Below are positions 1 through 64,000 of a DNA stretch of 64,000 nt, piece by piece; the stretch's first letter is position 1, and the number at the start of each line of letters is the position of its first letter. This DNA comes from Buxus sempervirens (lineage: Eukaryota; Streptophyta; Magnoliopsida; Buxales; Buxaceae), in NCBI GenBank assembly GCA_947561395.2, contig OX387184.1, forward strand, positions 32,416,766 through 32,480,765, given 5' to 3'. The notes under the pieces are model-generated. The model worked only from the letters and a program-made list of their open reading frames with translations, was not told where the DNA came from and made no database searches. A program made the translations under genes and the position numbers.

Positions 1-560
1 AGATTGCATCCCACAGGGGAGATATCTGATTACCACCTACGAGTGAGATGTGACCTCCTGTTGGGAGAGATGTAATCCGAATTGGATTGCATCCCACAGG
101 GGAGATATGTGATTACCACCTGCAGGTGAGATGTGACCTCCTGTTGGAGGAGATATAATCCGTATTGGATTGCATCCCACAGAAGATATATGTGATTATC
201 ACCTGCGGGTGAGATGTGACCTCCTGTTGGGGGAGATGTATTCTAGATTGGATTGCATCCCACAGGGGAGAATGTGATTACCACCTGCAGGTGAGATGTG
301 ACCTTCTGTTGAGGGAGATGTAATCTAGATTGGATTGCATCCCACAGGGGAGATATGTGATTACCACTTGCGGGTGAGATGTGACCTCCTGCGGAAGAGA
401 AGTGTTACCTCATGTGGGGGAGATGTGATTACTACATGATTGCATCCTACATGGGAGATGAGTGCATGAATTGTCACCTGAGGGTGAGGTGAGTTATCTC
501 CTGTAGTGGAGATGTAGTTCCTACGTGTCTACATCCTGCAGTAGAGGTATGCTACCATTG
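1..560. repeat. 83-bp minisatellite within an LTR
   Basis: Five head-to-tail copies of an 82-83 bp unit start at about 2, 85, 168, 251 and 333. Each begins GATTGCATCCCACAGGGGAG and contains GTGAGATGTGACCTCCTGTT. After about 415 the unit decays into partial copies (GTGAGATG, CTCCTG and TGCATCC words) that fade out near 560. The array runs off the left edge, so its true length is unknown. It lies in non-coding LTR sequence and shows no open frame. Confidence 0.85.
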
Positions 561-1360
561 GATGGTGAGATTTATTAATTATGTATGACATGATTTCATT
601 TAAAACGGAAAGAATTGGATTGACCAGTTTAGCCATGTTTTGATTAGAACGATTTTAACAAGGAATATTAAATTGATGTGAATAACATGTAGAATTGTTT
701 TGGAAAAAGAAAGGAAAAGAAAGAGAGAGAATAATTGTATTGACTTGGAGAAATTGTGGATTTGATTTATATCGTATTGTCATCTTGTTTATTGGTATTT
801 ATATAATGAACTTCCTTTACTTCGAGCATTGATTTATTGTTGAGTTTGTACCGTGATTACTCATTTATCTTATCGAGCATGGAAGCATGATTATTTTCCA
901 TATATATAAACTGTTTATTCATGCATAGTGTTACCTATTGGGATATTCGTATCTCATCCATGTTTTGTTTTGTTTTCAGCTGATCCTCGTGAGAGCGTTA
1001 TTGGGGTTGGCACGGGGGGAGTTGCTGATTACTGTGCTGAGGATTATTCTTATCTTGATTAGATTTCCATTTAGAGGTTGATATAGATGTTATTTTTATG
1101 GATACTATATGATTTAATTGATTATGAGAGAAAATGTTAGCAAACCCATTTACTAGACTTATTAATTTATATTGATGAGATAGTTTGATGTTACACTTAG
1201 CCACGCTTGTTGGTGAATTCGATGTTTCATTTTTTGCACTCTGATATTCATTAGAATTATTCGAATTTAAATGTTTGGTAATTAGTTGCTTTGGGCCCAG
1301 TAGCACTTTGGATTCTGGTTTGGTACTTGTTTTGCATAGACCCGGGTTCGGGGCATTACA
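1..1360 (+). mobile_element. 3' part of a chromovirus-type LTR, probably a solo LTR
   Basis: The segment ends at 1360 with a typical chromovirus LTR terminus (GGGTTCGGGGCATTACA). Its last 580 bp (about 780-1360) are a diverged copy of about 1870-2454, sharing the CATGCATAGTGTTACCTA and TTCAGCTGATC words. The simplest reading is that one LTR copy was inserted in a related LTR. The 5' end and left TSD lie outside the window, so this cannot be verified. No coding sequence was found at 560-1360. Confidence 0.55.
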
Positions 1361-2454
1361 TATTACTATTGGTGTCTAGTGGTCATAGCTGCATATGGAT
1401 CCGTAGGATTAAGCTAGAGAGTGAAGAGGTTTTTCTTTGGCTGGATACTCTTAGTTTGCGTTTACGCTTCCTTTGCAAGTTAATTCACATTGGGGGGTCT
1501 TCATGTTAATAGGGTTTCATTTCAAATACCAATTGCAGGTGAGGTGCCTTGTATGTGTCGCTTAGCGGCCATCCCCATGTTTAGATTCAGGGGCTGCATG
1601 CTTGGGTGGTATATGTCAAATTCCGTATTTCAGATATCGTTGCTGGTACGTGAGTTTTGTGTGCAATAAGTTGATGTCTAGGCCTCATTTCTCAGATTTT
1701 GGTCTGGTATGAGGATTGAATTACTAGCTTCGCTCATAATTCGCATGGTGACGCAGTGGATGGAGAGTTTCTTGTTAAAGGCCTACTTTTCTTCATGAGT
1801 CCTGGAATGTTATATGATGCTTGAGTTTTGGTTTTGCTAATTGCACTTATATGTTAAGAATCATGTTGATGAGATAGTTTTTATTTGATAAATTGCTTTT
1901 AATTGAGTATTGTTTTATCTATCATGATTGTACCATGATTATTAGTTTACTTCATCGAGCATGAAAACATGATTATTTTTATGTATATAAACTGTTTGTT
2001 CATGCATAGTGTTACCTACTAGGATATTCGTATCTCGTCCATGTTTGTTTTGTATTGTTTTTCAGCTGATCTTCGTGAGGAAGACATTAGGGGCTAGTTC
2101 TCAGGGAGAGTTCCTTGACTTTCATCCGGAGGATTATTATTATCCTGAGTAGACATTTGATTGGAGGTTCATACGAATGATACAGTTATTTGTTACTTTA
2201 TAATTTTGGATGATTATGAGAGTGAGAGTGTTAGAAACCATTTTACTAGACTTATGTTTTATTTTGATGTGATGGTTTGGATGATACTTTTATCCATGCT
2301 TATTGAATTTATTGATGTTAGACTTCCGTACTTTGATATTAATTGTTGAATGAATTAAATTTGAATGTCTGGTAATTAGATGCTTTGGACCCAGTAGCAC
2401 TTCGGATTCGGGTTGGGTGCTTGATTTGCATTGACTAGGGTTCGGGGCGTTACA
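1361..2454 (+). mobile_element. 3' portion of the 5' LTR of the outermost chromovirus
   Basis: The segment ends in GGGTTCGGGGCGTTACA at 2454 and is followed, after GAGA, by a TGGTATCAGAGC primer site, as expected for the 3' end of a 5' LTR. The terminal 80 bp closely match the end of the solo LTR at 37266-40253 (GGTTCGGGTTGGGTGC), so the two belong to one family. No coding sequence. Confidence 0.7.
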
Positions 2455-2458
2455 GAGA

Positions 2459-2470
2459 TGGTATCAGAGC
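2459..2470 (+). other. primer binding site (initiator Met tRNA type)
   Basis: TGGTATCAGAGC lies 4 bp after the LTR end at 2454. This is the standard plant retrotransposon primer site complementary to the 3' end of initiator methionine tRNA. Confidence 0.85.
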
Positions 2471-2583
2471 AAATAGGTCCCAACCTTAGGTAGCAAACCA
2501 TTGGAGGGTATGGGATTGTGAGCTCGTTAGATATAACCCTTAGAATTTATTAATCCTAATGATTGAAATTCTGAATTTTGCAG

Positions 2584-2772
2584 ATAGCTGGTAGAGGACG
2601 AAGAGCATGAGCTGACATTCTTGTAGAGAGGCCGGATGAGGCCAAGGAGCAGCAGCAAGATGCCCCACCACAGGGTGGTGATATTTGGACTATGGTGGGT
2701 ACCTTGGCAGATCTCTTCACCAGGGAGAGAAATGAGAGGCTGAGCCAGAATGGAAATGGGAATGGAGAAGGA
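2584..2772 (+). pseudogene. gag N-terminus of the outermost chromovirus (broken)
   Basis: Translation from 2584 gives the N-terminal gag segment usual for Tekay/Del-type chromoviruses: a short basic start, an acidic Gln-rich stretch, then a WTMVGTLADLF-like helix. The expected start codon reads ATA and an in-frame TGA occurs at 2608, so it is dead. The frame is cut at 2772 by an LTR insertion that duplicated AAGGA (2768-2772 and 30269-30273). The continuation of the same gag is at 30269-30534. Confidence 0.7.
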
Positions 2773-2851
2773 TGTGAAACCCCGTTCCAATATCCCTAGC
2801 ACACCCTAACCAGTGAGTGTGATATGTAGGTAAAGCTGGAGGAGCCCAATT

Positions 2852-3188
2852 TTGGTGACTGAAGATGATAGTCTTTCTCATATTCCTATTTTGGTGACTG
2901 AAGATGATAATGAAATGTTGAGGAAATGTCCTTCCATGGAAGAAGTCTCTGCTGCTGTGTTTGATCTCTGTCCTGATAGTGCCCCTAGTCCTAATGGTTA
3001 TACAGGTTGGTTCTTTCAAAGTTGCTGGGACATTATTAAAGATGATGTTTTTAATGCTGTAAAAGATTTTTTTGAAGGTGCTGCTCTTCCCTATTCTTGT
3101 ACAACTTCCAACATAGCCCTTATTCCTAAAGTAGATTAGCCATCATCTATTTCTAATTTTAGTCCAATCAGTCTATGCAACTTCTCTT
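2852..3188 (+). pseudogene. LINE reverse transcriptase fragment, part 1
   Basis: This is the 5'-truncated start of an L1-type LINE ORF2. The frame encodes the region before the RT fingers, with words typical of plant LINEs: a DSAPSPNGYTGWFFQSCW segment (known families: APGPDG) and SNIALIPKVD, then a stop (TAG at 3137), then the PSSISNFSPISLCN motif. The reading resumes at 24703 in LYKIISKVLASRL, exactly where the Tat/Ogre element ends. The exact 5' junction with the host LTR (about 2830-2852) and the LINE's own target duplication were not resolved. Confidence 0.85.
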
Positions 3189-4582
3189 TGTGAGACATGG
3201 AAAAAAAATCAATCTAATGATTTCCTCAATCATCACACGGGATTATATAAAACAAAGAGTCGCCACCATTCAATTTAGGTGTGAATGGACACCAAAATAT
3301 TAAATAAGCACAAAAGGCAATTTTAGGGTAAAATATCCCTCCTAAAAAAAACAACCAGAGATGGGTAAGGGGATTAAGTTATGAATAGGGGAAGGTGTTA
3401 GGCACCCCTGTTCATCCACACAAGGTGGTTGCCAGGTATTTGTTCATGTTAAAATAAAGAAAAAAAACTTGCTATAAAAATCACACAAAATCACAAAAAA
3501 GGCAAAAATATATGGTTTTTTTCATATGAATAGTCTGATTGATCCAGAACTATCAAACATGATCATACCATTCCTAGGGTTTCATGATCAAAATAAAATT
3601 GAAATAAAATCAAATAAAATCAATTTAAAGTGAAAAATCCAAAAATCTGGCTTCAAGTCAAATTCTAGAAATCTGGAAAAATATGATTTTTATAAAATAT
3701 TTCAAAATTGAACTTGAATCATCCAGGACATAGATAAAGCCCAAATTTCACATTAAATCTGAAAATAAAAACCAAAAATACCCACGTTGATGAAGAACAC
3801 CAAAAGGGGAGAATTTAGACCGTAGGGTCTTATCTCAAAAGTGAAAAACAATTTAAAAACCACATCATGAAACCCTAGAGTTTACTTTTAGGCTTCTGGA
3901 TCCAGATCTACCATATTGATCATGATAAATCCAAGATCCTAGCCTAAAATCACAAAAATCACGAAAACAGTGCTGTAGGTGCAAAAGTGGCAAAAATCCA
4001 AATTTTATCAAAAAGAGATGATCTCATGCTATAAACATCATAGATTTATGTCATTCATTCAGATATATCATAAAAAGCATTAAAACATGATCAGGATATT
4101 TAAAACAGCCATATCTCACAGATTAGAGCACATGGGGGTCTACCCTACGGATCCACCTGGTCTCTTTTCCCCTAGTTCTCTCTTCACGTTTTACGGCTAG
4201 AGAGACTCTTGAGGTACTTAGAGATAGGTTTGGTTACACAAACACAATCACAGGCCTTATTCTATGAAAAAAAGAAAAAAACAGATATGGGGTTCTATTC
4301 TAGGGATCCACCTGTTCCCCTTTCCCCTAGTTCTCTCTTCACGTTTTACGGCTAGAGAGACCCTTGAGGTACTTAGAGGCAGGTTTAGGAATACGAAAAC
4401 AGATATGGCCTTATTCTACAGCAATAGAGATGATCCTATTACTTCTAGAATTGAAGACAGAAAATAAAAAAGGATAGGGGACTTACCTGGATTGAGCAGG
4501 CAGAGCAGCAGGGATTCCTTTCCTTATCTTGGAGCTTTTGATTCTTCAAAATTTCGTGGCCTTTAGCTAGAGGAAAGAGCCT

Positions 4583-4592
4583 CTATTTATAG
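4583..4592 (-). promoter_or_regulatory. TATA box of the Tat/Ogre LTR (3' copy)
   Basis: The minus strand reads GTCTATAAATAGAGGC, a strong plant TATA context about 400 bp into the LTR. The ACGGGC block lies 190-300 bp upstream. The identical site in the 5' LTR is at 24296-24305. Confidence 0.7.
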
Positions 4593-4777
4593 ACACACCC
4601 AGGGGCATGGTTGGTCCAGAAGGATATATCCGGATTCTCAGGATAGAATGAAATACAGAGATAATGCCCATCCATAGTGGCTTCAGCGAATAAAATACTT
4701 AATTCGCTCGTTTAAAGATATATTGGACTTCAAATAAAGCTCGGAAATCGAGAGGAGGACAAAACTTGCACGTGTCC

Positions 4778-4890
4778 TTAATGCCCGTAAATGCACTACG
4801 GTCCAACGGGGACCGTATAGGTACTATGGGCGCGCCTGCCCGTAGATATTTTGCGGGCGAGATCTGCCAGTGAAGCCAATACGGGCAAAG
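4778..4890. promoter_or_regulatory. ACGGGC/GCCCGT inverted-repeat block (3' LTR)
   Basis: The block is dense in ACGGGC and GCCCGT words, including the imperfect hairpin CTATGGGC...GCCCGTAG. The same kind of block recurs at about 5330-5452, 9910-10048, 21560-21695 and 24491-24603. A regulatory function is inferred only from its position upstream of transcription units. Confidence 0.55.
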
Positions 4891-4989
4891 CCTGTTCTTT
4901 CTATTTTTAGGCTTTTTTCACCTGTTTTAAGCTCTAATTACATGTTTTTATTATTTTCTCATTTGGCAGTGCAATTTGGGGTGTCTACA

Positions 4990-5003
4990 GCTGCCCCCTC
5001 TTT
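4990..5003 (-). other. polypurine tract of the Tat/Ogre element
   Basis: The minus strand reads GCAAAGAGGGGGCAGC directly before the LTR start TGTAGACACC. A purine run touching the 3' LTR is the plus-strand primer of LTR retroelements. Together with the primer site at the other end it fixes the minus orientation. Confidence 0.85.
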
Positions 5004-5329
5004 GCTGGTAATTGGAACCAATTACAAGCAGAGAGCAAAAAGACCCACTAATTGCACTTTCTGAGATTTTTGTCTAATCAATTGCATTTTGTAAGGATTA
5101 AATGGATGATTTTTTTTTTTTTTTAAAAGAATTGATTGTGGAAGATTTGCTAAGAAGTCCCTCAGCTTAAGGGCCAAATCCTCCTCTCTCCTCTCATTGA
5201 GCACTTGTGGGCTATGAAGTGAGATTTGAGACAAAATTTTTTAAACAAAAGTGGGTAAGGTGGCAATCCTTGCAACTTACAATTAATATAAACATTAATC
5301 TCTTGAAAATTGTGAGAAAATGATAAAAA

Positions 5330-5452
5330 AATGCTCTTTTTGGCTTCGCCCATATTTGTCTTACGGACAGATCCTGCCCGTAGAGGTTTCACGGGTGACT
5401 GGGACCGTATGGGTTTTACGGGCGTCTGAAGCCCGTACTGAGTTTACGGATT
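5330..5452. promoter_or_regulatory. ACGGGC block upstream of the antisense PMD gene A
   Basis: Between two non-coding stretches (5004-5330 shows nothing recognisable) lie repeated TACGGACAG, TGCCCGTAGAGG, CACGGGTGAC, GACCGTATGG, TTACGGGCGT and AGCCCGTACT words. These are the same vocabulary as the LTR block. A pyrimidine-rich stretch with TTCTTC and TCTCTTC words follows (5455-5590), as is common near plant transcription starts. No clear TATA box was seen here. It is likely the promoter of the six-exon gene starting at 6788. Confidence 0.5.
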
Positions 5453-6787
5453 TTACTCTCTTCTTAAGACTGCGAACGCGAATTTTTCCTTTTCTGCTCG
5501 CACTTCTGCCCTAATTTCTCTGCGCCCGTATCTTCTCCTACGGTTTTCCCTTCTTCTTCTTCAACAGTGACTTGTCTTCTATTTCCGACGAGCTTCTCAT
5601 TTTCCGGCGACTCTCTTCCTCCGGCGACGACTTGCTCATTCCGGCGACTGTTCCCAGTTCTTGTTCTTCCCCTGTCGTGCCAGTGGTCTTTTGCTTCGGG
5701 TGTTCTTCGAACTTCCTCAACCGACCGTGAATCATCCTTCTTGGAGCTTCGGTAAAGTAAAAGCTTCCCATTTGATTCCTCCATTTCGACTGAACCCAGT
5801 AAGTGGCCGAAATCTCTCTGTTTTTTTTTCTTATGAACAATGTATGCAACAATAAAACCCATGAACGAAATTTTTTTGCTCTTGATTGAATCAAATGTTT
5901 GCTCTGTCTTCCTTAACCTGATTCGATTCGAAATTTCTGTGCTCTTGAATTCTGGAATGATTAAACTTTCCATCATTGGTTTGTGCATCATTGTGACCTG
6001 CTGATTTTTCTTATAGCCGAAATGATGCTTGCATTTTTCTGACTCTTGAATGATTCATTCTTAACCTGTGATATTTACTGATTGTTGACTTTAGTTTGTC
6101 ACTCAGCATGCTTTCGTCAGATTTATAATTCCTCTTTGCCATTGTTAAATTGAGCTCTTTTGTGACTTATTTTGCTCCAATTTTTCTGCCAATGCTCCAT
6201 CTGAACTTAAGCCTTTGAATCCTCAAATTTTTGCTGCCTAGTTCCACACTGCATGATTCTATGACCCGAATACACGATGCTTTGAATAAGTCTTCAAATT
6301 GCTGGGTGTATTCACTGTTGCATCATTCTGATTTTGAACATATACTGCATATGCTAATGTTTCCGTATCCTAACTTCCATGTTTGAACCATGATTGATGT
6401 TCTACCTTCCTCTGATTCTTGAATGGGAATTCCTATCTTTGATTTTTGTTCTGGTTGAATTCCTGCTTTTAGGCCATATTCCTTTTTGGTGAGAACATTC
6501 CATCCCATTACTTTGGCATGAACTCACTGCCTTGATTGCCCTGAAACCAAGTAAAAATACCTGATTAGATATAAAGGAATAAATTAAAATCTCTACACAA
6601 AATATTTCTAGAAAACTATAAACTCCTTCAGTTGATTCTTGATTTGATTAGGAGTATCTGAAGCATTTTCTTCCGTTCTCCAATTTTCCTCTTTTTCTGC
6701 ACATCAATTAATCTTTGTTAAAATAAAAATCGAACAATTAAGAATTTCAACAAGAAATAATTAACATCTCCCTGATTTGAACCGTAG
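5453..6787 (+). promoter_or_regulatory. probable 5' UTR and leader intron of PMD gene A
   Basis: A pyrimidine-rich leader runs to a strong donor GTAAGT at 5799-5804. The next roughly 980 bp are AT-rich and non-coding. They end in ACCGTAG at 6787, an acceptor-like AG directly before ATG at 6788. A long first intron in the 5' UTR is common in plant genes and is inferred here. The open frames on either strand in this stretch resemble no protein family I know. Confidence 0.4.
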
Positions 6788-9708
6788 ATGGCCCGCCTTA
6801 GATCGGCTTCCCGAGATCCTGCAGATGAGCCTTCCTCCTCGAGGGTTAGGCGAGATCCTGCTGATGTGGCCTCGTCTTCGAGGACCGAGAGGGATTCCGA
6901 TTCTGATATCCCAGATTTCCCTTCTGGGGATTCGCGTGAGGCGACCCCAGAGGTATACTCTAACTTTTCTGCAATTTCCTATCCTTTCCCAAAATACATC
7001 TTCCTGATTCTTCAATTATTTTCTTTTAGCCGGCTGTTGAGGCTTCTGGCAGAAATAGGAGCCGTGGCAGACGCAGAGCTGGAGGCAGAGATGGAGGCCG
7101 TGATGAGGGCCATAGAGGAGGCCGCAGAGGGGGCCGTGGCAGGGATGAGGCCAGGACCAGGGTTGAGATCCCTGAGGAGGTGGCTGCCCAGATTAGGGAC
7201 ACCGATCTTCTGCATGGCTTGAGGACTCATCCCTCAGCATGTGTTAGGGCGGATATCCCTTTGGAGTATCCGATGTCCCATTATAGAGGGAGCTGGGCCA
7301 GCTTTACTAGATTCTTGAGAGCTTGCAGTTCGGCCTATCGTCAGGAGCTAGGATTGTACGGTTTCAGCATGTTTATCACCATCCCGGACGTTCGCTTGGA
7401 TCGAGCCCTCATTGCAGCATTATTGGAGAGGTTTTTCCCAGAGACCTTGAGCTTCCACTTCCCAGATATTGAGATTGGGATCCGGCCTTCTGATTTCACG
7501 CTCATCACCGGGATTAGGATGATCGGTGATGTTATTACTGAGATGGTGATGCCAGAGGCCGATGAGATTGCTGGTTATCTCGGATACATTGTGCTGCCTC
7601 CTGAGGCATGGGATCGGGGGAGAGCTAGATTGTCTCTGACATGGTTGAGAGAGACTTTCCGGAGGAGGCAGTTTGGCCAGCTTGCTGCCGGTGACCATGT
7701 TTTCCCATTTGCCTTCCGATTTCTTTTTCTGTATATGATGGGATCCTGCTTCTTCCCAGAGGACACGAATTCAGTTAGTCCTCACTTCTTGAGTCTTTTG
7801 GGAGATTTGCAGCGGGCGAGGAGGTACGCCTGGGGCCCACTCATATTTGGTACTATTCTGGCTGGCCTGCGCCGATCAGTGAGTGGCCTCTCTACTTCCA
7901 GAGGGGCTGGAGTTGGGTGCAGGTTCTTCTGGCCCTTCTTGCAGGTGAAATGTTTATTTCTTTTCTTTTTTTTCCTCTCTTTCTCTTTTCCTTATCTCTC
8001 ATTTTCTATTCCTCTAACTCTTTTCTTATTTTTGTAGTTTTTTGCTAGGGTTTATATACCCTATTTCCGCCCTACCTCTACGATGCCTGAGGAGACGTAT
8101 CCCATGGCACTTAGATGGTGTCATGTAGAGCACGACTCTGAAAAGAGTCGTCCCAGGTCCGCCCGGGCCCACTTGGACAGGTTGTATCGGTCTGAGGTAA
8201 TCTTCTTTAATTCCTCTACTTCTTCTTTTCTTTTCTTCCTGGATCGCATATCTGATGTCTTGTTCTGTTTTTCAGCTATTTGTCCCCAGGATGGAGGACA
8301 TTCATGAGGTGCTAGCCCTGCAGGCAGCCAGAGATGATGCATTTGTCCCTGACCAGAGACGACAGAGATACCAGTTCTTTATTGGTCAGCTGGGCAGCAT
8401 CTGGTATTGCGGTGAGCGCTTCTTCTTTCAGCATGTGGGAGAGCCGCGGATTCCTGCCATCCCGCCAGATACTACTCCTTTCTATCCTCCTATGCCTGTT
8501 GATCCTGCCCAGTTCTTAGATTGGACAGAGGCAGAGACATTATTAGAGGAGGGTGACTATGATGCCTGGTTCAGGCGAGCTTCTGTTGGGTGCCTCATGT
8601 CACCCATGCCTATCCGTGGCGGAGTCATGGAGATAGGAGGGGTAGTGATTAGGGCCTATGACACTACGGTATGCTTTCTTCTTTTGTGATCTTCTATTTC
8701 CATTTCATTAGCATTTTTTCTGACTTCTTTCTTTGCTATTTCAGGAGGCTCAGTTGGCAGAGATCAGGTCTCGCTATGCTGATTTAGAGCGCCAGCGTGA
8801 TGCAGCGATCGCTGAACGGGACGCCCTCTATATCACTATTTCCGATCTCCGGGGGCAGCTAGCCAGAGCCCAGGGCCAGGAGGGTCCATCTGATGCACAG
8901 GACCAGGCGGGTCCGTCTGATACTCAGGTTAATTTCTTCTTTTATTTCCATTCCTGTTTTTGTATTATCCTATCTTGTTCTGACTGAATTTTTTTCTTAG
9001 TTTCAGGAGTACACAGCTGGTCCCTCTTCACCTGCTTCACCCGTGCCTATGCATTTCCGGGATGAGGTGTTTTCTGTGGCACGGGTGGAGTTCGTGACGT
9101 CTCCCAGTCCAGTGGAGGTTCCTGCAGCAGAGCCCGAGGTCGAGGCTGATATTGTACCTGCTGCTGAGGACGTGCCAGAGTCTGCCCCAGTAGCTGAGAC
9201 TGCTCCTGCTGCATCTGCTGATATAGATATAGATTCGGCTATGGATGCCGCTGGGGTAGAGCCTACCATGGAGACTGCAGTGATGGAGGAGGCTACCGCT
9301 GATCCTGTAGAGCCCGAGGTGGAGATGGCTGCTACTGAGCCTGTGGAGCCGGAGGTTGATGTACCTGGGACATCGGCTCCTGCTGGTCCTGTTAGTCCTG
9401 ATATGGAGGATGCGGAGGTGACACATGCTGCTGTTGATCCTTCTGCGGATTCTTCCCGTACAGAGTCCGATCCCGATTCTACGGGATATGTAGATACTTC
9501 AGGGTACGTCCCTCCTGATCATCCCACTGCTGGCCTTGTGCCTTTATATATGTGGCATGATATTCAGTCTGTTTTGAGCAGGATTACGCGTAGCACGGCC
9601 CGCAATGTTGTGCGGCATGTCTTTGAGCGCAGGCGATCTACAGGCCGTGGTCGAGGCAGAGCACGAGGCCGTGGCCGTAGGAGCGGACCTGCATGGCCAT
9701 TAGATTAG
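6788..9708 (+). CDS. PMD gene A: plant mobile domain-like protein, six exons, antisense to the element
   Basis: Joining 6788-6952, 7030-7944, 8038-8196, 8276-8668, 8745-8927 and 9007-9708 gives 838 aa without a stop. All five introns (76-93 nt) have GT...AG ends, pyrimidine-rich 3' ends and phase 0. Residues about 60-90 are an RG/GGR-rich, RGG-box-like stretch. Residues about 110-420 look like a plant mobile domain (PMD, as in MAIN/MAIL proteins and in transposons). Key words are ALIAALLERFFPET, the RPSDFTLITGI helix, the RRYAWGPLIFGTILAGL segment and YPMALRW near its end. Residues 545-590 form a coiled coil, 606-770 are acidic with Glu-Pro-Val, and the tail (about 815-832) is RG-rich again. 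The start is the ATG beside the acceptor-like AG at 6787. It lies antisense to pol, between the 3' LTR and gene B. Its function is unknown; PMD proteins such as MAIN and MAIL1 act in transposon silencing and meristem maintenance. It could be an element-borne ORF or an old host capture. Confidence 0.75.
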
Positions 9709-10163
9709 GATTCTTCCATGTACCTTTGTATTTTTTGGTAAAAGTGATGTAAACATTCATGTATATAAAAGAAGTTTGATTTATTTCCATTTGTGTTCTT
9801 TCTTCTTTATTTATAGTATTTATTACCTCATGAATGTTAAACAGGGACAGGTGAAGCTTAGGGAAACAAAGGAAATTAAAAATTCCCATTTTTTTGCATT
9901 TTTTCGAAGGAACCGTATTTATACTACAAGCAAGCCGTGCCCGTAAAATTACTACGGGCGTACCTTGCCCGTGAAGTTTGCACTGTCAGGCGTGTCCGTA
10001 ATACCTATACGGGCACGCTTTGCCCGTAATATAATTACGGAATTTACTGCCTTGCGATTTTTTCTATATAAACTCCTAGGGAACGTCATTGTGACACTTT
10101 TATTGGTTGGAAAACTCCCTGAGCACGTCTTTTCTCGCTTTCCTTGGCTTCTTTGGCGCTTCC
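9709..10163 (+). promoter_or_regulatory. intergenic region and promoter of PMD gene B
   Basis: After the gene A stop comes AT-rich sequence, likely its 3' UTR. An ACGGGC/GCCCGT block follows at about 9910-10048, with TACGGGC...GCCCGTA hairpins. A clear TATA box, CTATATAAAC, is at 10064-10073. A start about 30 bp downstream would give a 5' UTR near 65 nt before the ATG at 10164. This is the most convincing promoter in the element because block, TATA and ATG are tightly spaced. Confidence 0.65.
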
Positions 10164-11976
10164 ATGGCTTCCCCTACGCCGCTTTCTCCTGCCATTGAAT
10201 CTCCTCCTGCAAGACAACCTGTTAGATCAAAACCTCCTAATCTTACCAGGTACAATATTGTGGATTCCTTTTATGATAGATGGGTTAACTCCATGACCCT
10301 TGATGAGGAGATTCGTTGGGATTCCATTCACTTAGGGCACATCCTACACCTCCCTAAAATTCCCTTTAAGTGGGAAATCATTGAAGCTTTGATAGGCCAC
10401 TGGGTACCTGAGCTGAATCTCTTCCGTTTTGATGACAAAGAGATGACTCCCACCATAGAAGAGATTGAAACCATCCTTGGCCTTAGATTTTCTGAAAAAG
10501 TTGTGAACCCACCCCTAAAGCTTAGTTATAAAAAAGAGGCTTCCACTTTCTTGGGTATAGGGAAGAAGGACCTAGGAAATTCTGATGCACTATTGACCTT
10601 GTCCAAGACCTTTTTGACTGAAAAACTTCTGAGGAGTAATGACAAGGACTCTAGGTTTAATGCATTGACCCTGGTAGTGGTCAATCAGCTGCTTTTTCCA
10701 CGGGGTGATGACCAGGTTGACTTGGCTCTTATCTCAGTTATCTGTCAGGTTAGGGAACGCGAGAGGTTGGCCCCTATGATCCTAGCAGAGATATATCAGG
10801 CCCTTACTGACTGTTATTTCAGGAAGAAGAAACGCTTCCTTGCCTGCGCCCCTATCCTACAGGTAAAAAATATGCATATATATTTTTTCTTTTTTCTTTT
10901 TTTTCTTTTTTATTCTTTCTTTCTTCTTCTTTTTCTTCTCTCTGCCTTTTCTTCTTCTTCTTCTTCTTTTCTTTTTCTTTCTCTTTTTTTTTTTTTTTTT
11001 TTTCTTTCTCTTCTTTTTCTTTTTTTTTTCTTTTTTTTTTCTTTTTTTTGGAAATAAATTGAAATACTTCCTTTTTCTGCAGCTTTGGCTACTTGACCAT
11101 CTTAGCCAGGTTGAAGAAATAACTCGCCGCTTCTTTCCTAGATTGAAAGTTCCTGTTCTGATGAGCAATAGGGGATGTCCTAACATCCAAGGTGGCAAGC
11201 AAGGCTGGTTCACTTTCTTGGGTACTCTCCAGGATGATCAAGTGAGATGGCCTGGCACTTATCAGCCCACTCCAGAGACGGTGATCAGCTTTAGAGATAA
11301 AAACTTTCTGGTCTTAGCAGGCTTGAAATCTGCTGTTCTCTATCTTCCTTTGAGGGTTCTTCGGCAATTTGGAGCGACTCAGGGAATTATGATTCCCACA
11401 GGTTATGAGAACTTTGTAGGGCCACTTACATCAGCCACCATGGGGCTAAATGCTCAATTAATGAAAGAGTGGTCCTATGTTTGCTTTCTGCGGGGTCCAG
11501 TCTTTTCTGAGTCCCATGTGAAGGACTATCACTTTTGGATCAAAGAACAGGTGCAGAGTCATGCCCCAGTACCAGAGGATCCTCCTGCAGTTCTTCCTCC
11601 TACCTATGAAGATATTCTGGAGTTAGAAAGGGCAACCCATAAACGGCTTCAACAAATATGGGTACGGGAGGCTCAAGAACTTAGGATAAAAGTTCTTTTT
11701 CTGGAGAGGCAGCTTGAAGAGCAGAAGTCTGGCCGCATTGCCATGGAGAAGAAGCTTGAAGAACAAAGGCAGGCTCGTCGCTTTGAAGTCCGTGTGATGC
11801 GGAAGAAGTATCAGGATTCCTTGGCTGACCTTAGGGCGTTGAAGATCAAGCTTTCTTTTTCAGATGAGGTCATCTCCTTTTTGAGTGATCCTGATGCAGA
11901 GGGTGCTTCTGGAATCATTGCAACTCAGGCAGCTAGGATTAGGGAGCTTGAGGAGCAGTTAGGGAGTAGGGATTAG
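10164..11976 (+). CDS. PMD gene B: PMD/DUF7745-like protein with coiled coil, two exons, antisense to the element
   Basis: Exon 1 (10164-10862) and exon 2 (11083-11976) join in phase 0 to give 530 aa. The 220-nt intron has GT...AG ends and an extreme T/C run ending CTTTTTCTGCAG. ATG 10164 is the first in frame after the TATA box. Residues about 30-130 contain a W-x-I-x-E-A-L-I-x-x-W-V-P-E segment followed by EMTPTIEEIETILGLRF. This is the arrangement of PMD-related DUF7745 proteins: a helix that ends in a W/F-P element, then the 'PT-EE' motif. Exon 2 starts LWLLDHL, then carries the VLYLPLRVLRQFGATQG motif typical of that group. Residues about 410-525 are a long charged coiled coil. The gene lies head-to-tail with gene A and convergent with pol (961 bp between stops). 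Its biochemical role is unknown. The open frame argues that it is used or very recently used. Confidence 0.72.
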
Positions 11977-12937
11977 ATTCTTTCATCATTTTTTTTTCTT
12001 TCATTTTTTCCATACTTTTTTACAAAAGCAAACTCCATTAGTGGAAAGATATTAGATTTAATTCAAAAATAGGTTTTATATTATTGGCCTCAGAATTCTC
12101 AGATGCTTATAAAAACAGAAGTTTTATGAAAAAGTATTTGATTTCTCATCATTGGCCAAAGTATAGTTTTTTTTTTTTTTTTTTTGAAAGCTGATCCAAA
12201 ACACTTAATCACATATAATTAAAGGAATTAAAATCAGGTTGAATAATGAAAAGGGTAGTCCAAGCAATAGGGAGAGACCAAATTTGTCTACCCCGTGACC
12301 TTTAGAATCATCCCCTAATGATTTTTCCTTCATGATTGGCCTTGCTAATCTGCTCAGTTTCCAGTGCTCATGCTGATTTGAAACTTAGACCCTATGATCA
12401 ACTCAACCCTTGATTCTTTTCTTTTTTTTTCTTTTTTTTTTTCTTTTTTTTCTTTTTGCCCTTCTTGCCCCTAGTGCCAATTATGGTTTTCACTAGGGTT
12501 GGCCTCTGCATTCCGTCATCACCAATCTTACTCTGAAAGTTGAATGAATATACTAAAATCACCGAGGTCTTAATAATAGGACGAAACAAAGGCTAGGTTC
12601 GGTTTATGAAAGAAAATGTATTAAAGGCTCAAAATTTTCTAAGTGTGAAAATGGGTCAACTGGACTTACAGTCATGGTGAATTCAATCCCATTCCCCTTC
12701 TTTTGTATTTGGCATTTATTTGCCCCTATTTTTTCTTTTTTTTTTTTTTTCAAATTTTTTCTTTTTTTTTTGTTGCCCCTATTGGCCTTGCCCTTATTGG
12801 CTTTGCCCCAGTATAAGGCTGTAAGTCCAGTTTGGGTTTTACAAAAAATACGAACAGGCTCAAATTGGTTTGACTAGGGATTCAAATTTTGGGATATAAA
12901 GAACAATGGCCTCAGATCCTTTCCTAGTAATATTCAT
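11977..12937. other. spacer between convergent gene B and gag-pol
   Basis: The stretch is non-coding and AT-rich, with several long T tracts (about 12168-12185, 12417-12460, 12729-12770). It probably holds the 3' UTR of gene B. Short Lys- or Phe-rich frames here are translations of homopolymer runs. Confidence 0.6.
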
Positions 12938-15900
12938 TCATGGAAAATATCTCTTTACTGCATCAGAGTTAATTGGCTCAGGAAAATCCTTCCCATCCAT
13001 TTCTGTTAAGATGAGAGCACCCCCTGATAGAACTTTCTTGACCACATAAGGTCCTTCCCAATTTGGTTTGAACTTTCCACGAGGATCTTCCAAAAAAGGT
13101 AAAATCTTCTTTAATACCAAATTTCCTTCTTGGAAGGTTCTGGGCTTCACCTTTTTATTGTAAGCCCTGGCCATCCTCTTCCGATATAATTGGCCATGAC
13201 TAAGTGCCTTCAAACGTTTTTCTTCTATTAAATTGAGTTGATCATGTCTTGATTGTATCCATTCAGCTTCTTCTAATTCTGCTTCCATTAGCACTCTTAA
13301 TGAAGGTATTTCCACTTCCACTGGTAAAACTGCTTCCATTCCATAGACTAAGGAGTATGGGGTTGCCCCTGTAAAAGTCCGGATTGAGGTTCTGTAAGCA
13401 TGTAGAGCAAGTGGAAGCATTTCATGCCAATCTTTAAAACTCACCACCATTTTCTGAATAATCTTCTTTATATTCTTATTCGCTGCTTCCACTGCCCCAT
13501 TCATCTTTGGTCTGTAAGGCGCTGACTTGTGGTGGGTAATCTGAAATTGTTCACACATCTTCCTCATGTCTTTGTTCTTAAGGTTTGAAGCATTGTCTGT
13601 TACTATGGCACTTGGCAAACCATAGCGGCAAATGATGTTGTGCTTCAAAAACTTAAGAACATGGCTACTTGTAATGTTTGCATATGAAGCTGCCTCTACC
13701 CACTTGGTGAAGTAATCAATAGCTACGAGTATAAATCTATGTCCATTTGATGCCTTTGGAGAGATCATGCCAATGACATCTATACCCCACATAGAAAAAG
13801 GCCACGGAGATGTCATACTGTGTAATTCACTTGGGGGTGCATTCTTGTTATCTGCGTACACTTGGCATAAATGACACCTTTTAACGTGCATATAGCAATC
13901 ATGCTGCATAGTTGACCAGTAATATCCCAATCGCAGGATCTTCTTGGCAAGCATATGCCCATTCATATGGGGTCCACACACTCCTCCATGTATTGTTTCA
14001 ACTATCCTTTCTGACTCAGTTTTTGCAACACATCTAAGTAGTATATCATTGTGTGATCTTTTGTACAACTGCCCACCACTTAGTAAGAACTGTCCTGCCA
14101 GCCTCTGTATTGTTCTTTTCTCTGTAGAGGTGACGTTTTCTGGTAAAGTTCGATCCTTTAGGAAGTTCTTAATGTCTTGAAACCATGGTACTTCTTCTTC
14201 TGGGGTTTCTTCTAGAACAAGGCAGTAAGCTGGTTCATCCCTGACTTCAATTTCCAATGGTCTAATATCAACCCCTTCTGGCATACTGACCATTGAAGCC
14301 AATATTGCCAGAGCATCTGCGAACTGGTTTTTGGCCCTTGGCATATAATTGAAGGAAATTCGAGTAAACTTGGTGCTTATTTCTTCCAAATACTGGTGAT
14401 AGGGGATCAATTTGTGATCCTTGGTTTTCCATTCACCAGTTGTTTGGAAGATGAAAAGACTCGAATCCCCATATACGTCAAGTTCCTCTACTTCATGGTC
14501 TAAGGCTGCTTGTAACCCAATTATGCATGCTTCATACTCTGCTATATTGTTCGTGCATTGGAACCTTAACTTCACTGCGATCGGGATATGTGCCCCATCT
14601 GGCTTGATCAATACAGCCCCTATTCCATTTCCATTCATATTGGCGGCCCCATCAAAAAACATTTGCCATGAGCTTTCACCTTCTTCCTCTTCAGCAAACA
14701 GGATTGCCTCATCAGGGAAGTTGGTCTTTAAGGGTTGGTATTCTGGTAAAGGGTGTGCAGCCAAGTGATCTGCAATAGCTTGACCCTTAATGGCCTTCTG
14801 TGTGATATAGGTGAGGTCAAATTCAGAGAGTAACAACTGCCACTTTGCTGTTCTGCCAGTTAAAGCTGGTTTCTCAAATAGATACTTCAAAGGGTCCATG
14901 CGGGATATCAATAAGGTGGAATGACTAAGGAAATAGTGCCTTAGTCTCTGAGTTGCCCATACTAAAGCACAACAAGTCTTTTCCAATGGAGAGTACTTTG
15001 CTTCATATTCTGTAAATTTCTTACTCAGGTAGTAAATCGCCCTCTCCTTTCTGCCTGTATCGTCGTGCTGTCCTAAGACACACCCCATTGATGTCTCCAA
15101 AACAGACAAGTATAGGATTAGTGGCCTTCCTGGAGTTGGTGGTACTAGCACAGGTGGGTTTAATAAGTATTCCTTTATTGTGTCAAAGGCTTCTTGGCAC
15201 TCATCATTCCAGACTGTCGGGTTATTCTTTCTTAGAAGTTTGAAAATTGGTTCACAGATAGCGGTGAGCTGTGCTATGAACCGGCTTATGTACTGAATCC
15301 TCCCAAGAAAACCCCGAACTTCCCTCTCGGTTCTAGGTGATGGCATTTCAATGATGGCTTTAGCTTTAGCTGGATCAATCTCAATTCCTCTTCTGCTTAC
15401 TATAAAACCCAATAATTTTCCTGATGTAGCCCCAAAGACACACTTAGCAGGGTTAAGCCTTAGACTGTATTTCCTAAGCCGGTCAAATACCTTCTTCAAG
15501 TTGATCAAGTGGTCTTCTTCCTCACATGATTTGGCTATCATATCATCCACATAAACCTCCATCTCCTTATGGATCATATCATGGAATAAGGCTGTCATGG
15601 CCCTCTGGTAGGTTGCCCCAGCGTTCTTAAGTCCAAATGGCATGACAGTGTAGTGGAAGGTACCCCAAGGGGTGATAAAGGCTGTCTTCTCTTGGTCTTC
15701 CTTAGCCATCTTAATCTGATTATACCCAGAAAACCCATCCATGAATGAGAATAGACTATGTACAGCGGTGTTATCCACCAAGATGTCTATGTGTGGAAGT
15801 GGAAAATCATCCTTTGGACTTGCCTTATTCAAATCTCTATAATCTACGCACATTCTGACCTTTCCATCCTTCTTTGGTACTGGCACTATATTTGCAAGCC

Positions 15901-18900
15901 ATTCGGGGTATGTGGACACTGCTAAGAATCCAGCTTGGAATTGCTTAACCACTTCATCTTTAACCTTCAATGTCCAATCAGGTTTTAACCTTCTCAGTTT
16001 CTGCTTAACTGGCTTAGAGTCTGGTAGAATGGGTAGCCTGTGCACCACCATATCTGTGTCTAACCCCGGCATATCCCGATACGACCATGCAAACACATCT
16101 TCATAATCAGCCAAAAATCGTATCATTTCATCCCGCTGTACCTCAGATAGACATACCCCAATATTCACTATTTTTGGGTCATCTTCGGTCCCTAGGTTGA
16201 TTGATATGGTCTCTTCAATATTGGGTTGGACCCCCTTTTCATGACGCTCTAATTGATATGTGATTTCTTTTGGAACGTCGTCTTCTTCGTCCTCGGTCTC
16301 TTCTTCCACCCCCATTAGGCCAAAGTCGAGCTCAAGGTCGAAGTCATACTCATCCTGATCCAATTCCGTTTGCTTATATGGTTCATAAATGGTTTGGATC
16401 TTTTTGAAAACTTTATCTTTTCTAGAAAAAACTGAAAAATCTTTTTGTGTTTTTTGAGAGCCTTCTACAAAATCTTTCCCTGAAGACGAAGGCTCATTAA
16501 AACCTTCAGGAAAAGGGCATTCCACTAATGGAGTTTTTTTTTTTTTGGAAGCCATGTCTGTTTGCCAAACAAACGCGGCTTCAAAAGTAAGGGGAGTTTC
16601 CTCCCAATTATTCAGAATGAAAGAATCTGGGGCAGGGATACAAGCCTGCTCCTCAAGTTCAGGATCTGCATCTGAGATCACCAGTACTGGGTGAGTTTCA
16701 TTGCCTGCTTCTTCGGTAGGGCTAGTTCCAGATGGAACTTCTACTGCAGCCCAATCAATAAAAGGTAGCTCCTCTGCTACTTTTTCTTGGTCGCCTTCTG
16801 TCATGGCAAAGAATGCCCCTACGTCCTCAGAAGAGTCCTGCTCCTGTTCTGTCTGTGGCCCAGGCCCACCAGATGCTTGTGGAGGTGGAACACATGGTTG
16901 TATTGTGGAGGGTTTGGGTTTCTGGAATGGGTTGACATTGTAGTATGGAGGTTTAGACTGATCCTCAGGAGGAGACAGCTGAATCATGTGAGACAGCTTA
17001 GGAAAAGTTTCCCTGATGTGCAGGAATTTCATTGCTTCTATCTGCCCCTGTCTTCTCCATTTCCTTGGCTTGGACCCCAATCCTGCTCTGTGAACCATCT
17101 TCTTAACCTGAACTGGTTCTATCCTTCCTTGTAGGTTAATCCCCAGACCTTTTCCAGGGTGAAAATGGTACTTTTCTAATACATTTTTGACCATTTTTTC
17201 AGCACAGGTCAATTTTCCTTCTTTTTGCTGATACCCCCCAGGTATATAATTCACAGCTTCAAATTGAAAAGAGTGAAACGCCATTTTATCTGTTGTCATT
17301 TCCGTGTTAATACAGGGTACATCAGGGGACCACATGGGGGGAACCAAGTTTTCGGCCAGGACGGTAATCACCTTTTGCCCTCTAATGTATTTGACTCTCT
17401 GGTGGAGGGTAGATGGTATGGCCCTAGCTGTATGAATCCACGGCCTTCCTAGGAGTAGGTTGAAGGCTGCAGGTATATCCATCACTTCAAATGTGATGTT
17501 GAAAATATACGGTCCAATTGTAACCGGCAGTTCAACCTCCCCTAGGGAGTGTGTTTTAAAGCTGTCAAATGCTCTTATAATTCTTCCATTTTGTTTTATT
17601 TTGTTTCGCTCCAGATTGAGCTTAACAAAGGTTATCAATGGGCAGACATTGAGAGCCGACCCATTATCAATCAAGACCCGGGCTATCATGCAACCCTTAC
17701 TGAGTACAGCTATGTGCAATGGGTCAACATGATGGTACCCTGCTGGACTAATTTCGGTTTCAGAAAAGGTTATGACATTATGGGATAAAATTTGACCAAC
17801 CATCCGGCCTAGTTGGTATGGTTCAATGTTTTTAGGCACATGGGCCCCCTGGAGTATCCTTAACAAGGAGTCCCTATGTTTTTCTGAATTTAACAATAGT
17901 CCCAGAATTGAGATCTGGGCAGGGACTTTGTTCAACTGCTCGATGACATTGAACTCACTCTTTTTTATTACCTTCATGAGGTCAGCAGCCTCACTGTTAG
18001 TTACCTGAGGGGCCTCTTCCCCTACTTTGGCCTTGCCTTTATTTATTTCTTCTTCTTTATCCTTCTCTGTTTCTTTCTGTTTTTCTTCCACCCCTACACA
18101 CTTTCCTGACCTCATCATAAGGTTTACTTCTTCCTTGCTTTCAACTGCAGGGCATGTAGTGGTAAATGCTTCACTGTAGTTCCATGGTACAGCCGATTCA
18201 ATGTAGGAAGGCTTAGGGACATTCACCACCAATGGGGGAAGTTTGGACTTAGCGATGGAAGTCTGAGTAATAGGAACATTAACAACCAATGGAGGAAGTT
18301 GTTTTGGTTGGGGGTTTGCAGAAGTGACTGATGCACTAAGGGGGTCACAATTTATGACCAATGGTGGCTTAGACTGAATGGGCGGAGTAAAAGTGGATGA
18401 ATGGCAATTAATGACCAAAGGTGGCTTGGTGATGTTCATCTGGGCCATGAGGGATGAAACTCGGTCCAAAGATGAGCTAATGTTCTTTGCAGCACTATCA
18501 TTCCCCTTTGAAATCATATTTATTTCTTTACCTTCACTTTTTCTGTCAAAATATACTTTGACCGTTGTCCCTATGGGAGCAATTAATTGAGATGGGTCAA
18601 AGGTTATTTTGTCAGAAGAGATGACTCCTATGACATTAGATGGGCCTGCCCCGTGATGCTGGGGCAGTGGGTTTTGTCCAATATCTGTTCTTGGAGGATT
18701 GGAAGCCCCTGTATTGAAAGACAGGGTATTCTGGTCTAGTAAATCCTGAATGGCATGTTTCAAAGGCCAGCACTTGTCTGTAGGGTGCCCAGGTGCACCC
18801 ATATGGTAATCACAAGTGGTGGAGGGGTCAAAATTTCTCCCCTTAGATGCATTCGGATTAGGTTCTCTTAAGGTGATATACCCTCCTTGCAATAAAGTGG

Positions 18901-20155
18901 GCAGCAATTGAGAGGGAGTCATTGGAATAGGGGTGAAAACCCTATTTCTCCTTGCTGCAAAATAGGCATCCTTTTCCTCCTTAGTAAAAACCCTTTTTTT
19001 GTCTGAAGATGCTGCTGGAACATTAACCCTCATAGGGGCCTGGGTAGGTGGAGATGGAGTAGGAAAATGAGCGGGTACGTTGATTTGTATGGGCTTGTTA
19101 GGGCCAGATGGTGGCTGTACCATGTTTACCTCACCCTCCTTCTTGTTCCCATTCTTTTTTGTTCCGCTTCCTTTCTTTAGGTTGGGGTCCTGCTGGCTAA
19201 CCATGGCAGAGTGGTCAATTATCTTACCTGACCTTATTCCATCCTCAATTCGGTCAGCCACTTGAACCAAAGCTGCAAAATTAGTGGTGGTCTGACCCAC
19301 CAAGTGGCTGTAGAATGGTTGACCCAAAGTGCTTATGAAAGTAGAAATCATTTCCTGTTCTAGCATGGGTGGCCTGACCTGGGAGGCCGTCTCCCTCCAT
19401 CTCTTGGCATATTGCCTTACAGTCTCTTCTCTTCCTTTGCTCATTCTCATGACGTCATACCTATCTGGCATGATCTCTGAATTGAACCGGTATTGAGTTA
19501 GGAATGCATCAGCTAGGTCCTTCCATCTTTTGATCTTTCCATGGTCTAGAGTAGCAAACCATCTTAATGCGGTTCCAGTCAGGCTCCTTTGGAAAAGTTG
19601 GATTAGAACACCTTCATCCTGCCCAAACTGGCATAGGGCACCACAGTATAACTTTAGGTGGCTCATAGGGCACCCAGTGCCATCATACTTGTCCAAGTCT
19701 GGGCACTTAAACTTGGCCGGCAGGTTAACATTGGGGTATAGGCACAGGTCTTCAAAATTGGTGCCTCCAAAGTTGTTTACCCCTTTGACTTCCCTAAGTT
19801 CATCTTGGATCATTTCTAGCTTATGCATGAACTTTCTTTCAACCTCTTCCCTTATCCTTTCCTTTTCCATAGCCTTGTTTGATTCAGCTGTCTCATCCCT
19901 GGTCAGTATAGGTTCAGGGGTGGGTTCATAGACGGGTTCATGAGTTGGTTGCACTGGAGGTGGAACATTGACTTGGGGTGGAGGTGCAGGGTTGGATGTG
20001 GATGCCTGGTTCTGGGCCTGCATTTGTTGGGCCTGCACTTGTTGGGCCTGTACTGACAGTATGTTCTCTAGCATTCGGGCTAGTCCTGCCACTTGTTCTT
20101 GGAGTAGAACGACATCTGGATGAGGAGCATCAACTTCATCTTCAATGGGATTCAT
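12938..20155 (-). CDS. gag-pol: Tat/Ogre gag-pol polyprotein (intact)
   Basis: One open frame of about 2405 aa from the ATG at 20155. The frame stays open upstream to 20281 but lacks an earlier ATG. Order (approximate residues): gag 150-315; a gag finger-like CDYH...H....C at 448-463; aspartic protease with LIDNGS at 825; a G-patch-like GKGLGINLQGR at about 1000; reverse transcriptase 1400-1590 with YVDD at 1533; connection RNase H 1675-1800; archaeal-type RNase H 1829-1950 starting FFDGAA; integrase zinc domain (HMNGH...CHLC) 2055-2095; and integrase core with D near 2121, D in TDNAS near 2187, E in VEAANK near 2226. The dual RNase H and DNGS protease are Tat-lineage marks. Gag, protease and pol share a frame, with no stop or intron between protease and RT such as classical Ogre has. 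All catalytic residues I could check are present, so the copy looks competent. Confidence 0.92.
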   Translation of the reverse strand: MNPIEDEVDAPHPDVVLLQEQVAGLARMLENILSVQAQQVQAQQMQAQNQASTSNPAPPPQVNVPPPVQPTHEPVYEPTPEPILTRDETAESNKAMEKERIREEVERKFMHKLEMIQDELREVKGVNNFGGTNFEDLCLYPNVNLPAKFKCPDLDKYDGTGCPMSHLKLYCGALCQFGQDEGVLIQLFQRSLTGTALRWFATLDHGKIKRWKDLADAFLTQYRFNSEIMPDRYDVMRMSKGREETVRQYAKRWRETASQVRPPMLEQEMISTFISTLGQPFYSHLVGQTTTNFAALVQVADRIEDGIRSGKIIDHSAMVSQQDPNLKKGSGTKKNGNKKEGEVNMVQPPSGPNKPIQINVPAHFPTPSPPTQAPMRVNVPAASSDKKRVFTKEEKDAYFAARRNRVFTPIPMTPSQLLPTLLQGGYITLREPNPNASKGRNFDPSTTCDYHMGAPGHPTDKCWPLKHAIQDLLDQNTLSFNTGASNPPRTDIGQNPLPQHHGAGPSNVIGVISSDKITFDPSQLIAPIGTTVKVYFDRKSEGKEINMISKGNDSAAKNISSSLDRVSSLMAQMNITKPPLVINCHSSTFTPPIQSKPPLVINCDPLSASVTSANPQPKQLPPLVVNVPITQTSIAKSKLPPLVVNVPKPSYIESAVPWNYSEAFTTTCPAVESKEEVNLMMRSGKCVGVEEKQKETEKDKEEEINKGKAKVGEEAPQVTNSEAADLMKVIKKSEFNVIEQLNKVPAQISILGLLLNSEKHRDSLLRILQGAHVPKNIEPYQLGRMVGQILSHNVITFSETEISPAGYHHVDPLHIAVLSKGCMIARVLIDNGSALNVCPLITFVKLNLERNKIKQNGRIIRAFDSFKTHSLGEVELPVTIGPYIFNITFEVMDIPAAFNLLLGRPWIHTARAIPSTLHQRVKYIRGQKVITVLAENLVPPMWSPDVPCINTEMTTDKMAFHSFQFEAVNYIPGGYQQKEGKLTCAEKMVKNVLEKYHFHPGKGLGINLQGRIEPVQVKKMVHRAGLGSKPRKWRRQGQIEAMKFLHIRETFPKLSHMIQLSPPEDQSKPPYYNVNPFQKPKPSTIQPCVPPPQASGGPGPQTEQEQDSSEDVGAFFAMTEGDQEKVAEELPFIDWAAVEVPSGTSPTEEAGNETHPVLVISDADPELEEQACIPAPDSFILNNWEETPLTFEAAFVWQTDMASKKKKTPLVECPFPEGFNEPSSSGKDFVEGSQKTQKDFSVFSRKDKVFKKIQTIYEPYKQTELDQDEYDFDLELDFGLMGVEEETEDEEDDVPKEITYQLERHEKGVQPNIEETISINLGTEDDPKIVNIGVCLSEVQRDEMIRFLADYEDVFAWSYRDMPGLDTDMVVHRLPILPDSKPVKQKLRRLKPDWTLKVKDEVVKQFQAGFLAVSTYPEWLANIVPVPKKDGKVRMCVDYRDLNKASPKDDFPLPHIDILVDNTAVHSLFSFMDGFSGYNQIKMAKEDQEKTAFITPWGTFHYTVMPFGLKNAGATYQRAMTALFHDMIHKEMEVYVDDMIAKSCEEEDHLINLKKVFDRLRKYSLRLNPAKCVFGATSGKLLGFIVSRRGIEIDPAKAKAIIEMPSPRTEREVRGFLGRIQYISRFIAQLTAICEPIFKLLRKNNPTVWNDECQEAFDTIKEYLLNPPVLVPPTPGRPLILYLSVLETSMGCVLGQHDDTGRKERAIYYLSKKFTEYEAKYSPLEKTCCALVWATQRLRHYFLSHSTLLISRMDPLKYLFEKPALTGRTAKWQLLLSEFDLTYITQKAIKGQAIADHLAAHPLPEYQPLKTNFPDEAILFAEEEEGESSWQMFFDGAANMNGNGIGAVLIKPDGAHIPIAVKLRFQCTNNIAEYEACIIGLQAALDHEVEELDVYGDSSLFIFQTTGEWKTKDHKLIPYHQYLEEISTKFTRISFNYMPRAKNQFADALAILASMVSMPEGVDIRPLEIEVRDEPAYCLVLEETPEEEVPWFQDIKNFLKDRTLPENVTSTEKRTIQRLAGQFLLSGGQLYKRSHNDILLRCVAKTESERIVETIHGGVCGPHMNGHMLAKKILRLGYYWSTMQHDCYMHVKRCHLCQVYADNKNAPPSELHSMTSPWPFSMWGIDVIGMISPKASNGHRFILVAIDYFTKWVEAASYANITSSHVLKFLKHNIICRYGLPSAIVTDNASNLKNKDMRKMCEQFQITHHKSAPYRPKMNGAVEAANKNIKKIIQKMVVSFKDWHEMLPLALHAYRTSIRTFTGATPYSLVYGMEAVLPVEVEIPSLRVLMEAELEEAEWIQSRHDQLNLIEEKRLKALSHGQLYRKRMARAYNKKVKPRTFQEGNLVLKKILPFLEDPRGKFKPNWEGPYVVKKVLSGGALILTEMDGKDFPEPINSDAVKRYFP

Positions 20156-20401
20156 GGCTCGAGCTCTTGATCTGGTTACAGGAGCTATGATTGCAAGTGT
20201 GTTAGTACCTGGCAAAAAATAAAGAGAAAATATCAGTGCCAATTTAATCTCATTCACATGTCTAGGTATACCTATGTGCAAGCTGGGTGAACACGAGTTT
20301 GGATTTTTTTTTTTTTTTCTTTATTTGCTTCTTTTTTTTTATTTATTTTATTTTTTTCTTTTTTGAATTGAATTGTTGGAATATTCTAGGGCTTCCAACA
20401 G

Positions 20402-21415
20402 GTCCCACAAAAGAGAGAAAGGTCTGAAATTCAAAGGCTTTCAGAGGCCCGTGTTTTTTTTTTTTTTTTTTTTTTAAGGGTCTGAAATTCAGAGGCTTTC
20501 AGAGGCCCAGGGATATTTTTGGAAAAGGTCTGAAATTCAGAGGCTTTCAGAGGCCCAGGGATGTTTTGATGAAAGTCTGAAATTCAAAGGCTTTCAGAGG
20601 CCCAAAAGGAAAAGGTCTGAAATTCAAAGGCTTTCAGAGGCCCAAAAGTTCTGAAATTCAAAGGCTTTCAGAGGCCCAAAAGAAAAAGATCTGAAATTCA
20701 AAGGCTTTCAGAGGCCCAAAAGTTCTGAAATTCAAAGGCTTTCAGAGGCCCAAAAGAAAAAGGTCTGAAATTCAAAGGCTTTCAGAGGCCCAAAAATTCT
20801 GAAATTCAAAGGCTTTCAGAGGCCCAAAAGAAAAAGGTCTGAAATTCAAAGGCTTTCAGAGGCCCAAAAGTTCTGAAATTCAAAGGCTTTCAGAGGCCCA
20901 AAAGAAAAAGGTCTGAAATTCAAAGGCTTTCAGAGGCCCAAAAATTCTGAAATTCAAAGGCTTTCAGAGGCCCAAAAGAAAACGGTCTGAAATTCAAAGG
21001 CTTTCAGAGGCCCAAAAGTTCTGAAATTCAAAGGCTTTCAGAGGCCCAAAAGAAAAAGTTCTGAAATTCAAAGGCTTTCAGAGGCCCAAAAGAAAAAGGT
21101 CTGAAATTCAAAGGCTTTCAGAGGCCCGGAGTTTTTTGAGAAAAAGTCTGAAATTCAAAGGCTTTCAGAGGCCTGGGGTTTTTTGAGAAAAAGTCTGAAA
21201 TTCAAAGGCTTTCAGAGGCCCAGGGATTTTTGAGAAAAAGTCTGAAATTCAAAGGCTTTCAGAGGCCCAAGATTCTTTGAAAAATCTGAAATTCAAAGGC
21301 TTTCAGAGGCCCAGGATTTTTTTGAAAAATCTGAAATTCAAAGGCTTTCAGAGGCCCAAGAGTTTTGAAAAAGTCTGAAATTCAAAGGCTTTCAGAAGCC
21401 CAAGGAACCTTTCTC
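20402..21415. repeat. tandem hairpin repeat, about 24 copies
   Basis: About 24 copies of a core TCTGAAATTCAAAGGCTTTC plus AGAGGCCC, separated by short A/G-rich spacers of varying length (unit about 33-50 bp). Each core has a perfect 7-bp inverted repeat, TCTGAAA...TTTCAGA, around a 9-nt loop. Copies in the middle (20,600-21,100) are almost identical and often alternate between two spacer types, which suggests expansion of a dimer. It lies in the untranslated leader of the element RNA. Confidence 0.9.
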
Positions 21416-21559
21416 TCACATTTTTTCCTTTTAATTATTTTTTTTTTGTTTTTTGTTTTTGAAGCATTTTATTCAAACTTGTTTCCCTTTATCATTATTT
21501 AAAGGTTAAAAGAATATTTTAGTGGGAAAAACTGATTAAAGTTGAATATTCCGAAGAAA

Positions 21560-21695
21560 CCGTATACACAGTACGGTCCAGCGCTGCCCGTATTGAAATT
21601 ACGAGCCTGCCGTGACCGTATGCAATCCACGGGCGAGCCTAGCCCGTATGACTAATACGGGCAAGCCCAGCCCGTGTACCAAATGCGGTTTTACG
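21560..21695. promoter_or_regulatory. ACGGGC block in the leader
   Basis: Contains ACCGTATACA, TACGGTCC, TGCCCGTATTG, GACCGTATGC, CACGGGCGAG, AGCCCGTATG, TACGGGCAAG and AGCCCGTGT in 135 bp, matching the LTR block in vocabulary. It sits between the primer site and the hairpin array, on the gag-pol side. A role as a second promoter or enhancer is inferred. Confidence 0.5.
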
Positions 21696-22881
21696 GAAGT
21701 CTGTTATATTTTTCCAGTTTTTACATGGTTTGATCACTTTCATTGTTCATCCAAACGTACGGTTCACCCATTGCAGAGCTTCTAAACTGTCCCAAAGTGG
21801 ACTTTGGCCTTTTTGCTAAAACACATGCTTGGGAGGGCACATGTACCCTCCAAATTGACATCATACTCAAGAATTTGATACCCTTTTGTTGCCTCTTGTG
21901 TGTACATAGGGTAGGATTGATTCTAAACAGAGTTAGAAACTCTTCCTATGGGCTGCACCAATTTTTAAAAACATGCATATTTTGGGACCAATTTTATCCC
22001 AAACCAATGGGTACCATGACACTCCTATGACATGAACATAATGCAAAACAATAGGATTACCTTGTTACCTTGTTTACCTTCAATATGGCATCCGCATTAT
22101 GCCCTGGTTTGTAAGCCATGCACACGGCCTTCCCACAATCATACAAACCCCATATTCCCACGTAATTGTGTACTTTAGCCAAAAACGTGTAACTCCACCT
22201 TCAAGCGTAGGGGTTTTGGGTTTTGGCTTAATGGCAACTTAGCACTCAAGCCTAATGATGACCAGAATCCCAGATCACATCATTAGCTCAAAGTTCTAAG
22301 GTGAATGTTTTCACTTTCGCTTTCCGAAGTATCGACCTCGTTGCGCCAAGCTACACACATTCAGGTTCAACTTCCTATAGGTTAAGGGTAGGCTGTGTAA
22401 AAATAAAAGGTGCACAGTGCATTGTAAAAATAGGTTACATTCAAAACGTCCCAAACCCTTGCCACTCTTTTCGCAGCCATGCATAAACAAACCAAGGCAT
22501 AATAGGAAAGCATATTTAAAATAAACAAGTAAATAAAGCAATCCTATAGCACCCAAAACATGCTCATAAAAAAAATCATCTATCATGCAAACATATGATC
22601 ATGTTATACACCCAAAATCATCATGGAGATCATGCTGAAAATTAAAACATGCTATCACAAAAATATAGCAAGAAATAAGCATAGTTCATCAAAACGGACC
22701 TCCCCTACGCATGTTTGTAGAAACAATCCTATAAATCAAAATTAAGCATGTTTCTACCCCCATGAATTCTTAAGCAATAATTCAGGTTTAAAATATACTC
22801 AACATGCTTAAGAACACAAAATAGCAAGCAAATCAAAAACTCAAAAACATGAACAAACACCAAAAGGCTCAAATCCACAAC

Positions 22882-22899
22882 TCCCCAGCAGAGTCGCCA
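22882..22899 (-). other. primer binding site of the Tat/Ogre element
   Basis: The minus strand reads TGGCGACTCTGCTGGGGA, two bases inside the 5' LTR end (CTCACA). Ogre and related Tat elements are reported to prime with an Arg tRNA, and this sequence fits that class by recall. Confidence 0.8.
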
Positions 22900-22901
22900 G
22901 T

Positions 22902-24702
22902 TGTGAGACATGGGAAAAAAATCAATCTAATGATTTCCTCAATCATCACACGGGATTATATAAAACAAAGAGTCGCCACCATTCAATTTAGGTGTGAATG
23001 GACACCAAAATATTAAATAAGCACAAAAGGCAATTTTAGGGTAAAATATCCCTCCTAAAAAAAACAACCAGAGATGGGTAAGGGGATTAAGTTATGAACA
23101 GGGGAAGGTGTTAGGCACCCCTGTTCATCCACACAAGGTGGTTGCCAGGTATTTGTTCATGTTAAAATAAAGAAAAAAAACTTGCTATAAAAATCACACA
23201 AAATCACAAAAAAGGCAAAAATATATGGTTTTTTTCATATGAATAGTCTGATTGATCCAGAACTATCAAACATGATCATACCATTCCTAGGGTTTCATGA
23301 TCAAAATAAAATTGAGATAAAATCAAATAAAATCAATTTAAAGTGAAAAATCCAAAAATCTGGCTTCAAGTCAAATTCTAGAAATCTGGAAAAATATGAT
23401 TTTTATAAAATATTTCAAAATTGAACTTGAATCATCCAGGACATAGATAAAGCCCAAATTTCACATTAAATCTGAAAATAAAAACCAAAAATACCCACGT
23501 TGATGAAGAACACCAAAAGGGGAGAATTTAGACCGTAGGGTCTTATCTCAAAAGTGAAAAACAATTTAAAAACCACATCATGAAACCCTAGAGTTTACTT
23601 TTAGGCTTCTGGATCCAGATCTACCATATTGATCATGATAAATCCAAGATCCTAGCCTAAAATCACAAAAATCACGAAAACAGTGCTGTAGGTGCAAAAG
23701 TGGCAAAAATCCAAATTTTATCAAAAAGAGATGATCTCATGCTATAAACATCATAGATTTATGTCATTCATTCAGATATATCATAAAAAGCATTAAAACA
23801 TGATCAGGATATTTAAAACAGCCATATCTCACAGATTAGAGCACATGGGGGTCTACCCTACGGATCCACCTGGTCTCTTTTCCCCTAGTTCTCTCTTCAC
23901 GTTTTACGGCTAGAGAGACTCTTGAGGTACTTAGAGATAGGTTTGGTTACACAAACACAATCACAGGCCTTATTCTATGAAAAAAAGAAAAAAACAGATA
24001 TGGGGTTCTATTCTAGGGATCCACCTGTTCCCCTTTCCCCTAGTTCTCTCTTCACGTTTTACGGCTAGAGAGACCCTTGAGGTACTTAGAGGCAGGTTTA
24101 GGAATACGAAAACAGATATGGCCTTATTCTACAGCAATAGAGATGATCCTATTACTTCTAGAATTGAAGACAGAAAATAAAAAAGGATAGGGGACTTACC
24201 TGGATTGAGCAGGCAGAGCAGCAGGGATTCCTTTCCTTATCTTGGAGCTTTTGATTCTTCAAAATTTCGTGGCCTTTAGCTAGAGGAAAGAGCCTCTATT
24301 TATAGACACACCCAGGGGCATGGTTGGTCCAGAAGGATATATCCTGATTCTCAGGATAGAATGAAATACAGAGATAATGCCCATCCATAGTGGCTTCAGC
24401 GAATAAAATACTTAATTCGCTCGTTTAAAGATATATTGGACTTCAAATAAAGCTCGGAAATCGAGAGGAGGACAAAACTTGCACGTGTCCTTAATGCCCG
24501 TAAATGCACTACGGTCCAACGGGGACCGTATAGGTACTACGGGCGCGCCTGCCCGTAGATATTTTGCGGGCGAGATCTGCCCGTGAAGCCAATACGGGCA
24601 AAGCCTGTTCTTTCTATTTTTAGGCTTTTTTCACCTGTTTTAAGCTCTAATTACATGTTTTTATTATTTTCTCATTTGGCAGTGCAATTTGGGGTGTCTA
24701 CA
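22902..24702 (-). repeat. 5' LTR of the Tat/Ogre element
   Basis: The 1801-bp partner of 3189-4989, with no indels between them. It ends next to the primer site on one side and the CTCTT duplication (24703-24707) on the other. It carries a TATA box at 24296-24305 (minus) and an ACGGGC block at about 24491-24603. The hairpin CTACGGGC gcgcct GCCCGTAG there is perfect, unlike in the 3' copy. Confidence 0.95.
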
Positions 24703-27333
24703 CTCTTATAAAATTATCTCAAAGGTGTTGGCTTCCAGATTAGCCTCTATCCTTCCAAGACTTATTTCTTTTGAGCAGAGTGCTTTCATTAAAGGAAGGG
24801 TAATTACTGATAATATATGCCTTGCTCATGAGCTTTGTCAGCATCTGAACAGAAAGAATTTGGGAGGTAATATCATCATGAAGCTTGATATGGCAAAAGC
24901 TTTTGACCGTATGGATTGGAAGTTTATTCTTGAAGTTTGTAAGAAATTTGGTTTCTCAAATGCTTGGTGTAACATCATTTTCCGCTGTATTTCAAAACTG
25001 CCGGTTCAGCATTTTGATTCAAGGTAAAGCTCATGGTTTCTTCAATTCTTCAAGAGGTTTGCGTCAAGGTGATCCCCTATCTCCTTTCCTCTTTATTTTG
25101 GCTGAGGAAGTTCTAAGTAGAGGAATTAAGCATCTGGTTTCTTCAGGAAAAGTAGCAAGGTATCATTCTGGTCGAAATTCTCTTCAAGTTTCTCATCTTT
25201 TGTACGCAGATGATATCTTGATATTCGCTAATGGTACAAAAGGTTCTCTTTCTCATTTGCTGAAATTCCTTGATTCTTATGAAAGGCATCTGGACAAAAG
25301 GTTAACAAGAATAAAAGTTGTTTCTTTGTTTCTTCAAAACTTTCTCCTTCAAGAGTTGCATTGATTCAACAAGTCACTGGTTTTTCCAAAGGAAGTCTTC
25401 TGGCCAAGTATCTAGGGGTTCCACTATTTATTGGTAGAGCTTCTGCTTCTCTTTTTCAAGATATATTGGACAAAATTCAGAAGAAAATTAGTGGATAGAA
25501 AGCCAAGCTTTTATCTCATGGAGGTAAAGTTACGTTGATTCAAAGTGTTCTTTCAAGTATTCCTATTCACCTCTTATCTGCTGTTCTTGTTCCAAAATCT
25601 GTTATTAGAAGACTGGAATCAATTTTTAGTAATTTTTTTTGGGGAGAATCAGCTGACTATGGGCGTAAAAGGCATTGGGTTGCTTGGGACCAGATTTGTC
25701 TACCCAAAGAGGAGGGGGATTGGGCATCAAGGCATTGAAGGAGGTGATGAAAAGTCTTCATATTAAATTGGGATGGAGAGCTATGCATGACAATGGACTT
25801 TGGGTCAAGTACATGAGAACTAAATATTGCCACACTAATTCTTTAAGACATGCAGATTTTAAGATGGGTATATCTAAAATTTGGAGAGCTACTTTATATG
25901 TGAAAGACATTATTATCTCAAACACTGGTTGGAGTATAGAAGAAGGTAACATAAACTTCTGGTTTGATAAATGGTCTCCTCATGGTACTCTTGCAGATTA
26001 TGTGAATGAGGAGGAGATTAGTAATCCCAATATTAAAGTGGCCGAGGTTGTTGAGAGTAATTCATGGAATTTGCAGACCATTAATCCTCCTCTTCCAATG
26101 GATATTTGCAGGTCTATTAAAGACATTTGTCCTCAGCTTAGAAATCTCCAGGATCGGCCAATCTGGCTTCCTTCTCCTAATGGCACTTTCACTATTAAAT
26201 CAACTTGGCAGCAAGTTAGAAGGGCAGCTCCCATTTCCTATTTAAATAATTTCTGGAAACACTATATTCCATCGAAAATATGTATTCACACTTGGAAATT
26301 GTTTAAGGGGGCGATTCCTACAGATGAAAGAATTAAAAGACTGGGTATTCAGCTATGTTCTAAGTGTAGTTGCTGCAAGAATGCTAAAGAAGAAAAAATT
26401 GATCAATTGTTTTCCTATGGGGAAGTTGCTCAAAAAATCTGGAGTCATTTTGCTCAAAAATTCAAAGTTCAACATCATCATCTTCATGATATTCACAGCA
26501 GATTTTTGTTTTGGTTTGGTCTTTCCAAGACAAAGGATTAGATGGGTCTTCTCATGTTTGCTTTGCCTCAATTTTTCGCATGGGAAATCTGGTTATCTAG
26601 ATGCAATCACACGTGAGAAAATGAAGATAAGAATGTAGACAAATTAATATTCAGCATCACCCATTGATTGCAAGAGGCTGCATATTTCACTAAACCAAAG
26701 ATTCCTTGCAATAATTCCAAGGAGATAGTGCTTGATTCTCTCCATATTTTCTACCCTCAAATCAGCACTTCCAATTTCAAATTTGTCAAGTGGAAGAGAC
26801 CTCAACTTAGTTCTATCATTCTTAATATTGATGGTGCATCCAAAGGTAATCCGGGTTTAAGTGGAGGTGGAGGTGTTTTCAGAGATGATAAAGGGAATTT
26901 TTTTATGGGTTTTTTCGGTCAGTTATGGGCAAATGACAAACACTAGTGCTGAAGTTTTGGCGTTAAGAGATGGGCTCCGTTTGGCAGATAATGAAGGTTT
27001 ACAGAATTTCACCATTGAAACTGACTCAAAAATCCTTGCTGATGCTATTAATAATGGCACTTCTATTTCTTGGAAGGGTTTGTTTTGGTAGAAAGAAATT
27101 CTCTCAAGAATAGATAAAAATCAAAGAAGAATTCAGCATATATATAGAGAAGCAAATTCGGTGGTAGATGCTCTTGCTAATGTGGGTTGTAATGTTTTGG
27201 ATTTCACCACTTACTTTCTTGAATCTCATCTTCCTGTAAATGTCAAAATTTGTCTTTTTCATGATAGAACAGGAATCTATAGCATTAGAAGTTAGTTGTT
27301 GGTATTTCATTGTAACTAGATTAAAAAAAAAAA
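24703..27333 (+). pseudogene. LINE ORF2 part 2: RT, zinc-finger region and RNase H (frameshifted)
   Basis: Continuation of the LINE cut at 3188. RT words follow in order: KIISKVLASRL, QSAFIKGR, KLDMAKAFDRMDW, a frameshift near 25020, SRGLRQGDPLSPFLF, and the catalytic YADD (about 25204-25215). A further shift near 25300 and a stop near 25496 follow. Next come the WFDKWS segment, a zf-RVT-like block with a CSKCSCC cluster, and an RNase H domain starting NIDGASKGNPG (about 26825). Its Glu and Asp appear in SAEVLALRDGL and ETDSK in another frame. A 12-base A run at about 27322-27333 marks the 3' tail. It was inactive before or soon after the Tat/Ogre insertion. Confidence 0.85.
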
Positions 27334-30268
27334 AGTGGCTAAGCCCCGGGCTATCAGCAGCTTGTGAAGGTGAGCATTTTTCATTTGGTCAAATAAGGTT
27401 TCTTATTGTAAGAAAAATTAGCTAAGTGTTGGTTGGTTATGTGCAAATAGGAGCGGAGTGGCAAAGACGTAAATCTTTGTGTCTGGTGGGAGAAGTCACT
27501 TAAGTGAAAAAAGAAAAAAAAAGGGGGGGGGGGCCATTCGACCAACACACCCAACCCCTCTCCCTTTCTCTCTTCTTCATCTTCCTCCTTCCCTTCCCAC
27601 CTTCATTTCTTCATCATCTTCTCTTGGATTTTCTTCCCTCATCACTTCCGTCCATTTCTAAACTCATTGGAAGAGTTCCCTTGCAAGAAAAAGAAGAAGA
27701 ACATCAAAGAAGGGCATTTTCATTTGGGAGTATTTGCTTGGAGATTGTTGTGAAACCAACCAAGAAGCCTACAAGTGCTGTTCGTGGGTTGATTTGGAAG
27801 CAAGAAAACTTGCTTAAGTGTTTGCAAGAGGTAAGCAACACCACCCCAACCTATTTTTCCAATTTCGGCCATTTTCGTATGTTAAATGTATGAGTTAGGG
27901 TTGAGATGTAAAATAGTTTATTTGTACAAATAGGAGGGATTTTTCTTAGGGGTTTTGTTGGTAGTAGATAACTACACATGCTAGGAGCAATTTAGAGCCC
28001 AAAAACACCCAAAATGAGTGAGATTTGAGAAAATCCCCAAAAGTCAGATTTCACGAGTTGCTGAGAAGCCCCAGCCACTCGAGCGCGGCATCGGGCGATA
28101 GTTTTAGGAAGAGTTTTAAGCCATGGCCACTTGAGAGACACTCAAGTGACTATTCTAGCAAATTGCCTTAATAGAGGAACCCTAGAGCTAATTCTTGGCC
28201 GCTCAAAGCAGGCTCAAGCGACCCATCAAGCGCCCTTACCAGATTTTCCCATTTTTGTATTATTTTTAGCCCAGATTGAACTACCATTTGTTTTCATTCA
28301 AATCCAATCCATGTGTAAATGAGAGTTAGGTGTTTAGGAGGTGTTTCAACTGGAGTTATCACCAAATTCCAAATAGTAATGATTTTGGGTAAGTTTTGCT
28401 AGAATAGGTCTCATAGAGAGTTTCTGTTCCAGATTTTTATAGAAGTGGGATAAATTGATTCCACCACTTCAAACACCTTCCAAATAACATATGGAAGTAG
28501 AATATGAGGACCAAAACCAATTTGAATAAGTTTTCAAAGGAGTTGAGGCATGGGTTGCCAAAATGGATCAAGGAATGTAGGAATTTCCAAAAGTGTGATT
28601 TTAGCCCAGATCTAACCACTAAGTGTTTCTATTCAAATCCAACCTATGTATAGGTGAGAATTATGTGTCTAGAAAGTATCCCAACTGGAAGTATCTCAAA
28701 ATTCCAATTAACAAGGATTTTAGGTACGTGTTACCAAAGAAGGTCTTGTAGAGAGTTTCTGTCCCAGATTTCTATGGAAGTAGGATAATTTGATTCCGTC
28801 ACTTCGAGCACCTTCCAAATAGCCCTTAGAAGTAGAAATCAAGAACCGAAACCCATTTGTACAAGTATTGAAATAGTTGGGGCATATGTTGCCCAAATGG
28901 ATCATGAAGTGTAGAAATTTCTGGAAAACCTATCCTTTATCATGGACCTTCAGTATGAGTACACAATACATGATAAGAAAGGCTTCGGCCTAGTATTTGG
29001 CACCCGATATGAAGGGCATTGGCCCATATTGAATTGCACGATATTAAGGGCGTTGGCCCATTACTTGATAGCATGAGAGGAAGGGCAGTGACCCATGGTT
29101 ATTGATGTATTATACGGAGGGCAATGGCCCTGATTCCATGAGACATGTAAGGGGGGCAGTGGCCCCAATTTGTAATCACAAGAGCTTGGGATTGTGAGAT
29201 ATCTGGTACGATGAACAAATGTATATTTAGGGCATTGGCCCACTTGGTTAGCTTGCCATGGATGTAGACACATTGAATAAAGAGGGCTTGGCCCAAGATT
29301 GACTCGGATAAGGCCATGGGCTACCCTGGAGAACTTCCCAAGATTGACTCAGATAAGGCAAGGGTGCATGTTGTATTGTTATTATTTCTGTTCCCTATGG
29401 TTGTATCATCCCGGCACCATGTGTAATTGGTGGCTGATGGCCATTCGCTATGTGTAATCGGCACTGAATGCCTAAACTTCATGTGTAGACGGTGTGTTAG
29501 TTTCCTACATTGTGTGTAATCAGCGTAGATGCCTAGCCACCTTGTGTTGACGGTGAAGCTAGATGGATATGCCTAGCCACCATGTGTAGATGGTGAAGCT
29601 AGATGGATATGTCTTGATGTTGTTGTTTTTGAGTAGTATAATATTAAACCTCCTACATAACCATTGGTGAGATTGGATGAAAGTTTGTATTAATTGTACA
29701 TTGACGTACAAGCATGCACCAACTTGTATGGCACTCAACTGTGATACTTGATTTATGATTTCAAATAACTGCATGTCATGATTTAACCGATTGATATATG
29801 CCTAAACTGTGTTTTCTCGTGCATGCATGTGTTACTTACTGAGACATCCATCTCACAATTGTTTTACTTCTTAATTTTCAAATCCATCAACGCCCGATGT
29901 GAAGGACCGGGTTGGGGATAGAGGCAAAGAGAAAGCCTTTGGGTATTGAAAGGAAGATCTCTATAGGCCTTAGGTTTTATTCTGATTGTTCATGTATAGT
30001 CTGTTGAATTGGCAAAACCTTGTATTTTGAGAGGAGTGATATAGTCACCCATCGTTTTGTAATCAATTCTCGTGTCTTATTGCACTTCGACATATTTAGA
30101 AATATATATGAATACATTTTGGACATGAACATTCATAAACTATTTATCACTTGCACTTGTTAGGAAAAAGTTTTAAATCCTTGGCATTTTATCATGTATA
30201 ATGCCCACTTGCCACGGTCTGGGACGGGTTGTGCCTTGGAGGGGCAGACCTAGTTCCAGGTCATGACA
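27334..30268 (+). mobile_element. main part of the solo LTR, with internal repeats
   Basis: This is the remainder of the LTR that starts at 2773. It is non-coding. About 27,540-27,660 is pyrimidine-rich. A roughly 340-bp tandem duplication covers about 28,380-28,590 and 28,720-28,925 (both with GAGAGTTTCTGT and CACCTTCCAAATA). A degenerate GGGC...TTGGCCC repeat lies at about 28,975-29,300, and GTGTA-based short repeats at about 29,415-29,600. It ends GGTCATGACA at 30268. Confidence 0.65.
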
Positions 30269-30534
30269 AAGGAGATGGACATAGGGATGCACCGAGACAC
30301 CCTGGAGAGATACAGACAGCATGGGACTTAGAGTAGTTCCGTAACATGGACTCGCCGATCTTTAGGGGATTGCCAGACCTGATGGAGGCCAAGAGATGGC
30401 TTCTAAGAGTCGAGTGGATATTTGAGGCGATGGACTGCTCTGATAACAAGAGGGTGAGATTAGCCGCATTTTTGTTTGAGGGGAAGGCAGTTCACTGGTG
30501 GAGAGTTATGAAGAGGCAGAACCCCCAGGCTATT
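30269..30534 (+). pseudogene. gag continuation of the outermost chromovirus
   Basis: The sequence resumes gag after the solo LTR and contains the retrotransposon gag core: a FRGLPDLMEAKRWL segment, then AVHWW. A shift or stop near 30,330 breaks the frame. It ends in another insertion at 30535, with the candidate duplication CTATT just before it. The matching segment in the 34090 element is at about 37,040-37,230. Confidence 0.7.
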
Positions 30535-33165
30535 TGTTAGCACCCCATTTTTGCACCATAGAATTGCCCAAGATGCATATCTTAAACCAGTGCATATGTG
30601 GGCACGTAACTTGAGGTTTTTTTAGTGAACACATCTTTTTGAAATAACAAGCTTATAATAAAGAAAATTTTGAGCCGATTCCGATGCACCAAACCATGCT
30701 CAAATCGGATCTCAAATGGCTAAGTTATGGATAAAAGAAATAAAGGGTAGTTCGGGGATTTTTGATAAAACCATAATTGGGTGCCACATGGCAGCCACGT
30801 GTACACCATGGTGGCTGCCATGTGACCAATGTTGATTAAAAATTTTGGGTTTCTTTAAGATAGGTTTCCTAATGGGGTTTGTTAGGCAAATAAATAAAAA
30901 TTTTAATAAAAGCTTTGAACTTTAAAGAAAATAATAAAAAATAATAATAAACAAAGAGAAATGAGTTGGACGAATTGGTCCAACTCATGTTCTCTTGGGA
31001 TTTTGAGACAAAGCTTAAAATAAATAAGCCTAAAAATATATATATATTGTACAAATTGGTCCAACTCTTGGGACTTTGAGACCAAGCCTAAAGAGGTGGT
31101 GGTGTTTAAGAGAAGAAGAGGAGAGGTTAGGGAGATGAGAGGTCAAGGAGTTTAAGAGAGGAAGAGGAGAGGTTAGGGTGATGAGAGGTCTAGGAGTTTA
31201 AGAGTGGAAGAGGAGAGGTTAGGGAGATGAGGGGGTGGAACTCTTTTATAAAAAGGATAGGAGTTTAGAAGTTGAGGGTAGAGAGAGCAAGTAGGAGAGT
31301 TCTTTGAGAAAAAAAACAGCAAGTACGAAGAAGTGGAGAAAAGAAGATGGACGTCCACTATCAAGGAGGGAGAAAGGAAAGCTGTTATTCACGACACCAA
31401 GGTTCCAAGACCTGATTTAAGGTGTCAATCTATAACAGGCGAGTCACTTGTTTAATACATTGTATGAGACCTTTCTTTCATTATAATTTTTGAAATGAGA
31501 TTACATGATTGGTGAGAGACATGTATACATGTTTGATGGCTTTGGGTAATTTTATCATGAATATGTTTGTTTATAAGCAATCATCATGGGGTATCTATTA
31601 TAGTTTAGCACATGTTCCTTTTCTTTAGTTTCTTGTAAAATGAAGAATGATGTTTCAAAAGGGAATTGCTGGGGTTGGAAACAAAGTATAAAATTAAAAG
31701 ATCAAAGTATTCATTGCACATAGTCGAGTATTGATTGTTTAGATATATTTCTCTCATGATATTCTTTTGCTGATTTGATATGCCTTATGAAAATGGAAAA
31801 GAGTTCATAAAATCATTCTAAGAGAGTGCAGCCATTTGATTACCCTGTTTCAGCATCACTATGGTTTACATTTTGCAATTTTTTTTTTTGCAAGAGCATG
31901 TATGTTGATGTAATGTTTGGTTATAGTTTTTTGCTGATTTTGTTTGTTTCTTCTTTTGGTTCTCAAGCTCGATGACTAGAGAGTTTTAAAACTCAAAGAA
32001 AACAAGGAAGACAACAAAACAAAAAACATGTAGATGGATCAGTTTAAATTACTAAATAGTGTTTTGCTCTTGCTCATGGAAAATCATGCATATTGAAAGA
32101 AAACCAAAGTTCTCTTGATTCGCTCGAAATCACTCAAACCCATTTTCAGCAATTTAAGTTAACATCTTCATGTCTTAGATGAGCCAAAAATGAGAACAAA
32201 CCATCAACAATTGAGTAAGGAAGCGGCAGTTGAGCAACTGCTATTCCAACTCGTTTTTTATAGGTGACATCAGATTGTTCGATTGGTGTTGGCTTCAAAA
32301 CTCAATAAAATTGCATACTTTCTTCCACACCCAATTTTAGGGATCAAAGCCACCTTGTCAAGATGTTAAACAAGCAAAAGACAAGAGAAACTGGGTGCCA
32401 TTAAAGAGAGCAAATACGAGCTGAATCAATGCTGTTTTCTCTATGACTTTTGCAAATAAAAGGAATCATAGCTTTAATTAGTCTCTCCATATCATTCTAA
32501 AATCCTTTTTTTCTATTTTCTAAAGTTTTTGGATGTATCTTTAAATCATTTCAAGGTTTTTTTCTGATGCTTAATTGATAGGATTTCATTTCCAGAATTC
32601 AATACGGTGGATCAAGGGATGGGGTATTTGTTTTGTAAATTTAATAAAAAGTTGTGGTGCTGTTGATATTTTGAAAAATCAAGGTTTCTATTTTCTTTCT
32701 TGCTCATAATAGACACATGGCAGCTACATGCATGATGCAAAAGTTAATAAAAAATGAAAAGGCAACATAAAAAAAAAAGGTCACGTCTCATTCCTTAATT
32801 TTTTTTTTACTTAGGTTTAACTCTTTTCTTATTTAGGCCTCTTCATTTTGGGACTTTTGTAATAAATTTTATGTGTGCTAACTTATTTAGAATTTTCACC
32901 TCATTTATTTTCCTTTCACAAAATTTAGCATAGTGATTTCCTAACCCCTTTAAAACCCATGCAAACATGATAAAAAAAATACAAAAAAAAAGAATAAAAA
33001 AAATAAATAAGAAGGCCCATTAAATATCCAACAAATTTAAGGGAACAAATTTCGGTGGGGCAACCTAGGGTGTTCAAGGACTTCCCTGGGTTGTAATCGG
33101 GCCACTTATCCGAAATCACTGGTTCAGACAAAAAATCAATGAGTGTCTACCTGCACTATTTTAGG
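30535..33165 (+). mobile_element. 5' LTR of large non-coding element X
   Basis: It starts TGTTAGCACCCC inside gag. It has a TATA box, TTTTATAAAAAGG, at about 31244-31255. Directly upstream are three copies of a roughly 55-bp GA-rich repeat (31,105-31,240), and there is a duplicated AATTGGTCCAACTC segment (30,975 and 31,055). No coding sequence is present. The 3' end is not certain. I place it before the first primer-like TGGTGACTC near 33,169. Confidence 0.5.
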
Positions 33166-34084
33166 TAGTGGTGACTCTATAACACATGTAACATACTTTT
33201 TCAGTACGCTCGAGATGCGCGCAGCTTGGCGATTCCGCTGGAGATCGAACCTAGAATCTTTAGTTTGATCGAACCCGGAATCACTGGGGACTGACCCAAC
33301 CCAGTTTGATTAGTTGGATTATAATGGGCTCACTTTTTGCACATATGCACACACTTGCACATGAACTCACACTCTTTTTGTACATATGCACACACTTGCA
33401 CAAATTGGTCTAGGGAGATTTGCCGACTTACTTTAGTAAGTGTAGAATATACGCAAAAATGTATTTTGGGGAAATTCTATCAAACAGGACTTAAATTACC
33501 TAAGGAAACTGGGTCTTAAGCGGGACCTTTGTGACCCCTCCAGTTTCCTGGGAACTTTCCCAGAACATTGATTTGTGTACCAATTCTTCACTTTACTATA
33601 TGAGGCAATGAAAATTCCTTCACTTGCACACATGTGCACTCAAGCACAGTGTGGTTTGTTTACATGCTTTGATATAAACTACGTGGGGTGACACGTGCGA
33701 GGGAGCCCACGTGGGTGATCCGATTGAATGATACATAGCTTGGATTTTGCATTTCTTCTTTACCAAAACCTAGATCTCTCTAGCAGCTACCCTCCTTTAT
33801 CGTATAAACAAATTTTGGGATGGTATTAGCCTCACGTGCCCGTGGCTTGCCAGGGAAAACGAGGTAAAGCATCCCCCCAGGTTTCTGGATTCCTATAGCC
33901 ACTGGTTTCTTGCCGTGGTATGCGAGGGTCTAGTACTTGGCTCATACCTTTGTGGCGTTTGTCTTGGGCTGGGTATCATTTCCCCACCTAACGTTCTAAT
34001 ACACCCTACTATGTGAATGTGAATGTGAATGATGAATGAAGAGGAGTTAAAATCAATTTAAAACCCAAGAGTCCATCAAGGGCA
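33166..34084 (+). other. primer-like sites and leader of element X
   Basis: Two primer-like sequences occur: TGGTGACTCTATAAC near 33,169 and TGGCGATTCCGCTGG near 33,229. Both resemble the Tat-type site seen at 22882. A direct duplication of CACATATGCACACACTTGCAC follows (33,340 and 33,385), then non-coding sequence to the ACAAC duplication at 34085-34089. The element looks like a Tat-related or large non-autonomous derivative. Confidence 0.4.
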
Positions 34085-34089
34085 ACAAC

Positions 34090-36567
34090 TGTACAATCCT
34101 AGATTTTAGTAACTAGACTAATTGGTTAATAATATGTAGGAGATGAAATTTTGGTTCAACCTGGAGGAGTTCAAGGTGAACCGGATATGATAGGAGAGCC
34201 TATATAAGGTGAGCACCTAATTATTGACCCAAATATAATTTTAATATATTAATTATTGTGCTATTATATTATTAGTAAGAATTAATTGTATTATAATCAA
34301 GGATAATACAAAGGGGTTGGTCGAACGCAAGGAGAGTGGGTTGACCCAAAGATTTATTTGGTTTAAGAATTAGAAGGGTTGAGTGGTTTGATTTAATGAA
34401 AGAGGGTATTATAGTAAAATACATTAAATAATAAACAAAAACCTAACCATGCAAGGATTGTTACACGTTGAGCACAAAAACACACAAATAGAAAGAGCCA
34501 CTCGTTTCCTTGCTTGTTTCCTATTTTCCTTCTCTTAGTTGCCTTGTGATCAAACCTAAACCCTAAACAATTGTTGGAGCCATTTTAGAAAAGAAGGAGG
34601 AGTATTTTCATGCCCACAGAAACCATGTAAGAGCAAGTAAATAATAGTTTTGTTTTTGGAGAGATTGATACGTTGTTAAAGGCTTAAAAGTGTGATTTTG
34701 AACCCAGACGTGATCGAGGCTTGTCGGAATCGTTTGGCAAACTTAGGAGTGATATTTCGTTGCTCTTAGAGGAGATTTAAGTTCCTAAAACCAGGTAAGT
34801 AGTCCCTTGACACTTACATAAATATCTAAATTCGTGTTTAGACGATATTCATGGTTATTCGATGTTTGATGCGTTGATTTCGTTATTTATGATGTTTTAT
34901 GTGTTGAGAATTGTTCTAGCATGTGTATAATGTATTTTAGAATAATTTAGAATGGTTTTGATGAATTGAATATAGAGTTGTGGAATTTTTATTGAATTTC
35001 GCAAAGTTACAGATTTTTCACGTATCGGACCACATGAGCAATTGCTCGAGCGATCTATGTATACAGTTGAAAACCCGAGAGAAATTTTACCCAGATTGAA
35101 CTACCTCTAGAACAGTCGCTCAAGCGACCTACCCTGAAGTAACTTGTTTTGTAAGGTTGATCGAGTGCCCTTGGCTGCTCGAGCAACGACCAGCCTGTCA
35201 GATTTTAGAAAACTTGACTTTTCAACCTAGTTTTCACTAAGGAAGTGGTTCTATTAAATTTTAGCCTATGTACCATCAAGATTGGGATATTTGGGAAGTG
35301 TTTGTATTGGCGGATGTTTTAAATTCAATTTTATAAAGATTTTGAGTAGATGTTTCCAAAGAAGCACATTTACTTGATTTTATTGTTCCAAAAGATTTTA
35401 CTTTTAACCAAGGTTGGTTTTGTGAGTTCATACACCTGTATTTGGGTGATATGAAGGTATTGTGTGTATCGATGGAGTCGATACACATTTGGGACATATT
35501 GGCCCGTTGAAACCTTGAGTTTTGGACATATGACTTGGTACATTCTGTTTTGGTTTTGGGTCACTGGTGTGACAAGGCATAATGCCTATTTTATTGTTTC
35601 TGGCATGGGCAGATTTGGTATACAGATATGGTTCTGTATTTGGCGGGTGTTATTGAGAAGTATGTCCATTACCCTGGTTGGTTTTCTCACTGTTGAGTGG
35701 GCTTAGCAGTTATATGGATCCATAGAATAGCTAGTAAGTGAAATTTGTATTAGAGGGGAATTCTATGTTTGAAGCATTCCATCATCTCGAGGATGGTACC
35801 GCTCCTGGATTGGTCGGTCGCTACGTTACCCACTCCTGGATTGGTTGGGCCGTACATGCTAACTCATGGTTGGGTTCTTCCGTTGGTGTTGAATAGCCAG
35901 ACTGCAGGGCGGTTGGTCCATCGTAATTCAGTTAGGTAGCATATTGGCACATGTCTACTCTCTTTATCTGGTATACTATTTCATGAGTCCCATGAGGTGG
36001 ACAAATTGTATTTCATTGTTATCTTGATTCTTATTGTGGTTATTCGGATTAAGGGTTGCATATTTTATTGTGGTCAACTATTTGCATGACTGGTTACTGA
36101 GATAGTGTTTCTCACATTATTGTTTTATCAGTTTTGTTTTCAGATATTCTTGGAGAGGACGTTGCCGGGGTAGAGACACCGAGAGAATACTGTGATTACC
36201 AGGAAGAAGATTATTTCATTCCTGTGTAGGACATAGAGAGACCTTTAGATTTACGTTCTTAGGGATTATTTTCAGTATTTATATTTAGGAGTTTGATGTC
36301 TTTTGAAAAGATAATTGATATCTTTAATCCACATCTTGGTGGATGTAATTTATGTTATTTAGTTTAACTCTTTCCAGACTTTATAGATGAAAAATAAAAG
36401 GATTATTTTGGTAGTTTAATTCCACGCTTTTGAAAGATGATTTTATTTCCGCACTCTAATATAATAAATGAAGTTGTTTATGTCTGGAATAGTGTTTTGG
36501 GGCATTTTCCCTAACAAACCAGATTTGGGTTTATGTGTTTAAATAAACCTGGATCTGGGGCATTACA
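34090..36567 (+). repeat. 5' LTR of the chromovirus
   Basis: Begins TGTACAATCC and ends GGGGCATTACA. A TATATAAG box at 34201-34208 is the likely promoter. The family also gives the solo LTR at 49365-58178. It contains small CGAGCG-type words (GCTCGAGCGA near 35,046) but no open frame of note. Confidence 0.85.
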
Positions 36568-36776
36568 AAGATGGTATCAGAGAAATAGGATCCTAACCTA
36601 GGTAAACGACCTTTAGGCAAGGTATTGGGGGATGTGTGATATGTTAGATAGTACCTTAATTGATTTTCTAGGATGAGAGATCCTTTTTGCTTAATTAAGT
36701 GTTGTGGTTTTTGCAGTTGATCTTCATCATGAATACCAGATGAAGAGGCAGAGGTAGAGCAGCATCCGTTCCTAGG

Positions 36777-37265
36777 ATGATGCCAGCTGAGGAACAAGAG
36801 CCATTTGTGGCCTCACAGGAAAACTTGTACGTGGATCCTCCAGCTGTGGAGCAGCCTATTCCACCTCCACCAACTACTTTTGTCCCCGCCCCACATGAGG
36901 ATATCTGGAGAGCTATGAGGGCAGTGACCGATTTGATTGGAAGATCGGAAAGGAACCGAGGGGATGAGAGAGTCCCAAGGAGAGATCGTGTTGATGACTA
37001 CGGTGCACAAGAACTAGAGAGGTTCCGTAAGATGGGACCCCTGTGTTTTGGAGGTCAAGTGGATCCTATGGAAGCCGAAAGATGGATGCTAAGGATTGAG
37101 TGGATACTTGATGGCATGGAGTGCCCGGAGGACCGTCGTGTTCATCTAGCTACTTTCATGTTTGAAGGGAAAGCCGTCCATTGGTGGCGTTCCGTGAAGA
37201 GGAGGAATGAGCAGGAAACGCAGACTTCCTGGGGAAGATTCAGGGAGATCTTCTTCGAGCGTTAC
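36777..37265 (+). pseudogene. gag: chromovirus gag, first part
   Basis: About 163 readable codons. A Pro-rich N-terminus, an HEDIWRAMRAVTDLI helix, then the gag core with FGGQVDPMEAERWM and AVHWWRSVKRR. The frame is split in the middle of the core by a solo LTR (37266-40253, TSD GTTAC) and continues at 40259. An upstream in-frame stop near 36,739 suggests the true start was before 36,777. Confidence 0.8.
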
Positions 37266-40253
37266 TGTAAAACCCAGATATTTCACGTAATAAATAAATA
37301 AATAATAAATAAAAGAAAATATGAGTTAAGTCCTAGTTAAAATAAAAAGTAAAGATTTAGAGGATAATTAATTCGAATAAGTCATAAGTTGTAAATAAAG
37401 AAAGAATTTTTAATGAAATTAGCCTAAAAGAGTAAAAAGGGTATTTTGGTAATTTTCAGAAAAGAGTAATTAATAAATAGATCATTAAATAATAACTAGA
37501 ATTTGAAAATAGAAGAAAATAATTTATTTAGACAAGTTAGAAATTAAAAGAAAGTAATAAAAGCCTAAATGAGGAAAAAGGGTAATTTGGAGATTTCAAG
37601 TCTTAATTGGGAGAAAAGTAACTTAATTTGGGTTTTTGGTAATATTTAGTATTTAAGTGAATGTTATGCACGAAAATAGGTGTAAGGAGGAGTTTAAATA
37701 AAAAGAGATTTGATTAGTAATGTTTAAATTGAAAAATAGAAGGTGGAGAAAAAGCAGAAATTAAATTAGAAGGTGTTAGACTTTAACTAGACCTTGGTTA
37801 GGTTAGCCCAAATTAAAAGAGCCTATTAGGGTTGGTTTAGGACTTCTAAAGCCTAGTATAAATAGGAGATTAAGGTTAGACAAGAGAGAATTTTCGTGGG
37901 TTTCATATTGAGAGAAAAGAGGGAGAGAAAGGAAGAAGGCTGCTCATGAACATGTCTGACCAGCCATCATCAAATCTCGATTGGGGAAAATCCGTACAGT
38001 GGATTGCCTTCAAATTTAGACGTTTTGTTCATGACTGATGGAACTGCAATGTGAACGTTGGAGATTTGAATTGGAAGACTCTAGCTTGGTGCGTTTGGGA
38101 GCAAACGTAAAGTCCAGAATTAGAAGTTTCAATGGAAGAAGGATTTAGCGTATAAGGCAAGTAGTAACCCTTGGAAAACATGAGGAATTGCATGATTTCG
38201 TTTTCTATGATTTAATATTGATTGAACGGATTAGTCGGAACAGTATTTACATGGAATCAAATTGGTCATATGTTAGTCATCGGTATTCTTGAAGGATTTG
38301 TTGAATTAAAGAAGAAAACTTGGTTTAATTATGAAATTAATTATAGGATGGTATTTAATTAAGAAGAATTAATCTAAAAGGCTTTAGGAATGTTTTAGAA
38401 TGTTATTAGATTAATTTAGACCAAAGAAACATATATCAAAAGCTTAAAAATCCGAACTTTAGAAATCTGGAAATTTCTGTTTAATTTTGCACGAGTGCCT
38501 AGGATCGCCTAGCCCTGTAGAGATCGGTGCTCTATGTAAAATTTTAGATTTTGGGGATTTTGTACTATGAATAATTATCCCATAAATTTTCTGATTAGTT
38601 AAGCATGTTAGCATCTTTATAAGAACCTAATTAAGGTATAAAAGTTATAAAATTAAATTGGAAAGATTAACCAATAAATTGAAGGTTTCAATGAAAGGTT
38701 TGTCTATAAAAGGGTTAAAGGGTATGGATATTGCTAGAAATAATACTACTGGTACTTACAGCTCATAAACATTTTCTAAACTTCATTCTAGGTCTGTAGA
38801 ACATGCTGGAGAAATAAAATACAGAAAATTCAAATAGAAACTAGTTTAGGTGCTAATGTAGGAAATTGGATTCTAATAAAAGGGATTAATAAGGAAAACT
38901 CTAAGTAAGATTTGATTTACTTTATTTGAGCTTCTAATAGGAATATTGACTGCTGGAATTGCATAAACTCAGATTTTATCGGATTTATGATACTTGAGTT
39001 TTATTTTGAATATAATTGGAAGAATTGCATACGTTATTCTGAAAAAGCCTATAATTGGATTTGTAATGATTGAATCATGATTTTCACATGTAATGGAATA
39101 CTTGGGTATGGTTTGGTATGTGGTATAATGTTATTAGCTTTTCTTTTACGGTTGGGTGATACGGCTTCTGTGGTTGAGTTGATACTAATTTTTACGGCAA
39201 AGATGGGTAATCCTCTGTGTAGAGATGTGTAATCCTTTACGGGTTAAAAGTGTGTATGCCTCCTACAGTAGCGTGTCCTCCTATATGTTGTTTTATCGTG
39301 ATTTGTGTCAGTGGGATTAGCTGTATATGGATCCATAGTTTTGGCTGGTTAGCTAAGTGGTATTTAGTTTGGGTTGAGTTACTCCTATATGCGAGCGCAC
39401 TTCCCTTGCAAGTTAGTTTGCTCTGGGAAGGTCCTATGTCTGGAGGGATACCCCGGTGAGCCGCTGGTGATTCCCTGTACATGTGGATAAGCGACCATCT
39501 CCATGTATTGATTCTGGTGGTACATGCCAACTCTGTTGAGTTCGTGCGCAATAAGTCGGTGACTACGGCTCTTGTCTAAGCTGTGCTGCATGGGACTTGA
39601 GTATCATTAGTAGCACTGCCCCTAAGTCGTACGGTGGTATAACAGTTAGTTGAGTGTCATCTCAAATACTTATCATCTTTGTAAGTCCTGCAATGGCACA
39701 TGTTTTATCGCTTTTGTCGGTTTTACCTCGTTAACATCAAGTTACTGGTATTTATACATGATCATCTGTTTTATCGCTTTATTTGAAATTTCCATGGATA
39801 ACTTGGATTACTCGTCTTATTGTTGATTAATCGAATACCTCATGACTATTTGCCTACATTGGACTGTTTCTTATTGCATGCACCTGCTACTTGCTGAGAT
39901 GTAAATCTCACTTCGTTTTCCCCTATTTTTCAAGTTGCTTGGAGAGATCGTGAAGATGGGGTTTTAATTTGATGGGTAGAATTATAATTGGCATTAATGT
40001 CACATGTTGATTAGATAAACTTTATTGTAAACTTAATTGAATATATTGATTAAAGGATCATTTTTATTGGCCACCATAACTCCGATATAATTCATTAAAG
40101 TTTTAAAATTATTGTGAATCTTAGTTTGTATTTGACCTCAGCTTCGTGGTAACACCTCGAGTTTGGTTGTTGAACCAGACTTGGGTTGTTACAGCAGCGA
40201 ACCGGGTTCGGGTTGGGTGCCGGTTTGCTCTGACCCGGGTTTGGGGCGTTATA
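37266..40253 (+). mobile_element. solo LTR in chromovirus gag
   Basis: It starts TGTAAAACCC and ends TTTGGGGCGTTATA, with the usual CA decayed to TA. It is flanked by GTTAC (37261-37265, 40254-40258), and gag continues across it. It is 2988 bp with no coding content. The last 80 bp match the LTR end at 2454, so it belongs to the outermost element's family. Confidence 0.85.
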
Positions 40254-40258
40254 GTTAC

Positions 40259-41438
40259 TTTACTGCTGAGTTCCTCCGTTAGAAGGCGAGGGAGTTCATG
40301 TACATCACTCAAGGAGGGATGTTAGTACTGCAGTATGAGGTTCGTTTTGACGAGCTGGCCCGTTTTGCCCCGCAGATGGTTACCTATGAGGCAGACAAGC
40401 GGGAGCACTTTGAGAGGGGGCTGAGGACTGAGATTAAGGATCGGGTATCAGTGGTTGAGTGCCCCAGTTATTCAGAGTTAGTTACCCGAGCTGAGAGAGC
40501 AGAGGGTCTGATTGATGAGAAGAAACCAGATCAGGGTAGACTCAGGTTTCCACAGAAGCAGATGACTCAAGCAGTTAAGAAGCCAAAGATTGAGGGTGAA
40601 AGCAGCAGACCCCGTGGTGAGCAGATTTACAGACCTGGACCTCCCCGATGCCAGCAATGTGAGAGGTTCCATATCCCAGGACCATGCTTTACACCATATG
40701 GAGCGTGCTTCAGCTGTGGGAAGTTTGGACACCGCATCTCGGAGTGTACTTACCCTACCACCTACCAGAGCCTACAGATGGCTCGTGCTCCTATGGGATC
40801 ACCGTAGTTGGGTGCGCCGACTCGGACACAAACTTATTCGGCACCTAAGGCAGCTGTGGGATAGAAACCACAAGGCAAGTCAGGACCTTATGGCCGTGGT
40901 GCAGCACCCAAGGCAGTTAGAGTAAATGCCGTAGAGGCTCATGAGTAGGATTATGGAGCACCTGAGCTTGTTGGAGGTATATTATTTATTTGTGGTAGAT
41001 CTACTATATGTTTATTTGATTATGGAGCATCTAGATCCTTTATCACACCTGCATGTGCACATCGAATTGGATTGATACCTGTTGCTTTGGATTCTTCTTT
41101 ATCTGTGCACACACCTTTGGGAGAGACCACTAGGGTCCAAATTGTATATAGAGATTGTATGATCAGAATGGGTTGAGTAGAGTTACCCGGGGATTTGATT
41201 GAGCTGGAATTTATAGGATATGATGTGATATTGGGGATAAACTGGTTATTTAGACACTATGTAACCATTGACTGTCATAAGGGAACAGTTATAGTTAGTA
41301 AGCTTGAGTAGCCGACTTATTGCTTTATTTGTGAAGGATTGGATAGTCGGATTGGGTTAGTGGCTGCGGTGGTAGTAGAAGAGACCAGAAGTGACACAGT
41401 TGACATTTCTAATGTGCCAGTAGCATTAGAGTTCGCAG
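40259..41438 (+). pseudogene. chromovirus gag second part and protease
   Basis: Resumes gag (FTAEFLR, then a stop, then EFMYITQGGMLVLQYE), then a zinc knuckle CFSCGKFGHRISEC (about 40,706-40,747). Protease follows, with the active-site region reading DYGAS (about 41,020) where DSGAS/T is expected, and later the GYDVILGINWL motif. Several in-frame stops occur (for example near 40,279, 40,805, 40,859 and 41,308), many of them CAG-to-TAG-like. The copy is inactive. Confidence 0.8.
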
Positions 41439-41439
41439 A

Positions 41440-41558
41440 CTACTTATTTGAATTACTTATCCTCTAATATTCACTTTTTATTTCAACTAGGACTTAAACT
41501 CATATTTCCTTTATTTATTATTTATTTATTTATTATGTGAAAATTCGGGGTTTTACAC
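41440..41558 (-). mobile_element. LTR remnant at an RT deletion scar
   Basis: Read on the minus strand, this about 120-bp piece starts TGTAAAACCCCG. It then follows the first 120 bp of the LTR at 37266 (TTCAC.TAATAAATAAATAAA, then ATATGAGTT.AAGTCCTAG). It sits exactly where reverse transcriptase and RNase H should be. An LTR inserted in reverse, followed by a deletion that took both it and the RT region, would explain this. Confidence 0.7.
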
Positions 41559-43155
41559 TTCCATTGCTACTTTAGTTACTTTTATGGTTAGTCAGTGCAG
41601 CCTTGTAGATGTTATTCGAGATTGGCAGGGAGAGTTTTGTTTACCTCAGGATGGAGTTATCTGAGTAGCTAGAGTTCAGGTAGAGCCAGACTTGATTCAG
41701 AGGATTAGAGTGAGTCAGTTAACAGATCCAGATTTGATCACTACCAGGAGATTGTTGAGTGAGGGTTCTGAGACCGTCAGAGATTTTACTGACAGGGATG
41801 CATTATTGAGATATCAAGGTCGTATTTGTATACCAGCTTATAAGGATATTAAGGCAGTGATTATGGCAGAGGCTCACAGATCAAGGTATGCAGTGCATCC
41901 TGAAAGCACAAAGATGTATAGAAACTTAAGGGTAGTGTATTGGTGGCTAGGAATGATGAAGGATATAGCAGAATATGTAGTTAAGTGCCTAGTGTGTCAG
42001 CAGGTTAAGGCAGAGCACATGAGACCAGCAGGATTGCTTCAGCCTCTTCCTATTCTAGAATGGAAATGGGAGCACATCACCATGGATTTTGTGAGTGGAT
42101 TACCTCTTTCTCCAAAGGGGCATGATGCTATATGGGTGATTGTGGACCGTTTGACCAAATCAGCTCACTTTTTTCCTATCAGGATGACTCAACCGCTTAA
42201 TGCATTGGTAGAGCTGTATGTGAAGGAGATAGTGAGATTGCATGGGGTGCCCGTATCCATGGTTTCAGATCGTGATCCTAGATTCACATCTCAATTCTGG
42301 GAGTCTTTCCAGAAAGCCATGGGTACAGAGTTGAAGTTTAACACTAGTTACCACCCATAGACAGATGGGCAGTCAGAAAGAACCATTCAAACACTTGAAC
42401 ATATGTTGCGATATTGTGTTCTTGATTAGGGAGGTAATTATAGTAAGCACCTTCCTTTGGTGGAGTTTGCCTACAATAACTGTTATCAAGCAAGCATTCA
42501 GATGGCACCGTATGAGGCATTGTATGGAAGAGCATGTAGATCACCAGTTTGTTTGGAACAAGTTGGTGAGAGGCAGCTATTAGGACCTCAGTATGTGCAG
42601 GACAATGTAGACTTGTTGAAGTTAATCAAGCAAAGATTATTGGCAGCTCAAAGTCGCCAAAAGAGTTACGTGGATACTAGGCGGCGAGATCTGAAATTTG
42701 AGATTGGGGATAAGGTATTTATCAAGATATCTCCTTTCCATGGTATAAGAAGGTTCAGCAAGAAAAGAAAGCTTTCCCCAAGATTTGTAGGACCTTTTGA
42801 GATTGTTAGTGTAGTATGACCAGTGGCATACCAATTAGCATTACCATAATCAATTGGAGCAGTTCACAATGTGTTCCATGTTTCGATGCTAAGGCGATAT
42901 GTGCATGACCCTAGTTATATCATTAACCACGAGCCTTTGGTTATACATGAGGATTTGTCTTATGAAGAGCATCCAGTGCAGATATTAGATAGACGTGAGC
43001 AGATCCTTCGTACAAAGGTGATTCCACTTGTTAAAGTGCTGTGGCAGAGTCATACAGTGGAAGAAGCCACTTGGGAGTTGGAATCTGAAATGAAGAAGAA
43101 GTATTTGTCCTTATTTGAGAAATCTCGAGGTAAAAATTTCGAGGACGAAATTTAA
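41559..43155 (+). pseudogene. chromovirus integrase and chromodomain
   Basis: Begins at the RNase H/integrase junction. The zinc domain has its two His and CLVC. The core has D in MDFVSGLP (about 42,085), D in VSDRDPRF and E in the QSERTI segment after a TAG at 42358-42360. Further stops lie near 42,426, 42,817 and 42,847. The C-terminal chromodomain (about 42,980-43,110) shows ILDRREQILR, IPLVKVLW and EEATWELE. Confidence 0.85.
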
Positions 43156-44662
43156 TTGTAGGGGGGGGGAGAATGTAAAATCCCAGATTTTAGTAACTAG
43201 ATTAATTGGTTAATAATATGCAGGAGATGAAATTTTGGTTCAACCCGGAGGACTTCAAGGTGAACCGGATATGATAGGAGATCCTATATAAGGTGAGCAC
43301 CTAATTATTGACCCAAATATAATTTTAATATATTAATTATTGTGCTATTATATTATTAGTAAGAATTAATTGTATTATAATCAAGGAGAATACAAAGGGG
43401 TTGGTCGAACCCAAGGAGAGTGGGTTAACCCAAAGATTTATTTGGTTTAAGAATTAGATTGGCTGAGTGGTTTGATTTAATGAAAGAGGGTATTATAGTA
43501 AAATACATTAAATAATAAACAAAAACCTAACCATGCAAGAGTGTTACATGTTGAGCACAAAAACACACAAATAGAAAGAGCCGCTCGTTTCCTTGCTTGT
43601 TTCCTATTTTTCTTCTCTTTGTTGCCTTGTGATGAAACCTAAACCCTAAACAATTGTGGGAGCCATCTTAGAGAAGAAGGAGGAGTATTTTCATGCCCAA
43701 TGAAACTAGGTAAGAGCAAGTAAATAATAGTTTTGTTTTTGGAGAGATTGATATGTTGCTAGAGGCTTAAAAGTGTGATTTTGAACCCAGACGTGATCGG
43801 GGCTTGTCGGAATCGTTTGGCAAACTTAGGAGTGATATTTCGGTGCTCTTAGAGGAGATTTAAGTTCCTAAAACCAGGTAAGTAGTCCCTTGACACTTAC
43901 ATAAAAATCTAAATTCGTATTTAAACGATATTCATGGTTATTCGATGTTTGATGCGTTGATTTCGTTATTTATGATGTTTTATGTGTTGAGAATTATTCT
44001 AGCATGTGTATAATGTATTTTAGAATGGTTTAGAATTGTTTTGATGCATTGAATATTGAGTTGTGGAATTTTTATTGAATTTCGCAAAGTTACAGATTTT
44101 TCACGTATCGAACCGCCTGAGTAGTCGCTCGAGCGATCTATGTATATAGTTGAAAACCTGAGAGCAATTTTACCCAAATTGAACTACTGCTAGAACAGTC
44201 GTTCGAGCGACCTACCCTAAAGTAACCTGTTTTGTAAGGCCAATCGAGCGCCCTTGGCCGCTCGAGTGACCAGTCTGTCAAATTTTAGAAAACTTGACTT
44301 TTCAACCTAGTTTTCACTAAGGAAGTGGTTCTACTCAATTTTAGCCTATGTACCATTAAGATTGGGGTATTTGGGAAGTGTTTGTATTTGTGGATGTTTT
44401 AAATTCAATTTTATAAATATTTTGGGTAGATGTTTCCAAAGAAGCACCTTTACTTGATTTTATTGTTCCAAAATATTTTACTTTTAACCAAGGTTGGTTT
44501 TGTGAGTTCATACACCTGTATTTGGGTGATATGAAGGTATTGTGTGTATCGATGGAGTCGATACACATTCGGGAGATATTGGCCCGTTGAAACCTGGAGT
44601 TTTGGACATATGACTTGGTACATTCTGTTTTGGTTTTGGGTCACTGGTGTGATAAGGCATGA

Positions 44663-47386
44663 TGTAACGCCCCGGATCCGAGTCACATGAAAAACCCGTA
44701 ACTCGTCTCCAGAGGTTATTATAAAACTCAGGATCGCAATATCAGAGTGAAGGAAAAACATGAATACAACAAAAACTATATAACAGAGTGCGCTAAAATA
44801 ATCCCAAACGAAAATAAACTCACATGACCAAGTAACTACCCGCAAGTATCGTCCTCTCCAGGAGCAGCTGAAAACAAAACAAAACAATACGGAATGAGAT
44901 ACGAATATCCCAGTGAGCAGCACATGCATGCACAAATACATTTATTTCAGTTCTAAAACATGCCACGATTATAACCATGTACAATGAGGATAATACGCAT
45001 ATTCCGAATAATCCGACTAAACTTCAATAATCTAATTCATATCAGTGCGGAAAACCATCAGGTAAATCAAGCAATAACAATCCGTTTCCAATCCCGAAGA
45101 TATCGATAAATAATGATTAATTGGCAACAACATAGCAAATAAACATAATTTTGTATCTCAAGATATAATTCCAGATATTCCAATGTCATATAACACAAAG
45201 TCTTCTCATAACCATGCCCACGCCTCCAAATGTATATCCGGCCTACTCAGGGTTTCGGATATTGAAATGACTACGTCATCCAATGCAGGCCTACTCCCCG
45301 GGTTTCTGCATTGACAACCAGGCCTACTTAGGGTTTCTGGCTGCTCTACACCGGCGGGAAGAACAATACCCAATAATCGGTAAACAATATTCCATGAACC
45401 ATAAATACCAACAAACCAGCGAATAAAACATATCACGTCAAAACAAATCAAGTACCAACATTGGTCAATGTCATGACTATCGTTTAGTTGATAAATTAAA
45501 CATGCCAAGTAGACACTCCACACCTCCATGTACACAGTTCCGGCCTACTCAGGGTTTCGGATACTCTGAAATGACGGCCTACTCAGGGTTTCGTCATCCA
45601 ATGCAGGCCTACTCCCCGGGTTTCTGCATTGACAACCAGGCCTACTCAGGGTTTCTGGCTGCTCTACACCGGTCGTGGCAACACACAAGGCCATGCAATT
45701 TCAACAACCAACAATAACATCACATTACTAAGCTTAGACTCTGGATCCAGGACAAGCTAGACCAAAACAGTAAACATCGTATAATCTCGATTTCAATATC
45801 AAAACAAACCATTCATTTCCACATCATGTAAATCTCTCATCACAATTCATCACCTGTCCCTCTGGACCACGCAGTACCCCAAGTACATTCAGTACTTTCT
45901 CATTTCCATAACACAAGTCATATGAAAGTAAAACTCAATCCATTCATACCAAAGAAAACCATTCAATACGTATAAAGTTTCCAACAAGTGAAACCAGAAA
46001 TACAAGAACTTCTCAATCAAAGCAGTGTATAGAATAAGGAAAAGTGACTGGTAATTCTTACTAGTTCGGTGTCAGGCACAATACTCATAAGTAACCTAAA
46101 ACCCAACTTGAAACTCATAAGATGTTCACAACAATTTCCTCTATTAATTTCATAGGCAAAATGGTTTCCCAGATTCCTAACCAAGTGAATAGTGAAGTGG
46201 TTTAACCCCTAAGAAGTGCAATTACTCTTGGTCAAGTCAGAAATTCCATTTCATTAAGCAAAATAGGTCTACCGCTCACCTATCGAGGTGGGCGCGAGGT
46301 GGGCGCCGGTCGGCGGTGAAGAAAACGGTTAAAAACGACCTGCCGCTCACCCGACGCTGGGTGAGCGCGAGATGGGCGTGAGGTGGGCGTGAGATGGGCG
46401 CGGGATTCGCGCGAGATGAGCGCCTTGTTTTCCACTTCGCGCGAGATGAGCGCGAGGTGGGCGCGAGATGGGCGGTAAGTCATTTTTAACAGGGCGCCTA
46501 CCTCCGAGGTGAACGCCGGTGGGCGCGAGGTAGGCGGATACCCCCTGTGATTTTTCATTCTCTGTTATTCCAAGATCTACAAGTCTGGCCGGTTGGTTTA
46601 GGTCTGTAATTGCTCCAATACACTCCTAATACCCCCATAACACTTCCCAACCATATTTGAAATTAATCTAAACACTTTCATTTTTAATTAAAACTTAACT
46701 CCGGATACTCTGTTCATGCAACTTTCCGAAAACCCAGAAACCAGAAAACCTTATACTATCACTAACCATTCAAAACATGCATACGAATAAGCTCGATAAA
46801 ACCCAAAGGCAAACCCAGTGATAAAACAGTGCTACTCACCTGTGCTTCTTCCCGAACGAGAAAACCTCCTGCCGATCAGTTCTCGGCCACGCGCACGAAT
46901 GGAAAAACTATCGAACTAACTTCTCGAGCTGAGGGAAATAACCCAAGTAAAATCAGCTCCGAAATCCTTCTTCCAGCACTTGCGATAGAGGGTTCTTCAC
47001 GAACGAAAACCCTAGTCGCCATTTCAGCCGCAATCGCCAAATCGCCCAGTTACAAAATACGATGCGAGCATTCGAAAACCCCAAAACCCTAATTTCCCCT
47101 TTAGTATATATATACCTTCCACACGCTCGCATATGTATTGCCGCATGACAACCTTTTAAAAGCCTTGATCCTGTGCATGCTCGCCCACTGAAAACCCTAC
47201 ATTTTCCCGCATCCACTTAAGCTTATTCTCTTTGACAACTAATGACCACAAATCTCCATCAATGAACAAATTTTGATTAAGCCTGTCCATAAATCCATGT
47301 GTTCATACTTTTGCATATATTTTATTTTACCTACTATTTTATATTGTTTATTATTTTTTTTTTCTACTCAAAACTGGGGTCTTACA
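44663..47386 (-). mobile_element. solo LTR (family T2) in the chromovirus 3' LTR
   Basis: On the minus strand it runs TGTAAGACCCCAG to GGATCCGGGGCGTTACA. TSD CATGA is at 44658-44662 and 47387-47391. It is 2724 bp with a TATATATATA run near 47,103-47,115 as a possible promoter. It contains two sets of GGCCTACTCAGGGTTTC repeats (45,238-45,345 and 45,540-45,665) and a GC-rich GAGCGCGAG array at 46,280-46,555. Non-coding. Confidence 0.85.
46280..46555. repeat. GC-rich GGGCGCGAG array in family T2 LTR
   Basis: Dense short repeats of GAGGTGGGCGCGAG and GAGATGGGCG in otherwise AT-rich DNA. Similar arrays occur at 52,598-52,885 and 55,503-55,790. The Arg-rich open frame on the minus strand is a translation of the repeat. 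Confidence 0.8.
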
Positions 47387-48385
47387 CATGATGCCTGTTT
47401 TATTGTTTCCCGCATGGGCGGATTTGGTATACAGGTATGGTTCTATATTTGGTGGGTGTTATTGAGAAGTATGTCCATTACCCTGGTTGGTTTTCTCCCT
47501 GTCGAGTGGGCTTAGCAGTTATATGGATCCATAGAATAGCTAGTAAGTGAAATTTGTATTAAAGGGGTTTGAATTCTATGTCTGAGGCATTCCATCATCT
47601 CGAGGATGGTACTGCTCCTAGATTGGTCAGTCACTACGTTACCCACTCTTGGATCGGTTGGGCCGTATATGCTAACTCATGGTTGGGTTCTTCCGTTGGT
47701 GTTGAATAGCCAGACTGCAGGGTGGCTGGTCCATCGTAATTCGGTTAGGTAGCATATTGGCACATGTCTACTCTCTTTATCTGGTATACTATTTCATGAG
47801 TCCCATGAGGTGGACAAATTGGATTTCATTGTTGTCTTGATTCTTATTGTGGTTATTCGGATTAAGGGTTGCATATTTTATTGTGGTCAATTATTTGCAT
47901 GACTGCTTACTGAGATAGTGTTTCTCACATTATTGTTTTATCGGTTTTGTTCTCAGATATTCCTGGAGAGGACGTTGCTGGGGTAGAGACACCGGGAGAA
48001 TACTGTGATTACTAGGAAGAAGATTATTTCATTCCTGTGTAGGACATAGAGAGACCTTTAGATTTATGTTCTTAGGGATTATTTTCAGTATTTATATTTA
48101 GGAGTTTGATGTCTTTTGAAAAGATAATTGGTATCTTTAATCCACATCTTGGTGCATGTTATTTATGTTATTTAGTTGAACTCTTTCCAGACTTCATAGA
48201 TGAAAAATAAAAGGATTATTTTGGTTGTTTAATTCCGTGCTTCTGAAAGATGATTTTATTTCCACCCTCTGATATAATAAATGAAGTTGTTTATGTCTAG
48301 AATAGTGTTTTGAGCCATTTTCCCTAATGAACTAGATTTGGGTTTATGTGTTTAAATAAACCTGGATCTGGGGCGTTACAACAAC

Positions 48386-49359
48386 CCTCGCCTACTTTTG
48401 CATCAAATTGAGTGGACCCTAGACTTTGGGCTACCTCAACCCTAAATTAGGAAGCTTACCTAAAATTTGATTAGGGGAACCACCCTAGATCCATGAATTG
48501 AGTCCTGAGAGCCGTGGGCCTTGACCCATTGAGTCCGCAGGAAGTATCTTGAGTCCGGATCAATCTTCAAGTAGATGAAAGCAAGCCAGATCAGAATAAA
48601 GAAAGTTGAACCCTAGAATTAGGCCTTTTTCAACCTACCCTTTTTGAATCAAATGTATCCTTTCATAGAGTTCTCAACAACCCTAAGATTGCATTCTATT
48701 TCAGCTTTTTGAACATCATGTAATTTTTGCCCTAGCTAGCAAGTTGTAAGTTTTGTTGAGGTCACATTTTAGCAGATGTGAGAGCAGATGAAAGGATAAA
48801 GCTGGTCAAGACTTGGGCGTGCTTCCTTACAAAAGTATTTCTAGGAGTTGTGCCTTGACAGGCACCAACCCTTAGGATCACACACTTTTTATTTCAGTTT
48901 AATGCTTTAATTTTAAATGTAATTTTGAATGGACAGAACAAAGACATGATGAAAGCAGTAAATTAGTTTGCAAATGCTTGTTGCAAAGTTAATATTGCCT
49001 TTTGGTCCTAATGGACCCCTTTCTTTGGGCTATACAAAACCGCGATCTCTGGTCACATTAGACCCCTTCCTTCGAATCCTACTATTTAATTATTCTAATA
49101 TTAATACCTATAGGTGTTTCTTAAAGTGCTCATGGATTGAACTCGGATCACACCCGAATGAATCTTATTCACAAGATCACTCAGTTTTTGCCCTGGATCC
49201 AACGATCCAAATTGGTGGCGTCTGAAGATGGTCCTGTCAAGACCAACCCTTCAGATGAGCCAGGAGGTGGCAATTTTTAGCCCTTCCCTTGCGGAGACTC
49301 GACTTGAGTCCAAAAATTTTGGTGCCTGGTGGCCGATTCTTAAATCGGAGACCAATTAG
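48386..49359 (+). other. internal region of element X, no gene seen
   Basis: This is the continuation of X after the chromovirus insertion. It is non-coding, with no motif I recognise. A GGTGGCGTCTG word near 49,214 is only weakly primer-like. It ends at the GTGAG duplication (49360-49364). Confidence 0.45.
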
Positions 49360-52300
49360 GTGAGTGTAACGCCCTGGATCTAGGTTTAATTAAACACATA
49401 AACCCAAATATGGTTCGTTAGGGAAAATAGCCCAAAACAACTATTCCAGACTTAAACCATTTCATTTATTATATCAGAGTGCGGAAATAAAAACATCTTT
49501 CAGAAAGCGCGGAATAAAACCACCAAAAAAATCTACTATCATTTCATCTATAAAGTCTGGAAAGAGTTTAACTAAATAACATAAATCACATCCACCAAGG
49601 GTGTGGAATAAAGATACCAATCATCCTTCAAATAACATCAATTCCTCAATTAAAATACTTAAGATAATCCTTAAGAAAATAAATCTAAATGTCTCTCCAT
49701 GTCCTTCTAGACCTACACAGGAATGAAATAATCTTCTTCTTGGTAATCACAGTAATCCCCCGGAGTCTCTACCCCAGTGACGTCCTCTCCAGGAATATCT
49801 GAAAACAAAACCGATAAAACAATAATGTGAGAAACAAGATCTCAGTAAACAGTCATGCAAATAGTTGACCACAATAAAATATGTATCGCTTAATCCGAAT
49901 AATCACAATAAGAATCAAGACAACAATAAAATACAAATTGGCCACCTCATGGGACTCATGAAATAATATACTAGAAAAAGAGAGTAGACATGTGCCAATA
50001 TGCTACCTAACTGAATTATTATGGACTAGCCGCCCTGCAGTCTAGCTATTCAACACCAACGGAAGAACCCAACCATGAGTTAGCATGTACAGCCCAACCA
50101 ATCTAGGATTGGGTAACGTAGCGACCGACCAATCCAGGAGTGGTACCATCCTCGAGATGATGGAATGCCTCAGACACAGAATTCAAACCCCTCTAATACA
50201 CATTTGACTTATTAGCTATTCTATGGATCCATATAACTGCTAAGCCCACTCAATAATGAGAAAACCAACCAGGGTAATGGACATACTTCTCAATAACACC
50301 CACCAAATACAGAACCATATCTGTATCACCAAATCTGCCCATGTGGGAAACAATAAATCAGGCACCAGCCTTGTCACACCAGTGACCCAAAACCAAAATA
50401 GAATGCACAAAGTCATATGTCCAAAACTCTAGGTTTCAACGGCCAATATGTCCCGAATGTGTATCGACTCCATCGATGCACAAAATACCTTCATATCACC
50501 CAAATACGGGTGTATGAACTTACAAAACCAACCTTAAAGTAAAATCTTTTGGAACAGTAGTATCAAGTAAAAGTGCCTCTTTAGAAACATCTACCCAAAA
50601 TCTTTATAAAATTGAATTTTAAACATCCGCCAGTGCAAACACTTCCCAAATACCCCAATCTTGATGGTACGTAGGTTAAATTTGGATAAAAACACTTCCG
50701 TAGTGAAAACTAGGTTGAAAAGACAAGTTTTCCAAAATCTGACAAACTGGTTGCTCGAGAGGCCAAGGGCGCTTGATCGGCCTTACAAAATAGGTTAATT
50801 CAGGGTAGGTCACTCGAGCGACTGTTCTTGCGACAGTACAATCTGGGTAAAATTGCTCTTGGGTTTTGGAATACATACATAGGGCGCTCGAACGACTGCT
50901 TAGGCGGCTCAATATATGAAAAATCCGTAACTTTGTGAAATTCAATAAAAATTTCACAACTCAATATCCAATGCATCAAAACCATTCTAAATCATTCTAA
51001 AATACTTTATAAACATGCTAGAACAATTCCCAACAAATAAAACATCATAAATAACAACAACAACGTATCAAAACACCGAATAACCATGTATAACGTCTAA
51101 ACACGAATTTGGATTTATGCAAGCGTCAAGGGACTACTTACCTGTTTCTAGGAACTTAAACCTTCTCTAAGAGCAATGAAATATAACTCTTAAGTTTGCC
51201 AAACGATCCCAACAAACCCGATCACGTCTGGGTTAAGAAAATCACGTTTTTAGAATCTAGCAACATATCTATCTCTCCGAAAACAGCACTGTTTATTACT
51301 TGCTCTTACCTGAGTTCTTTGTGTGCGCGCGTCGGAAATGCGGCACGGGAAAATTCGGAGTCACCGCTGCCTGATGGGGTGCAGGCGGACACCTAGGTGC
51401 CTAATCTTGTCTATTAGGGCTTTTGGTCTGCGACTTTGAGATTTTAAGTAGGGTCTCGGTTGTGGTCCGGGGAAGTCCGTAGACATCCCGGTCCACCCCG
51501 TCGGGTGACGGGTCCCTTAGGTTTATCCTGGTTTGAGTCAGCTCACTTTGGTCTCACCTGATTCCTAATCCGATATGCAGTTTGGTTAAGTCTGGCGGGA
51601 CCACCTGAGTGGTGTGGGTCCCTTTAATTGCTTTTATCTTGATTAATTAGGTGATCTGGGTCTGGTTGGGTGGGCCCTGTTGGAAGGCCCACGGTGTCTT
51701 TGGTGGCTTTGGTCAAGCCCATGTACCCTTGTAGGCCTCAGTCCAAGCCTGAGAGGCCCTTAGGATTTTTGGTTCAATGAGTTGATTTTATTTTGGAGTT
51801 CCAGTTGGATTATTAAGTGATTTATATGCAAAGCGGGCCGGTTTGGTTTGTGGGCCCATTGGGTGGGCCGCACATGGTGGCCTAGTAATTTTATTGGATT
51901 TATCTTACTTAAGTTTCCAAAAAATGGGTGGGGCACTGGGCTTGGGGCCCGTAGTCCTGATTAGGGCTTGAAAGCCCAGGTTATGTGAGGTTAGGGTTTT
52001 GAACCCTTACTCGGTTGGTTCGTGGGCTTTGGCGGGCCCGATAGGCCCTTGCCCTTAGTCTTGGCCAAACCATGCATTTCATGCATCAATTTCACAAGTC
52101 CGGTTCGGGTGGACCGCCTTAGGTTTGGCCTGCCCGGTTTAATCGGTTAATTTTGCTTATCTTGATTAAGTTGCATGCATACATGTTTATTGGGCCGGGG
52201 TGGGCCCCGTTGGAAGGCCCACTGGAAATCAAGTTGGACCAAGGGTCCAAGTCCCATGTTGGGTTTTTGGGTCTATTGGTTTATTCGGTTTGGTTCGGAA

Positions 52301-52597
52301 ATGGCACTCGCATCCAGCAATATTCACAAAAAAAAAAATACAAGACTGACACTTTGTCCGGGAAAAACTGGCTCATTATACTGGGTCCATGGGGAGGTAC
52401 TCGGGGCCCCTGTGGGCTGAGCGAAGCAGAGCCCACGGGGTGGGGTATCTCCTTGCACCAAGGAACTAGTTGGACGCGCAGTGAACAAAGGGGGTGGTGG
52501 GTGTGGGGGGGCGAAGCCCCTCGTGGTACGGTAAAGGGTATTTTTGGAATTCTTAAAAAATATAGCAATTCAGCATGTTTTAGGGGTATGCGCCAAC

Positions 52598-52885
52598 CTC
52601 AAGCAGTAGGCGCAAGGTCGGCGAGGTGGGTGGACCGAAAAACCAAAGAAAACGATCCGCGGGCTAAGTGGGCGCGAGCTGAGTGCCAAGTGGGCGTGAG
52701 CTCGGCGCACCCAAAAAGAAGTGGGTGCGAGCTCAGCGCACCCAAAATAAGTGAGCGCGAGCTCGGCGCGAAGTGGGCGGACCCAAAAATAAGTGAGCGC
52801 GAGCTCAGCGTGAGCTTGGCGCGAAGTGGGCGGACCCAAAATAGGTGAGCGCCAGCTCAGCGCGAGCTGAGCGCATGCCCTGATT
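52598..52885. repeat. GC-rich GAGCGCGAGCTCGGCG array in family T3 LTR
   Basis: Repeated GTGAGCGCGAGCTCAGCG, AAGTGGGCGGACCCAAAA and related words. The vocabulary overlaps the arrays at 46,280 and 55,503, although the flanking LTRs are otherwise only weakly alike. Confidence 0.8.
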
Positions 52886-53463
52886 CTCTGCTTTTTCTTT
52901 CCAAACTCCATTTCCGACTAGTTTTTAAGCTCTGTAACTGGTTTTTTAAGCTCTGTAATCACTCTCTGGGGATCCTTAGAACCCCAGAAGGCCTCTAAGC
53001 ACACTTGGAAATTAATCTAAGCTTCTTTAACATCACAACCGAGATCCCCTCGCACACAACCCTAATCCGAAAACCAACCACTCAGGACATGAATAATGAA
53101 GAAGGGAACAGGGGGGGTTTATCGGGATACAAGAGATGCAAACATCAAGGAGAACATGCTCCCCCTTCAAATCACACAAGCACTGTTACTAAACGAAATA
53201 ACAGAAAACAAAATATAGCAATGAACTTATTTATTTTGGACCAGAGGCCATTGGGAACATTACCTGGGTGTTTCAACACCTCTCCGAAGTGGGTGAAGCC
53301 TCCTTGGATCGCGTGAGCAGCCGTCGAAGCAACACCTCTCACACTCACAGCAAGATCTCCTTTGGGTTTGACGAGGAAGTAGAAGAAGAGACGGAACGGG
53401 TCTCGAACCAGGTAGAGTGGGGAAGAAGTGTGTCTTCTTTTGGGGAAGATGGTGGTCAAGACC

Positions 53464-56400
53464 TGTAACGCCCCGGATCCGAGTCACGAAATAACACCGT
53501 AACTCATCCCCGGAGGTTAATTTAAAACACAATATTGCAATATCAGAGTGAAGGAAAAACATGAATACAACAATAGCTATATAACAGAGTGCGCTAAAAT
53601 ATTCCCCAAACTAAAATAAAACTCACATGTCCAAGTAACTACCCGCAAGTATCGAGCTCTCCAAGAGTATCTGAAAACAAAACAAAAGCAACGGGGTGAG
53701 ATACAAATATCCCAGTGAGCAGCACATGCATGCACAAATACATTTATTTCAGTTTTAAAACATGCCACGGTTATAAACCATATACAATGATGATAACACA
53801 CATATTCCGAATAATCCGACTAAACTTCAATAATCCAATTCATATCAGTGCGGAAAACCATTAGGTAAATCAAGCAATAACAATCCGTTTCCAACCCCGA
53901 AGATATCGATAAAATAATGATTAACTGACAACAACATAGCAATTAACCATAATTTCGTATCTCAAGATATAATTCCAGATATACCAATGTCATATAACAC
54001 AAAGCCTTCTCATAACCATGCCCACGCCTCCAAATGTATATCCGGCCTACTCAGGGTTTCAGATATTGAAATGACTGCGTCATCCAATGCAGGCCTACTC
54101 CCCGGGTTTCTGCATTGACAACCAGGCCTACTCAGGGTTTCTGGCTGCTCTACACCGGCGGGAGGTACAATACCCAATAATCGGTAAACAATATTCCATG
54201 AACCATAAATACCAACAAACTAGCGAATAAAACATATCACGTCAAACAAAATCAAATACCAACATTGGTCAATGTCATGACTATTGTTTAGTTGATAAAT
54301 TAAACATGCCAAGTAGACACTCCACACCTCCATGTACACAGTTCCAGCTTACTCAGGGTTTCGGAAACTCTGAAATGACGGCCTACTCAGGGTTTCGTCA
54401 TCCAATGCAGGCCTACTCCCCGGGTTTCTGCATTGACAACCAGGCATAGTCAGGGTTTCTGGCTGCTCTACACCGGTCGTGGCAACACACAAGGCCATGC
54501 AATTTCAACAACCAACAATAACATTACATTACTAAGCTTAGACTCTGGATCCAGGACAAGCTAAACTAGTAGTAAGTATAAAACTAGCAAATCAACCCAA
54601 TGTATTTTCCATCATGTAAAACTGATATATATATATATATATATAGATCAACGTGTTCAAGTGCATACCATATGTCACTCAGGACCAGCTTACTCGCTCA
54701 TGGAGTCCTCAAAGAAATTCTCAAATAATTTACCAAAACAGAATAAGATATGATTCTAAACCGTCCACCAATATAAAACAATATTCAAGTAAATCATTCC
54801 TGAAGTGCATCGTGCATTCAAAGGTGAACTAGCATAATAGTGTAGAGGTATTTCAGCAAAACAATATGGTTTCAAAACTGACTTTTCAGAATAAAGCACA
54901 TTATACAGAAATGATTTCAGCATCCAAACTTCGATTAAACATAATCCAGCAAAACAGCTCCTAGATTCTAAATTTCGCTTTCATAATCCAAATCAATGAA
55001 ATTAATGTCATAAAACCCTGGAAACACATTTTGGATGAGTGGAATAGTCTTAGGATCCCCTATAAGGTCACCATACCAAAAAGCAATCAATTCTGAGACA
55101 AAAAGTTTCGGACCTCAAAATATTCTAAGTCTGGTTAAAAACGTTGACTTTTGGTATATAATTTTTCTAGACAAATCTACAAGGAGTTTCGGGCTCAAAT
55201 TTTGGTTGCAGTCTATTGAAGGGTAAATACATCTCCTAGAATTTTATGGGCTCCTGAATCACTCATCTGGGTATTAAACCCAAACCGGGCTTTTTGATAA
55301 AAACCGGGATTTCGGCATGAACTGGAAAGTTGACTTTTTATTGGCTGGGAATTAGACCTTGGAAGTATTTTTATTGGTTTCAAATGGGGTGTAAAATCTT
55401 ATTTACATGTAAAGACTTAAGTAAATGGAGCAATAAATACACAGGACATTTACTTAAATGTCTTTCATGTAGTTAAGGGGCTATTTTCAACAAATTCTAC
55501 AATTCGGTAAGTGAGGGCGCCAGCTTCGCGCGAGATTCGCGCATGCTTTTTAAGTGAGCGCGAGCTGAGCGCCAAGTGGGCGCCAGCTCGGCGGATGGTA
55601 TATTTTTAAGCGCCTACTTCCTAAGTGATTCGGTAAGTGAGGGCGCCAGCTTCGCGCGAGATTCGCGCATGCTTTTTAAGTGAGCGCGAGCTGAGCGCCA
55701 AGTGGGCGCCAGCTCGGCGGATGGTATATTTTTAAGCGCCTACTTCCTAAGTGAGTGTGAGTGGGCGCCAACTCGGCGGATACCCACTGCGATTTTCGAC
55801 TCTCTGTTATTTCGAGATCTCTATCTCTGGCCGATTTGTTTCGGTCTGTAATTGTTCCAATACACTCCCAATGTTCCCAGAATACTTCCCAACCAGTTTT
55901 GGAATTAATCTAAATACATTTAATTTCAAGTTGCATTTCAATCTCATGCTCGGACTCTTGGTATTTCAGAAAACCCAGAAAACTCAGAAATCACTCATGC
56001 ATCAGAATAAACTCACGAATAAACACAAAACCTCAGTTGTAAATCAATGCTGCTCACTCTTATATGCTTATATCCCAGAAGAAGGTTATTCCAAACCATG
56101 GCCGATCACCAACTCCGACCGCGTGTGTGGATACGAAGGTAGCCGAACTGATCCCCTGTTCGCGAGAGGAATAACCCACTCAAATCTGTATCTCCGACTC
56201 CACTAATCCGGTCGTAGCTCTCGCGGTTGTCGTCTCTTCCCAGTGAAACCCTAATCGCCACACCAGTAGCCGCAAAACACCAAACGTCTTCAGTTACAAA
56301 AATACGATACGAGCTTTCGAAACCAAAAACCTAATTTCCCCTCCGGTGTTCAATTAACCCTCGGGATTCCTTATCTACCCCTCATTCACTTGAGTTTACC

Positions 56401-56675
56401 CGGATTACTTATTTGCTAATTCCCTATTTACTACAATATTTTTAAGTTCGAAATTAATTACGTAATAATATTCCACCTCATTTTCCTTGCCAACTAATGA
56501 CCACGATCTCCAGCAATAAATAAATTTTGATTAAACCTATCAATAAATCCAGGTGTCCATATTTATGTATATATATATATTTTATTTTATCTACTATTAT
56601 TTCTATTATCAATATTATTTTATATATATACAATCTCCATATTTTTTTTTCTCTACTCAAAACTGGGGTTTTACA
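53464..56675 (-). mobile_element. solo LTR (family T2) nested in the family T3 LTR
   Basis: The plus strand starts TGTAACGCCCCGGATCC and ends AACTGGGGTTTTACA. TSD AGACC is at 53459-53463 and 56676-56680. It is 3212 bp and closely matches 44663-47386 over its first 1.1 kb, including the GGCCTACTCAGGGTTTC repeats (54,042-54,480). Relative to that copy it has an internal duplication at 55,503-55,752 and a divergent middle. A pure TA run lies at about 54,627-54,645. Non-coding. Confidence 0.85.
55503..55752. repeat. tandem duplication of about 121 bp, GC-rich
   Basis: Two near-identical copies, each beginning ATTCGGTAAGTGAGGGCGCC and ending CGCCTACTTCCTAAGTGA. They start at about 55,501 and 55,627. 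The near-identity points to a recent duplication. Confidence 0.85.
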
Positions 56676-57129
56676 AGACCACCTTCGAATGCCCAACCCA
56701 AAGACTGTCGACCAAGAAAATGCCGAAACCCCAGAAAGACAATGGCGAACCCCAAGAATCCGAACCAAAAAAAAGTCCCCCATGAAAATGAAGGCTGCCG
56801 CGCCTTTTATAGAAGGAGAAAGGGGTATCCGCCGACCTTGGAGCCCAGCTCACGCCCACTTGCTGTCGCTCTGCCCGGGCGACAAAATCATTGTAAAACA
56901 TTTAATGCGGCCGCGGTTTTGCTTAAAAATCCGAAAATTAAGATATAGTCCCTGGGATATTTAGGTTTAATATTATTTTATTCAAATATTTCCAGATATT
57001 TTCAGATTGGTCCCTGGGATATTTTGAATGTTTGGATATTTACGGATTTGATCCCCGAGATATTTTCCTGCGCAACTCGCCACGTGTGCAGCTTTTTGCC
57101 ACATGTGTAGTTTGCCGGTTCATGCTGCT

Positions 57130-57560
57130 CGGGAACTTTGATAGCTCATATTTTCCCCATCCGGACTCCGATCTGGGCAAACTCAGTTGCGTTAGAATCG
57201 TATCGGAGCCCTTTATCCCATGACCTAGAGGTAGGCCTCTGGATCGGATTTTAGCAGAAAGTCAACTTTTGGCTCAGGCCAAGTTTGACCACTCGCAGAA
57301 CCTTCATCCGGACTCCGATTCCTGCAAACTCAGTTGCGTTGGAATCATGTCGAGATTCTCTGTCCAGTGACATAGAGCAAGGTATCTGGATTGGATTTTA
57401 GCAGAAAGTCAACTTTTGGCTCTGCCCAAGTTTGACCGCCCGCAGAACCCTCATCCGGACTCCGATTCCTGCAAACTCAGTTGCGTTGGAATTGTATCGG
57501 AGCCCTCTATCTAATGATATAAAGCAAGGTGGCCAAATTTCTCTTGATCAAAAAGTCAAC
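57130..57560. repeat. three roughly 165-bp repeats in the family T3 LTR
   Basis: Three copies carry CATCCGGACTCCGAT, CTCAGTTGCGTTGGAAT and AAAGTCAACTTTTGG. The reverse complement of the same words recurs at about 58,320-58,375 in the next LTR, linking the two families. Confidence 0.75.
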
Positions 57561-58189
57561 TTTTGGTCCCCTCAGAGTTTGACTTTTTGCCAGGGTTTTC
57601 ATTTTCAGCAATTCCAGGGGTAAAATAAGGTGCTTACACTTTGTGCACGAAAATCATCCCTTTTCCTTCTCTAAGACGGCTCCAACAGGTGCTTTAGGGT
57701 TAGGTTTAGTCACAAGGAAACTAGGAGAAGAAAATAGGAAGCAAGGAGAAAACTGCAAGGTTGTTTCTATTGTTGTGTTTTAAGCTCAACGCGATTCAAT
57801 CCATGCACTACTAGGTATTTTATTATTTTAAAGACTTTTACCATAATTCCCTCTCTTCATTAAACCAATTACAACCAAACCTTCTAATTCTTAAACCAAC
57901 TAAACCCTTGGGTTAACCCACTATCATTGGGTTCGACCAACCCCCTTTATTCTCATTGTTTATAATATAATTAATTCTTACTAATATAAACCATAGCAAC
58001 AATAATTATTAAATTAAAATAATACCTAGTCCATAATCATGAACTCACCTTATATAGGCTCTCCTATCATCTCCGGTTCATTTTGAACTCCTCCGGGTTG
58101 AACCAAAATCTCATCTCCTGCATATTATGAACCAATTAGTCTATTGATTTATTTATTACTAAAATCTGGGATTTTACAGTGAGCCTGGG

Positions 58190-59878
58190 TGTAAGCACCC
58201 AAATTTTGATCAAACCGAAATGTGCTAAAAAACTACAGAACTTCGAAACAGGTCAAACCCTATGGAGCAGAAATTGACTTTCTGATCAAGCTTGAATTGA
58301 CTACCATACCCCATCCTAATGGATAGGAAATTCTGACACGGTTCCAACGCAATTGACTTTGCCAGAATCGGAGTCCAGATGAAGAAGATATGAGCAGAAC
58401 AACCCTAAGGGCGAAACTATAAATAAATGTAGAAATCCTGTCCACGTGGCAACTATGCATGTCACATTTGCCAAATGGCCAATTAAGGGACAAAAGGACA
58501 AAAAAGCAAATTATCTTGAATATAATAATAATATTTCAAAATATCTTGAATATAATAATGATATTTCTAAAATATCTTGAATATAATAATAATATATTTA
58601 GAATATCTCCTTTTAACTAATTAAAATAAAGAAAAAAAATAAAAATCCAGATTCTCTCATTAATGAGAGAATCAACACCAAATCAGCCAAATTGGAGAGA
58701 GAAAAGGGCAAATCCAGAAAAAATCTGATTTTTACTAAAAATATCCGAAAATATATGTCAGATACACATATTTTTGTGTGTATCCGAAAATATATTTCGG
58801 ATACAAGATAAGATTCCCAGATTTTGTGTCAGGATTCTTTGACCTTATCCCTGCGAATAATGATTTTTAATGGGATGTATTTGTATCCGAAATTATATTT
58901 TGGATACAAATATATTTATCCGACCTGAGTTTTCGGATACACTATTTTTGTCTATAAATGGGCTCCAGCAGTTCATTTGAAGGGGTTGGTTGTTTTTGCT
59001 TCCTTTAACCCCTCTACCTTGTACGAAACCCCTTCTTACTCACTCCCAAGCCATCTAACCCCTTCCAAACACCATCAAACCACCTCCCAACCTCTTCTTC
59101 CTTAACTTGGACCAAGAAGAAAGCTTGGGAAGCTAATTTTGAGCCCAAGGGAAGTGCTCCAGCTGCTGTCAAGTCTTCAAGGAGCTCCAAGATACACCAA
59201 GGAGGCTCTCCCTCCCCTAGGTAAGCTTCCTAAACCTCTCTTGTACAACATATATGAATTCAGAGTTAATATAAGCATGACTTTCTTATAAGCTATTTTC
59301 CTTGCATTTTGAGCTAGCTCCTCTCTCTTTTCTTCTCCATTTCCTTCTACTCCTTCATATGGATGAGTTGCCATGGTAAGGGGAGGTGTTCAAGCTTGAA
59401 AAGGGAGGAGGAGAGGCCATTTAGCACCATTTAAGGTCACCCGTTAAGGCACCCTCCTTGTGCCACTTTTTGTTTCATTTTATTTGATAAAGGGAGAGAG
59501 TGTTCTCCCTCCTTCTCCTTCACATCTCATGTATCCCATTAAAACCCCTTATCCCTTCCTCTTACTTATTTTTTTGTGATCTTTATGCTACCATGTTGGT
59601 TTTTCTTAACCTTACCTGAAGGGTTGCATGTGTTATAGCTTTGCATGCCCCCCTAAAAGCATGATTCACATACTTATATCTGAATCATCATACCACATGA
59701 AGCATGGCACACACAAAGCATGTTAAGGTGTCCTTGTTTATGATCCATCTCCTACTTCATGCACATTCCATGCGTGTATTCACACACACACTAATATCAT
59801 CTTTATTAACATCTTAAATCATCCTGTGGTCTCTTTAGCACTTGTCTTATTTTGTTATTGCATGGGTATGTGTAAGTG
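58190..59878 (+). mobile_element. 5' part of an LTR related to family T3, cut by Copia
   Basis: Starts TGTAAGCACCC six bases after the end of the preceding solo LTR's duplication. It has a TATA box, TCTATAAATG, at 58951-58960, followed by a C-rich presumed 5' leader. About 58,500-58,610 holds a repeated ATCTTGAATATAATAAT unit, and 58,740-58,940 has repeated TATCCGAAA.TATAT words. The 3' end is lost to the Copia element at about 59879. Non-coding. Confidence 0.55.
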
Positions 59879-60906
59879 TGAAAACTCACACTCCTGTTAT
59901 GGCAAATGATTGACAAATTATGTCTTCTAATGAAGCTTCAAGATGTGCAGATTAAACAATGAAAATTCAGTGAATTTAGTAAAGAAGAAGAAGTTGATGC
60001 CACCACACTGCTACCACGCCGCTGCCACCCCGCTGGCAGCGCATAAGGGAATTCGTGTTTTGAAAGAAAGGTTCGTGCACCTGCCGCGTACTCTCCCGCT
60101 AGCAGCTCGCTAGCAGCGCGCTTTTAACTGATTCAACTTACTCTGAGCGGGACTTGAGTTCGCCACCAGCCGTCTACATCGATCGCTTCACGACGCCACC
60201 AGCGCTCGACGCGATCTGAGTTTTTATTCTTTAAATAGACGTGTTGTAATTTTTTATCGAGACTTTTTTCTTTGGATCATTTGGATTTCGAATCTTGAGG
60301 TGTTTTGAGATTCGATCAAATCTTCTTTAGAGAGTCGGCGATCGAGTGAGGGGGAGATCTGAGATAGATCGGCTGGAATTGAAGACAAAGGATTCTTCTT
60401 CAATTCAGAACTTCATCTGATCGTGTGATCGCCTGGACTGGTGATCGGCCTTGATTGATGCGTAGGTGGATTCCTACTGCATTGGATCGTCTCAGTGGAT
60501 TCTGAGAGGATTGCTGCGATCTGGATTGATCGTGTCCTGCAGCTTGTGGATTCAAGCTGTGTTGCAGTTCGTGGATTCGAACTGTGGATCACTGGTGAGT
60601 GATTGTTTGCGATCTGGACTGATCGTGTTTTGCAGCTGTGGATTCAAGCTGTGAAGCAGTTCGTGGATTCGAACTGTGGATTGCTGTTGAGTGAGTCAAA
60701 TTGTAAAGGTTAAGTATGTACTCCTTTGTAATTGTCTTCTCATTCAATAGTGGATTTTGAAGGGTTAGTCGCCTCATATAGACTCGAGGTTTTTCCTGGA
60801 TCTGGATCCAGGTTTCCTCATATAATTCTTTGTGTACTGTTTCCGCATTGTTCAATTCTGAATTATTATAGATCGTGGACCTTAAGAGTAGTCCTGTACT
60901 CTTTCA
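59879..60906 (+). repeat. candidate 5' LTR of SIRE-like Copia element
   Basis: The right end, CTCTTTCA at 60906, is fixed by the primer site two bases on. The left end is placed at TGAAAAC (59879) because TGAAA...TTTCA would be matching termini. TGTTATGG at about 59,895 is the alternative. A TTTAAATAG box lies at about 60230. A roughly 95-bp tandem duplication with GTGGATTCAAGCTGTG and GTTCGTGGATTCGAACTGTGG lies at about 60,510-60,690. Confidence 0.55.
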
Positions 60907-60908
60907 AG

Positions 60909-60920
60909 TGGTATCAGAGC
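60909..60920 (+). other. primer binding site of the Copia element
   Basis: TGGTATCAGAGC, the initiator Met tRNA type, lies two bases after the LTR. Confidence 0.88.
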
Positions 60921-60966
60921 CTATTCACTTTGAATTGATATACATAGTGTGATCTAGATCTATAGC

Positions 60967-63633
60967 ATGGATTTTGGAAAAGAAGGAGGATCTGCCTCTA
61001 GACCTCCTTTATTTGAAGGTAACAATTATTCTTACTGGAAAGCAAGAATGAGAGCTTACCTGAAATCAATCGATGAGCGTGTCTGGCTCTCGGTTTGTAA
61101 TGGTTATCATCCACCTATGATCACAACAGAAGTAGGTGTTGTGATCCCTAAACCTCATGATCAGTGGACTAAAACTGAATCTGATCAATGTGGATGGAAT
61201 AACAAGGCAATGAATGCCTTATTTTGTGCTGTTAGTGTTGAGGAATTCAGGAGAATTTCCTCATGTGAAGTTGCTAAGGAAGCTTGGGACATTCTTGAGG
61301 TCACTCATGAAGGAACCTCAGCTGTCAAGCTTTCCAGACTTCAGAGACTTACTACATCTTTCGAAACTTTATATATGAAAGATGATGAGTCTTTTGATGA
61401 GTTTTATGCTAAACTCTCAGATATTGTTAATTCTAGTTTTAATCTTGGAGAAAAAATCTCTACATCAAAGGTTATTAGAAAAATATTAAGATCTTTGCCT
61501 GAAAGATTCAGACCTAAAGTAACTGCTATACAAGAGGCAAAAGATGTAGATAACATGAGAATTGAAGATCTGGTAGGATCTTTACAGAATTATGAGCTAT
61601 ATCTGAATATTCCAAAAAGAAATAAAGGAATAGCTCTAAAATCTGTAAATACTGAAGAATCAGATAATTCTGATGTTGATATGGATGAACTTGTTCTCTT
61701 AGCCAAAAAGTTTAAGAAAATGTTTAAAAAGAGACAATCCAATTCTTCATCATCCATGGACAGATCAAATAGGAGATCTGATAAAAAAATGTCTGATCCA
61801 AGAAAGGAGAAGAAATTTTCTCAGAATGATGAAGTCCAATGTTACAAATGTAGAGGATTTGGACATGTTGCATCTGATTGTCCCTCAAAGGATAAAAAGA
61901 AAAAGACTAATTATCAGGTTACTTGGGATGACAGTAATACTGATAATTCTTCACAATCTGATGAGGATATCTCTGCTAATTTTACTGCTTTCAATTCATT
62001 TTACTCATCCTCTTCTGGTAGTTCAATCTCTGGAATTGCAGGAGATAATAAAGAGACTTTATCAGATGATGAAGAAGAACTACAAGAAGCCTACAATCAG
62101 CTCTATAAGGAATTCAATAGAGCTCAGAAGAAAGTCAAGAAACTGAGTAAAAAATTGAAGGAATCAGAAACAGAGAAAAATAAAGCTCTTGCAGAAATAG
62201 ATTCAATAAACCTGAAGTTACTTGAAAGACATGCCAAAGAAGATTTTCTGGTAACTTCTTTAACTGAAAAAACTGAAAAACTGAAAGAAAAGGAAGCTCA
62301 GATCTCTGTACTTCAAGGTAAAGTGAGTGAACTTGAGAAAGTTTCAAATTTAAGTAAATTTGATGTTTCAAATGTTTCTGCAGAAAATCCTCAAATAAAT
62401 GAGGAATCAATTTCAAAGGAAGTTCCTGAAAGCTCAAATTCTGCTGAAAAGAGAATGAGTGTAAGTAATCAAAACATGGAATCTTCACAGAAAATTTCTG
62501 CTGGAGAAGTAAGACCAACAGGTAAATCTTCAACTTCTGAGAAATCTAAATCTGTTCAGTTTAGAAAAACTGACAAGTCTAGAAATGCTGATTTGTCTGA
62601 ACATAGGTTCATACCTGTATGCCATCACTGCAATAAAAAGGGTCATATAAGACCAAAGTGTTATGCACTGTATGGTTTCCCTGATGGATATTTTGATAAT
62701 AAGAGAAAGGTAAACCAAAGTCAGTCCCTGGACTTATACAACAGATTTGACTCTCTGTTAAAAATGACTGAAACATTAAATCAGGAAGTCTCAAATCTGT
62801 CAAAAAAGCTTTCCTCAAAAACTCAAGTAGTTGATGAAAGTACTTTTCAGAAGACTCCTGAAAAACAGATTTGGGTAAGAAAAGATTCATTAGTTGCTAA
62901 TGTAGTTCATGTAGCTTTAAAAGCTCATGATGTCAACATGTGGTACTTGGACAGTGGTTGTTCAAGACACATGTGTGGTCATAAGGATATGTTCAGTACC
63001 TTTGAAGAATATTTTGGTGGAAGTGTTACATTTGGTGATGGAAGCACTTCCCAAGTTAAAGGTAAAGGAACTGTTACAGGTCCAAATGGAGTTTGCTTAA
63101 AGAATTTTCTATTTGTATCTGGTTTGAAGGCAAATCTTATCAGTATTAGCCAATTATGTGATTCCAGATTATTTGTTAATTTTACCAGAAAAGAATGCAA
63201 AATATTGGATAAATCTGGTAGAACTGTTCTTGTAGGGGAAAGAACAAGTGATAATTGCTATGGGATTATTGGAAACAATGAGTGCTCTTTAAAATCCTCC
63301 ATAGGCAATGAAATTGATTTGTGGCATAGAAGACTTGGCCACATTAACTATAGAGATTTGTCAAAAATCTCTAAGTCTGAGCTGGTTAGAGGAATTCCCA
63401 AGTTTGGGAAAAATAAAAAGAAAGGAATGTGTGGTCCTTGCAACCAAGGAAAGCAAATCAAAGCCACACACAAGAAAACCAACATTGTAGGAACATCAAG
63501 ACCATTAGAACTGATTCATATGGATTTAATGGGACCTACAAAGACTGAGAGTCTGGGAGGAAAGAAATATATATTTGTTGCTGTAGATGACTACAGCAGA
63601 TATACTTGGGTAGACTTTCAGAGAAAAATCTGA
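60967..63633 (+). CDS. gag-pol: SIRE-like Copia gag-protease-integrase (frame broken at 3' end)
   Basis: ATG at 60967 opens 888 aa. Residues about 10-230 are a UBN2-type Copia gag with the PLFEGNNYSYWKARM start. A zinc knuckle CYKCRGFGHVASDC is at about 292. About 365-460 is a long coiled coil. A second CX2CX4HX4C knuckle, CHHCNKKGHIRPKC, is at about 552. Protease has WYLDSGCSRHM at about 659. The gag-pre-integrase LWHRRLGHINYRDL is at about 785, with its CX2C in the MCGPCNQGK segment. Integrase starts HMDLMGP near 850 with VDDYSRY. The long gag with coiled coil suggests the SIRE/Maximus lineage. Near 63,615-63,630 a single-base change shifts the frame, so this stop is not the native end. Confidence 0.85.
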   Translation: MDFGKEGGSASRPPLFEGNNYSYWKARMRAYLKSIDERVWLSVCNGYHPPMITTEVGVVIPKPHDQWTKTESDQCGWNNKAMNALFCAVSVEEFRRISSCEVAKEAWDILEVTHEGTSAVKLSRLQRLTTSFETLYMKDDESFDEFYAKLSDIVNSSFNLGEKISTSKVIRKILRSLPERFRPKVTAIQEAKDVDNMRIEDLVGSLQNYELYLNIPKRNKGIALKSVNTEESDNSDVDMDELVLLAKKFKKMFKKRQSNSSSSMDRSNRRSDKKMSDPRKEKKFSQNDEVQCYKCRGFGHVASDCPSKDKKKKTNYQVTWDDSNTDNSSQSDEDISANFTAFNSFYSSSSGSSISGIAGDNKETLSDDEEELQEAYNQLYKEFNRAQKKVKKLSKKLKESETEKNKALAEIDSINLKLLERHAKEDFLVTSLTEKTEKLKEKEAQISVLQGKVSELEKVSNLSKFDVSNVSAENPQINEESISKEVPESSNSAEKRMSVSNQNMESSQKISAGEVRPTGKSSTSEKSKSVQFRKTDKSRNADLSEHRFIPVCHHCNKKGHIRPKCYALYGFPDGYFDNKRKVNQSQSLDLYNRFDSLLKMTETLNQEVSNLSKKLSSKTQVVDESTFQKTPEKQIWVRKDSLVANVVHVALKAHDVNMWYLDSGCSRHMCGHKDMFSTFEEYFGGSVTFGDGSTSQVKGKGTVTGPNGVCLKNFLFVSGLKANLISISQLCDSRLFVNFTRKECKILDKSGRTVLVGERTSDNCYGIIGNNECSLKSSIGNEIDLWHRRLGHINYRDLSKISKSELVRGIPKFGKNKKKGMCGPCNQGKQIKATHKKTNIVGTSRPLELIHMDLMGPTKTESLGGKKYIFVAVDDYSRYTWVDFQRKI

Positions 63634-64000
63634 ATGTTTCAACTGTTTTAAACATCTGTGCTGTCAAATTCAAGTTGAAAAGAACTTGCAAATAGGAAAG
63701 ATTGTTAGAATCAGATTTGACCATGGGACAGAATTTGAGAATCAAATGTTTTCAAATTTCTGTGAAGAACAAGGAATCAAACATGAATTTTCTGCTCCTA
63801 AGACTCCACAACAAAATGGAGTTGTGGAAAGGAAGAACAGAGTTTTACAAGAAATGGCTAGAACCATGATGATAGCCAAGAAAATTTCAACAAAATTCTG
63901 GGCTGAAGCTATAAACACTGCCTGTTACATTAGTAACAGAGTTTATATCAGATCTGGATGGAAACAAACTCCCTATGAACTTTGGAAAGGAAAACAGCCA
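63617..64000 (+). pseudogene. continuation of Copia integrase in a shifted frame
   Basis: After the shift the integrase core continues open to the window edge. It contains the second catalytic Asp in FDHGTEF (Ser is usual before the Asp), then PQQNGVVERKNR with the catalytic Glu, and YELWKG at the end. Reverse transcriptase, RNase H and the 3' LTR would lie to the right of the window. Confidence 0.85.

Follow-up and report, generated by a model that had tools for sequence, protein, structure and literature searches.

Matched palindromic arrays in a Tat-lineage retrotransposon of Buxus sempervirens with two plant-mobile-domain genes: hints of a private control switch

Two spliced plant-mobile-domain (PMD) genes lie antisense to gag-pol within one LTR retrotransposon of Buxus sempervirens, which raises the question of what such genes may do for the element that carries them. 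Plants and plant transposons commonly carry PMD genes, and the host versions of these proteins contribute to transposon silencing. The window analysed is a stretch of 64,000 nucleotides, of which positions 3189-24702 form a minus-strand Ty3/gypsy element of the Tat lineage, 21.5 kb long, with one gag-pol open reading frame and the two genes, PMD1 and PMD2. Boundaries and gag-pol side are as follows.

22902..24702, minus strand: 5′ LTR, 99.67% identical to its partner LTR over 1802 aligned bases
24293..24304, minus strand: LTR TATA box (TATAAATAGAGG), from sequence
22882..22899, minus strand: PBS-like sequence TGGCGACTCTGCTGGGGA, 2 bp past the 5′ LTR
20469..21404: tandem repeats of the 5′ leader, 47/48- and 74-bp units containing TCTGAAA...TTTCAGA
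12938..20155, minus strand: gag-pol, a single 2405-aa open reading frame with gag, G-patch, RT, RNase H, second RNase H (RVT_3) and integrase
3189..4989, minus strand: 3′ LTR, from the LTR pair alignment
3184..3188, partner at 24703-24707: target-site duplication CTCTT, from sequence

The LTRs show 6 mismatches in 1802 aligned bases, and the element is a recently inserted Tat-lineage LTR retrotransposon. gag-pol runs from an ATG at 20155 to a stop codon at 12938, and both PMD genes are situated on the plus strand between gag-pol and the LTR at 3189-4989. Near-identical LTRs, antisense genes and a PMD pair belonging to the element had all been proposed in a sequence-only reading of this locus, and all three hold. 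Pol carries a second, archaeal-type RNase H (RVT_3, 1834-1950) besides RT_RNaseH (1675-1779), as is characteristic of the Tat clade. The order is RT, RH, RVT_3, rve; a second RNase H between RH and INT is, in the account of PMC6317226, the criterion for the Ogre or Retand branch of Tat.

The predicted gene structures are:

5799..6787, plus strand: possible 5′UTR intron of PMD1, GTAAGT donor and AG right before the ATG, inferred from sequence
6788..6952, plus strand: PMD1 exon 1
7030..7944, plus strand: PMD1 exon 2, first half of the PMD domain
8038..8196, plus strand: PMD1 exon 3
8276..8668, plus strand: PMD1 exon 4
8745..8927, plus strand: PMD1 exon 5
9001..9708, plus strand: PMD1 exon 6, RG-rich C-terminus
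10065..10072, plus strand: PMD2 TATA box (TATATAAA), 22 bp beyond the PMD2 array
10164..10862, plus strand: PMD2 exon 1
11083..11976, plus strand: PMD2 exon 2

PMD1 (6788-9708) has the six exons, canonical introns (GT-AG, all phase 0) and open frame ascribed to it before, except that the joined protein is 840 aa and not 838 aa; PMD2 (10164-11976) joins in two exons to 530 aa, as described. The terminal stop is the sole stop in each joined frame, while base-shuffled coding sequences give means of 33 (PMD1) and 29 (PMD2) stops and never fewer than 16 in 500 shuffles of either gene. Profile searches with curated cut-offs (PMD, PF10536; DUF7745, PF24924) show both genes to be PMD-type, as had been supposed. 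PMD1 matches PMD (1.3e-23, score 84.2, cut-off 34.9), and PMD2 matches DUF7745 (1.3e-30, score 107, cut-off 26) and PMD (8.5e-20, score 71.6, cut-off 34.9). Joining the exons raises the scores over those of single open reading frames, from 65.8 to 84.2 bits for PMD and from 75.1 and 17.2 to 107 for DUF7745, which supports the splices predicted from sequence and homology. PMD2 has 14 homologue matches, twelve of them named from Solanum; no PMD1 homologue appears among the 8000 candidates scored per search, no solved structure matches PMD2 or the PMD1 core at E <= 1, and no relatives were found in viral_contigs.

Comparison with other copies in the genome indicates that both PMD genes are under selection, dN/dS being well below 1, the test that the sequence-only reading had named: 0.05-0.14 for PMD2 and, from three of the four copies, 0.11-0.43 for PMD1. 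These copies (C14, C12, C3, C8) were chosen by PMD2, not by arrays, and are ranks 2 to 5 of the PMD2 exon-2 matches; PMD2 exon 2 is therefore selected for protein likeness, a bias that touches exon 1 and PMD1 less. In one copy of the four (L057), PMD2 exon 1 contains a stop. The exon-2 search scored only the best 132 of 5853 candidates, the window's own copy included, which biases the sample toward intact copies; by eye, 120 of these 132 are without stops and 12 are not. Intactness among these best matches accords with selection. The pair itself had been thought unusual, and this did not stand: a genome search found PMD matches paired on the same strand, at a distance of about 3.4 kb, in 12 further places (by eye, among 117 matches), and rarity of two PMD genes per element is rejected.

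Palindromic arrays also occur in the element at four places: in the LTR, in the leader, and upstream of PMD1 and of PMD2. They are built from a 7-bp half-site, GCCCGTA/TACGGGC, whose orientation alternates every 14 bp.

24496..24599: 8-half-site array in the 5′ LTR U3, with the LTR TATA box 191 bp downstream
21558..21676: 9-half-site array in the 5′ leader
9939..10042: 8-position array upstream of PMD2, one position degraded in the window's copy; present in 4/4 other copies
5348..5451: 8-position array upstream of PMD1, whose ATG follows after 1336 bp; present in 4/4 other copies
4783..4886: 8-half-site array in the 3′ LTR, two half-sites unlike the 5′ LTR copy

The fourth PMD2 half-site (CACTGTC) is assigned by position and counted. 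In the LTR, PMD1 and PMD2 arrays alike, the one 13-bp step falls from position four to position five. Genome-wide, a three-site pattern gives 17,918 matches, overlapping ones counted, versus 0 for the reversed control. Among 32 runs (loci L009-L038) there are 144 steps of 14, 11 of 13 and 0 of 15; these 30 loci were picked by the three-site pattern and several overlap, which biases both step counts and site conservation. The seven-row LTR comparison covers loci with the given LTR start, which leaves L018 and L036 (LTR match by blast) outside. Arrays are also present in loci with short open reading frames only. The flanks of four array-bearing LTR loci (L043, L048-L051) show no match to the element interior, and that of L044 shows LTR-like matches only; array-bearing LTR loci of this kind may be solo LTRs.

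In all five copies examined, the LTR, PMD1 and PMD2 arrays are present. Across them 15/168 half-site columns vary versus 49/144 spacer columns (p = 4e-8). Against the flanks (75/545) the half-sites are not significantly less variable (p = 0.11), and the spacers are more variable, which means that the array region turns over fast. The leader array was compared with those of two gag-only elements, chosen by their LTR arrays, which have no match to RT, RNase H, integrase or PMD and retain LTR and leader arrays. Identity to the window's array is 96% and 98% in half-sites and 82% and 80% in spacers; when the two gag-only elements are compared with each other, spacers (96%) and half-sites (95%) are equally conserved.

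A sister element at C1:3441494-3464309 (boundaries computed) carries GTATCCGG-N9-CCGGATAC arrays at the same four places, different from the window element's in both motif and spacing. Its PMD2 array has seven half-sites by scan and an eighth position (TTCGGATAT) read by eye. No GCCCGTA array occurs in the stretches scanned, 8 kb of the gag-pol side in L045 lying outside the scan, and gag-pol was not seen there as one open reading frame over 1500 aa. Each PMD2 exon is 79% identical between the two elements; PMD1, compared codon by codon in exons 2 and 4 only, is 53% and 46% identical, with saturated synonymous sites (pS 0.78-0.79). The faster divergence of PMD1 could simply be weaker constraint. 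Replacement of the motif at the same places, as observed across two element families with one sister element, hints at a private control switch.

One further PMD pair, L039, adjoins a gypsy-type integrase. Its PMD genes have no array of this kind upstream in the 10 kb read, and the sole array at the locus sits in an LTR 92.5% identical to that of the sister family. Since this LTR is sister-like and the integrase region is 35% identical to the window's, L039 was dropped as an owner of the GTATCCGG array; the array-holding LTR may be a separate insertion.

The reading tentatively preferred here treats the arrays as operators recognised by a factor specific to the element, for which PMD1 together with PMD2 is a plausible candidate; VANC anti-silencing would be a close analogue. 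The element would then encode a private regulatory circuit in which a complex of element-encoded proteins binds the arrays cooperatively. The faster-changing PMD1 would supply sequence choice in the complex, and the slower-changing PMD2 would have a conserved partner role, as in the host MAIN-MAIL1 pairing. Once bound, the LTR and the two PMD promoters would be switched on or freed from silencing, and the outcome would be a self-feeding, family-specific loop of anti-silencing or activation in the manner of VANC on VANDAL. It had been guessed earlier that the PMD genes may aid expression of the element or alter silencing; the shared promoter arrays point that way. A general form, rather less likely than not, is that in some Tat retrotransposons a two-protein PMD regulator reads family-specific palindromic operator arrays at every element promoter, operator and PMD1 changing together between families as a private, self-activating anti-silencing switch.

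A rather doubtful, though serious, alternative is that host transcription factors bind the arrays: a different one would have been drawn to the LTR in each family and its site used again upstream of the extra genes, with the PMD proteins doing something else. The great abundance of the motif genome-wide and the arrays in loci with short open reading frames agree with this, as does a Sirevirus parallel, palindromic CGG-CCG motifs that in a PLACE comparison are mainly stress-related factor sites in the account of PMC2829016. However, the change of factor would be needed at four places in the element, and it would be a coincidence that PMD1 is the more diverged PMD protein.

That the arrays are hairpins in genomic RNA or DNA cruciforms, serving for example packaging, small-RNA control or recombination, is unlikely. 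Three of the four arrays fold far more stably than shuffles (z -4.8, -5.7, -6.8), but the PMD1 array does so little (z -1.6; 12/200 shuffles as good). Half-sites i and i+3, with i of the TACGGGC type, covary strongly, pairing at 6.46/7 versus 5.89 in shuffles (sd 0.105; 35 pairs, related sequences). Neighbours, again in related sequences, covary weakly (6.09 versus 5.95, sd 0.056; 6.02 versus 5.87, sd 0.071), whereas in the window's own arrays they show no covariation (92/112 pairs versus 91.4 expected). All four array types would be present in the RNA if a transcript spans LTR to LTR. Folding stability and half-site covariation thus leave a hairpin function some probability; the strict 14/13-bp spacing and the PMD2 array 22 bp before a TATA box suit DNA binding instead. 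It is quite improbable that this is a Tat element of the ordinary kind, with antisense PMD eORFs as in its relatives and with arrays that are functionless by-products of repeat turnover: PMD is present in 57% of Ogre elements in the account of PMC6317226 and the spacers turn over fast, but half-sites and their spacing persist as the spacers diverge, matched arrays occupy four places in each of two families, and the reversed pattern is absent genome-wide.

Ogre/Tat elements with PMD eORFs were reportedly described by Steinbauerova in 2011. As PMD in Ogre is published and PMD pairs recur in the genome, the pair alone is not new; the palindromic arrays shared by LTR, leader and PMD upstream regions appear to be. 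The function of the PMD domain is still called unknown in the accounts of PMC7156037 and PMC9289625. The two families, with their PMD pairs and clearly different matched arrays, offer a ready test of own array versus other array. If each pair binds its own array only, PMD proteins gain a function as sequence-specific DNA regulators. The operator reading, if true, would extend sequence-specific anti-silencing from VANDALs, which are MULE DNA transposons, to LTR retrotransposons, and would bear on the origin of host MAIN/MAIL1 from such regulators.

Among known systems, the element resembles Ogre/Tat elements with PMD eORFs, as portrayed in the accounts of Neumann 2019 and Ikeda 2017, in its second RNase H, PMD-type gene and long internal region. 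It differs in a single gag-pol open reading frame, versus the two typical of Ogre, and in two spliced PMD genes; those accounts, as far as available, make no mention of promoter arrays. Sirevirus LTRs, in the account of Bousios 2010 (PMC2829016), also have palindromic clusters upstream of the TATA box and of an extra gene, with a motif that varies between elements. That gene is env and Sireviruses are Ty1/copia, whereas here the integrase follows RT and RNase H in a Tat-type pol; the same account, as available, describes no strict 14-bp lattice of alternating motif boxes and mentions neither a matched switch with an encoded regulator nor any PMD. The VANC system is alike in its element-specific short motif clusters in non-coding regions, and there the encoded protein evolves with its targets, according to the accounts of Hosaka 2017 (PMC5735166) and Sasaki 2023 (PMC10398659). 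Binding and demethylation are experimental in those accounts and would be predictions here, where the proteins are PMD/DUF7745 in a Ty3/gypsy element, not VANC. With host MAIN and MAIL1 the element shares the PMD domain and a set of two PMD proteins, which interact in the host case (PMC7156037); in the accounts available (PMC5418596, PMC7156037) those are PMD-C clade genes of the host and silence elements, whereas PMD1 and PMD2 are borne by the element itself.

The matched promoter arrays of the window element, a 21.5-kb Tat-lineage Ty3/gypsy retrotransposon (window 3189-24702, minus strand), are a more interesting feature than its pair of spliced plant-mobile-domain genes, PMD1 and PMD2. The arrays are palindromic runs of alternating 7-bp half-sites, and two of the promoter arrays are found within 5330-11976, the interval flagged in the sequence-only reading.

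Features of the window element (window positions)
3189-4989 and 22902-24702: LTR pair, 6 mismatches in 1802 aligned positions
20155-12938, minus strand: gag-pol, single ORF of 2405 aa, with gag, G-patch, RT, RNase H, second RNase H (RVT_3) and integrase
4783-4886 and 24496-24599: array in LTR U3, heptamer GCCCGTA/TACGGGC
5348-5451: array 1336 bp before the PMD1 ATG, ahead of a possible 5'UTR intron
9939-10042: array upstream of PMD2, with a TATA box 22 bp further on
21558-21676: array in the leader, heptamer GCCCGTA/TACGGGC

Half-site orientation flips at each 14-bp step, and the LTR, PMD1 and PMD2 arrays all have a single 13-bp step, from the fourth position to the fifth. The LTR TATA box follows 191 bp downstream of the LTR array. 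The window holds 20 exact heptamers versus 1.6 expected from simulated sequence. A search of the genome (676.5-Mb assembly, 247 contigs; the window is C4:32416766-32480765) for three phased half-sites gave 8931 + 8987 matches, and the reversed control 0. Between the arrays of the element, half-sites share 80-88% identity and spacers 24-52% (26% expected by composition).

Four further copies, picked by PMD2 coding sequence, all show the same layout of LTR, PMD1 and PMD2 arrays, with some half-sites degraded. Over the five copies, variable columns amount to 15/168 in half-sites, 49/144 in spacers and 75/545 in flanks. Half-sites differ from spacers (p = 4e-8) and spacers vary more than flanks (p = 2e-7); the difference between half-sites and flanks is not significant (p = 0.11). 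Two gag-only elements of ~10 kb, L041 and L042, retain the LTR and leader arrays, but tblastn with RT, RNase H, integrase and PMD proteins finds nothing in them. Their leader arrays compared with that of the window show 96% and 98% identity in half-sites, 82% and 80% in spacers and 92% in flanks for both; L041 versus L042 gives 95%, 96% and 94%, respectively.

Other array variants are also present. The LTR array of one locus (L038, 1501-1632) has 10 half-sites, apparently via a 28-bp duplication. At L026 and L040 (C1:4538194-4544330), sets of GCCCGTA arrays recur at intervals of ~5.1 kb; the DNA between them has short ORFs only, and the whole may be a non-autonomous LTR element from a different family. 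The same array match recurs at C1:8895623, 8956650 and 9017701, spaced 61 kb, which suggests a large tandem duplication.

CTCTT borders the LTR pair on both sides. With substitution rates of 6.5e-9 to 1.3e-8 per site and year, the six LTR mismatches give an insertion age of ~0.13-0.26 million years. Because the second RNase H sits between RH and INT, the element is placed by its domain order among the Ogre/Retand members of the Tat clade, following the criteria of Neumann 2019 (PMC6317226), with gag-pol as one ORF and not the Ogre-typical two. The G-patch domain occupies gag-pol residues 989-1028, between gag and RT. The leader also carries tandem repeats (20469-21404; 47/48- and 74-bp units, dyad TCTGAAA...TTTCAGA), matched in L041 and L042 as well, which are a possible second motif array. 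A GTAAGT donor-like site (24199, minus strand) follows the LTR TATA box, and an AG (20209, minus strand) comes just ahead of the gag ATG; the two could delimit a long leader intron. To the left of the element a LINE reverse-transcriptase-like reading is seen by eye (2717-3142) and to the right a Pfam zf-RVT domain (25669-26541); a LINE may have been its insertion target. An 891-aa ORF at 60958-63633 displays Copia-type gag and pre-integrase.

The sequence-only reading was correct in its observation of two PMD genes antisense to gag-pol and in their exons, although PMD1 is 840 aa and not 838. All five PMD1 introns are phase 0, and joining exons raises the profile scores. PMD2 exon 2 has at least 132 genome matches including the window's own; among these, the best 132 of 5853 candidates, a choice that shapes both count and intact share, 120 are stop-free. 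Nearly all matches apart from the window's own are 97-98% identical, one 99%. Compared with three or four further copies, PMD1 exons 2, 4 and 6 have dN/dS of 0.11-0.16, 0.20-0.22 and 0.31-0.43, and PMD2 exons 1 and 2 of 0.05-0.14; PMD2 exon 1 is interrupted by a stop in one copy of the four. These values, 0.05-0.43 in the copies read and so well away from the neutrality that would have counted against the reading, indicate purifying selection on both proteins.

The rarity claimed for the pair is wrong. Among 117 PMD matches scored in this genome, 12 further same-strand pairs, ~3.4 kb apart, were counted by eye. In the one read (L039), both genes are antisense and adjoin an integrase region with 35% identity to the window's. 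Surveys report PMD in 57% of Ogre elements (PMC6317226), PMD clades A1 and A2 as gypsy-only (PMC5418596), and PMD, G-patch and AIR1 as the commonest extra domains (PMC9289625).

A related PMD1-PMD2 element, the sister, shows no GCCCGTA array within the stretches scanned. Its motif consists of GTATCCGG-N9-CCGGATAC palindromes with a period of ~39 bp.

Features of the sister element
C1:3441494-3464309 (computed boundaries): element, own LTRs identical over 2271 bp
LTR array: 8 half-sites; leader array: 6
PMD1 array, 1235 bp before the PMD1 ATG: 4 half-sites
PMD2 array, upstream of PMD2: 7 half-sites by scan plus one more by eye; a TATA box follows

Array scans of both elements thus demonstrate a motif switch between two families: motif and spacing differ and the four array places are the same. 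A further sister-type LTR (L044) carries three GTATCCGG palindromes. Splice positions and the exons examined agree, and the sister PMD1 exon 2 is still recognised by the PMD profile. Identity to the window element is 77% in gag-pol and 79% in PMD2 exons, 53% in PMD1 exon 2 and 46% in exon 4. PMD2 differs mainly synonymously (dN 0.13-0.14, dS 1.2-1.8). PMD1 synonymous sites are saturated (pS 0.78-0.79); this gene may therefore be a module that is older or has been exchanged.

We infer that a candidate factor specific to the element recognises the arrays. Of the two PMD proteins, the more diverged PMD1 would be the strongest candidate for choosing the sequence, and PMD2 for acting as a conserved partner. 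Among host PMD proteins, MAIN is known to interact with MAIL1 (PMC7156037).

Host factors reading the arrays are a serious rival, since in Sireviruses palindromic CGG-CCG clusters occur upstream of both env and the LTR TATA box (PMC2829016). The arrays may also function as hairpins: shuffled sequence folds much less well than three of the four, and across related arrays there is covariation between half-sites three positions apart and, slightly, between neighbours, but neighbouring half-sites show no covariation in the window's own arrays.

The literature searched, which takes in a minority of subscription-journal papers, gave no report of such arrays in Tat/Ogre elements, nor any linking PMD proteins to such arrays. 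Anti-silencing use of MULE-captured PMD is a speculation of Ikeda 2017 (PMC5418596). VANC proteins show that a plant transposon can encode a factor that recognises clustered motifs in the element's non-coding DNA and lifts silencing (PMC5735166). The Sirevirus clusters (PMC2829016) are the nearest precedent met for the arrays of the window element.
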